64,000 bases of DNA from Anadara kagoshimensis. Taxonomy: Eukaryota; Mollusca; Bivalvia; Arcoida; Arcidae. Within the stretch, counting starts at the first letter, position 1. Each line of letters starts with the position of its first letter. The notes under the pieces were generated by a model, which saw only the letters and a list, made by a program, of their open reading frames with translations, searched no databases and was not told the origin of the DNA. The stretch lies in contig CM037869.1 of assembly GCA_021292105.1 (NCBI GenBank), forward strand, positions 50,520,234 to 50,584,233. Reading direction: 5' to 3'. Made by a program: the position numbers and the translations under genes. Positions 1 through 64,000 of the stretch are shown in pieces.

Positions 1-345
1 AAATAAGTATAATGATATACTATTAACAGCAGACCCTCTTTGAGGTTCGCGTGTTTAGGTGTTAAGCTTAATTTATAAGTTTCAAACTTTTTGCTAAAAG
101 GATTGTGAAATGGGCATAGATTTCTGTGTTTTGCTGTGTTGATTTATATTTGATTTTAAAATTTCAGTTTTGTTTGTCGTTACCTCAAAGTAAATCTAAT
201 TATTTTAAACTCATACTTGATCAACAATGCAACATTTTGACATAAGTAATCATAATCTCTCCAGTTACGAAAAATAATAAAAAAATTTAATGCCATACTC
301 ATTTAATTTTTTTCTTTATTGCAGCTTAGAATTGGCGTTTTTAAC

Positions 346-378
<33 letters not shown>

Positions 379-1070
379 TGAAACAATTAGCTATAGAATT
401 TATTGTTGTACATTTTACAAAATGCATTTAAATCTTCACTTTTGTTTTGTTTTTAAGGTGAAAAACATTAGCTTAGACAAGTACTGGGAGATCGAGATCA
501 AGAAAGATAAAAAAGAATATTTTAAGATTATTATTATGAGATAATAAGACCTACATTTTAACTATTCTTATTCTGTTTTTGTTAATTGTTATGTAACCTA
601 TATTCAAACAATGGATGAGTCGTGTCTGTTTGTGTGTTTAAATATTGTTCGGAGATGGATTGATATTTCTTTGTTTTATTAAGATGATTATCATGTTAAT
701 TCAATAACAGTGACTCGGAAATAAATTTAAACAAAGTACAAGAAAGTGACGTTGTAATTTACCAACAAATCATGTCACTTCAGAAGCTAATCTGATCATT
801 TACTCTTTGTGGTTGGACTTAACACGTCATTTCTCATTGTATGAATCACAGCATTGCTTTGTTTTCGGAAAAAAACATTGTTTATTGAATATGGATATGG
901 TCTGACACGCCATTGTCTTTTTTAAATGTTTAACCGTTTGAAAATTAGATAGGGGTTTTTGGTATCGTTACAGATTTACCTCATAAGTAAAATTTTTATA
1001 ACTATTTGAAATAGATTGAGCCAGAAGAAAACCCAAACTAATGCCTTTTTGATCGAAAATGGTCGAATAA
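1..1070. repeat. Block duplicated at about 25330-28485
   Basis: Collinear similarity is visible over most of the stretch: the TTTGAGGTTCG segment (48-), GTACATTTTACA (409-), GTGGTTGGACTTAACA (810-) and AAACATTGTTTATTG (870-) all recur in the same order near 25374, 27494, 28203 and 28313. It is probably a segmental duplication of non-coding DNA that continues left of the window. An (AAT)n tract lies at about 348-376. Confidence 0.65.
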
Positions 1071-1719
1071 TAAGAAAATATATTTTATCATTTTTTATTT
1101 ATTGTTATCTATAAAAGTACCTATATACTACTTTATAGTTTTGAAACTACATTCATCGTTACATCTTATGAAAGATGTCGGACCTATATTATTTTTGTCA
1201 CTATACCGTTGGTCAATGTTTTGAATTATACAAAACATAATTTATACGTCATATTACCCCCCGAGTAGACCAAAAATAAAGACATTTATTTCTTCAATAC
1301 TTCCTTGTCAAAACAGTTACATAATTGATTCTTTTGAAAATATTTTACTTAATTTTGAATAAAGAATACCAATAAAGTTATATTGTTAGAATACATATTC
1401 TATTATGGTGTATGTATAAATGATTTGAGTTATTTACCTGGTGAAATGTATTTGTCATCTTGTCTGAAACTAATTATGTTATTCAATATATTGAACAAGA
1501 TATCAATTTACTTACACCAAGGCAAAACAAATGCTGTCTTCAAAAACAGATATATGTTAGCCTTTTTCATGTTAAAATTGAGATTCCATATTGATGATGC
1601 TTCAAATTATTGGCGATTTGTTTGAATTATCATTTATATGTACATATATGCATTTCATAGTGAAACAATTCTTTCAGATAAAAAAAAACAAACATATGAA
1701 TGCATTTGTAAATCACAAT
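1071..1719. other. No gene recognised
   Basis: AT-rich sequence. The open frame at 1383-1625 has no ATG start, no similarity I recognise and no splice context. Confidence 0.5.
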
Positions 1720-1990
1720 TAGGAGCCAAGTAAAAATTTTGGAACTGACAAGTTAGGTAAGAGAGAGAAGGTAACTTCCACCAGGGAAGTAAGGCCGGCT
1801 GTTCTGGAAGGGTGGGCACTTCCTGTTTAGCTAGTTATACCAGCCACGTGTGTTATCAAAATTGTGTGAAACGAACAGGAAACTAGAAAAGCCTAGGTTT
1901 ACAATATCCCTTGGTCAAAAACTTGTTCACAAGCAGCCTGCTTCTTTGAACAATGTGTGGACCAAAGTCCAAAGTTCCCGTAGTGGGAAG
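1720..1990 (-). repeat. Dispersed repeat family A, near-complete copy
   Basis: Family A is a roughly 370-bp non-coding interspersed repeat. Its order in sense is: TTTCCACTACGG, CTTTGTACAACGAAG, GGCTTATC, GTGTAGCTAGCTAAACAGG, CCGGAGCACCCGG, GTGGAAGTTCACGTG, GGATTGTGATTCGGACATGG and a T-rich tail TATGTTTGTTTTTGATT. No coding capacity and no terminal inverted repeats were seen. This copy has an internal deletion. Confidence 0.7.
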
Positions 1991-3352
1991 ACGTCTACTA
2001 TAGCGTATTGTTTGGGAAACAAATATACCATAAGCAGGAGAAGCAGGCAGGTATATTGCAGCACAAACAAGGAATGTTTACAATAGAGAAATTAAAGTCA
2101 TCGCGTTTGTCATAATGTTTCAAATGTAGCCTTTCATGGGTATAAGTCTAAAGATGAAGCACAACTTGAGGTGTCAGTCGTATCAGATTTAAATACTGAA
2201 AAACTACCTGATAAAGTAATAATAAAATTGCAGGTTGCAGATATTAAATGACAGGTCTCGATATGCCAAACTTGGGAGTATGAAAATGAAATAATATTGA
2301 TATATACACCAAGTATTTATGACAAAAGGATAAAACTGATACGAATCACATTGAAAAATTTGAACGATACACGTTTATAATTTTAGGCCACGTTAAAAAA
2401 AGTCTAACAAAATAACATCGGTTGCGTCCCAAATGACTCTCGCCATCACCTGGCCAGCCGATGGTTTCATCTTTAACTTCTTTGACCTAGGGGGAACAGG
2501 CCCTACCCAATGACAATTTTGACCTTTTGCTTGTTATTTAATTCCTGAGTCATTTGCTCTAACCAGACACAAAAAGTAAATTAAAATGATATTTTACCTT
2601 AAAACCTTCCACAAGGCTCTGTATTATGGAACACAACTGTTTGTTAGCTTGCGCATATTTAATTAGTCATGTAAGATTGTTAAAGTGTTTCCATGTGAAA
2701 TATCTCATGCTTGCGATGAATTCCCATAAAGAGTGTACCTGATCCCGAACTTTGTTACACATTTCTTCGTCGGCGGCATCGACTGGCTGTCAAGACCTGG
2801 CTTAATCTTCTAAAGACTTTCCCGCGTTGGAGATCTTAACCCAGGATTTAATCTGAGAATAAGGTAGTGTTGCAGACTTACAAACATCGGCTAACTCGAA
2901 CTTGCTTTATAATTATCAATTACAGCACATTACACAGCTTTAAAAAAAGATACTATTGTACCACTAGCCAAGTTTAGCATTTAATATGATATTAAAAAAT
3001 AATTTGATTTTAGAGTTATTTTGTATTTAGGTATAAATTAAAACGAGTACTGAAACAAGGTACGAAAATTATGGCGGTGTTGGACAATCATAAATTGTAA
3101 CAGCTAGTCAGGTCCTCGTTTTATCGTGATATATAAACTGGTAACTCTGATGATGGACTAAGCATTCCTGTAAAACAAGGAGCCAGTACATAGTATAGAT
3201 TTTGTCAGATAGACACTGATCCTCGCAATTATCGGCTTCTTAAATTTTAAAATACCTCAAAAACTGAGATATACTTAATTTTCCTTTTGCTTTATTTGGT
3301 AAAACATATTTTTTTCTCATTTCAAAATCTTAAAAAATTGATTTCGAAGATA
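1991..3352. other. Non-coding stretch, no gene recognised
   Basis: 2400-2900 is richer in GC than its surroundings and may be old transposon sequence, but no frame or motif could be named. Confidence 0.4.
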
Positions 3353-3360
3353 TTGGTCCG

Positions 3361-3410
3361 AGCACTTTAGATTGTTGATTATTTTATTCGGAAACGACTG
3401 TCAAGTGCTG
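3361..3410 (+). ncRNA. Decayed type I hammerhead-ribozyme-like sequence
   Basis: AGCACTT (3361-3367) and AAGTGCT (3403-3409) are perfectly complementary and take the place of stem I. GGAAAC and GACTGTC precede the predicted cleavage point. The CTGATGA core is degenerate here, so activity is unlikely. See the copies at 11756 and 37556. Confidence 0.5.
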
Positions 3411-3829
3411 CAAAATTAAAACATGATGAGTAATCAATATATACAAAGTTTTCCACACAACTGTTTAGAAGAAAAAATAAATATGATAAAAATACACAAA
3501 AGGAGAGAAAAAATATATGTTATAGATAAAAGGAATGAAGAAAACTGATTCAGTTGAAAACACAACATTTTATATTTATTTGCTGATAAAAAATAAAATA
3601 ACATTGAAAGGATATATGATAAATAAATTAATTGAAAAATGTATATATCTGGTAATGCATTCCATTTATATTAAAAACAAGAGGCCCATGGGCCTGATAC
3701 GCTCACCTGATAACTAATGGCTAGCTGATAGATTTAAAGAAAACATAAATACTAAACCCCAATGACTTTTTTCTTTACATCATGATAACCATTGTATCAA
3801 TACCTACAACATTCTAATATACATGACTA

Positions 3830-5010
3830 TACAAAAAGTTAATAGTTTTCAAGATAATTAACCATTTTAGTATTGTTTCACATCTGTGACCTCGACCTTT
3901 GAACCCATGACCTTTTCTATATATCAAAATGATCGTTGTATCGATACCTACAACATTCTAATATACATGCCTATACAAAAAGTTTATAGTTTTCGAGATA
4001 ATAAAACATTTCGGTATTGTTTCGCATATGTGACCTTGACCTTTGAACCCATGACCTTTTTCTATACATCAAAATGATTGTTGTATCAATACCTACAACA
4101 TTCTAATATACATGCCTATACAAAAAGTTTATAGTTTTCGAGATAATTAACCATTTCAGTATTTTTTCACATCTGTGACCTTGACCTTTAAACCAATTAC
4201 CTTTTTCTTTACATTAAAATGATTGTTGTATCAATACCTACAACATTTTAATATACATGCCTATACAAAAAGTTTATAGTTTTCGAGATAATTAACCATT
4301 TCGGTATTGTTTTGCATCTGTGACCTTGACCTTTGAACCCATGACCTTTTTCTATACATCAAAATGATCGTTGTATCAATACCTACAATATTCTAATATA
4401 CATGCCTATACAAAAAATTTATAGTTTTCGAGATAATTAACCATTTTAGTATTGTTTCACATCTGTGACCTTGACCTTTGAACCCATGACCTTTTTCTAT
4501 ACATCAAAATGATTGTTGTATCAATACTTACAACATACTAATATACATGCCCATACAAAAAGTTTATAGTTTTCGAGATAATAAAACATTTAGGTATTGT
4601 TTCGCATATGTGACCTTGACCTTTGAATCCATGACCTTTCTCTATACATCAAAATGACCGTTGTATCAATACCTACAACATTCTAATATACATGCCTATA
4701 CAAAAAGTTTATAGATTTCGAGATAATTAACCATATCAGTATTGTTTCACATCTGTGACCTTGACCTTTGAACCCATGACCTTTTTCTATACATCAAAAT
4801 GATCTTTGTATCAATACCTACAACATTCTAATATACAAGCCTATACAAAATGTTTATAGTTTTCGAGATAATTAACCATTTCGGTATTGTTTGGCATCTG
4901 TGACCTTGACCTTTAAACCCATGACCTTTTTGTATGCATCAAAATGATCGTTGTATCGATACCTACAACATTCTAATATACATGCCTATACAAAAGTTTA
5001 TAGTTTTCGA
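3830..5010 (+). repeat. 145-bp satellite array inside element copy 1
   Basis: About eight monomers with period 145 (for example the CCTATACAAAAAG start at 3970 and 4115). Each carries TGACCTTGACCTTTGAAC and ATGACCTTT, i.e. AGGTCA half-sites on the opposite strand. Confidence 0.85.
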
Positions 5011-5477
5011 GATAATAATTATAATCAGAGGTAAAAAAAATTAGGTCACGACCTTAACAATTGACCTTGACCTCATTTTGAAGATACTAAGAAGAAGATG
5101 TCAAAACTGAAAACCCCATGTCATTATCTGGTCAAATAGTCAAGTTATAACAATTTGAAGCTATTTTACGATTTTTTTTAAAATTAAACGCAAAAACGCG
5201 TAACCTATTTTTTATCAGAATTTTACAAAATGAACAAACTATAGGCTTAAGACCCTAGAGAAGCCAAATATCACATCAGATTTTTTCTCCAATCAATACT
5301 TTCGGAGAAGAAGATTTTTTAAGATTTTTGAACCTCTAGGTCACCTTGACCTAGTTATGGTAGCCATAGTAACGCCACGAACAAATCTGAATTGCACCGG
5401 CCCATATATACTTCTGACAAAGTTTCATTAAAAACTGTCCACTAGTTTCAGAAAAGAAGTCGAAAATAGGTGTTAAC

Positions 5478-5530
5478 GACGCACACACGCACGCACGCAC
5501 ACACGCACACACGCACGCACATACACACGC
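5478..5530. repeat. GCAC/CACG microsatellite
   Basis: Runs of ACGCAC and ACACGC near the 3' end of satellite element copy 1. Confidence 0.85.
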
Positions 5531-5574
5531 TGCGCTATGCCATAAGCTCACATGACCTTCGGTCAGGTGAGCTA

Positions 5575-6186
5575 ACAACAAAACTCATATACATACATGT
5601 ATGTTAATTTTAAGGTATTTTAACCTAACTACTTCACTTCCTGGTATAAAAATGTTAACGCATTGTTATACTGTGACTTATAGCTTGTCCTTAGGTCGAC
5701 TGTTTATCAGAAGTGCATGTTGGATTAAAAAGAATATGGTTTGGGAGTGTAACAGCTTATTTGTGTACCCTTGTTATGGTTTGTATTCTGATAACATCAT
5801 GTTTTGCAATATTTTTACATTCTAATAGTCACCATCTCATTCTTTCTATCTTTCATAAATATATTTAAACATTATTTTTACAAATTGTGTTTGTGTATGT
5901 ATATGTATTCCCAATTGAAATCGTATAATTATACTTCATGTGTTCATTTAAGGAACAAAGTTTAATTAAAAAATATTTTTGTAATTATTTTATAAGTTCT
6001 CTAACATTTGTTTTAGTACATGAATTCTTTTTTTTCATTTCCACAAAGATAAATGCTATTTCGAACAATCGTTTAATAATGTTTATAGTGTCTAAATAAT
6101 TATTAAATTCTTATTTAAAAAAATGACAGAATTTCATGCATTATACAAAGCTAAAGCAATGTATTATATAAATAGAGTAGCTTACT
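5575..6186. other. No gene recognised
   Basis: AT-rich, no motif that could be named. Confidence 0.4.
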
Positions 6187-6325
6187 ATTTAAACAGGAAG
6201 TGCTTACACGTTCTGCCAAACTTCTCTGGTGGTCTAACCTAACTTTTCAGTTTTAAAAGTTTGGACAAAGCTTTTGCATTGTGATTCGGACATGGATTAG
6301 TATGTTTGTTTTATATTTTTACAAG
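6187..6325 (+). repeat. Family A partial copy
   Basis: 3' half only, from AAACAGGAAGTGCTTAC to GGATTAGTATGTTTGTTTT. Confidence 0.65.
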
Positions 6326-6775
6326 ATAGAAGGTGTTTATACTTCTGAATCATCAAACTTTATTTCCCTGGTGTGAGTTTCCCTATTTTACCTATTTTGC
6401 CATTTGTTTGTGTTTTTATTTTGTTTTTGCTTTTGCGATTTTATAATAAACCATCTTTTAAATCATCACGTTTTATGACTCAAAACAAAATTAAATGCAT
6501 TTATCCGAAATATAGCGCTAAGTATTACATAGACACCGTCAGTACTTTTGCCAGTGCTATGTGACAAAGTGATATATGTGCCCATATTGACTTGTCATTC
6601 TCGTCTCGAAACAACATTAAAACAACCAAAAGTCTCTCCTGAAAAAAAGTAAGAGCTGTTTTTTCATACAAATATTTTATTTATGTAAATGACCGTATAT
6701 GGGAGTCTTTTAAATTGTTTGTATTGTCTATAACACTTCAACCGGTATTGAGAATTTGTTTTTTCTTAATTACAG

Positions 6776-6886
6776 TTTGTATGATTTATATAAGCTGCTA
6801 TAATCAAGGCACCTGTTGGCACAACAGTACACATTATGGGTGTGTATGTAGCCCAGGATGGGAGCCACAAACATACTGCCAAACAG
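6776..6886 (+). CDS. Gene 1 exon: EGF-like module 1
   Basis: The exon follows a T-rich tract and TTACAG, and the donor is G|GTTGGA. It is phase 1-1 and 111 bases long. It codes for six Cys in EGF spacing (C-x5-C-x5-C-x8-C-x1-C-x9-C) with the core NQGTC. The phase 1-1 cassette can be gained or lost without breaking the frame. Confidence 0.75.
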
Positions 6887-9800
6887 GTTGGAGAAATATA
6901 GCAAATTACAAAAGTTAATAAAATAAATGCGTCAATATTTGAAACCACAATATACTATTGAGAACTTTTTTTCCGCATCAGATGCTTTTAAATACTTTTA
7001 TATTTACTCCAATTTGTATGAAAATCATTAATTTATATTTTGACAGTCTACTAAAATATTTTCCTTCTAAGTATTTAATAGTGACATGTATTGAACCCGG
7101 TTGTCAAAAGAGAGAAAAAAAAACAGTTTCAACTTTTGTATAAGTTTTTTTGGTATAAATACATGGAAAACAATTGTATTTAGTATTATTACACCTTATG
7201 TAAAGATCTAGCTTCACCAAGATTTACTTAAACAAGAGCTACATAACAGTTTGTACTGTCACATTAAATCTAAATTGTAATATAGCTCTGTGCATGACAA
7301 TGTTTCTTTCAGAAAATTAATCTGGATTTAACATATCCATCCGCTCTCTGTCAATGTAATGATCGAAACGCGTTTTATGTTATTTTCTAGTTTTGTGGGT
7401 ATTTAGGAATCGTCATGCATATCTGTTTGTACGTCTGTTTGTCCGTTTGTCTCTGTCTGTCCGTCCATGTTAAATAATGACTAGGCTATATCTCACCATT
7501 ACTTTGGATGATTGTCAGAAAACTTCACATGAATAATCTCCATAGTTCAAACATATTATGTCATAAACTTGAACGAAAGTCTTTTCGGAATTTTCGTGGT
7601 CGCTTGAAAACATTAAATGTTGAGGCGTAGGTATTTAACTCTCAAGAGACAGTTCTTGTTACGTTTGTTTACACAAAAGTCGAAAAAACACAATACCTAG
7701 AGGAAACTTAAATATTAGGAGTTTAGACTCTTCAGCAAACAGTCATTAAAACTTGGATTTATATCAAGCAGTTTAAAGATACTTTTCGCCAAGGTATTTG
7801 GATATTTGAGTCGGAATACACATAATATATTAATAAAATAAAACAAAAAATCGTTGTGATAAAATAAATTTCCGACAGGATGACAGTTTTTACTGTAACC
7901 AATGGAAATGCCTTTTTATTTTTGGCCATCGCCTCGGAAAAGGAAAACAATAGTATCTCCAGGTGGCAATATGTACTTTCACCCTGTAAAAAATAAATAT
8001 TTATATATTATTTACAATAGTTCAAGGAATTTGATTTTAAAACAAACCAATTTTGGAATTGTTGAATATTAGCGAAAATTATCTTTACATGTACAATACC
8101 TCGTTGTTTTTGTGTTAGTATAACGTCTATAAAGTTTTATTATGAATTTATGAAATATTTCTCAGTCTGTTTGTCTGTTTTCCTTGTAACTTTAAACTAT
8201 GTAAGACATTTTCCTATAAACTTTTTTAAACTAAAATGTACTGTACTGTAACTATGGACATTGAAAATTGATAAATCCCTCAAATTTTGTTATGATAAGA
8301 TATATTTTCTATTTTCATACTTAGTGCTTGACCCATGTTTGAATGTCACTTGTCACAATGGTGGAACGTGCGTGGCGAACACTACAGAATATTATTGTAA
8401 GTGTAATGCAGGATTCGATCCAATAACAAATTGTCAGACAGGTACGTACAACATAAATAATCGAAGTTTTTTGGTTATTTTATTTTAAGAAAATAGCGCG
8501 TTTGTTGGAACAATGTGTTAAGAATTATATTGGACTAGTAATAATGTCTTAGAATAAAACCTTGTTTAAACGAATGTTATATGTTTACCTCATTGACGCG
8601 ATCTTGCAATTGTTTTTTGTTTAATGATTTAGACATTAACTGGTATTATAGTTTTTGTTATAGTATTTTATTTTTAAAATAAAACATTATTTTTAAAAAA
8701 AATTCTTATTTATTTTTCTAAAAATATTTACACTACTTGTCTAACCTAACTTGTCAGTTCAAAAGTTTTCACTTTGTTTCTGGATTGTGATACGGATATT
8801 GATTAATATGTTTGTTTTTGATTGTTTGTTACATCACTTGGCATAATCTTAAATTTAAGAAACGGTACCTGCTTGGAATTAATGCTTGTCTCACAATTTA
8901 CTGTTACTTACACTATGAATTCAGATGTACGTAGCAATTTACTGGAAGTGTTTTTAGAAGCACTAGGCTTCAACATGAAGTGTATTTTAACATGTCAATT
9001 AGGGACTATTTTGAAAATTTATATATCATTTAATGAGTATTTGTTTGTCGTTAATTTATGCATTTACTTCAGGTTTTATGTTTGTTTTATATTAAAATGC
9101 GTTCAGTTGATTTAGATTGGATAAAAAGGGCTTGATCAATTGACAAAATTGTCAAAGGAACTCTATCATTTACTTTAAACTGAGATATTTTGGTTTAATT
9201 ATCTCAGTGTGAAGAAATTTTATCTTTTTGATAATTGATTCAACTGAAGAACCTACGTTTTTGTATGTGTGTTTGCTCTTTGGACAGAAATAATAGTCGA
9301 CCCATGTGACGATGTTAATACTGGTGAGCTACATGATCTTGAAAGAAGAACCTCATCAACTCATAATGTTGGCCTATGTGATCAAACCCTGGCCGAGAAG
9401 TGGTACAAGGCATACGGATATGAAATGATTACACATGACCCTGGAAGTAATAGATGTGGTTCGATCAATCCAATCTACCTAACAGGTTTGTTAAATGTTT
9501 GAATACAATTTTAAGTAAGACCTCTATAATACACCGTACATTAAGTATTCGATCGTGTTCAATATACAATAACAATGGCTGGTCATATAATGTCTTATTA
9601 TACACCTGTTTGTCGGATATTTAAAATTATCGTTTTATGAATAAGTTGAAAAACGTTAATATAACATTAACACACACTGATTGTGCATGTGCAATATATT
9701 TGATTTTTGCATGATATGGGCAAAGTCTAACAATATTTTTGATGTAGTAATATGTATATGCTACTAATACTTGATGCTTAGAGATGAAATAAATTGCCAT

Positions 9801-12800
9801 GAAAACAAGAAGGTCAGGACAGACTGATGCCTCTTCGAATGTAAAATCTCAATCGTTTTTTGCAAAGGCGGGAATAATAAGCAGTATTTCATTCCAGGCA
9901 ATATACCAAATGACACAGAAGTTCACAATGTGACAGCTTGTTTACGAGACCAAAATGAAGCTTGTTCTTCTAACTTGTCAGTTCCAGTGAAGAAGTGTAA
10001 CGCAGACACCATATTTTACTTGTCACCAACTCCGTCCTGCAACTCATCTTATTGCTTTGGTGAATATAATATAAGAAAATGAGAAGCCTATGATCAAATC
10101 ACAATTTAAAAAAAAATAACTTTGAAACTATCTATATTATTTATCATGTAAAACTGTTCAATTCTTTTATACTTCCAACTGAAAAAGGAAATTAATTTAA
10201 TTTCTTTAATATTGTAATTCTTTACTCTGCTACTGAAAAAAATCGTACACTGATTATGTTCATAATTTAAAATTAATGCAGGTTGATCATATTATATTTG
10301 TTCGATATACCACACAGCTTTTAATATATACTTGGAACAGTAATCGTTTTTGTTTTTAATGCTCTTTTGTTTTTATATGTTTTTAGATCAAGTCGACATG
10401 TCAGGTAAATACACAATAATTATATCACAATTAGTGAATACAATAACAACTCTACTTAAATACATGATAACTCACCATGTTAAAACTTGATAACGTGTTA
10501 TGATATACAAAGACGACTTTAAACAGATGTGCTCCTATAATAAATAAATAATTGTTATTGATATTTAAATTCATACACCAATGAATATATTTACGAATTT
10601 AACTTTAAGTATTGAGACTTTATAACTTAAAAACAGTTTTTTAAAAATCCTTGGTAAAATTAGCTTATTTTTATTTTGAATGTTTTATTTGTAGTTGAAC
10701 TTTTGTGTGTAATAAGTCAGAATTGTTTTGAAATGTTATGAGCAATGAACATTTTTCAAAAAAAAAATCGGAAGTTTCGTAACACTATAGGCGTTTTACA
10801 TTCTAGCTTGACTGCATTTAAAATTTGGTTATATTTCTCTGTATTGTCGGTTGCATATCAAAAACAAATGGACTAATCCATGTCCGAATTACAATCCAAA
10901 AGCAAATTATAAACTTGGGAACTCACAAGTTAGGTTAGACACGTGAACTTCCACCAGGGAAGTGAGGTCGGGTGCTGCGGAAGGGTAAAGGCTTCCTGTT
11001 TAGATAGCTGCACTCGTCACGTGTGTAATCAAAATTGTGTGAAAGGGACATGGACTTATGGAACGTCAAATATATCTTAAGCTATTTAAATTTTTAACTT
11101 CTATATCCCGGTTTGCTTTTCACTTTCACTGTTACACATAGAGCTTTTCCTACGTTAATCATACGTATACAAGAAGGTTTAAAATATAATAAAATTGCTT
11201 AAAATAGAATATAATAGGCATTTGTTTTCCATATCAACAATATATTCGCTCTAAGAACTTTCTATTTTATCCCAATTTTTTTTTACCAGTACCTTTGTAA
11301 AATAATTATATCAATTTTTGTCTTTTTAGATAAAGCTATTACTTGGACACCGTCATCTATGCATATAAATTTCACAATGACATGGACAAATGCTGCAATA
11401 CCTATACCTGGACTAGTCTATAGTTGTAATTTTAGTTTCTCGACTGGTGACCTTTGGTATATGATAAAGTGGTACATCAATGATGTCAAGGTAGCAGAAT
11501 CTGAATTTGTACAGAAAGAGTCCTTCGGTAACACAGAAAACACAACGTTAACAGAGAAATATATAGAGAGATATGGAGTGACGGTAAGTATTCGTATTAG
11601 TTCAAAAAGACACAATAGCTTACAATTCATTAATGGAGAAAATAAAAAAGTTACATTGTTCATATATCATATGTATTACCTCGGCTAAATTTGATAAAAC
11701 ATATTCTGGTCCTTTGATGTCTTTTTAACAATTTTGGTGTCATTATTTCGGTCCAAGCACTACTGATGAATAGTTGTTCCGAAACGGTCGTCTAGTCCCG
11801 TACAATATGTAATCATTTTAACTAAATCTGTTTTAATCTCTCAGCGCCAGACGTCCGTTTCACAATAAAAAAATCCCCATCAGAAGTACTGGAAATAAAA
11901 TGAATGAAATTCAAATATGTTTATGATGAGAAAATAAAAAGACAGTGGGGGTCATAATTCAGGCTTAAATCTAAATATAAAGCAGAATTAGAGTAAATTG
12001 TCGTATCTTTTATTTTAATCTCACTAGGATAGATAATATTCTCATAATCACATTTTGATTGGAATCCTTAAGGTGCTTGACGAAATAACCAGAATCTCTG
12101 TTCAGCAACAGATATTTATATCTTGGCTTACAGTTATATCAAAAAGTTAAATGCTACATTCATTATATATTACTATATTTCAGATAAAGTGTTCAGTGAC
12201 TGCAGCATACAGTACAATAAGCCCTCCTGGTGTCGAGACTAAAAGTCCAGGATTTTATGCCGGAATGAAGGTAATACATTATTGACTGAAGCATTTTTTG
12301 GAAAAGGATTTCATTGCCATTCTTGGGAACACGTCCTCATTTTTATGGTGGACGATCACGTGTAAGACTTAATGTGTCAGTGTTAAAGGTTTAACTTTCA
12401 TTTAAATTGTGAATTTGACATAGATCGGTATGATTGTTTATGATTATGAAATATAAAAAACAAAACACACTTATCCATGTGCGAATTATATTTGATCTTA
12501 ATTTAAAATTTGAAAATATAAACACACGTCTTGACTCACACTTCAATTTTTAGATTTTGCAAACCATATATAGTAATTGCATTTGAATAATGTTTTGTAC
12601 AATTGTTGGTTTAAACAAAACGGGAATCATTTTGTTTCTTTTAAAGGGAAACTAAAACATTATACGCCGATAATGCATGGCAGGAATATGCATTTGTTTT
12701 CATTGACCTAGTTAGATAGAAAGCTTTTCCAACAGATAACAGTTAATATTATTGTGCAACACTATTTTTTGCGATCAAAAACATGTAAGTGTCCACGAAC

Positions 12801-15800
12801 TTTTGTGCATAATCCCGAATAATAACTCACAGTGTTATTTTTATTCCAGCTTCATACACCATCAATCTTTATAGAAAGAGGGAAATCCGGAAATATAATA
12901 ATGGAACCTACTATACCATATGGCTGTCCGAAATACTCTAACGTTTGTAAGACTAGAATTTTAATGACCGATCCTCAGACCAGGAATGAATGCGACCAAT
13001 CAGAAATAAGCACTCAGAATGACAGATGTGGCCTGGAGATGGAAGGAGGGTTTATTTCAAACACAGAATGGTTTTCTAACGAACTTTGGAGAAAGAACTA
13101 CACACTTGGCATTAAACATACAGAGGCAAATCAGAATTATAACCTACACAAGACATCATACGTATTAGAGCTGCAATTCGAAAAACAGTCAATTCCTATC
13201 CATTCGACATGGGCATTGTCTCACTTAGACAATGTTGTGGTAAATAATAATACCTTGTATTTCTGCGTATTTCTGTGTATTGCAATATTGATAAAAAGGA
13301 AAACAGTTTATTTGTAAATAAAGACCAACTATTTAAATCAGTATTATTTCTATGTTGATATATACACATATAAAATAAGATAACAAGTCAATTACAGATG
13401 TTTTTCATGGTCTCATATGTTGTTTGAAAGAAATAATGTTTCATATAGAGAAGTCGAAAGAATGTTTAAGTTGTCTTTGGATTGACAGTCACTTGATTTT
13501 ATGAGAGAAAAAAATCTTATATATAGTACATGTTCGTCTAATTGCATTTATCAGTGGAATAAATATGTGATTTAATATATGTCTGTATTTAAGGTAAATG
13601 TCTATACCAGTGAAACATGGATGAATAAGAAGTGTTATGCTGTTATTGACCCACATATGATGACATTCGATGGAAGGTTATTTATTATTTTATTCTTTTA
13701 TTGATTCAATACGTAACCATTTAAAATGTTAAATATTTACAATATGACTGTATCACTTTTCGATGAAACATACAGAAGCAATTGTAATTCCAGTTGAAAG
13801 ACAATAGGGGTCATGACCCTTGATGTGTATCAATTTCTCGAAACATTAAGTTATGTCCCGCACAGGGGGTCACGTGATCATGAGATACGCCAATCTCACA
13901 TGGCTTAAAACCCTATACCACAGGGGCAGATATTGAAAAAATAGCGCCAAGGTATAAAATATTTATTAAAAGAAAAAATTGAAATACATGTATAAGAAAT
14001 GAAGGCCTCGTGCCACACTGTCTTTCATTACCCTTGAAATTCCATGATCAGAATGTCATTTCTTAATTGAAGTGGTGTAACAGGTTCTTACTCCTAAACC
14101 AAAATTCATTAGCTTATATTGAGGCGGTTGATTCTAGAATAGTGGACAAAGCGGAATACATGGCGAGGAAAGTACTAAAAATCTACTGGACTTTGTGAGA
14201 AGAGTTTTAATAGGTTACTAAGTCCCTTTGGACTATTAGACATAAACCAGATACTTATATTTTCTAAGCTTAAGCAATATTCACGAGTAAACAATGTATC
14301 GGTTAACAACGTGCTTAGATGTACAAGTATGCGGCCAGGTAGTTGTAATAAATAATAATAAAACTCACTTTTAAATTTTAATACCAAGCAAAACTGTCTT
14401 ATCTTTTATCCAATGCTCAAGAATATGGAATAAAGAATTTCATTGCGAAACAGTCGTTTTGTGTTGCAAAATCAAAACAACTGTTATATGTAATAAATAT
14501 GGCATTCACATATACTCCAGATTTAAAATATGTCATGAATCATGGTACATGTATTAACAAATGATATGTTTACATACTGAAGTTTACAAATTTTAAATTT
14601 TACATTTTAGACCTTATGAGATGCAAATGGAAGGTACATTCCTGTTTTATAAACATACAGAACGCAATGCTACTGTAAGTATTTTGGGTGATGTTCTTTT
14701 TACACTCATATGCGAATGTTATGGTAATCGAAAACAAACGAACTAATCCATGTCCGAATCACAATTCTATCCTAATACTTACAAGTTTCTAATTCACTGA
14801 GATAATATTTGAAGAAAATGTACCACAAAATGAGAAACAAATATATTTCATCACTAGTAACTTTTTGTATGTTGCAGTTTCAGATAGATGTTTAGTGTAT
14901 TAATGTGTTAAAATTTGGACGTGCATGATATTGAATAACTTGATCGAAAAAATTTACGAATAAGGCGGAACATAAAAACAAATTTAAATAGACAATACAA
15001 TAAACATGATCCGTTTTGCATAGATAAATTAGGGACTGTTTTAAGTTTCTTCTTTTTCTTGAGACAACTGATGGTTAAACTAAAACAGCACCCTACATTA
15101 TATGCTTTAAAGGCTCAGTGGTTAATCATTTGACTCGAGAACTGGGGTTTGGGGTTAAAAACCTCGGGGGGATAATATATAAAACTTTAAGATGTGTGAT
15201 ACTGATTCCTCGCCTGACTCTCCTTGGCAAATTTACGAACCCACCAGCGCGCGATAATATTAGGCATACACCTCCGATAATTTGTACTGCTAAAGGCATT
15301 AATTGTCGTATAGCTATAGAATTGCTGATGCTATGGCACAACGATTATACAAATGAAACATTCATTAAATAGAAACTTGTTTTGAATAAAACAGGTAATT
15401 ATAAAGACAACATCCTGTTGGAGTCCAAGAATATTTTGTATTTGCGGAATAGTGGTACAAGCAGGGAGGGATGTATTTATAATAAACACCTGCCCGGGAT
15501 CAATACCACTGATGAGATTCTATAGATGTAACGAAGGTTTACTGAGGGTGTATTCCCATGGAGAACACTTATACAAGGTATGATATTTTATAATATTGAT
15601 TATTAATTGTCTACTTTATCTAAATTATTCGAAATTTATTGTAAACTTTTTATCGCTGAAACAAATATAACATCGAATTGGAAAATATATTTATTTATTC
15701 TGAAACGGAAGAAGAATAAAAAACATGTAACTGATCTCAGCGTACTGCTCTAACTTGATTTTTTGTTCCAAATGTTCTTAAAATCGTTAGATATTTTACA

Positions 15801-18800
15801 AAGTACGCTCTAAAATAAAGTATCAATGGTGTTATTTTTTCAATTTAATAACTTGTTCCAAATGATGGTTATATATAGGTTCAAATACCATGAATAAAAT
15901 AAATTGGAATTAAAGTTTACTCGCCTTTAAAATCAGCTGGCACGTATATACAGGTGACATTTTAGGCAAGTTGGACTACATTTTTGTATCTGTTTAAGAT
16001 TGCAAAATGATACTATTAGTGTTGTTGAATAATATGTTGTTAATCATATTGTGTTGTTGAATAATATATTGTTAATTGACAGTGATTGGTGACTAATATA
16101 GAATTTAGCAAAACTTTCTCTCAAGACAGACTCATACGTAGTTTCATATCGAGACTTGATATATTTATAGTCGAAATATCGTTCACTTATTTAATCGGAT
16201 TCATTTGCGTCTACTAGTAGTTGTTGTTTTATTCTATCAGGCATGCACAGTTTTTAAACTTAAAAAAAGTTAACTATTATTAAAGTCTGAGTAAGAGATA
16301 TGAAGATAATATCACTTTAGACTTTTGAACGAGTTTAGATGATTTATGGGTTAAACTTCACTTTGCTAGACAGATGCTACATAAATATTACAATTTACTT
16401 TAGATCTATTTACCGACTGGAACACGGGTAGAGGCTCATTTACGAAACTACAACACAAAATATTGGGACGTTTATATCTACCCCACAAATATTGATGTTG
16501 GGAATACTACAGGATTATGTGGAACACTTGACGGTTTTTGTGATAACGACTTTGTATTGAGAGATGGAAGTTATAGCACTACTGTAGGAGCTGCTAACCC
16601 TTGTTACGTACGAAATGGCTGGGTCTGGTATCCTAACGACTTTTCAAATAGTTGGAGGTATTTTTATTAATGCACTGCAGGGTATGGTATCCGAATGAAT
16701 TTTTAAATAGATGGATGTATTTTCAACAATAAAATGCTAACGTAGTATTTCGTTTTCAAAGTACTTTCATTTGTTTACAAAGCTTATAGGCGTTTTGAAC
16801 CTAACTTGTATACAACAAAATTAATTGTTTAATTTATTTGCCTTACATAAAAAATCTGCTATGCGTATTATTGTTAGAGATACATTTCATGTCAAATACC
16901 AATTGAAATTTTTTGAGCATTACGGAAATCGTTTGTAATGAAGTATGAGCAATGTTTTGTATTTAAACTGAATACTTTAAATCAATTTCTAGGGTCACAG
17001 ATGATGAAAACTTGTTCCCAGGTCCAAATTTTGACAATGTATATAATGCATTAAGTCCATGGTCAGCATCTCTTCAGTTATGTTATTGTCCGTATAACAG
17101 CCTGGAAAACCATATAAACACAGGTGGACTAGTTAATGAAGCACATTGCAGTTATAAGGAATACGCGGATTGCAATTATGATCCTGGAAGGGAGACAATT
17201 TGCCGCCATCTTCAACAATCTTCACTAAGAAGAAAAAGGGATACTATGTTTAATTCGTATGGTACTTCAAAACCACTAAACACAAAATATCTGCAAAAGG
17301 TAAGTATCATTTGCTGAGTGAATCAGGTCCAATGCATTGGCCATGCTGGAAAATACAAACGTAACAACATAACACAATGATCCTGCTCTAAGTCATTATC
17401 CTAAAGGACAGTAAAACTGCACACTAAATAACGCAGGTATCATTCTACCTGGGAGGTGAGGCTGGACGGTCCGAAATGGTAATCACCACCTGTCTATGTC
17501 TTATTCAATTTTTGTAAGTACATGTTGCTGTATTTTAAAATATAGTTTAAAAAAACTTATTATGATCAAAATAGGCGAATGTTTTTTTTTTTCATTTTTT
17601 TACTTTCTATACTTCTTACTAGAAATACCCGTGTGTCAAGATCTAATGTTAAAATGATTAACTGTTGTACTGAGAATATTTGTATAAGAATAAACAAGTC
17701 GTATTTGGTGAATTTCAATATGGAATAAAACATAGATTGGAACAGTTTCGTATAGTGTATTCATGATGGTGATGCTTACGGTTATTTCAAATGTTTTGAG
17801 TTGACTTACATTAAAAAATTTAGTGGGTAAAGACATTACAAAAATAATTATAATTATAATTAATTACAGCGATCAACAACAATGTCAACAGCTGATGCCA
17901 CAACTACTTGTAACACAGTATTTAACGAATCGGTGACATATCAAAGGTGTTTAGATCTGGATTTGGTAGATGAGGGAGTACTTCAACTTTGTGTTCAAGA
18001 TCTAGTGGTACGTGCGTTTACATTTACAGATTATTAGGTATTTTTTCGGAAACGGCCGTCTAGTGCTGCGAAACTACAACAGACTTAATCATGAGTTAAT
18101 TAGACGTTTAGCTTAAAAAAACCCAGAAAAATAAATGAGACCACAATTTATATTATTTGTCAGAAGTAATAGTGATACAGTTGGGTTTGGATTTCGGGAT
18201 AGTCTCAGGTTTCTCTTAAAGGCAAACATAACACTTCGTTTTTCCAATTTATTTTTATTTACTGATATGTTTATGACCACACACATTTCCATCGTATTCC
18301 ATTTTTCAATCCACATATAAAAACCAAAAATTGTACATATTCTTCTTCACTATTCTTTTAACCATGACCAATACCCAACTAAAATATCACATTCCCACCC
18401 CTTATATATGTTTCAAAAACGCCAACTCATCCATTCTTACACACCTATCATACACTTCATGAAAACTCATTCACATTCACCCCAGTTAAAAGACACCACA
18501 TCAGCACAGATACTGAACTTGTTTATCACACTTGTATTAAGGACAATATATAAAACATGGACTGAACACTGGATCTATGGTAATACATATAATATGGAAT
18601 GGACACTTAATGAATATACAATTTCTTGTTTTTAAAACAAATTAAACAAAAATATTATGTACACTGTAACACATCCCCCCTCATAAGAACTGACGCAGTC
18701 TGTTAAAAAAACTACAGTGGACATCGAGACAAAATGTCTGCACCAAGATTTCTTATTCCGGCAATGGAAAGGGTACGAAACTTGAACTGCTGTAAAAACA

Positions 18801-21800
18801 TAAATCATCGAGCAATACGCGAATTTTTGAAACGAGCTGTATTAAAATAAATCAAAGGCTTATGATTAGTCTCCAAAACAAAGCAACGGCCATAAAGATA
18901 TTTAGAAAGTTTGTCAACTGCCCAAACAATACCAAGACATTCCTTTTCCATGATGGAATAGTTGCATTCCCTGTCTAGTAATTTGCGACTAATGTAACAG
19001 ACTGTGTGGTAAAGACCTTTGTGATCCTGTAACAGAACAGCACCTATACCTTTGTTTGAAGCATCTGTCCTAAGAATAAATTATGGAAAATCATGCAGAA
19101 TGAAAACAAAATAGTTAAAAAACAAATAAAAACAAATAATTTAATGCTTAAACTATTTTGTTGACGTTGTTTTTCTAGGCAACTAGTGATATTTCCGTTG
19201 CATATTCCCATCGAGAACGAGCTAAATCTGAATGTGCGGATGTACTCACCAGGAATGACACCCTCCGACAAGAATATCCTGATATGGTGACTGTAATTGA
19301 AGCCAACAATTGTCCAAATGAGTGCAGTAATCACGGAACATGTGTAGCAGGTATCTGTTATATCATTTCAAACGCGGGGGATGTACCTAGCTTATGGAAG
19401 GTGCTTACCAGGCCTAGCTTCTCTGGTGGAAGTTCAACAAAATTTCTCCGCTATAATTAGTTTGACATGGTGATTGGTCATGATTGGCATTATATTTGTT
19501 GAAACATTGTATATATATACGTGTATATTGAGACCGTAGAACGTTAGTATAAGAAATACACTTGCAACGTTCGTAAATCTCACGTCAAGAACAATTATCG
19601 ATTCTTCGAACCGGTGGCGGTTTTCTGTTTACAGTTTTTTTTATTTTCCATTAAGGATGAAGAATCCTCCTGCATTCTACAATTGCGTTTTGAAATTTAA
19701 ATGGAAATGTAAAATAGGTTTTGATTGAATATAAATAAAGAACGTTTATCTTTTTGTCTGTTTAAATAAATACTACTTTTGAAAGCTTGAAAAATTATGC
19801 GATTCGCGGCGAGTGAGTCAATGTTGTTTATCACCTCATAAAAAACTAAACTAATTTGCAAATAAAAGAGCAGTTTAGATGTTATTGTGGCCTTAATTGT
19901 GATTATTATATAAAAAACACAGAAATCTCATACAAATATATCCATTTTTGTTAAATAAGGAAACTGCACGTGTGAGAACGGATTTGCTGCAAGAGATTGT
20001 TCGATGAATTTAACGGCAGGGATAAATATTAATGGGAATTCAGAAAATGGATTTTGTGATACATCGGATGGTTCGTGTACAGAGATAGAAGTATACGGGG
20101 ATCCATTTCCAGAGGACATACGTCCAGTGTCACGTTTTACTCCATTTACGCAGGTAATGCTGCTAAAGTCCTTATATTTCTATATTTTTTTATATTACTC
20201 TTCATTTTAAATTTTCAATAACATGGTAAATTTTAAAAGTATTTCGAAATGTAACAACGATTTCACGAAGTTGCCTTATAAATGCATCTTAGTAAACGAC
20301 TACTTTAAATGCAATTGATATATTTACTACTAGGTTATGAAATAAACTTCAAATATTTTACTCTTTATAATCTATAATGTCACCATGTTTTCATGATCTG
20401 TGTAAAAATTACGGATCTACGATTAGTTGTTTCTTAGTTTAAATTTGTATTGAAAAACATCTTACTACTACAAAATTTAAAAGTTATCTTCATCTATTTA
20501 TATTCAAGGGTATACAAAATGGAACACAGACATTTTATTCACCAGTGCAAACAACAGGAGAACAACAAAGTAGATTTTCTGCGATTTTTAACTACCCGTC
20601 AACAACAAGCTGGCCAAAGCCTGTTCCAAGCAATGCTTCATTTGTACATGGCTACACATTTGCTGTTTCACTTGATGGAAGCATTTTCAGTGAAGAAATC
20701 CTAGTATATATACATGATTCTAAATGTCAATTTTACCGAGGTGCAGGCGGCTCTGTAGTATTTTCCTTGAAAGTAAGTACGTACAGAAGTATGGATGAAA
20801 TATCTGAATTGCTTAGTTGTTTGAGAAATATTAAAATTTTATAAGTAGATACTTTTGATTTATAATGTTTATCTGACAATAATTTTATAGACCCCCTTTC
20901 GGTTATCTATATCGTCGTTTAGTATGTGTCCAGTTATAAATATTAAAAAAAACCACGTATTTTTAGTGTTCATAATTACTGCATCCGTGTTTTTTTCATT
21001 CACAATTTTGAAATATCACCTGAAAGATAGCTATCTGAATAGGAGATGTTATGTATATCGCAAGCCTATGATTATAATTACAATCAAAAAAGTTTTATGG
21101 CCGTCATCACAATATTGTTGATTAGTTTGATGTGTATGTGTCCAGGATTGTGGTAAAAAATTAATGTTTAACATACTTTGTCAGTTTCAAAGTCTCAACT
21201 TGGGTTTGAAATTGTGCTTTGGACATAAATAAGATCATGTTTTTGATCAAAATAGATGTCATATAGATTGCGATTTGTTTCCAATTTGGCCCTTAATTTA
21301 AGTTTAGCCATAAAAAGCATGGTTCACTGCTATATATGATTTTTTATTGAGACGAATTTTCTTGTATATTTTAAATTTCAGAAAGGGTATTGTTTTATTA
21401 ATGGGGCATGTATATCTAATGGAACTGTTAATCCGTCTCAAACCTGCCAGTATTGCAATGCGGCTAAAAAGAAGTTTGAATGGTCATACTTAGCAAGTAG
21501 GTTTATAAGATTTTGTCGTTAAGTCATATAGTGATGATTTACTTCTCTTATATTATTACATTCCACACAAAACATTATTTTTATTACTTTTCCATTGTTT
21601 TGGTTAACCTTCCTGTGCTCCCGGTCTCAATTCCCTTGTGGAAACCCATGCGTTTAATTTAATTAACTAGTTTTAATTTTTTTTTACTTTGGTTTGGGAT
21701 TGTAATGAGGACATGGACTGATATGTCTGTTATAAATGTACATGGCACAGTACTTAACTTAAGATGGAACACATGCCTTTGCATCCATCACAAGCAGCAT

Positions 21801-22843
21801 TTAATATGAATTTCAAGAAGAGCACCGTGCTGTAATCGAAAAGGTAAAACAAGCAACAAAGTACAAGGCGAGTTAGCCTATGTTTATTGGTCTTTTGTAC
21901 CATTTTATGTTTAGGTTATATTCCCAAAATAGCCAATGGTAAAATAGATATTGTTCTTCATTGAAAAGATTCTGAAATAAGTGAGATGGTTAAAGTGTCC
22001 GCAGTGGTACTTTAACCATACCACATTATATTGGATATTGCATGTTATTGATTGTAATGGTTGTTGCTAAGAAATTCTACATGTTATTCACAAACAAATT
22101 TCTTTTTTTATTTTATTTTCAGAATGTGCCATTTTGTCGGGAAGCTCCGACGATGACAAACTTCAAGGATGGTTGATTGCTGTTATAACTGTTGGTCTAT
22201 TGGTCATAGTAATCAGTGTTACCGTTGTCGTGATAGTAAAGAAATTTGGCAGTAAAAGGTAAAATAAAAACAAATATACCGACTTAAGTTCAAGTAAAAA
22301 TGGATCGGTATGTATGGTTATGGTTAATACGTACACACCAACTATGTGGTGTGGAAGTATATAATATACGATATAACTTCAAATCAAAGATCTAAGATAT
22401 CTTAAAGCCTTTAATTAAATATAAAATGTGTTAGTTCATATATCTATCTTTAACAGTATCAAGAATTTAGTGTTTTTGAAACATTAGTGAAGCTTCACTA
22501 CCATGAAAAAAAGTTATTAAAAACATGTTTATTGCGTTAACAAATTTGGTAGTTTCAAAATTTTAATTTTGTTTTTGGGGTTTTGGTGTGAACACTGTTT
22601 TGTATTTTGTTAGTCTGTAAAAATTTGAATAAACTTTTAATTAACAGGACAAACAGAAACTCAATTACAGATTTTAAAGAAATGACCGACCGAAATGACT
22701 CTGTAAACAAACCAAGCTTTACTAGCAGTAAAATATTTCAGACAGAAGGATCTAACAAGGAAAAGGAATGTTACTGGTGCACGCCAGATTCAAACACCGG
22801 AGACATACGACCAACTGAAGAAAAATCTACCATTCAGGATTAA
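6776..22843 (+). CDS. Gene 1: VWDE-like type I membrane protein (EGF-EGF-D8C-VWD-EGF-TM), 5' incomplete
   Basis: Twenty exons with GT-AG borders and matching phases join into one open frame of about 1,147 residues ending at TAA 22841-22843. Visible domains: EGF (about 1-37), EGF (38-76), D8C with eight Cys (80-195), a beta-rich Cys-poor region (203-446), VWD (447-640; DPHMMTFDG, CICGIVVQAG, GLCGTLDG), a Cys-rich block with RRKR (640-790), a split EGF (835-860), a membrane-proximal Cys module (999-1037), a membrane helix (about 1056-1076) and a short hydrophilic tail. This order matches VWDE, a secreted or surface protein family. The molecular role is not established from sequence; adhesion or recognition outside the cell is an inference. 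The first visible exon starts in phase 1, so a signal-peptide exon and perhaps more lie upstream, inside or left of the window. A signal peptide was not found. Confidence 0.85.
8325..8441 (+). CDS. Gene 1 exon: EGF-like module 2
   Basis: Acceptor TTAG, donor G|GTACGT, 117 bases, phase 1-1. It codes for LDPCLNVTCHNGGTC followed by YYCKCNAGF, a canonical EGF core with all six Cys. Confidence 0.88.
8727..8832 (+). repeat. Family A partial copy (intron of gene 1)
   Basis: Only the terminal third, from CTTGTCTAACCTAAC to TATGTTTGTTTTTGATT. Confidence 0.65.
9288..9485 (+). CDS. Gene 1 exon: first half of D8C domain
   Basis: 198 bases, phase 1-1, between GGACAG and G|GTTTGT. It starts VDPCDDVNTGE and carries three Cys, with WYKAYGYEM in place of the WYRF-type motif of uromodulin/VWDE D8C domains, then RCGS. 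Confidence 0.85.
9898..10059 (+). CDS. Gene 1 exon: second half of D8C domain
   Basis: 162 bases, phase 1-1, acceptor TTCCAG, donor G|GTGAAT. It supplies five Cys (TAC, EAC, KKC, PSC, SYC), which brings the D8C total to eight with the previous exon. Several N-x-S/T glycosylation sequons are present. Confidence 0.8.
10387..10404 (+). CDS. Gene 1 candidate 18-base microexon
   Basis: It lies between TTTTTAG and GTAAAT, phase 1-1, and codes for DQVDMS. Skipping it keeps the frame, so it may be an optional linker between D8C and the next domain. Only splice signals and phase support it. Confidence 0.5.
10857..11080 (-). repeat. Family A partial copy (intron of gene 1)
   Basis: Opposite to the gene; keeps the CACCAGGGAAGTGAGG centre and GTGTGAAAGGGACATGG. 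Confidence 0.7.
11330..11583 (+). CDS. Gene 1 exon: beta-rich region, part 1
   Basis: 254 bases, phase 1-0, acceptor TTTTTAG, donor ACG|GTAAGT. It codes for about 84 residues with alternating hydrophobics, YSCNFSF, WYMIKWYIND and N-x-T sequons. An Ig or fibronectin-like fold is possible but unproved. Confidence 0.8.
11756..11799 (+). ncRNA. Type I hammerhead-like ribozyme, conserved core intact
   Basis: It lies in the gene 1 intron. AGCACTA, CTGATGA (11763-11769), an 11-base stem II region, GAAAC (11781-11785), a 2-bp stem III with a four-base loop, GTC (11790-11792), then TAGTCCC. The first four stem I pairs form; the distal ones do not. The invariant core matches the hammerhead consensus CUGANGA...GAAA...NUH. 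The short stem III is typical of animal type I hammerheads in retroelements. Confidence 0.55.
12184..12270 (+). CDS. Gene 1 exon: beta-rich region, part 2
   Basis: 87 bases, phase 0-0, acceptor TTTCAG, donor AAG|GTAATA. It begins IKCSVTAAYS, a typical beta strand with Cys, continuing the preceding domain. Confidence 0.8.
12435..12495 (-). repeat. Family A terminal fragment
   Basis: Reverse of the T-rich tail and CATGGATAAG-like segment. Confidence 0.35.
12850..13239 (+). CDS. Gene 1 exon: linker before VWD
   Basis: 390 bases, phase 0-0, acceptor TTCCAG, donor GTG|GTAAAT. It codes for 130 residues with four Cys (YGCPKYSNVC, NECDQ, RCGLEM) and the motif SNTEWFSNELW. This fits the segment between D8C and VWD in VWDE. 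It is the longest exon of the gene. Confidence 0.82.
13594..13676 (+). CDS. Gene 1 exon: start of VWD domain
   Basis: 83 bases, phase 0-2. It codes for KKCYAVIDPHMMTFDGR, the hallmark opening of a von Willebrand D domain (DPHxxTFDG). The self-cleaving GDPH form of mucins is absent, because Ile precedes Asp. Confidence 0.88.
14447..14466 (+). ncRNA. Hammerhead-like 3' half, decayed
   Basis: GAAACAGTCGTTT followed by TGTGTTGCAAAATCAAAAC, matching the 3' half and flank of the 37556 copy with several changes. Confidence 0.3.
14611..14674 (+). CDS. Gene 1 exon: VWD, second piece
   Basis: 64 bases, phase 2-0. It codes for PYEMQMEGTFLFYKH, matching the G-x-Y/F-L-Y/F strand of VWD domains. Donor ACT|GTAAGT. 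Confidence 0.82.
14734..14800 (-). repeat. Family A terminal fragment
   Basis: AACTAATCCATGTCCGAATC marks the reversed 3' end. Confidence 0.6.
15105..15372 (+). repeat. tRNA-derived SINE-like sequence
   Basis: GGCTCAGTGGTTAATCATTT resembles an A-box region and GGGGTTAAAAACCTCGG a worn B box. The following AAGACTTTAA-like and CTGATTCCTCGCCTGAC segments recur at 24340 and 24830. Overlapping open frames on both strands are accidental. Confidence 0.55.
15395..15577 (+). CDS. Gene 1 exon: VWD, third piece
   Basis: 183 bases, phase 0-0. It codes for TTSCWSPRIFCICGIVVQAG and a Cys-containing strand ending EHLYK. The paralogous exon of gene 3 (63407-63591) aligns along its length and shows by comparison a lost base there. 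Confidence 0.85.
16404..16657 (+). CDS. Gene 1 exon: VWD C-terminal core
   Basis: 254 bases, phase 0-2. It begins IYLPTGTRVEAHL and contains YWDVYIYPT, TTGLCGTLDG and NDFVLRDGS, then DFSNSWR. The LCGTLDG loop corresponds to the calcium/disulfide CGLCGNxxG motif of VWD. Confidence 0.9.
16993..17299 (+). CDS. Gene 1 exon: post-VWD Cys-rich block with RRKR site
   Basis: 307 bases, phase 2-0. It codes for ENLFPGPNFD, LQLCYCPYN, HCSYKEYADC and SLRRKRDTM. R-R-K-R at 17228-17239 fits a furin-type cleavage site (R-x-K/R-R). The aligned exon of gene 3 lacks it. Confidence 0.87.
17870..18007 (+). CDS. Gene 1 exon: Cys-pair module
   Basis: 138 bases, phase 0-0, acceptor TTACAG, donor GTG|GTACGT. It codes for RCLDLDLVDEGVLQLCVQDL, aligned with the gene 3 exon at 54179-54337. 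Confidence 0.85.
18043..18067 (+). ncRNA. Hammerhead-like 3' half
   Basis: GGAAACGGCCGTC followed by TAGTGCT, the intact 3' half of the fold. The 5' half (AGCACTA, CTGATGA) is missing, so it cannot cleave in cis. Confidence 0.45.
18110..18672 (-). mobile_element. Probable LTR of a Ty3/Gypsy remnant
   Basis: Read on the minus strand, a purine tract (GAGGGGGGA, 18674-18682) is followed by TGTGTTACAG, as expected for a 3' LTR start. The other LTR end is not defined. Confidence 0.45.
18712..19085 (-). pseudogene. Ty3/Gypsy retrotransposon RNase H fragment
   Basis: Minus-strand translation shows TDASNKGIGAVLLQD, then YSIMEKECLGIVWAVDK, LYGRCFVLETNHKPL and ADILSRCPL. These are the catalytic Asp region and connection motifs of the pol RNase H of Ty3/Gypsy elements. 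An in-frame stop interrupts it, a stop lies just upstream, and the integrase is absent: the purine tract follows within about 35 bases. It lies in the intron between gene 1 exons at 18007 and 19179. It is inactive. Confidence 0.85.
19179..19350 (+). CDS. Gene 1 exon: first half of EGF module 3
   Basis: 172 bases, phase 0-1, exactly the same length as its gene 3 counterpart. It ends NNCPNECSNHGTCVA, the first three Cys of an EGF domain. The intron splits the EGF after its third Cys. Confidence 0.88.
19381..19442 (+). repeat. Family A fragment
   Basis: GGTGCTTACC and CTCTGGTGGAAGTTCA recognisable. Confidence 0.5.
19960..20153 (+). CDS. Gene 1 exon: second half of EGF module 3
   Basis: 194 bases, phase 1-0. 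It codes for NCTCENGFAARDCSM, completing the EGF, then a Cys-x-n-Cys loop (GFCDTSDGSCTEIEVYG) also seen in gene 3. Confidence 0.87.
20509..20772 (+). CDS. Gene 1 exon: membrane-proximal beta region
   Basis: 264 bases, phase 0-0, acceptor TTCAAG, donor AAA|GTAAGT. It codes for 88 residues including FVHGYTFAVSLDGSIFS and YIHDSKCQFY. It is weakly aligned with the 246-base gene 3 exon at 51716-51961. Confidence 0.82.
21083..21240 (+). repeat. Family A partial copy
   Basis: Begins GTTTTATGGCCGTCATCACA and has an internal deletion of the CACCCGG centre. Confidence 0.6.
21382..21496 (+). CDS. Gene 1 exon: juxtamembrane four-Cys module
   Basis: 115 bases, phase 0-1. It codes for KGYCFINGACISNG and TCQYCNAAKKKFEWS. 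Spacing CxIxxxCxx...CxxCN and the closing FxW are shared with gene 3 (NYCYINNICHV, SCNICNRTEEKFKWS). Confidence 0.87.
21610..21742 (+). repeat. Family A partial copy
   Basis: TTCCTGTGCTCCCGGTCTCA to ACATGGACTGATATGTCTG, in the intron before the transmembrane exon of gene 1. Confidence 0.6.
22123..22258 (+). CDS. Gene 1 exon: transmembrane helix
   Basis: 136 bases, phase 1-2. After CAILSGSSDDDKLQG comes a hydrophobic run rich in Val, Ile and Leu (about 22 residues), then VKKFGSKR as a positive stop-transfer. This gives type I topology. Confidence 0.9.
22648..22843 (+). CDS. Gene 1 last exon: cytoplasmic tail
   Basis: Starts in phase 2 after TTAACAG and ends at TAA. It codes for about 65 hydrophilic residues (Asn, Ser, Thr, Glu rich), with ECYWCTPDSNTGD and no known signalling motif. 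Confidence 0.85.
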
Positions 22844-22953
22844 GTTTTATGACTTTCTTCAGGTGTTTATAAGTCGCGGTTAAAGTGTAAGGATCTTAAT
22901 TGATAGTTGTCTTTTGCAGCAATGCTATCATTATATATCAAAGCCAGAATGAC

Positions 22954-22959
22954 AATAAA
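22954..22959 (+). terminator. Candidate poly(A) signal of gene 1
   Basis: AATAAA lies about 110 bases after the stop. Further AATAAA hexamers lie at 23299-23304 and 23313-23318, so 3' end choice is open. Confidence 0.4.
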
Positions 22960-23396
22960 AATCGAATTACATCAGATTAAAATATCAATTAACAGACTAT
23001 TAACTTAAAGATTACAAGTAACGTGATCCCTGGAAAGTTTGTCACATATATATAGAGTCTGTTGTGGTTTTTTATTTAATGTATCTATGCAAAATATGTG
23101 AGACGATTATAACTAGATTTGCACCTTTAGGAATTCACGTCTTTCTCCGTACATCATTTCGTGTTTTATTATTAGCAGTTTGATTTTGAATTTTTCCATG
23201 CTTGTCTTTGTTTTACTGTTTAACAGGCAATTTGTATTTTATCGACTTTATGGTTACATTTTCTATTGCTAAGACTATTGCTTACGTTGATTATTTCAAA
23301 TAAATTTGAGGTAATAAATATTGTTAAAATTTTACAGATTAAACACAGTGGAGGCGATATATGAATTATACAAATGTAAAATGATACTCTAGGATT

Positions 23397-23755
23397 GATC
23401 TTGTTTCCACTACGGGAATTTTATACAACGATGTAAGCTGCTTACAAATAAATTTTTGACCCAAAGATATTGCAAGCCTAATCTTATCAGGGACCAAGAA
23501 CAATTATGGCGGTCGACACAGCATTGTTGGTAGGAATGATGTATCGATGTCAAGAATTGACCTATATATTGTTTAATGTCTCATAATTCCATGTTTTTTT
23601 ACCCAATTTTAATTGCACATGAGGCGTGTAGCTATCTAAATAGAGTTGCTTACCCTTTCTGGTGGAAGTTCATATGTTTAGCCTAGTTTATCAACGTTTT
23701 AATTTTGCTTCTGGTTTATGATCCAAACATTAATTAATATGGTTTTTATTATATT
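23397..23755 (+). repeat. Family A near-full copy
   Basis: It starts at TTGTTTCCACTACGGG and keeps all sections in order. It is diverged, e.g. GTAGCTATCTAAATAG. Confidence 0.75.
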
Positions 23756-24199
23756 ACGAAATAACAACAGACAAACAAGGTCATAATCAGGTGTTAATAA
23801 AAGAGCTTAAAACTGTGAAAACTAAAAACATTAATTTCAACACGAAGAGGAGAAGTAATGCCCGGCTGTTCCAAGGAAAGTAAAATCCATCTGCTTAGCT
23901 AGTTATTTCCGCTACAAATATAATTGACATTGAATTGAATGGAACATCAACAAAGATACCCGTGATAACTTTAGATAAATTGACATCATACTTATTAACA
24001 ATAAAGCGATGGCGGTAATTTAAACTAGTGAGGGCATTTGTAAGCCTTTGTTCACAAAGCAGGTTTATTCGTTGTTAAAATTTTCCGTACTAGAAAAACA
24101 CTATATCATAGGGTTGTAACTGTCCAAAGTTATACCATAGAGTGAAAACTGTGAAACGAATATACCATAATCATGAGAAACAGAAACATTTTCATACAA
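23756..24199. other. Intergenic, no gene recognised
   Basis: AT-rich. A further weak family A echo lies at about 23845-23940 in reverse. Confidence 0.4.
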
Positions 24200-24960
24200 T
24201 CATTGTAATTTTACTTGCTCATTGAGATCTAAAAATACTGTTATTGCAATGCAGATTTGAGTGTGTTTTTGCGGTAAAAATAAAGCATAAATGCAATTGG
24301 AATATTGAGAGAGGGAAGTTGTAGGTTTGAACCCAGGCCGGATCACACATAAGACTTTAAAACTTGAAAGACTGATTTCTTGCCTAGAGCTCAGTAATAA
24401 GAGAACAAATTATCGACTGGCTCACCGGGTATCGATTTAATGTCACCGGCGGAGTTCTATCTCCAGTATCTACAGGATGCTGACTGTGTCAACTAGTCTT
24501 TCTGTGTGCGCTGGCATCATAGAAATGTGAGAAACTGGTATTTGTTTATTGATATACTTCATACAGTTACTTTGTATTTAATTTTGTTTTGCTCATTGAG
24601 ATGTGTGTATACTGTCATTGTAATATATATTTGAGATGTCTTATGTTCGTATGATGAAAATAAAGCTTAAATAAAATTGATTGAAAGATGTAAATCTTGA
24701 AGCCGAATCGCTTAGTTTCAGAAGCCAATTTCATTTGAACCATACATTACCACATAGATAGAGCGTCTGACTTGGGAGCGAGAGGTCGTAGAATCAAACC
24801 CAGATCAGATCATACACAAGACTGAAAATTTAAGATACTGATTTCTTGCCTGAAGCTCTGTATTAAAAGGACAGGCAATAGAGCTGTTCACCTGGTATCG
24901 AGAAGATGTGACTGACTTGCTTAGAGTCTCTCTGAGTTCGCGCGGGTACAACTCGGACAC
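24200..24960 (+). repeat. Head-to-tail tRNA-derived SINE copies
   Basis: Three segments: a 3' tail (TGCTCATTGAGAT ... AATAAAGCATAAATG, 24220-24290), a copy with GTAGGTTTGAACCCAGGCC, AAGACTTTAAAAC and the same tail (about 24290-24685), and a third starting TAGAGCGTCTGACTTGGGAG (24760) with CAAACCCAG as B box. The order head-body-tail repeats, which suggests insertion of copies next to each other. Confidence 0.6.
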
Positions 24961-25024
24961 TTACACATTTCATATAAACATCCAACGACCGAAATGCAAT
25001 GCATAATTTGTACTTCTCATGACA

Positions 25025-25168
25025 TATTACTGAAATAAGTGGCGCTCACCCTTCCTTTCTGGAGCATCCAACCTCATTTTCATAGTGGATGTTCGCGTGT
25101 TTAACCATCTTTGTCATTTAAAAAATAATTTGCTTTGTGATTTAGACATGGATTGGTATTTTTTAAAT
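25025..25168 (+). repeat. Family A partial copy
   Basis: CACCCTTCCTTTCTGGAGCAT to GACATGGATTGGTAT. Confidence 0.6.
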
Positions 25169-25863
25169 CTACATATTGTTTAGTGTAAATATCAAGAACA
25201 AGAACAATACAAACACTCATTTTAACCTTACACTTTGTTTAAAAAAGTTATACCTAAAACTGAATGGCATATTTCACTGGGTTATGTTTAAATAAGCAAA
25301 AAAACAGACAAACTATTCTTTCTTACTCAAAAATAAGTATGAAAATATTCTTGTAACACCTGACCTCAATTCCTTCTTTGAGGTTCGTGTGTTTGAATGT
25401 TAAAGTTAATTTATCAGTTTTGCCGAAAGATTGTAAAATAGTAATGAATTGTTAATTGTTGTTACTTTATATTTAATTTTAAATTGTCATTTTTACTTTT
25501 TGTAGTTACTTTAATGTTAATCTATATTTTTAAATTCATATTGGGCCAACAATACATAATATTGACCTAACTAATCAACATTTGCCCAGTCACCAAAACA
25601 ATTAAAATAGTTTTGTTGTAATTTCTAATGTCTTACTAATTAAAAACAGCACTAGCCAACTGTTCCGATTCAAAAACTTTTTTCAAATGTTTAAAAAAAT
25701 ACCAAAGAGACCCGAAATATTTCACCCAATATAGTTAAGGGAATACTTTGCAAGAGGGAGTATTCTTAGTTTTTGACGAATTTCAGTCGGTATTAAAACA
25801 GTAAAAATCGGTATTTTTAACTGCAAAAATTAATAGTAAAATGAATAATTATAATAAAAATAA

Positions 25864-27450
25864 TGGGCCCATGGGCCTTAACGCTCACCTGAGGACGAGT
25901 ACATATCTCATGCAGAAGTTCAATGCTCAAGGCCATTAATTAAAGAGATGTCCAGATTTTTTTAGCAGTAAGAGCCATTTATATGCAAGGATTTATGCCA
26001 ATTTATTATAGTTTGTCCTAAGAATGCTACATATAACATATCTTAAGTCTATCTCCATTTTTTAAACAGAATCTTTATATCAAATTGAACATTAGGCCAA
26101 TACCTACAATATTCTATCATACATGTCTATTTGTATGCTTGCATTTGTTTGCACCTGTAAGCATGACCTTCATCTATATATCAAAATGATCGCTAGGCCA
26201 ATGCCTACAATATTCCAATATATATGCCTATACAAAAGTTTATAGTTTTTGAGTTAATTAAACATTTCAGTATTCGTTTGCACCTGAGACCTTGAACTTC
26301 GAACTTATGACCTTTATTTATATATCAAATGATCTTTAAGCCAATACCTACAATATATTGATATCCATTCTTATACAAAATGTTTATAGTTTTTGAGATA
26401 ATTTACCTTTTCAGTTTTCGTTTGCATCTCTGACTTTGACCTTTGAACTTATAACCTTCATTTATATATCAAATTAATGGTTGTGCAAATGCTATTTTTT
26501 TGTTTTTGAGATAATTAACCATTTAAGTACATGTACTCGTCCCCATCTATGACCTTAACCTTTGAACCCATGACCCTCATTCAAATACCAAAATGCCTGT
26601 TAGGCCAATACCTACAATATTCTAATATATATACACAAAGTATGTAATGTTTGAGATAAATAATCATTTTAGTACTCGTTTCATCTATGACCTTGACCTT
26701 TGAACTAATGCCCTTTATTCATATATCAAAATGACCATTGTTTCATTACCTACAATATTGTAATACGAATGCCTATACAAAAAGTTAAAAGTACGCATAT
26801 AATCAACTATTTTGGTATATTTGTGCGTTTGTGACCTTGACCTTTGAACCCATGACCTTGATGTATGTATCAAAATGAGAGTCATGTCAATACCTACAAT
26901 TAATTTAAAATCCAATGCCATAAACACCTCAAATGTTTAAGAAATAGCATTTTTATTTAAGGTCAAAAACTGGGATATGACCTCGACCTTTGACCTTGAC
27001 ATCTAATGGAAGAAAATAGGAAGACAAGACCAACAGTGAAAACTCCATACAATTATCTATAGCTGTTATTGAGTTATAACAATATATAATACATAATTTT
27101 ACGCAAAAATGCGTGACCTATTTTTCAAAAATTTGCATAAAAAACACAATTTTAATGTTCCCAGGTATCCTGAATCCAAATATCCAATCAAAATTTGCCT
27201 GCACTTTTTGGTTTCAGAGAAAAAGATTTTTTTTTGTCTTTTGGTTATTTCTTGTATCGGCGGTCATCGTGTTGGTCGTGGCAAAACCCGGAACACAATT
27301 TTGAAAGCCTGTTACCAAGGCATGATATTCATCAAGTTTCTACAAATTTGGCCCAGTAGTTTTTGAGGAGAATATTTATGAAAAATTGTTAATGGACGGC
27401 AGATGACGACGACGACGCACGCCAATTGATGGCAATAGTCCATGTGAGCT
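25864..27450 (+). mobile_element. Satellite-bearing element, copy 2
   Basis: 5' end GGGCCCATGGGCC then GCTCACCTGA; 3' end CATGTGAGCT with a worn hairpin. Inside is a decayed array (about six monomers, 26090-26940), then the 3' block shared with copy 3 (GTTCCCAGGTAT at 27159 and 45261). It sits at an AAT-rich site whose counterpart at 345-395 lacks the element. Confidence 0.7.
26090..26940 (+). repeat. Degenerate 145-bp satellite array in copy 2
   Basis: About six monomers with TGACCTTGACCTTTGAAC or variants. It is the most diverged of the three arrays, so probably the oldest insertion. Confidence 0.75.
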
Positions 27451-28485
27451 AATAATTATAAATTCGAAACGATTATCTAAAATATATTGTTGTACATTTT
27501 ACAGAGCGCATTTAAATCTTCACATTTTTTCTGTTTTTTTTTAAGATTTAACACATAAAGTAAGATAAGCAATTGCAGATCAAGGAAGTTCAAAAATGTC
27601 AAAAATGTCATTATAAATTTCGAATATTTATTTTACAGTTAACACATTCAAACAATACATAAGTATAGAAGCATAGATACAATTGTTTTATTTAAGTTAC
27701 TGTAGGCTAAATGACGTAAAAGAACCCTGGTAGATATGAATGTAATAATTGTTTTTGATAAAAAGAACAAAAAATATATAAATGCTATTATGGTCATTGT
27801 TATGTAACCATTTTGTAAACACTGACTTTATTGATCCGGTCTATGTGTTTTTAAAAAAACTTAAAGATTATTAAATCATGAGTCTTACATTTCAACTATC
27901 TTAGTAGACGTCTGACAGATATGTTTGTGTAATTGTTATGTAATTAAAAGCAAACATACTAGTCCATGTTCGTAACCTATTTTCAAACAATAGATGAATC
28001 GTTCCTCTCTCTGTGTTTAAATAATACTGGCAGGTGGACAAATGTACCTGTTAGATTAGATTATTATCATGTTTTTTTTTCAAAGCAGTGACGCGTTAAT
28101 AAATTTGCACCGAGTACAAGGACACGGAAGTTTTAGTTTACCAATAAAATTATGTCACTACAGACGTCAATCGGTTTAACAAATCATTTACCCGTATCCT
28201 ATGTGGTTGGACTTAACATGACAGTTGTCATTTGATAATCGTGAAAAAAATATATTTATGTATTAAATCGACCTCAACTAGTTTGAATCACATCATTGGT
28301 TTCGGAAAAAAAACATTGTTTATTGGAATATAGATATGGTCTTTTCAAATGTTTAACCGTTTAAAAATTGGATAGGGGATTTTTTGAATCATTATAAATT
28401 TACTTTATAAGTAGAATTTTTGATGACTATTTGAAATGGATTGAGTCAGAAAAAAATGCACTATTGACTGTTTGATCAAAAATGT

Positions 28486-29659
28486 ACTTTAGGATAAATT
28501 TGGAATGTGTATGATATTTTACAGTGGTGATTGATGGCAAAAGGAAAAATGGAGTAGAATCGATTTTAAATTCAGGTAATATATTTAAAGTAATATGATT
28601 TTTAAAACTTTATTTACCGAACCTTTTTTGGATCTACTTCCCTTAATATGCGATCAATTGCAAACTGTCTATAAAGTATTTAAGACCATTATGAGACGCT
28701 GAATTGAAACAGAAATACCAGTAACGCAGCAGTCTTGGAGAATGACTTAATTGAGTAATTTGTAGGTCCTACACCTAAGTATAAATTCTTGTTTGAAAAT
28801 TTGCCAGTGTATTTAGTTTTATGCAGTCTCTGCAATCGTTATGATATCCCCACGCTAAAGAAATGTAAAAATCTGAACTTAGCATACAAACAAGGTTTTG
28901 AATCCGTCACATATGTCAAGTGCGTATATCTGAATTTTTGTATTTTAATATGCTTGAATCTAGCACGGGTAACATAGAGAAAATATATGCCATGCCATAA
29001 TAGGTGACATTAGCATTTTTACAACATAAGAGTGTTAAAAATACTTAATATAGTATATGACAACTTAAAACTATGTAATCACATGTGTACGTCGATTGAA
29101 TCATAAACATCTAATCGCATTACAAGTATGTCGCCATTGTTGACTAAGTACGTGTTTGCCGTTTAATAAGTGGATTCTCTTAATTAGCTACACTAAATAA
29201 GAGGAATCTTAATCTGGAACGGCCTTCTACTTCTGTATAATTAAAATAAGATGTTATAATATTAAACTTTTTTCGGATACATCAGTTAATAATTAAATTT
29301 TAATACTATACAGTGTTGTAATTTTTTGTATCTATGATCCCATAGACAGAATTTTTTGACGTCATATTAGCTGAAAATGTTCATGAAAAGCTAGCTACCG
29401 GCGGTTGCCATTCGCAATCAGCTGTGTTCCGCTTTTAGATTAATGCGCCATTTTTTGTTTTAATGCGCTGGTTTTTTGTTTTATGTGTATATTATGTGTA
29501 TAATTTAAAGATTACATGAATGTTATGAATATTAAACTTATTTTTGAATTTAATTATTTGCGGTTTTATGCCGCAAGCACCAAATAATTTTGTCTATGAC
29601 CCTATAGATAGAAAAAATTACATCATTCCTTAATAAAATATACTAAGTTTTTATTTCAG
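28486..29659. promoter_or_regulatory. Upstream region of gene 2
   Basis: It should contain the promoter and an untranslated exon, because the coding start directly follows a splice acceptor. No TATA box or exon could be fixed. TGACGTCA-like and CAGCTG words occur near 29357 and 29420 but are not diagnostic. Confidence 0.3.
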
Positions 29660-29744
29660 ATGATCATAATGGCAAGTGTGTTTTCATTTTTTGAGTATTT
29701 TATATTATTTATCATCTACATGTGGATCAATCAAGGATGCAATG
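29660..29744 (+). CDS. Gene 2 exon 1 (coding): signal peptide
   Basis: It codes for MIIMASVFSFFEYFILFIIY and on to INQGCN. Donor G|GTAATA, phase 1. The hydrophobic run is of signal-peptide length with a plausible cleavage near QGCN. Confidence 0.72.
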
Positions 29745-30682
29745 GTAATATGTTTTGCAAGTTTGCAAATTTTATATGTATATCCTAATATTTTGTTTAT
29801 ATTGAGATAGGACCATTAACAACGCCTTGTTCATACTGTAGTGCAGTGCTATTGAGTAATATAAACAAAAATTTCACTTGAAGTACCGAATTGTGATTGT
29901 ACTAAACGAAAATTCATGAGACGGTTGTCTCTGTTTGAATGAATTATGTAATCTTTATTATTTGCAACAATCGATAACCTGAAAGTAATAAAGTAATTAA
30001 GATATTATTATTTTTTTTATTTATTATATAGTTTATATATTATTGATTAGAATAATGTCCCCGTATTAAACATAATCCTTGATGGCGTCCGATAGATTCA
30101 TTTTGTAAATATTGATTACACACATAGCGGGTGTAACAAGACTGGAGCATTTACCCTTGTCTGAGCGTCCGGTATCACATACCTTCCTGAAATTCGTGTC
30201 TTTATCTTTATGTGCCGGATTTATAAAGTATTCACTTTGCTTTGCTTTTGCTATTGTGATCTGAACACAACCCGGTATGTTTGCGGAATATTTGTTTGTA
30301 TTTATCTTTGTTTGTTTTCAAAGACATGACAATTACCTTGCCTGAGCACCCGGTCTCACGTAACTTCTATAAATTCGTGTCTTTAATCTTAATGTGCCAG
30401 ATTTCAAAGTTTTCACTTTGCTTTTGCTATTGTTATATAAACAAAACCCAGAATGTTTCCGGTTTATTTGTTTATATTTTATTTTCAGGTTTGTCACATT
30501 GCAGTCAAGGTAGGTTATTTAAAATATTAACTATCTTTTTTAAACTGTTAAAGCAGCGACCATGTGAAGATGAAAGTTTTGTAAAGTCTATATTTATAAA
30601 GTTATACAATTATCAATAAATATATGAACAAACAAACAAATAAATAAATAAATACAAACAAATAGATAAATTCATAAATGAA

Positions 30683-30713
<31 letters not shown>

Positions 30714-33700
30714 ATACATGTAAATAAATAAATAAAAGCATTTATTTTCTGGAATTTTTCTGTCTATAACACTTGTTTGTTTTTGAACAGATCCTTGCCA
30801 TGGTTATATTATGATGTTATCTAATGGAAGCCGTACAGAAAATTGCCCGGATGTTCAGTTCAGTAATTGCGATGCTTACATCTCATCTGGTTGGTACAGG
30901 ACTGACATACCAATGTTAAACCACTGTCCGACTAGTGGACTTGGATTTAGCTGTGGCACTACGTTCCCTGCCTGGATGAACGGTAGAGTAAAAACGACCA
31001 ATATCTGATTTAATTAAGCCACTTTCAACAGCATTTTTTTCAATATGATTGCCTATTTTGTCAGGACAGATGGGTGTAATCCGTGAATATGCTTGAGTAG
31101 AAAAATGCATGCTAACTTTAATGATAAAAAAATATAACTCATATATTTCAATTTGTCATAAGTAAACATTTCTTTATAATAAACTGTCGAACGTAAGATT
31201 CGAGTCACACTCCTACTGTTAGCAACGGAATAGATCTGTTGTCGAGGGTAAATGGTTTTCCTACGTTTACTGTAATTTCTTGCCTAACTCTATATGAACG
31301 AGTTTAATCGTTAAACATTATTACTTAAGTCCACCTCATATAAATAACATTTATATTTCAGATTTCTTTGAATTTTATGTAATTGAATACATTGGTTGAT
31401 ATATTACTTCAAATAAATACGGGAGATGATTACTCTTGGTGCAAAAAAGTTAGAAGACACAAATGAAGAATACTGTTATATTCATTATTGAGTATGTGAA
31501 TATGTATTGAGAATAAGGAAATTGCGAAGCATCCGGCCTCTCTTTCCCGGTGGAAGTTCACGTGTCTTGCTTGAGTTGTCAGTTCAAAAGTTTTTGCTTT
31601 GCTTCTGGATTGTGATTCGGGCATAAGTTGAGAATGTTTTTTTATATTCATTATTTAGTGTGTATTAAAATTTACATTTTAGGAACTACTCCAACGGTAG
31701 GTGATGGAATTGTTAATAGAGATGTTTGTCTTAAAGGTCCTACAAGTTGCTGTGTTAAGATCTACGCAATCCAAGTTAAAAACTGTTCTAATTTTATGGC
31801 ATACTGTCTTCGGCCTTTAGGCAGCTGTCCAGAGAGATACTGTTTCGGTACGTGTGTTTTTTTTATTAATTACAATAAATATATATTTCTCTACTTGGAC
31901 TTTGTACAACAAAGTAGACTGCTTGCAAATAAATTGTAGAATTAGGGATATTGCAAACCTAGGCTTATCTAGGACCTCAAAAAGTTTTATGGCCGTCATC
32001 ACAGTGTTGTGGATAAGTTTGATGTTTCTGTGTCCAAGATTGCCATTGAAACATTTGACGTCCCATAGTTCCATGTTCCTTTCAGACAATTTTGATTACA
32101 CACGTGACGGGTGTAGTTAGTTAAACAGGAGGCTTATTCTTCCGGAGCACCCGGTCTTATTTCCTTGGTGGAAGTCCACGTGTCTAACCTCACTTGTCAG
32201 TCCAAAGTTTTTTTCTTTGCTTCTTTATTGTGATTCAGACATTGAATAGTATGTTTGTTTTTGATTGATTACATAATTTTGTTCTTCAGGTACAGTTGGT
32301 TCCTGCTTATCTACAACCATCGCCACAACTACCACGCCTATTTCCTCAACTTCACAAAGTAAAACAGAATTGCATGTAACTAGTATAGAAACTCACCGAA
32401 ATGCATCTTATGGTATGTTAAATAATTAGGACTTCATATATGATAAACAAGAATGTCCTTTGTTTCAATCAATGCTTTTCATTTTATGAGCGAGTTCATT
32501 AGGTCATTAAAAGTCATAGGGGCGATGTATAGGCTGAAATCACGTAAGTTAAAAGTAAAACATGGGTGAAGATAAAATTGTCTTTCAAATAGATAATTAT
32601 GTTAATATCTCTTTGCTTAACATATCGGACAAAAAGTACATGTTTATAGAGACAACTATCAAATGATGTTAATTTCTATAAGTTTTGTAAAGGTTTTATA
32701 AACTTTCTCTATAACTACTATATATCAGTGTATATGGACTATAGATTGGGTTAAATATATGTTCAGTTGTGTTTACAAAGGATTGTCAGTGCATCTGAAG
32801 ACAATAAAATAACAATAACGAAAACAAAAACCAACAACATAAATTAAACATCGACTTTAAAACTACTGAACTTTTTGGACTATCTGTCATAAAAAGATCT
32901 GCCTAGCGGTTTAGTTGTTATTTTATTTGCATTGAGACTTCAACCTTTATAACATAACTAAAATAAACGAATCTACAAAGTTTTGTATTTTGTCATAATT
33001 GTCATTTGTCTGTTATTTATGTATAAAAATGCAAATTAATATATTTTATTTCGCAGAAGGAAGTTCTAATAGTGACATTACCGGTTCTTATAATGATAAA
33101 TTGATATTAGGGATAATTGGAGCAATATTAGTTATAGCTGTACCTGTAATTATAATTATAATTATAAATCTTCTCAGACAAATCAAGTAAGTGGTATTAT
33201 CACCAATTATCTTGTTATTTTACTTCTGTTAATATAACAATATAAGATAAGCTGTTTGCTGTTTACAAATAAATTGTTAATATAGGGACATTGACAGCCT
33301 ATGCTTATCAGGGTCCTAAAAAATTTCATTGCATTCATTAAACAATTGATGATAGGTATAATGTCCCTGTGTTCAGGGTTGTGCTAATATCTTTGACATT
33401 TCATAGTCCCATGTTCCTTTTATTCCCAATTTGACTACACGCGTGGTTTAACAGAAGGTGCTTACTCTTCCGGAACACCCGACCTCACTTCTCTGGTGGA
33501 ATTCATGTGATTAACCCGAATTGTCAATTTGAAAAATTTTAATTTACATCGGGATTATGATTTGGACATGGATTAGTATGTTTGCTTTTGATAATGTAAT
33601 AACTTATTTCATATTCACATTTAGCGGTGTTATGTATCTTTTCCTCAGTATATGAATTTACGTATTGGCGGCCAGGCCCACAATGTTCCGACAAAGGCCG

Positions 33701-34269
33701 CCATCACGGTACCAAAGCAGCGTCACGGCAACTAATGACGTTCTAGTATCAGTTACGCATTAAGTGGCACAATTCAGGCCGAGTTTTCGTTCTTTTTGTG
33801 TGTAATTAAAACATGACAGGCATTTGACGGAACATTGTGGGCGTGGCCGGCGATCCATTAAATTAAATTGTAGTCTATGCATAACCAATATAATGTCAAC
33901 AAGTAATATATCAACTGTTGTATCTAAATAAGAAGAACTTATTTACAATTTAACATTACTGCACGATTTCGTATAACTGATAACAGACATATTCATTACA
34001 TAAAATGACACGTTTATTGTTTTGTGAAGTTCATTTTTCTCATCGCAATTCATATTTTTATTCAATGAATAAATCAATTACTTGTACGGATTTAAATTTA
34101 AATCCTTCACTGCATATTTGTGCTCGTGGCATTTAATTCACAAAAATATAAATAAGGTTCTCCATTGATTCATTTTAAAGTAATAATTTATAAATGTACG
34201 CTACTGTTTGTATTAAAAATGCCTTTTCGTCCTTATTTTATAATATGTGGTTTTATCTCTATTCCTCCA

Positions 34270-34325
<56 letters not shown>

Positions 34326-34769
34326 GTGAGTGCAACAGTTTTATAAAATGTTCAGTTTTTACTTGTTTCTGAGATTGTGATATAAACATAATCTGGTATG
34401 TTTGTGTTTGATTTTACATCAAATATATTTTATTTTATTGAATTTATGCCAGCATTATGTGTTCGAGTATCTTAAGCAATAATAAATATTTTTTTTTTAA
34501 ATCTATAAGGAAAAGAAATCATACGTCAAGATAATTCATAATAAAATCTAAAAGTATTTTTAATACATTATAAATGAAATAAATACATATGGGATCAAGC
34601 AAGTATAAAAGTCTACATTTTAAACTCAAGTAAACCGAGTAATTATCCAAACCTGAATCTGACGATGTTATTGGGTCCAGGATACATTAAGATATTATGA
34701 TTATTTATTCACAGAATATCAGAACAAGGAAACACACCAGTCCATAAGTTAAATACAAATAAAAAATGA
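29660..34769 (+). CDS. Gene 2: short D8C type I membrane protein
   Basis: Seven exons join into one 771-base frame (about 256 residues). Order: signal peptide rich in Phe and Ile (residues 1-27), a 7-residue microexon piece, a D8C-type Cys-rich domain over two exons (about 36-154; SGWYRTDIPM, GLGFSCGTTFPAWM), a Thr/Ser stalk (IATTTTPISSTSQS), one membrane helix (LILGIIGAILVIAVPVIIII) and about 22 cytoplasmic residues. All internal borders are phase 1 up to the membrane exon, which ends in phase 2 as in genes 1 and 3. It lacks VWD and EGF modules, so it looks like a reduced relative of gene 1, which lies upstream on the same strand. Cell-surface location is well supported; function is unknown. 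ATG 29660 directly follows the acceptor CAG, so an untranslated upstream exon is implied. ATG 29669 (context ATAATGG) is an equally good start. Confidence 0.8.
30110..30480 (+). repeat. Two family A fragments in tandem
   Basis: TGAGCGTCCGGTATCACAT (30160) and TGAGCACCCGGTCTCACGT (30342) with matching downstream AATTCGTGTCTTTA words. The T-rich tail of the second runs into the acceptor of the 30489 microexon. Confidence 0.65.
30489..30509 (+). CDS. Gene 2 candidate 21-base microexon
   Basis: It lies between ATTTTCAG and GTAGGT, phase 1-1, and codes for LSHCSQ with one extra Cys. It could be skipped without a frame change. The acceptor sits at the T-rich tail of a dispersed repeat copy. Confidence 0.5.
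30640..30735. repeat. (AAAT)n microsatellite
   Basis: Imperfect AAAT repeats in the gene 2 intron. Confidence 0.85.
30791..30982 (+). CDS. Gene 2 exon: D8C first half
   Basis: 192 bases, phase 1-1, acceptor GAACAG, donor G|GTAGAG. It opens DPCHGYIMML, then SSGWYRTDIPM and CGTTFPAWMNG, close to the D8C of VWDE and uromodulin. It holds five Cys. Confidence 0.85.
31502..31632 (+). repeat. Family A partial copy
   Basis: GAAGCATCCGGCCTCTCTTT through GATTGTGATTCGGGCATAAG; ends about 50 bases before the exon at 31683. Confidence 0.7.
31683..31847 (+). CDS. Gene 2 exon: D8C second half
   Basis: 165 bases, phase 1-1, acceptor TTTTAG, donor G|GTACGT. It codes for VCLKGPTSCC, KNCSNFMAYCLRPLGSCPE and RYCF, seven Cys in all. 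Confidence 0.85.
31892..32265 (+). repeat. Family A full-length copy
   Basis: From CTTGGACTTTGTACAAC to ATGTTTGTTTTTGATTG. Its tail lies 24 bases from the acceptor of the stalk exon. Confidence 0.8.
32290..32412 (+). CDS. Gene 2 exon: Ser/Thr-rich stalk
   Basis: 123 bases, phase 1-1. It codes for TVGSCLSTTIATTTTPISST and on to THRNASY. It is likely an O-glycosylated stalk between the D8C domain and the membrane. Confidence 0.8.
33057..33186 (+). CDS. Gene 2 exon: transmembrane helix
   Basis: 130 bases, phase 1-2, acceptor TCGCAG, donor AA|GTAAGT. Hydrophobic run LILGIIGAILVIAVPVIIII, then NLLRQIK. Confidence 0.85.
33241..33592 (+). repeat. Family A near-full copy
   Basis: GCTGTTTGCTGTTTACAAAT to GACATGGATTAGTATGTTTG, in the last intron of gene 2. 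Confidence 0.75.
33667..33851. mobile_element. Short inverted-repeat element (MITE-like)
   Basis: About 24-base terminal inverted repeats, GGCGGCCAGGCCCACAATG at the left and CATTGTGGGCGTGGCCGGC at the right, about 22 of 24 matching. It is GC-rich against its surroundings, about 185 bp and non-coding. Confidence 0.65.
34273..34320. repeat. (CT)n microsatellite
   Basis: Uninterrupted CT dinucleotides. Confidence 0.95.
34325..34415 (+). repeat. Family A tail fragment
   Basis: TTTTTACTTGTTTCTGAGATTG to TATGTTTGTGTTTGATT. Confidence 0.45.
34715..34769 (+). CDS. Gene 2 last exon
   Basis: Phase 2 start after TTCACAG. It codes for ISEQGNTPVHKLNTNKK and ends at TGA 34767-34769. AATAAA at 34841-34846 is a plausible poly(A) signal. 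Confidence 0.7.
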
Positions 34770-34840
34770 ACACGAACACAATTTAGCCAGGTCAGTATAA
34801 ACCATTGACTATTTCTATTTTTGTATTGGGTACGTTTTGA

Positions 34841-34850
34841 AATAAATAAA
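34841..34850 (+). terminator. Candidate poly(A) signals of gene 2
   Basis: Two overlapping AATAAA hexamers lie 72 bases after the TGA. Confidence 0.45.
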
Positions 34851-35007
34851 ATAATTGTACATTTTGATATATTTGGAATTGATTTATGAGGGAGGATTAC
34901 GGTTACAGCATTTTAACAATTCTTATGCACTTTTGAAAATAAGGTTTTTGATATCTATTCAATTCGTTTGATTTAAAGCAAGTTCTTGAAATATTGAGTT
35001 TACATTT

Positions 35008-36240
35008 ACTGTAGCTCAGTAAAAGTATACCCTTCATTTATGTTATGTCGTGGCTTTGAACCCCGGTCGAGTCTGACCAAGATTTGAAAATAGGAAGTGA
35101 TTGTTTGCTATCGGCGTATATTCAACTCGTCCCAATTCCAACTCGTTTCACTTATTTGGCCGATTTAAACTTCCAACTTTTCTCACATTTTTCGGCCGTA
35201 TTTTTTATCCAAATTTGGACCTTCAACTCGTCTCACTTTTTAACCAACTTGTCTTACTACAAAAGCAAACTAGTCCCACTTTTTAGCGGTTATGATCCCC
35301 GAAATAAAAGAAATTGTTTAGAAGAAAATAATTAGACCAGATTTGCAATAGGCTCAGGGTAAAATCAACAAATTATTCGTATGGACAAATCGCAAATGTT
35401 CAAAGTTTTATAACTTGGAAAATAAGTGAAATAAACATTGGTAAAAACATGAATATTAATTTCGACAGTTTGAATCCAGTGTCCAATTTTGGGTACAATT
35501 ACAATACCCGATTTTGATGAGTTACACACTTCTTACACCTGCACTTCTAGATTTCTAATGAGATGGTAAAAAAATTAGTTTTTTATAAAAAATTTTGCTA
35601 CCTGATTGAATATGAATTTGTTTTTTTTAAATAATTTTACGTTTCATGTTCTTTTTTGGACCATCTTCTTAATGTATATCATTGTGTTGTTTTTTTAGAT
35701 TTTTCGGATTTATCTGACTAAACTTACCGACGGCTTGGGTCTTTTTCTGTTAAACCGACGAAAACTCACAAGGAAACCCGTTTTTTTTACTTTCTGCGTT
35801 GTGAATTTTCAAAGTGCAAGATAACTTTGATGATTACTAGTGTCCATTACCGTTTGAAATTAATGTTGTATTCATAATCGATAACAAAACAGATTTTATT
35901 ATATTTCTGACGAACGCTTTTGTTCGAATAAATAACAGTTAAACCTTAAATGTTGGAGGAGTTGGTTTTTCAATTGGACCGAGTTTGTAACGAAAACTGG
36001 GACGAGGTAGTAAAAAGAAATTGAAACGAATTTGAATCGGGACGAGGAGACTTATATTGTTCTTTCGCCAAGCACTAAGCGTTTAGAGGTAGAACTCATT
36101 GTGTCTTTCGGAAGAGACCCTAAAACCAATGCCCCGTGTCAGGATAGGAGTAGTAAGTTAAGGAAACCTCCCTACATATGTGAATCTCTATTGACTGGGA
36201 CGTAATATAACTCCATTTAATCAATCAATCTTCGTCTTTT
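35008..36240 (+). repeat. tRNA-derived SINE split by a later insertion
   Basis: Head: GTAGCTCAGTAAAAGTAT (A box) and GGCTTTGAACCCCGGTCG (B box) at 35011-35078. Body and tail resume at 36059 with TCTTTCGGAAGAGACCCTA and GCCCCGTGTCAGGATAGG, ending in an ATCAATCAATC tail. The core resembles a conserved central domain seen in mollusc SINEs (from memory). Confidence 0.6.
35123..36052. mobile_element. Inverted-repeat element inserted in the SINE
   Basis: The left end ACTCGTCCCAATTCCAACTC and the reversed right end CTCGTCCCGATTCAAATTC are inverted copies. TATATT at 35117-35122 and 36053-36058 is a candidate 6-bp target duplication. Internal CTCGTCTCAC-type words recur. No transposase. Confidence 0.65.
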
Positions 36241-36584
36241 AATCATAAACAGTTTTATAAAAAAATTCAAAACACACACATACAAATATTAAAATCAGCT
36301 GACCATACGTGACATGTACGGTTCATTACATATACAATAATGAATATTTGTAGTCCCTGATTTTTTTCCCAAAATTGTATATTATAAATCCGCATTATTA
36401 CCATTCTCTGTATGATTGGTACAAAGTCATGCTTTGAGTTATAGTTCTTAAATTTTTTTCACTTTTTTGTTTTTCATTTGATTATTGTATCTTACATATG
36501 TTTATGTTGATAAGTTTATATAAATGGCAATTACTTGCGGATTATTGAAATGACATGTTAACACTATACCTTATATACAAGTGG

Positions 36585-36735
36585 CGGGGTAGCTAGTTAA
36601 AGACGAAGTGCTTACTCCTACTAAACAATCAGCATCACATCTCTGGCGAGATTTCAAGTAGTTCGTTCCATTTGCCACTTTCAAACATTTTTTTTGCTTT
36701 GGAATTGTAGTTTGGACATGGATGTGTATCCTTTT
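36585..36735 (+). repeat. Family A partial copy
   Basis: GGGGTAGCTAGTTAAAG to GGACATGGATGTGTAT. Confidence 0.6.
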
Positions 36736-36823
36736 GTAGATCTAAGTTGTTTATGTTTCCCTTCTAGCTTTAATTGGTTAATTATACCATATTTTACTAT
36801 TAAATTCTATCATTTATTTACAG

Positions 36824-36836
36824 AGTTAAGAAATAG
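36824..36836 (+). CDS. Possible alternative last exon of gene 2
   Basis: After TTTACAG the phase-2 frame reads VKK then TAG. The exon and its downstream CCATACATAAGTTCAG resemble the 34715 exon region (GTCCATAAGTTAAATAC). It could be a duplicated terminal exon. Weak support. Confidence 0.25.
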
Positions 36837-37076
36837 CTATACATGAAAAGACATGGAAAAATCCCCATACATAAGTTCAGACTGATTTCAAAGCTTTGAA
36901 TGAAGAATCGGAGTGTTCAAGTTACTGAGTAGTTGAAGATTCGTTATATTGCAACATGTTATACATTTTGTTAATAGAACTATAAGTTATTTGTTACAAT
37001 GTTCTTAATGATTGCATTTTTAGAGAAATTAACCTCTAAAGTCATTCACATTTTCTTTAAAAATCGAATTAAATTA

Positions 37077-37078
<2 letters not shown>

Positions 37079-37116
<38 letters not shown>
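37079..37116. repeat. (GT)n microsatellite
   Basis: Uninterrupted GT dinucleotides. Confidence 0.95.
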
Positions 37117-37119
<3 letters not shown>

Positions 37120-37229
37120 AATTGTAATGATTTTTTATTTGTTTTTATTAACTTCCAGATTTTTCTGTCTTTGTTTCTATATAACACAAAATGTTAGTTT
37201 TGTTTTCAATTTAAGTCCACACTCCGCAA

Positions 37230-37535
37230 TTGTAGCTGGCTCAACAAGAGATGTTTACTTTGTCCGGAACACGTGGTTTTACTTCCCAGGTTAAAGTTAA
37301 CTTGTTTAACGATGTTGGTTGTTTTACTTGTCACATAAATGCACATTTACTGATGTAATAATGTCGACGTCATTAGAGAACTTCTTTTTAAGTAGCAAGT
37401 AATGTTACAAAATGTATTGTAACATTATTCATGTCATAAATAGTCTTGACATTACTTCCTTAGTGGAATTTCTCGTATTGAACCTCATTTGCTTTGGGGT
37501 TATCGTTTGAAGATTGATTGGTATATTTGTTTTGT
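37230..37535 (+). repeat. Family A rearranged copy
   Basis: The CCGGAACACGTGG centre (37263) and the TTGATTGGTATATTTG tail (37515) are separated by unrelated sequence. Confidence 0.45.
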
Positions 37536-37555
37536 GATTAAATAATTTTGGTTCA

Positions 37556-37601
37556 AGCACTACTGATGAGAAATTGAATTCCAAAACGGCTGTCTAGTGC
37601 T
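37556..37601 (+). ncRNA. Type I hammerhead-like ribozyme with perfect stem I
   Basis: AGCACTA (37556-37562) pairs fully with TAGTGCT (37595-37601). CTGATGA (37563-37569) is intact, a 3-bp stem II forms (GAA/TTC), and GTC at 37592-37594 is the predicted cleavage triplet. The G of the GAAA box is A here (CAAAAC). That position (G12) is the general base, so this copy should be inactive. It lies between genes 2 and 3. Confidence 0.6.
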
Positions 37602-38089
37602 GCAAAATTAAAACTGGTATAATATGCAATATGCAGGAATGACGTCATATTGCTACTTATTGTTGTATTAAGGTGAAAAGGTAATTAACCAGTCACAGTT
37701 GTACCTAAAGTCCAACCAAAGTAGCCTGCTTTTATTGACAGATGGGCCTTATATAGAGGTTGCATTAACTAAATTTTTAATTTGGATTACCTTTTACTAC
37801 CCTTTAAAAGTAGTTGGCCTTAATATAGAGGTGATCTAAAAGGCAGGTTTGAGACTATTTGTCTGGTAGTAGCACATTATCTGTTCTGTTTTGGCAAATA
37901 TTCGTATACGTTTAAAATTAATGAATCAGTATGAAAATTAGAAATGTTAAAAAATGAAATCTGTAAAGAAAAACTTCATTCACATTGAAATATCACTGTT
38001 ATGCATAGATTATTGATTGTATTGGCATCTAAAAGTACATGTAGTGACCATTTATAACAAATGAGCACGAAATATATATTTTTATACAC

Positions 38090-38235
38090 GTGGCTAGTGT
38101 AGCTAGCTAAATAGGACTTACTTATCCTTCCAAAGCATCTATCCTAACTTTCCAGGTAGACGTTCACGGGTTTAATATAAATAGTCAGATTTTATTTTGC
38201 TTCTTGATTTTGATTTAACTTAGAATGTTTATTGT
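38090..38235 (+). repeat. Family A partial copy
   Basis: TGTAGCTAGCTAAATAGG to TTAGAATGTTTATTGTTG. Confidence 0.55.
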
Positions 38236-38704
38236 TGATAATATAACAAACTCAGATATTCAGTCTCCCATGAACAGAAATATACAAAACATCTGTACAG
38301 AAGGTTACTGGAAACATTACTCTTTTGTTTGGGGCTAAACACATAAAAATGAGTTCCGCATTTGTTTATTGATTAATTGCAATGGGCTTTACATTCCAGT
38401 CAAGAATATCTTACTTATATCGAGACGTCGTCAACTATAGTAATGTGAAAGAAATTTTGACATCGAGGCATAAGGTACCGATTTTAAGATCTCTTCTGAA
38501 GAAACCCTGTAATTTCCATTTTCAATATCGCGTGCTTTGTTAAAGAAAAGTGGCAACCTATATACAAGTCTTGATCATGCGCATAAACTCTTATACAAAA
38601 GCGAGCACCTTAACACAAGTTTTTCGATAGTATCTTGCACTATGGTGACCATTTTCTGAATCAATTATCAAAATAAATTTTATAGTTTAAACATGTATAT
38701 ATTC

Positions 38705-38945
38705 TGGTATGATATTTCTGGGTCCAGGTTTGCCCTGACATCCCATAGTTCCATCTTCCTTTCCCACAATTATGATTACACACATGACAAGTGTAGCTAG
38801 CGAAAAATGAGGTGCTTATCCTTCCGGAGCATCAGGCCTCATTTCCTTGGTAAAAGTTCACGTGTTTAGTCTTACTTGTCCCAAATTTTTTTACTTTGCT
38901 TCTGGACTGAGATTTGGAAACGGATTAGTATGTTGTTTTATTCCC
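38705..38945 (+). repeat. Family A copy lacking its 5' part
   Basis: TTTCTGGGTCCAGGTTTGCC to ACGGATTAGTATGTTG. Confidence 0.65.
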
Positions 38946-39832
38946 ATATGATACAGAAATTTGCGAAAAGAGATTTTTTTCAATAAAACTTAAAAGCGCC
39001 AGCTTTGCTGATGCTGAATTATTAACCATTTATAGGAAAGTATTTCAAGTATATGAATCAAAACCTTTTTACCTTTGATTTGATTGGAGATGCTTATGTA
39101 GTAAGTCGGTAAATCTGAGGTTTTATGTCACTTGTAACTACTTAAAAGCAAATGTTAAATAGAATACTTAACAAGCAAATTCAATTGCTTATGATCCCAA
39201 CCAGCAGGTTCTTTTTTGTGATTGGCACGTATGTATAAAGAGCCATAACTCCAAGGAAAATGAACAAATCTGATATCTATGTTGATACTCTGCACTAAGT
39301 TTCGTGGAATAGTGCTTCATCGATTTGGAGAACAAGCGAAAACAAGAATTTACTTTAATATATAATATCACCCATATTTCTTCGAAAAGCGAGGGGTAAT
39401 AAAAAATCTAATCAAGTGTGTTTTGTAAAACATAAAATTAAAATGTGTGATAATTAATCACACACGTAACAGATTTGTATCCCGCAGTTCTATATTATTT
39501 TTTAATTCCGTCATCAAGTATTTTCAATTTCTGCAAAAACGAACATAAGTATAACAAGAGAAATACATGATAGAAGATCTTGCCTAAGTAAATATGCAAT
39601 ATTGAATTTAATTAAATTTTATGCAACTAACCTTGCGCGAGTTTAACAAATTCAATATTACAAAGACACGAATGCAAGATTATGGTCATTGTATAATAAA
39701 GAAAATCTGCCTAATTTCTTGTATCTGAAAAGTGTAAATAGAACAGCCAGAAGAGATGCAAAACTACAAGTCACGCCGTCTGAAATATGACGTCATAATA
39801 TGCTACAACAATTATGTGACGTCACTAATTAA
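38946..39832. other. No gene recognised
   Basis: The open frame at 39189-39371 has no support. AT-rich intergenic sequence. Confidence 0.4.
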
Positions 39833-40079
39833 AACAAGAGGCCCATGGGCCTTAACGCTCACCTGAAGAAGAGTACATATCTTATGCAGAGGTTCAATAT
39901 TCAATGACATTAATAAAAGAGAATATCAAAATTTTAAGCAGTAAGGGCCAATAATATGCAAGTATTTTTGCAAAATAATTATAATAATTATTATATAAGT
40001 ATGCTATATATAACAAATTTAAAGTCTAGCTACAATATATTATTTATAAACAGCTAAAACACGTGTATATTAAAATGTA

Positions 40080-43000
40080 CATTAGGCCAATACCTACAAT
40101 ATTCCAATATACATGCCTATAAAAAGAGTTTATAGTTTTTGAGATAATTAACCATTTAAGTATTCGTTTGCGTCTATGACCTTGACCTTTGAACCTATGA
40201 CCTTCATTCATATATCAAAATGATTGTTGTGCAAATGCCTACAATATTCCAATGTACACGCCTATACAAAAAGTTTATAGTTTTTGAGATAATTAACCAT
40301 TTAAGTATTCATTTGCATCTATGACCTTGACCTTTGAACCTATGACCTTCATTCATATATTAAAATGATCGATAGGCCAATACCTTTAATATTCTAATAT
40401 ACATGCCTATACAAAAAGTTTATAGTTTCTGAGATAATTGACCATTTAAGTATTAGTTTGCATCTATAACCTTGACCTTTGAACCTATGAACTTCATTCA
40501 TATATCAAACTGATTGTTGTGCTAATGCCTACAATATTCTAATATACATGTCTATACAAAAAGTTTATAGTTTTTGAGATAATTAACCATTTAAATATTC
40601 GTTCGAAGCTATGACCTTGACCTTTGGACCTATGACCTTCATTCATATATCAAAATGATCGTTAGGCCAATACCTACAATATTCCAATATACATGCCTAT
40701 ACAAAAAGTTTATAGTTTTTGAGATAATTAACCATTTAAGTAGTCGTTCACGTCTATGACCTTGACCTTTAAACCTATGACCTTCATTCAATTATCAAAA
40801 TGATCGTTAGGCAAATACATACCTTATTCCATTATACATGCCTATACAAAAAGTTTATAGTTTTTTTAGATAATTAACCATTTAAGTATTCATTTGCATC
40901 TATAACCTTGACCTTTGAACCTATGACCTTCATTCATATATCAAAATGATCGTTTGGCTAATACCTACAATATTCCAATATACTTGCCTATACAAAAAGT
41001 TTATAGTTTTTTAGATAATTAACCATTTAAGTATTCGTTCACGTCTATGACCTTGACCTTTGAACCTATGACCTTCATTCAATTATCAAAATGATCGTTA
41101 GGCCAATACATACCTTATTCCATTATACATGCCTATACAAAAAGTTTATAGTTTCTGAGATAATTGACCATTTAAGTATTAGTTTGCATCTATGACCTTG
41201 ACCTTTGAACCTATGAACTTCATTCATATATGAAAATGATTGTTGTGCAAATGCCTACAATATTCTAATATACATGCCTATACAAAAAGTTTATAGTTTT
41301 TGAGATAATTAACCATTTTAATATTCGTTCGCAGCTATGACCTTGACCTTTGGACCTATGACCTTCATTCATATATCAAAATGATTGTTAGGCCAATACC
41401 TACAATATTCCAATATACATGCCTATACAAAAAGTTTATAGTTTTTGAGATAATTAACCATTTAAGTATTCGTTCACGTCTATGACCTTGACATTTGAAC
41501 CTATGACCTTCATTCAATTATCAAAATGATCGTTAGGCCAATACATACCTTATTCCATTATACATGCCTATACAAAAAGTTTATAGTTTCTGAGATAATT
41601 GACCATTTAAGTATTAGTTTGCATCTATGACCTTGACCTTTGAACCTATGAACTTCATTCATATATCAAAATGATTGCTGTGCAAATGCCTACAATATTC
41701 TAATATACATGCCTATACAAAAAGTTTATAGTTTTTGAGATAATTAATCATTTAAATATTCGTTCGGAGCTATGACCTTGACCTTTGGACCTATGACCTT
41801 CATTCATATATCAAAATGATCGTTAGGCCAATACCTACAATATTCCAATATACATGCCTATACAAAAAGTTTATAGTTTTTGAGATAATTAACCATTTAA
41901 GTAGTCGTTCACGTCTATGACCTTGACCTTTGAACCTATGACCTTCATTCATATATTAAAATGATCGATAGGCCAATACCTACAATATTCTAATATACAT
42001 GCCTATACAAAAAGTTTATAGTTTCTGAGATAATTGACCATTTAAGTATTAGTTTGCATCTATGATCTTGACCTTTGAACCTATGAACTTCATTCATATA
42101 TCAAAATGATTGTTGTGCAAATGCCTACAATATTCTAATATACATGCTTATACAAAAAGTTTATAGTTTTTGAGATAATTAACCATTTAAGTATTTGTTC
42201 GCGTCTATGACCTTGACCTTTGAACCTATGACCTTTATCTGTATATCAAAATTATCGTTAGGCCAATACCTACAATATTCCAATATACATGCCTATACAA
42301 AAAGTTTATAGTTTCTGAGATAATTGACCATTTAAGTATTAGTTTGCATCTATGATCTTGACCTTTGAACCTATGAACTTCATTCATATATCAAAATGAT
42401 TGTTGTGCAAATGCCTACAATATTCTAATATACATGCTTATACAAAAAGTTTATAGTTTTTGAGATAATTAACCATTTAAGTATTTGTTCGCGTCTATGA
42501 CCTTGACCTTTGAACCTATGACCTTTATCTGTATATCAAAATTATCGTTAGGCCAATACCTACAATATTCCAATATACATGCCTATACAAAAAGGTTATA
42601 GTTTTTGAGATAATTAACCATTTAAGTATTCATTTGCATCTATGACCTTGACCTTTGAACCTATGACCTTCATTCAATTATCAAAATGATCGTTAGGCCA
42701 ATACATACCTTATTCCATTATACATGCCTATACAAAAAGTTTATAGTTTCTGAGATAATTGACCATTTAAGTATTAGTTTGCATCTATGACCTTGACCTT
42801 TGAACCTATGAACTTCATTCATATATGAAAATGATTGTTGTGAAAATGCCTACAATATTCTAATATACATGCCTATACAAAAAGTTTATAGTTTTTGAGA
42901 TAATTAACCATTTTAATATTCGTTCGCAGCTATGACCTTGACCTTTGGACCTATGACCTTCATTCATATATCAAAATGATTGTTAGGCCAATACCTACAA

Positions 43001-44990
43001 TATTCCAATATACATGCCTATACAAAAGTTTATAGTTTTTGAGATAATTAACCATTTAAGTATTCGTTCACGTCTATGACCTTGACATTTGAACCTATGA
43101 CCTTCATTCAATTATCAAAATGATCGTTAGGCCAATACATACCTTATTCCATTATACATGCCTATACAAAAAGTTTATAGTTTCTGAGATAATTGACCAT
43201 TTAAGTATTAGTTTGCATCTATGACCTTGACCTTTGAACCTATGAACTTCATTCATATATCAAAATGATTGCTGTGCAAATGCCTACAATATTCTAATAT
43301 ACATGCCTATACAAAAAGTTTATAGTTTTTGAGATAATTAATCATTTAAATATTCGTTCGAGCTATGACCTTGACCTTTGGACCTATGACCTTCATTCAT
43401 ATATCAAAATGATCGTTAGGCCAATACCTACAATATTCCAATATACATGCCTATACAAAAGTTTATAGTTTTTGAGATAATTAACCATTTAAGTAGTCGT
43501 TCACGTCTATGACCTTGACCTTTGAACCTATGACCTTCATTCAATTATCAAAATGATCGTAAGGCCAATACATACCTTATTCTATATACATGCCTATACA
43601 AAAAGTTTATAGTTTTTAGATAATTAACCATTTAAGTATTCATTTGCATCTATAACCTTGACCTTTGAACCTATGACCTTCATTCATATAAGGACAATAA
43701 ATACCTTATTCCAATATACATGCCTATACAAAGAGTTTATAGTTTTTGAGATAATTAACCATTTAAGTATTTGCATCTATGACCTTGACCTTTGAACCTA
43801 TGACCTTCATTCATATATTAAAATGATCGATAGGCCAATACCTACAATATTCTAATATACATGCCTATACAAAAAGTTTATAGTTTCTGAGATAATTGAC
43901 CATTTAAGTATTAGTTTGCATCTATGATCTTGACCTTTGAACCTATGAACTTCATTCATATATCAAAATGATTGTTGTGCAAATGCCTACAATATTCTAA
44001 TATACATGCTTATACAAAAGTTTATAGTTTTTGAGATAATTAACCATTTAAGTATTTGTTCGCGTCTATGACCTTGACCTTTGAACCTATGACCTTTATC
44101 TATATCAAAATTATCGTTAGGCCAATACCTACAATATTCCAATATACATGCCTATACAAAAAGTTTATAGTTTCTGAGATAATTGACCATTTAAGTATTA
44201 GTTTGCATCTATGATCTTGACCTTTGAACCTATGAACTTCATTCATATATCAAAATGATTGTTGTGCAAATGCCTACAATATTCTAATATACATGCTTAT
44301 ACAAAAAGTTTATAGTTTTTGAGATAATTAACCATTTAAGTATTTGTTCGCGTCTATGACCTTGACCTTTGAACCTATGACCTTTATCTGTATATCAAAA
44401 TTATCGTTAGGCCAATACCTACAATATTCCAATATACATGCCTATACAAAAAGGTTATAGTTTTTGAGATAATTAACCATTTAAGTATTCATTTGCATCT
44501 ATGACCTTGACCTTTGAACCTATGACCTTCATTCATATATTAAAATGATCGATAGGCCAATACCTACAATATTCTAATATACATGCCTATACAAAAAGTT
44601 TATAATTTCTGAGATAATTGACCATTTAAGTATTAGTTTGCATCTATGACCTATGACCTTCATTCATATATCAAAATGATCGTTAGGCCAATACCTACAA
44701 TATTCCAATATACATGCCTATACAAAAAGTTTATAGTTTTTGAGATAATTAACCATTTAAGTATTTGTTCGCGTCTATGACCTTGACCTTTGAACCTATG
44801 ACCTTTATCTATATATCAAAATTATTGTTAGGCCAATACCTACAATATTCCAATATACATGCCTATACAAAAAGTTTATAGTTTTTGAGATAATTAACCA
44901 TTGAAATATTTGTTCACAGCTATGACCTTGACCTTTGAACCCATGAACCTGATCTATGTATCAAAATGATCATCATGTCAATACCTACAA
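40080..44990 (+). repeat. 145-bp satellite array with higher-order structure
   Basis: About 34 monomers. Each has GTTTATAGTTTTTGAGATAA, ACCATTTAAGTATT, TGACCTTGACCTTTGAACC, TATGACCTTCATT and CAATACCTACAATATTC. Variants (TTCTGAGATAATTGACC; TATGATCTTG) recur at fixed distances of about 1.6-1.86 kb, showing block duplication inside the array. Confidence 0.9.
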
Positions 44991-45496
44991 ATAACTGAAA
45001 ATCCTACACCATTTTCACGAGAAATTTAAAAAAATAGCATTTTTTATCAAAGGTCAAAAACTGGGACATGACCTTGACCTTCAATCTTGACATCAATTGG
45101 AAGAAAATTGTAAGACAAGATCAATAGAGAAAACTCCATACAACTATCTTCAGCCGTTATGAAGTTATAACAATAAATGTCTCATTTTAAAAATTATGTA
45201 ATTTTACCCAAAAAACGCGTAACCTATTTTTCGTCTATCTTTCATGAAAAACACAATTATAATGTTCCCAGGTATGCTAAATCCAAATATCCAATCAAAA
45301 TTTGCCTGCATCTTTTGGTTTCAGAGAAGAAGATTTTTTTGTCTTTTTGCTATTTTTAGTAACAGCGGCCATCTTGTTGGATTGGCCAAACCCCGAACAC
45401 AATTTTGAAACGCTGTTACCTAGGCATGATAATCACTAAGTTTCATCAAATATGGCCCAGTAGTTTTGGAGGAGAAGATTAAAATGTAAAGTTTAC

Positions 45497-45557
45497 ACAC
45501 GACGGACGACGGACGACGCACGACGCACGACGGACGACGGACGACGCACGACGGACG
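45497..45557. repeat. ACGACGG/ACGACGC minisatellite
   Basis: Seven- to eight-base units near the 3' end of element copy 3. Copy 2 has a short version at 27409-27420. Confidence 0.85.
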
Positions 45558-45973
45558 GTGATAGATTGCAATAGCTCATCTGAGCCTTTGGCTCAGGTGA
45601 GCTAAAAACATGTGACAACACACGTATGTAAATGATTTTAATTACAAATCTTTATTGTATGCATTTTAGTGGTGATTATACATTAAACTAATGTAGAACA
45701 TTACGAAGAAGATAAAATAACACATATTAAGTGAATGCAATGTACTACATATAATAAGTACATCATGTTAATTTGTTGGATAATCATTGGATAACTACAT
45801 GAGTTCTATTTCGTGTAGCAATCATCTGTCCTTGACAACGCATAGCAGCGGGACTATACCTAGGTATAGTCCCCCGACATTCAAGTATAGTCCCTCGCGT
45901 GACCCCCCGCAAAGCAAAAGCGAGTTACTTCCCTTTGTCCAGGTGGTGCTGTTTATTACTGTCGTCGGATACA

Positions 45974-46174
45974 AAATGGCATCCGACGACGGCCGATTTA
46001 CGAATTTCAATCCAGGTGTTTACGAAGAAAACAACACAGGAGGCCACAAAGTATTAGGTTAATATTTTAAATGAATTTCTGATAGCCAGGAAAATTGATG
46101 ACGAGTTTGTATCTATGGATATTGATGAAATCAACAATGTTTTGTGTCAATTTCATACAAACTTCCCTCGGACT
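45974..46174 (+). pseudogene. Possible Crypton/DUF3504-type element fragment
   Basis: ATGGCATCCGACGACGG in a good start context (ACAAAATGG) codes for MASDDGRFTNFNPGVYEE. After a frame change near 46055 the sequence reads VNILNEFLIARKIDDEF, then INNVLCQFHTNFPRT and a stop. This layout resembles the N-terminal region of Crypton-type recombinase-derived proteins common in molluscs (family recognition from memory). It is broken by the frame change and lacks the recombinase core. Confidence 0.4.
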
Positions 46175-46264
46175 TAAAAACTTAGAAAACAAAGACATGT
46201 GATGTACTAACTTAGAAAACACAGACATGTGATGTACTTACTTAGAAAATACAGACATGTGATG
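46174..46264. repeat. Three 30-bp tandem units
   Basis: Units share ACTTAGAAAAC and AGACATGTGATGTACT; two to three differences between units. Confidence 0.85.
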
Positions 46265-46269
46265 TACTA

Positions 46270-46387
46270 AATCTATTATGGACCTCTCCCTCGGGAACAG
46301 TTCTCCTAGCCTGTCGGCTCGGTCACTATACCTCTCCAGACAACACTATAGGAGCACAGTTCCATCGAGAGAGGTCCATAATAGATT
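46270..46387. mobile_element. 118-bp hairpin element
   Basis: Perfect 19-base inverted repeats (AATCTATTATGGACCTCTC at 46270-46288; its reverse at 46369-46387). A second inner pair, GGAACAGTTCTCCTAG against CTATAGGAGCACAGTTCC, extends the fold. It is MITE-like or a structured RNA; no coding. Confidence 0.65.
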
Positions 46388-47474
46388 ATTAAATTAAAAT
46401 TGTTAAAAATATTTTTTAAAATATTGCTTATTACAATTTGTTTAATTCTATACAAAAGAAAAACATTTACAGTAAAGAAAACATTGTTTAAATAAATATT
46501 TGTTAACTAAACACAATATTGCATTCCACATAAGTAAAAAAAATACATTGTTTAACTTACTATTGAATGATGATGATGATGATGATGATGAAAAAAGAAG
46601 ATGACGATAAATATTCAGCTCTTTATTAGCATGTTATAATTTTGCCTAAAAATAAAAATGATAAATATGGTTTAAATCAACGGCTAATTATTAGATAATG
46701 AACTATTTTTGTCAATCACTGATGGCTTGGAATTCTGATACAAAAGTGTTATGATAGGGGTAAAATGTTATTATAGTCTTTTGTTCGGATAAATAGATGG
46801 CAGGGTCCAACACATTATCGTCTCTTATTCGGATAAACAGGTAGCAGTTACGGCCTTTTTTTTTGATACACAGATATGATGAGTTTAAAGTTATTGGAAG
46901 TGTTTTTTAGAGATAGGTGAATTTATTCAACAGAAATAATTCAACTTTCCTTTGTTTAAAGCATTTTGATTGGTCAAATTTATCTGTTACGTTTGCATAA
47001 ATTGATTGGCCTTTAGTGACGTCATCTTATGGATAATGCACAGAGACATTTGAATTCCTACGCCGTAGCGGTGCTTTTTTAACTTTTTACGGCAATTTTG
47101 TTATTTAATTTGGCTATTTATCGTTGAAAAAAGAGTTAAATTGAATTATAAGAAAGGAAGGATTTTTTTGTTATGGAAGTATGAAAGAATTGGACATTGC
47201 ACACGTAACATAATTCGCCTAGCGAATTGTTCAGTGTTATTCCTATAGTGTTATAATGGGTTTATAATGAAAGGACGTTAACTAGCTTTGAAAAAATGTC
47301 ATCTTCTGTTTAGCTGCTAGCTAAAGTCGTCTTCAAAATTAATAACTATTAAGGCCAAGTGGTACAAATGAACGCTGACGTTACACACGGCGTGTACAAA
47401 TCTGTGCACTTTGATAGTAATATTCTAAGTCCTAACTATAAGTAACTGTTTTGATAAATAACTTGCAGGGAATT
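46388..47474. other. Intergenic, no gene recognised
   Basis: Contains a (GAT)n tract at 46567-46590; otherwise AT-rich with no usable frame. Confidence 0.4.
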
Positions 47475-47853
47475 AATACGGGGACTTTGTACAACGAAGT
47501 AGGCTGTTTGCAAATAAATTGTTGACTCAGGGATATTGGAAGCTTAGGCTTATCAAGGCCCTCAAAACGTTTTATAGCCGTCATCAAGGTATTGTTGATA
47601 AGTTTGATGTCTCTGTGTCAAAGATTGCCCTGGATATATTTGATGTCATAGTTCGATGTTCCTTTCACACAATTTTGATTACACACGTGACGGGTGTAGC
47701 TACCTAAACATGAGGTGCTTACCCTTCCGGATCACCCGGCCTTACTTCCCTAGTGAAAGTTCACGTGTCTAACCTAACTTGGTAGTTCCAAAGTTGTTAC
47801 TTTGCTTCTGGGCTGTGATTCGGACATGGATTAGTATGTTTGTTTTTTATTTT
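47475..47853 (+). repeat. Family A full-length copy
   Basis: GGGGACTTTGTACAACGAAG to GGATTAGTATGTTTG. One of the best-preserved copies and a good reference for the family. Confidence 0.85.
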
Positions 47854-48865
47854 GATATATAATACCTATCAATTAAAAATAATAATGAAAATATACAAGA
47901 AAAGTATCATAAATACTATTCACGGATAAAAATGCAACAGATACCAGTGATTCACTAAAAATTTGCCTTTTTATACCTTCAATTGTTAATGTTTATTTTC
48001 ACAAAATTAAATTCATGATATCGTTTCAATGTTGTTACGATTTTCAAAATTCTTTCAGATTTAAAAATTTTTTAATTTTCATATTTTTCATATACAATGA
48101 CTTTTTAAATTTGTTTGCAATGACGTCATGAAAATTTATACTGAAATACAGATGCATCTGCAGAATTACGCATGGAATTTTTGAGTGACGTATTTTACAG
48201 CTTGAAGGTTTTCAGTCACTTCCTTTGGCCAAGCAAAATGTTTTGAATTTAAATGATTTTTTCCTTCCAGTCAAGACTTTAGGTCTCAAATTTCAATATC
48301 TTATTTATGTTTGAAATGTAGCTTTTGATAATATTTCCCTGTCTCTGATCGGCCCGTGTTCTTGCATTTTCGAAGTAGCATCATTGACTTTTATTTTGGA
48401 TAATAAAGCCTTGTTCTTCAGCTATTACAAGTAAAATGTTTCTGAAGATTATTATAATTATTATTCCATAGTGACTAGAAATATAAAATAATCTTATTTA
48501 TGAAATAATTTGTATAAAAAACATAAAATTAATATGTTTACTATAACATCAAGAAGCGCAAACACAACACCTCTAGTGTACGACACGATGACGTTAAATT
48601 TTCCAAGTTTGCCGACTCTTGAGCAAAATCGTCCAAAATCATGATGTTATTGCTAATATTTTCGCATAAAATTACATCTTTGAAGTTTTATACCGAAAAA
48701 GCAAGCAAGAGGATATATGTATTTTTTACATTTTCAGAAAATTTAAATTCAGAACTACATTATGCTGGTTTTTTCAAAAACTTGTGGGACAAACTATTAT
48801 TTGTCTATACTTTTCCCTATACTGCGATTTTCTATTAACCCTATATTAATATCACGACATATTTT
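47854..48865. other. Intergenic, no gene recognised
   Basis: AT-rich. The open frame 48641-48838 lacks support. Confidence 0.4.
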
Positions 48866-48871
48866 TTATTT
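48866..48871 (-). terminator. Candidate poly(A) signal of gene 3
   Basis: Minus-strand AATAAA about 60 bases after the stop. Confidence 0.5.
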
Positions 48872-48929
48872 ACATTTCAGTGAAACAAAAAATCATCTGA
48901 TTGAAAAATATGCATATATTGAGCAAATG

Positions 48930-49275
48930 TTATTCTAAATCCTCCAAACGCATTATGTCTTTGGCAGTTGATGCTTTCCTCAATTCTTTTGGCTCTTCTG
49001 ATCTCGGAATTAATTCTGTCTGAAAGCTTAATTCTATTGCAGATGCTGTTCCTTCCCTTTGAATAGTTGGAATTACATGCCTAGAATCACTGGGTGTTTT
49101 AGTAAAGAATGTGCTTGTTGATCTTTGATTATCTGTTGTTACAGGTGTAGAACTACTGGCTATCTCGTTGGAAAGGACACTGGTTTGTGTTTGAGTACCC
49201 TCAGTTGTAGGTTTACAATCAGTGTATATCTTGGAAAGGTTACTGGTTGTCCTTGACATTAAAACGTCATAGATT
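48930..49275 (-). CDS. Gene 3 last exon: cytoplasmic tail
   Basis: A phase-2 acceptor is placed at CGATAG (49277-49276) because it keeps the frame. No better AG lies between it and the T-rich tract. It codes for about 114 residues, IYDVLMSRTTSNL through RLEDLE, rich in Ser and Thr, ending at TAA 48930-48932. Confidence 0.7.
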
Positions 49276-52200
49276 CTATCGTCACGTTTTCCCAAATATA
49301 ATAAAAAAATAGAAAATATAAAAGCTTAAATTAGTAATTTCTATTTTAATACTTCCGAAGTTTTTACTTTTTGATTCTGGATTGTGAGTCAGACATGGAT
49401 AAGGATGTTTGTTTTTTATTAGATCACTTGCGTTTTTTTTTTAATTTTTAAGATATTGTAGGGAAGTAATACATAAAACGGCTTATTTATAACATATAAA
49501 TTAATAATGATAAAACAGCATCTACAATAATTGGAATCTCGCCATTTCTCTTGGCTACAATTCTTAACTTTTTGCTTTTTATCATTCTGAAATTAAACAT
49601 GGTAAAAATTGATAACCTTTTGTTAAAAAACACGTCGTTTTCCAAAAAGAATCAAATTAAAAGTACTGCTAATAGCGACGGTAAGAAGTGACTGTGTATC
49701 TGGATTGTTATTCGGACACGAGTAAGCTTGTTTTTTATTTTTAATATTGCTTTTTTATTTTTTTAAAAATACAGTTTATTTACCCGCTCTTGGTCTTATG
49801 ATATTTACATATACAAATACCAACTACTACTGCTGAGACAAGAACAAGGACGCCAACAACACTTAAACCAATAGTTAATGAATCACTGCCTTTTGGTGTT
49901 GTTTTGGTTGAACAGTCTAAAAAACAATAAAACCAAGAATTATCACAATTGTGTTGCTAAGTTTGACGTCTCTAAATCAAAATTTATCCTAGATATGGTT
50001 CAAAGGTAATCTCAATTCTGATTATACAAGTTGGATGTGTAACTAGCTAAACGGGGGTGGGGGTGGGGGCTTACCTTTTCGGATAATATTACCTACCTAA
50101 ATTTCCTGATGATAGTCCATGTCTTTAACTATTTTGTCAGATTTAAAGTTTTTACTTTGTTTGGAATTGTGGTTTGGACATGGCTTGATATGTGTGTTTT
50201 TGATTAACATCACTTGAACAACGAAAATATCAGTTCAGTTTATGCAATACACTAATCAGCCTATAGTCAATCATTGGAATGGTCTGAAAAGTATTTGATA
50301 GACCAGTGTGTAATGTAAACAAAATGCATTTTCATTATCTACGACATGCAATTTCCAGGTCAGTTTCGTCCTTCCAAAATACCAATACTAAACGACTATC
50401 AATAAAATCCATACATTTACCAATCCTTGTCAAAATTACCATCAAAATTGAAAGTTAACATTTTAAAAACTGAAGGTTAAAATTAAACAAGTGACCAAGT
50501 GCTAGAAGAGAATCTAGTCCAGGTACAGTGGAATGATAAGCATTTCCTAGTTAGCTAGCTTTAACCGTCACGAAATACCACAATTAATATATCACTAATC
50601 ATCAATGCAAAAAAAAAAAAAAAAAACAAAAACAAAAACTTACACGATGAAGAAAAAAATATATATGTGTTACTTGTTCATCTAAACTTCCCAATGACAA
50701 GAAGCAATTAAGGCGGCATGCAAAAACAATAATTTGCAGGTCTGGCAAATCCTAATGTCAAAAGTTAGAATGAAAAAATATTAACCTACCGCCCTGATTA
50801 GACTTTGACCACTTGAATTTCTCCTCCGTTCTGTTGCATATATTACATGAATCATTAATATCCGTAGATTTATGAACATGGCAAATGTTGTTAATGTAGC
50901 AATAATTGTCCTGAAATAAATTAATCATATAAGTAATGAAACAAAACTCAAACTAGGAATGTTTGAAGTATGATAAAACTTAAAGAAATTAATACGCTAT
51001 GGTAGAGCTTGTTTCCACTACGGAGACTTTGTACAACGAAGGAGGCTGTTTGCAAATAAATTGCTGACTCAGGAATATTGCAAGCCTAGGCTTATCAATG
51101 CCCTTAAAAAGTTTTATGGCCGTCATCACAGTATTGTTGATAAGTTTGATGTCTCTGTGTCCAGGATTGCCCTTGATATATTTGACGTCTCATAGTTACA
51201 TGTTCCTTTCACACAATTTTGATTACACACGTGGCGGGTGTAGCTAGCTAAACAGGAGGTGCTTACCCTTCCGGACCACCCGGCCTTACTTCCCTGTTGG
51301 CTGTTCATGTGTCTAACCTAACTTGTCAGTTCCAAAGGTTTTACTTTGCCTCTGGATTGTGATTCGGACATGGATACGTATGTTTGTTTTTGATTGTTTT
51401 TTATTGATTACAAGAAGTTTACAAACACTTATCGTGATACAAAATCTGACCAAGATTCATAAAAAAATGTAGACGTTTATACATGCTGGTCCTTGTCCAA
51501 ATAGCAATTAGTAAAGCCAATCTTAAACTTTTAATGGTGAAATAAGATTAAAGATATGAACATCCCCCAGGGGAGCGAGGCTGGATGTTCTTAAAATGAC
51601 ACTACTTTATATTTAGCTAGCTGTACCCACCACCTCTTGTGTAATTTAATTTAAAAAACCCATAAAACTCTGAGAGATTAAATAATCGTCATTATCATCA
51701 TATTTTAATAGTTACCTTTAATTTGTAGGTTATACCAGCTGCACTGTGACTAACCTCTTGACAGGTTGCGCGAAACACATGAAGCTCCATCATACTTCCA
51801 AAGTTAACGCCATCATTTGATATTTCATATGTGTATTGAGTAACAAAAACGTCACTTGGTAGGATTACTGTATCCAAGTTACAATCTACCTGAAATCTCC
51901 CTCTCCATGTGCACGAAAGGATATACAGGTTGCTCAGGCGTTTTGTATACTCTGTCGATATCTGAAATAAATATGGTTTAAAATATCACAATATCATTGT
52001 TTTTACTGTATCGAATTAATTAAAAACAAACATACTTATCCATTTCCGAATCACAATCCAGAAGCAAAGTAAAAACTTTGGAACTGACAAGTTAGGTTAG
52101 ACACGTGAACTTCCACAAGGGAAGTGAGGCCGGGTGCTCCGGAAGGGTAAGCACCTCCTGTTTAGCTAGCTACACCCGTCACGTGTGTAATCAAAATTGT

Positions 52201-55200
52201 GTGAAAGGAACATGGAACTATGAGACGTCAAATATATCCAAGGCAATCCTGGACACAGAGACATCAAACTTATCAACAATACTGTGATGACGGCCATAAA
52301 ACTTTTTGAGGGCCTTGATAATCCTAGGCTTGCAATATCCCTGAGTCAACAATTTTTTGGCAAGTACCCTAGGTTTTATTTTTTACTTCGCTTTTTGGAT
52401 ATTGTCTTTGACATGGATTGGTATGTTTGTTTTTATTTATTATCCTACATCCACAAATAATATTATTACCACAGGTTGTAAGTGGTATTCGGTCAACATT
52501 AGCTATGTTAACGTACGGATTGTTCATGCAGCCTCTACGCCATGTCTGTTGTTTGCTACAAAGTGATGTGTGGTTACAATTTGCAAGGATATGGCGCATT
52601 AAGTCATTTTCGATCGAGGATATTAAGATTTATTGACGATCCCATGGTAACTAGCTATATTTCGATTGACCAATTATCAAATAGATTCCATTCCCTCGTT
52701 TAAAAAGCTGCTGACATGTTGAAGATAAAAAAATTCCAACTGACTAAAAAATATGTGACATGTTGTTATTGATTTATCATATCACAAACCTGATACTTTC
52801 TTATTAGCAGTACTGGAGGGGGATCATATACAAATCCTTGACCATAAAGCTCTATCACTTGACAATTGTCTGTAGACCGATCACAGGAATATTTGTGCGT
52901 TGTACCATTCACTAATTGATGTGACGTGCTAAAGATCTCTGGTGGGTCAGCTTTAGTGACTGAGCAATCCGTCTCCTCATATCCATCATTACAAATACAT
53001 GTACCTAGGTATACCAAAGTACATGTATTTATATTACTTAAACAACAAAGGTGACTTGCCTAATTTGGCATGATTTTTTAAAACCATACCACACGACATT
53101 TATTCCATATAATTAACACCAACGCTAATATAAAACATATATTAAAAATAAATTTGTTTTGTAATATGAAACTATGTTTGTGACAAAATGTAACAAAGTT
53201 CTCAATGCCGATATCACACGCGACGACTGTACCTAGATTTATAACAGGATGGATCTAGTATATCGGAGCAACCGACCTTCCTTTTTTAGTGTAGGTTTAC
53301 GTGTTAACTGAAACTATCAGATTTTGATTTTAACTTGAACTAGTACGTTGTTTATGATTTTTTAATTACGCAATTTTTAGCATTTTTTCATACCCCGAAA
53401 ATGGATTCGTAAATTAACACAGATTTTGTTATTTTACCATTTACACATGATCCTTGACCCGAACAGTTTCTTAATCACGTAATTTTTAGCATTTTTTCAT
53501 ACCCCGAAAATGGATTCGTAAATTAACACAGATTTTGTTATTTTACCATTTACACATGATCCTTGACCTGAACAGTTTCTTTGGCAGGCTATACTCTGAA
53601 TGGCAACAGTAACATTTTCCATGTCCCTTTGTAGTGTATTGTTGTAGTCGATTACGTGTACACATTGTAATCTTACACTCTCGATGTGCTCATTAATCCA
53701 TAAATCGTTTCCAGTTATCTACAAACACAGATACATCATTGCAAATTTCAATTGTTAAAAGTTATTTTGAATTAAGATATTTAAAAAAAAATTAGTTCCA
53801 TGTAGGCAAATTAGGATTTTCGAAGTAAAGGTAATGTCTTTATTGCAAATATGAGCCTTGTTCCATGTAGATGATCACCGTCTTTTGGTTTTGTGATTCA
53901 AACATGGGTCAATTTGTTTTTGTTTCGATTTTTTTGAATTGATGATACCATTCTGAAACTTTCAGCTTCATTACCTTGTTGTGAGATTACCTGTTTAACT
54001 ACATGATCTCAATCTGCCGGTTTAAGCTTTGTTTTTTTTCAAATTTTGATTTGAACAAGGATCAATATGTTAGTGTGATGTGTAAGGTCTATATCCTGAA
54101 GTATTACTTTTTTCAGGTGTACCTATTTTAAACGTGGTAAGAAATTAATTACATGTTCTCCTAAACAACATTACTCACCATCAGATCCGTCACACACAAG
54201 TTTAAGGATGAGTTATCAATCAAACCAGCTGCAAAACATAGTTGGACTAACAGTGAATTCTGAAATCCTTGAGAACAACGATCATACGCCTCTGCTTGAG
54301 TATAGGTTACCGCAGCCGATTTCTTTTTCCTTTTAAGCTAAAAGAAAAACAATTTCATCAATGAATTATGACATAAATTTTAATTGTTAGAAAAAGAAAA
54401 TGTAACACTGACTTTTTTAGTCTAAAAATATTAATCAAAGCAGATATAGACATCCAATAATAATATTAATTTTTAAAGACAAATATATGTTCAAAATATA
54501 TTCAATAGTAGCAAAATTTGAAATTCCTTGTCCGGATTCTTGTCAGACAGTCACTGAATATCAAAGTATTAATAGTAGTGCATGATTAAATGGGGATTCA
54601 GGTCTAAATCAACAACATTTCACTTATACAGAGATGCCACCAGCTATAGTTGAAATTTTGACCTTCCAAATACAGTCAAGCTTATATGTTAAGGGAGGGA
54701 TCTTAAACTCGTCACGCCTGCTGTTACACATGACATTCGTTTTTAAAGATCTCCTCCAACGTAACTCATGACTTACATTTCTTAAGTGTGAGGCACTTAC
54801 CAAAATAACAATCACTTTCTATTTTTCAAATATTGGCCGGAGATTAAACCAATAACGTCACATATAGTGCAGGCATGCTTCCAATTTCGATACAGTAGTT
54901 GAATAAGAAAAATAAAAATAACACTTGTCAATCCATCTTAAATTGCGGAGGCGGGTAGTTAAGATAATTTTTCGAGTGGGTATTTAGCTCTAGAAATATA
55001 CGTAATTTTGATAGTGAAGACGGTATTGCCAAAATGTACATGAATGCTGAATTAGTATAAAAAACAGTTGTAATCCGAACAACTGTGTTTTTGTACCGTA
55101 TGTCACGTTATAACATTTTTTTCGAAATACATGTACATTGTATCTTGTTTGAAAACAAATGAAATCCTAAGTGGTAGTTTGTATCTATTGTTTAGTGTCT

Positions 55201-58200
55201 TACCACGTTTGTATCTATGACGTATTCAGGCATTTTTTCGACAAAAGCTTTTGATCTATGATGGTCACAGAAAAATTCTCTCTCCATTGTATCATTGCAT
55301 TCTGCATAATCACGGTAGTCACATTTTGCTTCTGGGTGGATACTTGTTGGGTTATACTCAGTACCATGCTCCTCAGTGTTGTATTCGCAGTAGCAAAACT
55401 GGATTGAATTAGGCATCGAAGAAAGAGAATTATATTTGGAAACGATGTCTACAGAAGGAAATAAATTTTCACTGTCCAACAACCTAAAATATAGCATAAC
55501 ATGACATTCCAAATAAGTAGCGCTTGGACCAAAAATATGAAAGTCGAAATATTTTTAAGATATTGAATTGCGAAACACAGAAAGGTAAAATGTATTTTCA
55601 AATCATTAATTGATTGATATATATTACATAACTTAATTTTGTAATACTTAAAAGCAGATAACTATGATGAGCAATAGATCAACGATTTACTGACAATCAC
55701 AAGAAGAAAAGTCACCTTTAAGGATCCTTAAAGCCCCCTTAAAGACCATTAAATTGGGCTTTAAGGATCTTTAAGGGGTCTTTAAGGACCTTAAATGTGT
55801 CTTTAAGGTCTCTTTAAGGACATCCTTAAAGATCCTTAATGGAACTGAAATTTTAAGGATCTTCAAGGCGGCTTTAAGGATCTTTAAGGATTCGTTTAAT
55901 AAACACAGAAAACAAATTTCTTTACATTTTTTAAATTTTAAATTAATATAAATGTGATGTTAAATATAATTATTTAACTTATTATACTCTTACACTGTTT
56001 TTATTTTATTTTATTGTTTTATTTAAAAAAAAAATATTTTATTTTATTATTTTTTTATTTATTTATAAAATTTGTAAATTTATAAAAATAAACTTATTTA
56101 TTTAATCATTTTTCTTTATCAATTTATACTAATTTTGGTTGTTTTGCAAGTAGTCCTGAAATCACAAATAAAGAAGAACACATTATTTAACATCATTTAT
56201 TACAAATTTACTTATCTAATTTCTCTCGCAGCGAGACTTGAACTCACTACCCTTAGTTCCCCAGATTACATCCTTTCCTGACTCTACATCCTTATCCATT
56301 AGGCCATGGACGAAATGAATATGCGTATATATTTTTAAACTATATTAGTACCCGGTAGCCTAAGGATCATGTGACTAGCTCTAAATCTTTTAGATTTAGT
56401 AATAAAATATATAAATAAAATGTTTTACTCCATTTAAAAAATATTTTATTATTATTATTAAGGCGCCCAAACAAAGTTTGGCGACTTATTGTTTTTGCAC
56501 CGTTTCTTATTATTATTATTATTATAATTGTTAATATTCTTCCTCTTCTTCTTCTTCTTCCGGCCATGAATTTGTCCAACCAATTTCTCAAGACCGTTGG
56601 TCCAATCTTAACCAAACTTCACATGAAGGTTGATCCCCATCTCCTTCCCCGGAGGCCGAGGTAAAATGCCCATGGGGTCATAAGGGGAGGGGAAGGAGGG
56701 CGGGGTCTTAAAAACAACAATGATCAATTTTGCCATCTATACATTATTTTGTATTAAAACCATATATATTCATGATCAGTATCTCAAGATGCACACGTCT
56801 ATATCAGTAGATTTTCCCTGCGGTATCAGGGAGGGGTGGGGATGGGTGGGGCAGTGTGCTAACTTTTAAACGGTTGAGATCCCCACCCATAAACTATATA
56901 TTTTCTGGTTCTACATAAAAAGTTGAATAGTGTGATGCTAAAGAAAATCCCATGGGGTCATTCCTGATGGAGGGTGGGGACGGGCGGGGCTTGGTTCTAA
57001 CTTTTAAATGGTTGATATCCCATCCTGAAACTATATATTTTCCGGTTCTGTTTTAAAAGTTGAATAGAGTGATACTGAAGAAATGCCCATGGCGTTTTCC
57101 AGAAGAGGGCAGGGACAAGCGGGGCTGGGTACTAACTTTTGATCATTGAGATCCCCACCCTTAACATATATATTTTCTTATTCTTTATGAAAAGTCGAAT
57201 AGATTGATACTAAAGTAAACCCATATGGACATTCCAATAGGAGGTTGGGGACAGGTAGGTCTAGGTACTAACTTTGAGATCCCCACCCTCAAACTACATT
57301 TTTCTTCATGGGCTGGTTGCTATCGTTTTGTTTAAGAATTAAAACAATAAGCATGAATTTTCATTGTCAAGGATACTTAAGTAATCACTGATCCATGTCT
57401 AAAAGCTTTTAAGCTAAATATTTTTATAAGCAACACTAATGGTCATTTGTCCATTGGGCATGATTTATTATTCAATTCGATAGAGTAGATGCATTTAGTT
57501 ATCAGTATGACATTATATGGGTAAATGCTTGGATTAATTTAAAATCAACACATCATTAGCTCATCAAAACAATGGTTTGTGATATTGGGTATAGGTGATG
57601 TCAATCAACTTTGTCTATTGTTTGAATTTCAACCAATTGGATTGATGTACTACTTCTCTATATAAAATTAAATCTTAAAATAAAAAAGTATTACAAGTTT
57701 TAAATTTCTCAACAGTTTTTCTATTGTGTGTAGAACTTATTTAAAGGTTTAAAATTTCAGCCGTTGCCATGGAAATGGAAAAAAGCAACAAAAGTACAAG
57801 TTCTAATATGTGTTTTAAATACAGGGTTTGATTTTTATTCGTTTTGGGCGCCTTAATTGTAATGATGCATCCATCATTACATTAGTACTCGTTATTATTA
57901 TTATTATTATTATTATAGTTTGCTCTTTTATTCTTGAGAGGAATAATTTTTAGGTTAATTTAACTGACTTAAGATTTCTGATCAAAGGAAGACGGGCATA
58001 TCAAACCTTTACCTGTAATACACTTATTTATCTGACTGGCAAACATCATTTTTATAAAGATCAATTATCAATCAGATATCCATTCCTATTTGTATAATCT
58101 TAATCATACTACTGCTTTTTTATTAAAATATTTCAATAATTCTTGAAATTAAAACAATAATTTTAAGTAAATTTTATTTAAAATTGTCTTTTATGATTTA

Positions 58201-58916
58201 GTTACATTTTTGTTGTAATACCAATACTTATTTCCTTGTTTGATAAACAACTATAATATTGTACCAGCGACATTTAATAATCTGTACAAAATGGAAAGAC
58301 GAGTTTTAATAATTTGTTATAATTGAAACAGTAGAACTAGCGACATTTCCTACTGTTATAAATCTGGTAAAACTGTTTAAAAAAATATTACCATTGTCAT
58401 ACTCAAAAGCGGATCCGAGTGAATAGTCACTACCCTTTTCAAGTTTTGGATCAGACCCGGCCAGAGACCAAACCCGCGACCTTCCACTTGTAGAGCGGAC
58501 AGTCGACTCTCTACAGAGCTGACTGCTACCGAAGTGGAAGGTCTCCTTCCTCCCCTTTTTTCCACACTTGTTTCAAATAATCTATATGACATCCATCTGA
58601 ACATTCAAGTTAATTTTATTATATTAATTAAATTATTACATTATTATACTAAATAATCAGTATAATGGTGCAACACAGAAGAATCCTTTTTACCAGAAAA
58701 TAGCACTTATCATTTTAGATTTGTTCCATAAAGCCAATAACGGACGGATAGAAAAAAAGTCAAATGAGATGGAATTTATCTATTAAAACCAATTAAAAAT
58801 TAAAAACATGTACAAAAAATGTACAAAAATTCGGACTTTTATATGAAAATAGGACTTTGCGCTATAAAAATATACAAAAAGATCATCTTATGTGCTAAAA
58901 ATGTACCATTCTAATT

Positions 58917-58966
<50 letters not shown>

Positions 58967-60260
58967 GCCCTGATCCTTGGTCCCAATATTCATTTATGAT
59001 TAATGGAATCACTCTTTATGGAATCTGCCCTTGAATACGAATTATTTTTGAAGTACTGATAACAGCCCAGTTTAAAATTCATGCTTTCTGACAAGACAGA
59101 AGTGTCCTAATTAGTATTACTAATTAACGTCATTTACTAATACTAACTGGGTTCTTTCATGCCTAAGTGATCAGGTAAATAACATTATCACCTAAGACTG
59201 GTCAGCACTACCTGAATTCTTTCATACCTCAGCGAACTGCTACATTACATCATCCTCTGATTGCAATTACCTACCTGTACACGAATTAATTAATTAGTAC
59301 CACTAATTAACTGGTCCATCAACTGGTTGCTTGACAATTTGCGGTAAGCGAGAGGGAAAAAAGTCGGAAAGCAGGGGCAAATGTTGGGGTGCCCCCCTCC
59401 CCGCCCACCTACCTCCATCCCGCTGGATCTGACACTGCATGATTTACCATTTTTTGAATTATTTTTAAACAGAACGTAAAAAGTACACGACACTGCAAAT
59501 CCAAATTTTCTCTCCTCTCTCTCTCTTTCTCTCCTAGATATGACAATATTCCAACGTCAGCTGCAGACTGCTAATATCTTTTTGTGTTTGAACAACACCA
59601 TTTGATTTATTTCTGGAGAAAACTTTTTTACTTTTTTCTCAACCTAATCAGGATAACGGGATAGCAGAGTATAGAGTTTCATTCCTGTGTCAAGATTATT
59701 TCACTTATATTATTATTTGATTCAATAAATAAGAATTCTAGAATGGCCAAGAATGTAAAACCTGAGCGAACTGACAAATTTTCTGAGATTATGACCTGTC
59801 CCAGTTTAATATTTTGTCAGTTTGTAACAAAATTGTATAGTCTTGTGTAGAGACTTTAAGTTCAAGGATAGTGAAAGAAATCGAAGTGCATTGATATTAG
59901 AACCAATATTCGACAAGCGAGTTTTCACACACTAGATTTTCCCTAAAGATGTGAACCAAGACAGTAAGATCAAGATTTTGCTAGTTATATTGAGGCTGTC
60001 AGTTCTAGGATTATTAATGAAACGGAAACACACAGAAAACCCCATTTTCGGCAAGAAAACAAATTAAAACGATAATTAACTTAAAATAAATGTCGATGAT
60101 AATAATGTTTTTTTCTTTTAATTGCTTCATTATAAATCACAACTTTATTAGCCCGAAATTCGTTAACTTGGATTGCGGACCTATTCTATGATTAGAAAAT
60201 CATGCTTATAGTTTTCGCTTGTAGTAAAAAGTTCCGATAGACAACTCTCAGCTCCGAGTT

Positions 60261-60292
<32 letters not shown>

Positions 60293-60414
60293 TCTCTCTC
60301 TCCATAAATAACTTGATCAGAGAATCCAAGTTATTTTATTGAATCAATCGAGAAATTATTACATGAAGAAGATAGTGCAAATGAATCTACCAGTTTTGTC
60401 TATAAAATTGTGGT

Positions 60415-60449
<35 letters not shown>

Positions 60450-60718
60450 TTTTTTTATTTATTTATATGAGTGTTTATTTATTTATTTGATTATTTATTT
60501 ATTTATATGATTATTTATATATTTATTTGATTATTTATTTATTATTTTATATGATAATTTATTATTTATTTATTTATTTATATGAATGCACATTTCAAGG
60601 TCATGAAATAAGAAATATCAAATAATGGTAGTTTAAAAACTGATGATGTACAAGTCTTCACTCTGCCCTCTCTCTCTATCTCTATATTTCATATACTTAT
60701 TAAAGTTTTTAAAAATTT

Positions 60719-60762
<44 letters not shown>

Positions 60763-63591
60763 CACACAAATAACAATTGGTAAAAAGTATCTAAAGTATC
60801 CCTAACATTACTACTCATGTAGATTAATCATCAGATTCCATTAAAATTTAAATCCATCTAGGTAATTAAAGAGATTAACAACATACGGTAAATTTTTTCA
60901 GGTAGAATATACTATCGTCTGGTTAAAATGAGTTTGAATTTGCTTCTGTTTAGTGTTATCAATTAGTTAAGTAAGTTGTTGATGAGATACCGGGGAAATG
61001 TTGATGATCATCAATTAGAAACCATGATCTGTTTATTACCTATGGGCATAAATCCATAATAATAAAAAGTCAAAACTACACTTTTTTCAGTTTAATAAAT
61101 AAATTAAATTAATTAATTAATTAATTAATTAATTAATTAATTAATTAACTTTTTAATTAATTACTTTGAAAACAATCATGAAATTTTATCACCGGACATT
61201 TATTTTTAATCGCGTTTTTCTTCAATTATTTTTGTGTAATATATACCAAATAAATAAATAAATAAATAATAATGGTGCATCCTTAATACATGTGTATGTC
61301 AGGGTGATCCTTAAAGATCCTTAAAGCCGCATTAAAGATTCTTAAAATTTCAGTTCCATTAAGGATCTGTAAGGAAGCCTTAAAGATCCTTAAAGAAGAT
61401 GGTGGTCCTTAAAGGGGTCTTTAAGGAGGCTTTAAGGATCTTTAAGGACATCTTTAAAGATCTTTAAGGATTCCTTAAAGACCCCTAAAGGAGGGAGTTG
61501 GTCTACTACGTATTGTTTAATGAACTTGTCGGAAACGCTTAGTCAACCAGCAATGAGTCCATGTACAGAAATAAATGATAATGCACATAAGGGACGTTTC
61601 AAATTGGACGGGCTCAAATGATAAATTTGAACTAGAATAATTGTGAGCCAAAAGCTCTAAAAAATACCCCCGCTCCCCCCACATAAAAAAACCATCGGAT
61701 CAAATTTTTAATAGAAGATACACATCTACATTAAATCACAATGATTGCGTGAAAGTTCATGAAAATTCATTGAAGGGTTTGGGAGGAGATGCGGATAAAA
61801 GATAGGTACCTAAGGTGTACCGGAAGGACGGAAGGACGGAGACACGGACAGACACCCCTATCACTATATACCCACCCCGCACTTTTTAAGCGGGGGGCAT
61901 AATTACCAGAAATATGTTAGAGCAACTAAATATAAGGGTAACCATTTTAGCCGCCGGTAACTTTAAAAAAATGTCTATATAATTCAAGCGAAAATCAGTA
62001 TCAAAACAATCTCTTAGGAAAGTAAATAGTATCGTGAGTGGTCTTTTCCGCATGCGTGGTCTTTTCCGCACAGTTTATCACACTTACCTCCAGCTGTTTG
62101 AGAAGTCATCCACGTATGAATGGGGAATCGGTGTGGGTCGGAACGATCCGTCTCTCAATTTGAAATCGTGGTCAGCTTTTCCGTCAAAGTACCCACATAA
62201 TCCTTCAGTTTTTTCTTTATCCGAAACAGACGGATAGATATACACGTTTATAAAATTATTTCGTATAATATTCATTTCAACAATGGTTCCTGTTGGTAGA
62301 AATACCTGGAATGAATGAAGCAACATTGTTTTCAAAACAATATATTTCAATTCAAATGGTGTTCGCCGCTGTACCACGTGATACCCAATAACGTTTGTGC
62401 GCAACACGTATTTCCAATGGATATGGAATAACATGAGCCGACGTGTTCCCGGAATATGTGACGTTGACGTTTTCCAAAACGTTCCGCACAAACGTTAAGA
62501 GGTATTGATCACATGGTACAGCGACGAACTCTATTTAAAGATGCAATACAGACTTTTAAATTCAATTATCATGTACTTGACTATATAAAAAACAAAGATG
62601 AAGGTCATATCACTAGTGAGTCAAATATAGAGACACAATATAAAGTTATCTCGTCTCACTTTTAGAAGTCTATATGTTAAAATATGTTTCTGTTTGATTG
62701 TGATTAGAATGGGTTATGTGACTTATGCGATTTGTCGAATTTTGTTGGCAGAGGCCTTAGAAATTGTCAAGTATGGAAGAAAAATTGAACTACGCTACGA
62801 CTTTTTACCACCTTTTCCTAATTAAATAAAAGCTATAAAAAATTGCATAATAGAATAACTGTTCACCATTTTAAATATCACCATGCGGATTTTCGCAATT
62901 TTGCAATCGAACATGATCGAACACAATGCAATAGTGATGATTTTTGCTGTTTATAGCAATAAGCATTATATATGTATTGAATTGTTAATTACTCAATATG
63001 CACAACATCATTTAGCTTTTTTATTCATGAACAGAATGAATTTAGAATGAATGTTTAAAGAAAGTAGTCAACCTAATTGATTTTCATATGTGTTGTGTGA
63101 AAAGTTTATTATTCTACTTAAAGACTAGAATTAAAATATGAAATGATAACTATCTTACCTTATATGGTGTCTCTGTGTCCAGGATTACCCTGGATATTTT
63201 TGACGTCTCATAGTCCCATGTTCCTTTCACACAATTTAATTATAGACGTGGCGGGTGTAGCTAGCTAAACAGGAGGTGCTTACCCTTCCGAAGCACCCGG
63301 CCTCACTTTCCTGGTGGAAGTTCACGTGTATAACCTACCTTGTCAGTTCCAAAGTTTTTACTGGATTGTGATTTGGATATGGATAAGTATATTTGTTTTT
63401 GATTACCTTATATTCGGAACCTCCTTTGCTGGAAGCTTTCAGTAATCCATCATCACATCTAAGGAACCGATCAACTTTTACTCTAAAATCTTGGCATACG
63501 TATAACATGAAAACATCTTTTCCGGCGTTGATGACAACTCCACAAAAGCAATAAGCATCCAAGGCCAACATTTAGTCGTTTTGACTTGTAC
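48930..63591 (-). CDS. Gene 3: VWDE-like membrane protein, paralogue of gene 1; 5' end beyond window, one apparent frameshift
   Basis: Ten minus-strand exons align in order with the last ten alignable exons of gene 1 and share every intron phase: VWD (63591-62088), a Cys-rich block, a Cys pair, a split EGF, a beta region, a juxtamembrane four-Cys module, a membrane helix and a tail. Visible length is about 691 residues if the frameshift near 63550 is discounted. The VWD core includes FLPTGTIVEM, FINVYIYPSV, TEGLCGYFDG and DFKLRDGS. The tail (about 115 residues, Ser/Thr-rich) is longer than that of gene 1 and unrelated in sequence. Splice signals are intact in every other exon, so the gene may be active; either an assembly error or a young pseudogene would explain the shift. 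The 6.6-kb intron 62087-55484 is filled with repeats. The opposite orientation to genes 1 and 2 implies an inverted duplication. Confidence 0.8.
49348..49735 (+). repeat. Two family A tail fragments
   Basis: CTGGATTGTGAGTCAGACATGG (described in part) at about 49376-49420 and CTGGATTGTTATTCGGACA at 49699-49735, in the last intron of gene 3. Confidence 0.5.
49784..49916 (-). CDS. Gene 3 exon: transmembrane helix
   Basis: 133 bases, phase 1-2. After DCSTKTTPKGSDS comes a hydrophobic run (LTIGLSVVGVLVLVSAVVVG), then KYHKTKS. The frame would reach TAA two codons on if the donor GG|GTAAAT were not used. Confidence 0.85.
50020..50208 (+). repeat. Family A partial copy
   Basis: Diverged centre with GGGGGTGGGGG replacing part of the consensus; tail ACATGGCTTGATATGTGTG. 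Confidence 0.55.
50790..50910 (-). CDS. Gene 3 exon: juxtamembrane four-Cys module
   Basis: 121 bases, phase 0-1, acceptor TTTCAG, donor G|GTAGGT. It codes for DNYCYINNICHVHK and SCNICNRTEEKFKWS. Confidence 0.86.
51006..51396 (+). repeat. Family A full-length copy (intron of gene 3)
   Basis: CTTGTTTCCACTACGGAGAC to GGATACGTATGTTTGTTTT. Well preserved, opposite to the gene. Confidence 0.85.
51716..51961 (-). CDS. Gene 3 exon: membrane-proximal beta region
   Basis: 246 bases, phase 0-0. It codes for 82 residues with LYILSCTWRGRFQVDCNLD and TYEISNDGVNF. Four Cys, against one in the gene 1 counterpart. Confidence 0.8.
52019..52353 (-). repeat. Family A near-full copy (intron of gene 3)
   Basis: Inverted relative to the 51006 copy and highly similar to it, so the two could pair in a pre-mRNA around the 51716-51961 exon. 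Confidence 0.85.
52790..53004 (-). CDS. Gene 3 exon: second half of EGF
   Basis: 215 bases, phase 1-0. It codes for TCICNDGYEETDCSV, then a YSCDRSTDNCQVIELYG loop matching gene 1. Acceptor CCTAG is pyrimidine-poor; donor CAG|GTTTGT. Confidence 0.83.
53210..53360 (+). repeat. Family A diverged copy
   Basis: ACGCGACGACTGTACCTAG to CTTGAACTAGTACGTTG. Confidence 0.4.
53362..53579. repeat. 109-bp tandem duplication across a splice donor
   Basis: Units 53362-53470 and 53471-53579 differ at three positions. Each holds the last bases of the EGF exon and its donor. Confidence 0.92.
53547..53718 (-). CDS. Gene 3 exon: first half of EGF
   Basis: 172 bases, phase 0-1, identical in length to the gene 1 exon. 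It ends ACQRNCSGQGSCVN. Its last 33 bases and the donor are part of a 109-bp tandem duplication, so a second equivalent donor lies 109 bases downstream. Confidence 0.85.
54179..54337 (-). CDS. Gene 3 exon: Cys-pair module
   Basis: 159 bases, phase 0-0. It begins LKRKKKSAAV, a basic run lacking the P1 Arg needed by furin, then AYDRCSQGF, LVQLCFAAG and LNLCVTDL. Confidence 0.83.
55204..55483 (-). CDS. Gene 3 exon: post-VWD Cys-rich block
   Basis: 280 bases, phase 2-0. It codes for LLDSENLFPSVD, IQFCYCEYN, KCDYRDYAEC and EFFCDHHRS. It matches gene 1 (LQLCYCPYN, HCSYKEYADC) but lacks the RRKR site. Confidence 0.87.
55715..55894. repeat. Left arm of a large inverted repeat (AAGGATCCTT family)
   Basis: Dense variants of CTTTAAGGATC and its reverse, with TTAATGGAACTGAAATTTTA as a landmark. 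It matches 61305-61490 in reverse. Confidence 0.8.
56219..56312 (-). pseudogene. tRNA-Arg-like sequence
   Basis: Minus strand: ATGGCCTAATGGATAAGGA resembles the D-arm/A box of tRNA-Arg. AGTTCAAGTCTCGC resembles the B box. The spacing is about 10 bases too long and the acceptor stem does not close, so it is a decayed tRNA or a SINE head. Confidence 0.45.
56459..57855. mobile_element. 1.4-kb element with TAAGGCGCCCA ends and internal repeats
   Basis: TAAGGCGCCCAAAC at the left and GTTTTGGGCGCCTTA at the right form terminal inverted repeats. Inside, about four degenerate 140-150-bp units (56780-57300) carry ATCCCCACCC, AACTATATATTTTC and AAAAGTTGAATAG. Non-coding. It lies within the gene 3 intron and within the larger inverted arms. 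Confidence 0.7.
58430..58560 (-). repeat. tRNA-derived SINE head
   Basis: Minus strand: AGCTCTGTAGAGAGTCGACT (A-box region) and GGTCGCGGGTTTGGTCTC (B box). Flanked by GGAAGGTC on both sides. Confidence 0.55.
58919..58964. repeat. (CT)n microsatellite
   Basis: Uninterrupted CT dinucleotides. Confidence 0.95.
58965..60260. other. Intron sequence of gene 3, no motif recognised
   Basis: Includes an inverted word pair TAATTAGTA/TACTAATTA region near 59110-59300 and CT-rich patches. No exon. Confidence 0.35.
60261..60770. repeat. (CT)n and (TTTA)n microsatellites
   Basis: CT/TCTA runs at 60261-60302; TTTA runs at 60415-60590 and 60717-60764. Confidence 0.9.
61097..61148. repeat. (AATT)n microsatellite
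   Basis: TTAA/AATT repeats; self-complementary. Confidence 0.9.
61305..61490. repeat. Right arm of the same inverted repeat
   Basis: TAAAATTTCAGTTCCATTAA is the reverse of the left-arm landmark. The arms are about 5.4 kb apart. Confidence 0.8.
62088..62305 (-). CDS. Gene 3 exon: VWD C-terminal core
   Basis: 218 bases, phase 0-2, acceptor TTCCAG, donor AG|GTAAGT. It codes for VFLPTGTIVEM, EGLCGYFDG, FKLRDGSF and DDFSNSWR. It is shorter than the gene 1 exon by 12 codons near the end. Confidence 0.88.
62306..63162. other. Gene 3 intron, no motif recognised
   Basis: AT-rich; the extended open frame at 62306-62491 is read-through from the exon. Confidence 0.4.
63163..63405 (+). repeat. Family A copy abutting a splice donor
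   Basis: GTCTCTGTGTCCAGGATTAC to ATATTTGTTTTTGATTA. Its tail ends next to the exon edge at 63407, so the donor GTAATC of gene 3 lies at the repeat boundary. Confidence 0.75.
63407..63591 (-). pseudogene. Gene 3 exon: VWD middle piece, with a one-base shift
   Basis: 185 bases, where the gene 1 counterpart is 183 and both must be phase 0-0. The first part reads VQVKTTKCWPW in one frame, aligned with VIIKTTSCWSP. The rest reads AYCFCGVVINAGKDVF in the next frame, aligned with CICGIVVQAG. One base is therefore missing near 63550. Donor AAG|GTAATC. Confidence 0.75.
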
Positions 63592-63804
63592 CTATAAATA
63601 GTTAATTCAGATACATATTAATAGGAATCAGATATAATACAACGCATAGAGTTTAATAAACAAAAATTTAAAGATTTAGAACTAAGGATAAACAAGAGTC
63701 ATCTGGAAACGCTCGATTTACACGATATCTCCTGACAGTTTCTATTAAAACAATTTTTACCATTGATCAACCTTTAGTTTTGTTTTTTTTTTTCTTTAGG
63801 AATA

Positions 63805-64000
63805 TGCTTTTGACATTAAGTGATACGTTTGTCTTTGATTGGTATATTTGTTTTTGACTCTGCTTCTTCGATATATATTACAATAAATGGAATTTTTATT
63901 TGTTTTTTTTTCTAATTCTTAAGTTCAATGTCACAGGTGGCTAGTAAAGCTAGCCAGAAGGAGGTGCTTAACCTTCCGGAGCACCCACATTCATTTAGCT
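63805..64000 (+). repeat. Family A fragments running off the window
   Basis: A tail at about 63805-63870 and a second copy from GGTGGCTAGTAAAGCTAGCC (63935) through CCGGAGCACCCAC. Confidence 0.55.

Follow-up and report, generated by a model that had tools for sequence, protein, structure and literature searches.

A hammerhead-type dispersed repeat, probably a decayed ribozyme, in a predicted intron of the bivalve Anadara kagoshimensis

Minimal type I hammerhead ribozymes are described as dispersed in animal genomes and as part of the pseudo-LTRs of Penelope-like elements (PMC7761336, PMC11167929). Their role in these elements is given as still unknown in one report (PMC7761336), and for one Penelope-like element the other states that cleavage needed the protein and was unnecessary for insertion in vitro (PMC11167929). 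For Mytilus galloprovincialis, two hammerhead families without most of the loop-loop contacts are described in a further report (PMC7229834). In a stretch of 64,000 nucleotides from Anadara kagoshimensis (contig CM037869.1; hereafter the window), a hammerhead-type motif in a predicted intron (copy a) is best read as real, but as a relic of a known kind, namely the minimal type I hammerheads of animal retroelements.

The motif is located at 11756-11799 on the plus strand, with an implied cut site at 11792/11793, directly after GTC; both can be read directly from the sequence, as the earlier note had claimed. It consists of the 5' strand of stem I (AGCACTA, 11756-11762), an intact core CTGATGA (11763-11769, also found by pattern search), stem-loop II ATAGTTGTTCC (11770-11780), the stretch 11781-11792 with GAAA (11781-11784), C (11785), the loop GGTC (11786-11789) and GTC (11790-11792), and the 3' strand of stem I (TAGTCCC, 11793-11799; TAGTGCT in the family consensus according to the alignment). 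Stem III has two pairs. In stem I, TAGT (11793-11796) forms pairs with the four bases next to the core; beyond these come a C/C mismatch, a G-C pair and an A/C mismatch, so that only four pairs are contiguous. The two-pair stem III and the mispaired distal stem I of the earlier note are thus both seen in copy a. In addition, both core-proximal pairs of stem II are gone (A11770/C11780 and T11771/C11779) and only A-T and G-T remain. The order of parts is that of type I (CUGANGA, GAAA and a UH cut site in sequence, with stem I open). A complete set of three helices is not formed because the core-proximal pairs of stem II are absent, and 9 of the 13 designated pairs form. In cmsearch, copy a spans 11750-11812 (plus).

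The intron that holds the motif is predicted at 11584-12183 (plus) from open frames on both sides and GT...AG borders (GTAAGT at 11584; ...ATTTCAG ending at 12183), in agreement with the intronic location assumed before. No Pfam match was found for the flanking exons. Nearby fragments on the plus strand matched VWD at 21.8 bits, just below the cut-off, and EGF, also below it, and a minus-strand fragment matched VWD at 27.1 bits, above the cut-off, which points to two putative VWD/EGF-type genes in opposite orientation. Similar exon-like stretches (ENLFP...CYC) are also present on opposite strands at 16967-17314 (plus) and 55195-55554 (minus), and this pair suggests that VWD/EGF-type genes were duplicated in inverted orientation. 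For the exons flanking the hammerhead intron, no second copy was found in the window.

The pattern CTGATGA-N(3-33)-GAAAC-N(3-33)-GTC matched only copy a in the window, against an expectation of 0.04, and four of 100 shuffles contained one match. A stricter descriptor, in which the core had to be accompanied by a stem I of 4 bp or more and a stem III of 2 bp, was applied to both strands of the window and again copy a was the sole match. Since 16 of 300 shuffled windows also gave at least one match to this descriptor, copy a in isolation is weak evidence and could be a chance occurrence. Folding of the short motif alone was not better than that of shuffles (z -0.11, -0.07, 0.53 and 0.79).

Rfam was also used. 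No hammerhead was found in the whole window at gathering thresholds, nor in 11600-11950 with E-values up to 10, where only one snoRNA model and one microRNA model appeared, both far below gathering. As a control, six IMG/VR viral contigs (L001-L006) with textbook-like type I hammerheads and an identical stem I were scanned. None of the six hammerheads reached gathering scores, and when L001 was rescanned by E-value the best match was RAGATH-1 with 20.4 bits (threshold 56.3). Because the control hammerheads miss gathering too, the Rfam silence was not counted as evidence. The earlier note had named two observations that would together speak against the motif: absence of a covariance-model match and absence of similar family copies. 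The Rfam match is indeed absent, which has little weight after this control, and similar copies were found in the window.

What argues for copy a as a real hammerhead-type repeat is this putative dispersed family. When the intron was compared with the window using blastn, copy b was found at 37542-37598 with 81% identity over 57 nt (E 1e-8 to 2e-9), together with partial matches at 18039, 3377-3423 and 55513-55540 (minus), through which an inverted copy was recognized in copy a's own intron. Profile searches widened the family to eight places in the window. A held-out profile, built from copies b, c, d and e only, was then compared with 50 dinucleotide-shuffled windows, the best of which reached 11.3 bits. 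With this profile copy a scored 28.6 bits (E 6.9e-8); for copy g the score was 20.9 bits (E 1.7e-5). Copies h (9.8 bits) and f (2.6 bits) were below the best shuffle and, as they did not pass this test, they were graded as tentative. By these searches the family in 64 kb would consist of six firm copies (a, b, c, d, e and g) and two tentative ones (h and f), and recognizable copies occur about once per 8-11 kb of the window. A further nhmmer match of the held-out profile, at 25677-25612 on the minus strand, was weak (9.4 bits). Model R1, built from seven copies, gives copy a 63.7 bits, with copy a itself in the model; in the window it added no copy to the seven that form its rows, the next match having 16.3 bits (E 0.14).

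Among these members, copy b (37550-37614, plus; blastn and profile) is the best preserved, with seven of seven stem I pairs and a CTGATGA core, and its GAAA is changed to AAAA. Copy c (3355-3423, plus) has all seven pairs of stem I (AGCACTT/AAGTGCT) and a degraded 5' core (TAGATTG). The 3' half of copy d (18016-18081, plus) is well kept (GGAAACGGCCGTCTAGTGCTGC) and its 5' half is degraded (core CAGATTA). Copy e (11829-11896, minus; core CTGATGG) is the inverted copy that shares the intron with copy a, and copy g (14414-14479, plus) is degraded. Tentative copy h (29187-29248, plus) gave 12.1 bits (E 0.0095) and 9.8 bits (E 0.051) with profiles made without it, and tentative copy f (55508-55533, minus) has the 5' half only (GGTCCAAGCGCTACTTAT). 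The copies within the window support the view of the earlier note that copy a belongs to a hammerhead-type family and is probably degraded; the lost stem II pairs, the inverted copy in the same intron and the further copies elsewhere in the window go beyond that note.

Seven copies (a-e, g and h) were aligned using MAFFT with no structure supplied, and copy f was omitted as truncated. The consensus was nnTnCnAGCACTACnGATGAnnAATTnTATTCnGAAACGGCCGTCTAGTGCTGCAAAATTAAAACA. It can be read as the layout of a type I hammerhead, with a 7-bp stem I (AGCACTA/TAGTGCT), CnGATGA, GAAAC, a GGCC loop and GTC. The perfect 7-bp stem I is absent from copy a alone, and the stem II positions beside the core are given as n. 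When copy a was left out, the 5' half of the six-copy consensus was poorly resolved. The pairing structure examined was read off the consensus itself; it was formed in 76.1% of cells, compared with 28-42% when the partners were slid by 1-3 columns. When the 3' letters were shuffled, 68 of 500 shuffles reached the paired percentage and 14 of 500 the covariation score. The paired percentage is not exceptional against this control, and the pair counts are only partly favourable. Copy c keeps the full stem I despite a change on both sides beside the core (A-U to U-A). RNAalifold predicted no consensus structure on the alignment.

When the copies were extended, alignment between them was confined to stretches of 60 nt or less. 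The 250-bp flanks, compared without the pair a/e because of its shared flank, were no more alike than random window segments (on either side, one of 20 pairs reached the 95% level), and the cores by the same measure gave nine of 21 pairs at the 95% level. As neither the flanks nor the extended alignments show wider likeness, the repeat unit is about 66 nt and comprises the ribozyme with six bases before it and a short A-rich tail after it. The linkage to retroelements proposed in the earlier note is plausible, but no carrier element was found for the copies. Within the window, a retrozyme-sized tandem repeat was not found, that is, no two copies in direct orientation 170-400 bp apart and no shared flanks. 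The Pfam search covered 22 of the 29 stop-to-stop fragments with a length of at least 85 aa, some of them in part, and gave no Penelope-type (telomerase-like) reverse transcriptase or GIY-YIG domain. Exact family patterns found no family copy in viral contigs, where one pattern gave L001-L006, six contigs that look unrelated, and none in prokaryote genome contigs; as these collections contain few animals, the result has no bearing on the range of the family.

Several other repeats were observed in the window. An RNase H fragment of a retrotransposon reverse transcriptase is present at 18808-19080 (minus; PF17917, 1.8e-29), which we take to be of the Ty3-like type by its family. Tandem arrays of a 145-bp repeat are located at 3762-5016, 26163-26474 and 40066-44990 (8.7, 2.2 and 34.2 copies, respectively), and the first of them is followed by an ACGC/AC microsatellite at 5479-5530. 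We regard this layout as presumably reminiscent of bivalve Helitron-type elements. As for a satellite origin, neither copy a nor copy e is inside a tandem array. A dispersed repeat of about 350 bp, unrelated to the hammerhead, has many copies in both orientations with up to 93% identity (10857-11076, 31898-32270, 47477-47851, 51019-51395, 52014-52371, 63165-63404 and others). No tRNA genes were reported in the window.

In the pre-mRNA, copy e is complementary to copy a and lies 30-130 nt downstream. When 11740-11900 was folded, 29 of the 44 bases of copy a paired with copy e, and the same pairs were present in the fold of the whole intron. The fold with the a/e pairing was 3.1 sd better than shuffles (z -3.11), and none of 200 shuffles was as good. 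From these predicted folds, the ribozyme strand, once transcribed, would be masked by copy e, even were copy a able to fold. We take the inverted pair as a by-product of two neighbouring insertions. A ribozyme circle of two polarities arising from this pair was also considered and set aside, as no other copy in the window has such a partner.

The family, its consensus, its limits and the damage in each copy are directly visible. Copy a is the only one of the eight in which CTGATGA, GAAA and GTC are all intact, and the stems are best kept in copy b, where 13 of 14 pairs form. The base changed in copy b (GAAA to AAAA) is G12, the general base (PMC6155905). Altered 5' cores are seen in all the others (c, d, e, g, h and f), and none of the eight keeps both core and stems. 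The hammerhead fold was less favourable than the minimum-energy fold for copy a (+8.0 vs -6.6 kcal/mol), for copy b (-1.0 vs -8.5 kcal/mol) and for a completed consensus, in which the stem II positions beside the core were filled in by hand (-7.8 vs -12.3 kcal/mol). The broken stem II and the half stem I suggest that copy a has probably lost the ability to cleave and is a dead relic. It is probably inert in the intron, with no sign of a function for the host gene or a role as a switch.

Copy a is probably a decayed copy of a short dispersed repeat that descends from a minimal type I hammerhead followed by a short A-rich tail. This ancestor would have been cut after GTC and would have had a 7-bp stem I, a stem II of about 5 bp and a stem III of 2 bp capped by a GGCC-type loop. 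We infer that the ancestral ribozyme was active and served in RNA processing for an active retroelement, which most likely belonged to the Penelope-like/minimal-hammerhead kind, and that copies were reverse-transcribed into the genome and then mutated, with loss of activity in copy a. That the ribozyme itself was the spreading unit, as a 'solo hammerhead' of about 66 nt with a short A-rich tail and no body, seems improbable to us. It is rather unlikely that the copies are the ends or solo remains of a non-LTR retrozyme (a tandem unit of 170-400 bp, as in Mytilus) whose body has diverged, in which case copy a would still be a relic. About 5000 type I hammerheads of two families, in repeats of 350-390 bp, are described for Mytilus galloprovincialis (PMC7229834), but the window has neither a direct-orientation pair at retrozyme spacing nor flanks that are alike above random.

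The likeness to a hammerhead could also be accidental in a short dispersed repeat of another kind, such as a segment of an unknown non-autonomous element. The descriptor matches in about 5% of shuffled windows, RNAalifold gave no structure and the core is broken in all copies but one; however, nearly all core bases appear in the consensus together with the perfect stem I that copy a alone does not have, and copy c carries a compensating stem I change, so we consider an accident quite doubtful. Far less probable still is that copy a is active in the intron, cutting the gene 1 pre-mRNA and influencing its splicing in the way proposed for the conserved intronic hammerheads of amniotes, perhaps with the inverted copy as a gate. 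Copy a does have the one intact core in eight and lies in the sense orientation in an intron, the facing copy e could serve as a lock, and intronic hammerheads are known in amniotes (PMC6155905). Against this, copy a is without two core-proximal stem II pairs and half of stem I, and at about 80% identity between copies one intact core in eight is, by our estimate, unremarkable. The cutting of gene 1 pre-mRNA put forward conditionally in the earlier note is unlikely given the broken stem II, the two-pair stem III and an inverted copy that can mask the strand.

This likely hammerhead family goes largely unnoticed in Rfam and strict motif scans owing to the decay of its copies: the strict descriptor sees one of eight copies (six firm, two tentative) in one window. 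If relics are equally dense elsewhere, ribozyme-bearing elements would have contributed a larger amount of intronic and intergenic DNA than is apparent from counting intact motifs. Should the ribozyme itself have been the spreading unit and the window be typical, estimates of hammerhead-derived DNA from strict searches would be far too low. Unusual here are the missing common body around the ribozyme and how many relics escape a strict search.

Several known systems can be set beside this family. The viral hammerheads of L001-L006 share stem I AGCACTA/TAGTGC and the core with the copies here, but they have a long stem III and a complete stem II, and they were picked by a pattern demanding an AGCACTA-type stem I, so that the likeness was selected and is no evidence of kinship. 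Model R1 found all six among its 10 matches in viral contigs (13.1-18.1 bits, E 0.038-0.75); these were not counted because the six had been picked by the same core and stem I, which makes the comparison circular. The amniote intronic hammerheads RECK, CTCL and DTNB are likewise of type I, intronic and on the sense strand, but they are described as conserved across species (PMC6155905), whereas stem II is broken in copy a, which belongs to a set of several decayed repeats. With the non-LTR retrozymes of mussel, coral and salamander (PMC7229834), the locus shares a type I hammerhead and a low-GC, animal-like genome; those retrozymes have tandem units of about 170-400 bp and circular RNA, whereas here about 66 nt are shared and the copies are single or inverted. 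Penelope-like hammerheads are described without helix III, unlike the copies here with their two-pair stem III and tetraloop, and in the fragments scanned the protein domains of Penelope-like elements were not found beside the copies. What the family has in common with the minimal type I and Penelope-like hammerheads, as these are described, is the type I order, a very weak stem III, dispersed non-coding copies and the absence of a retrozyme body.
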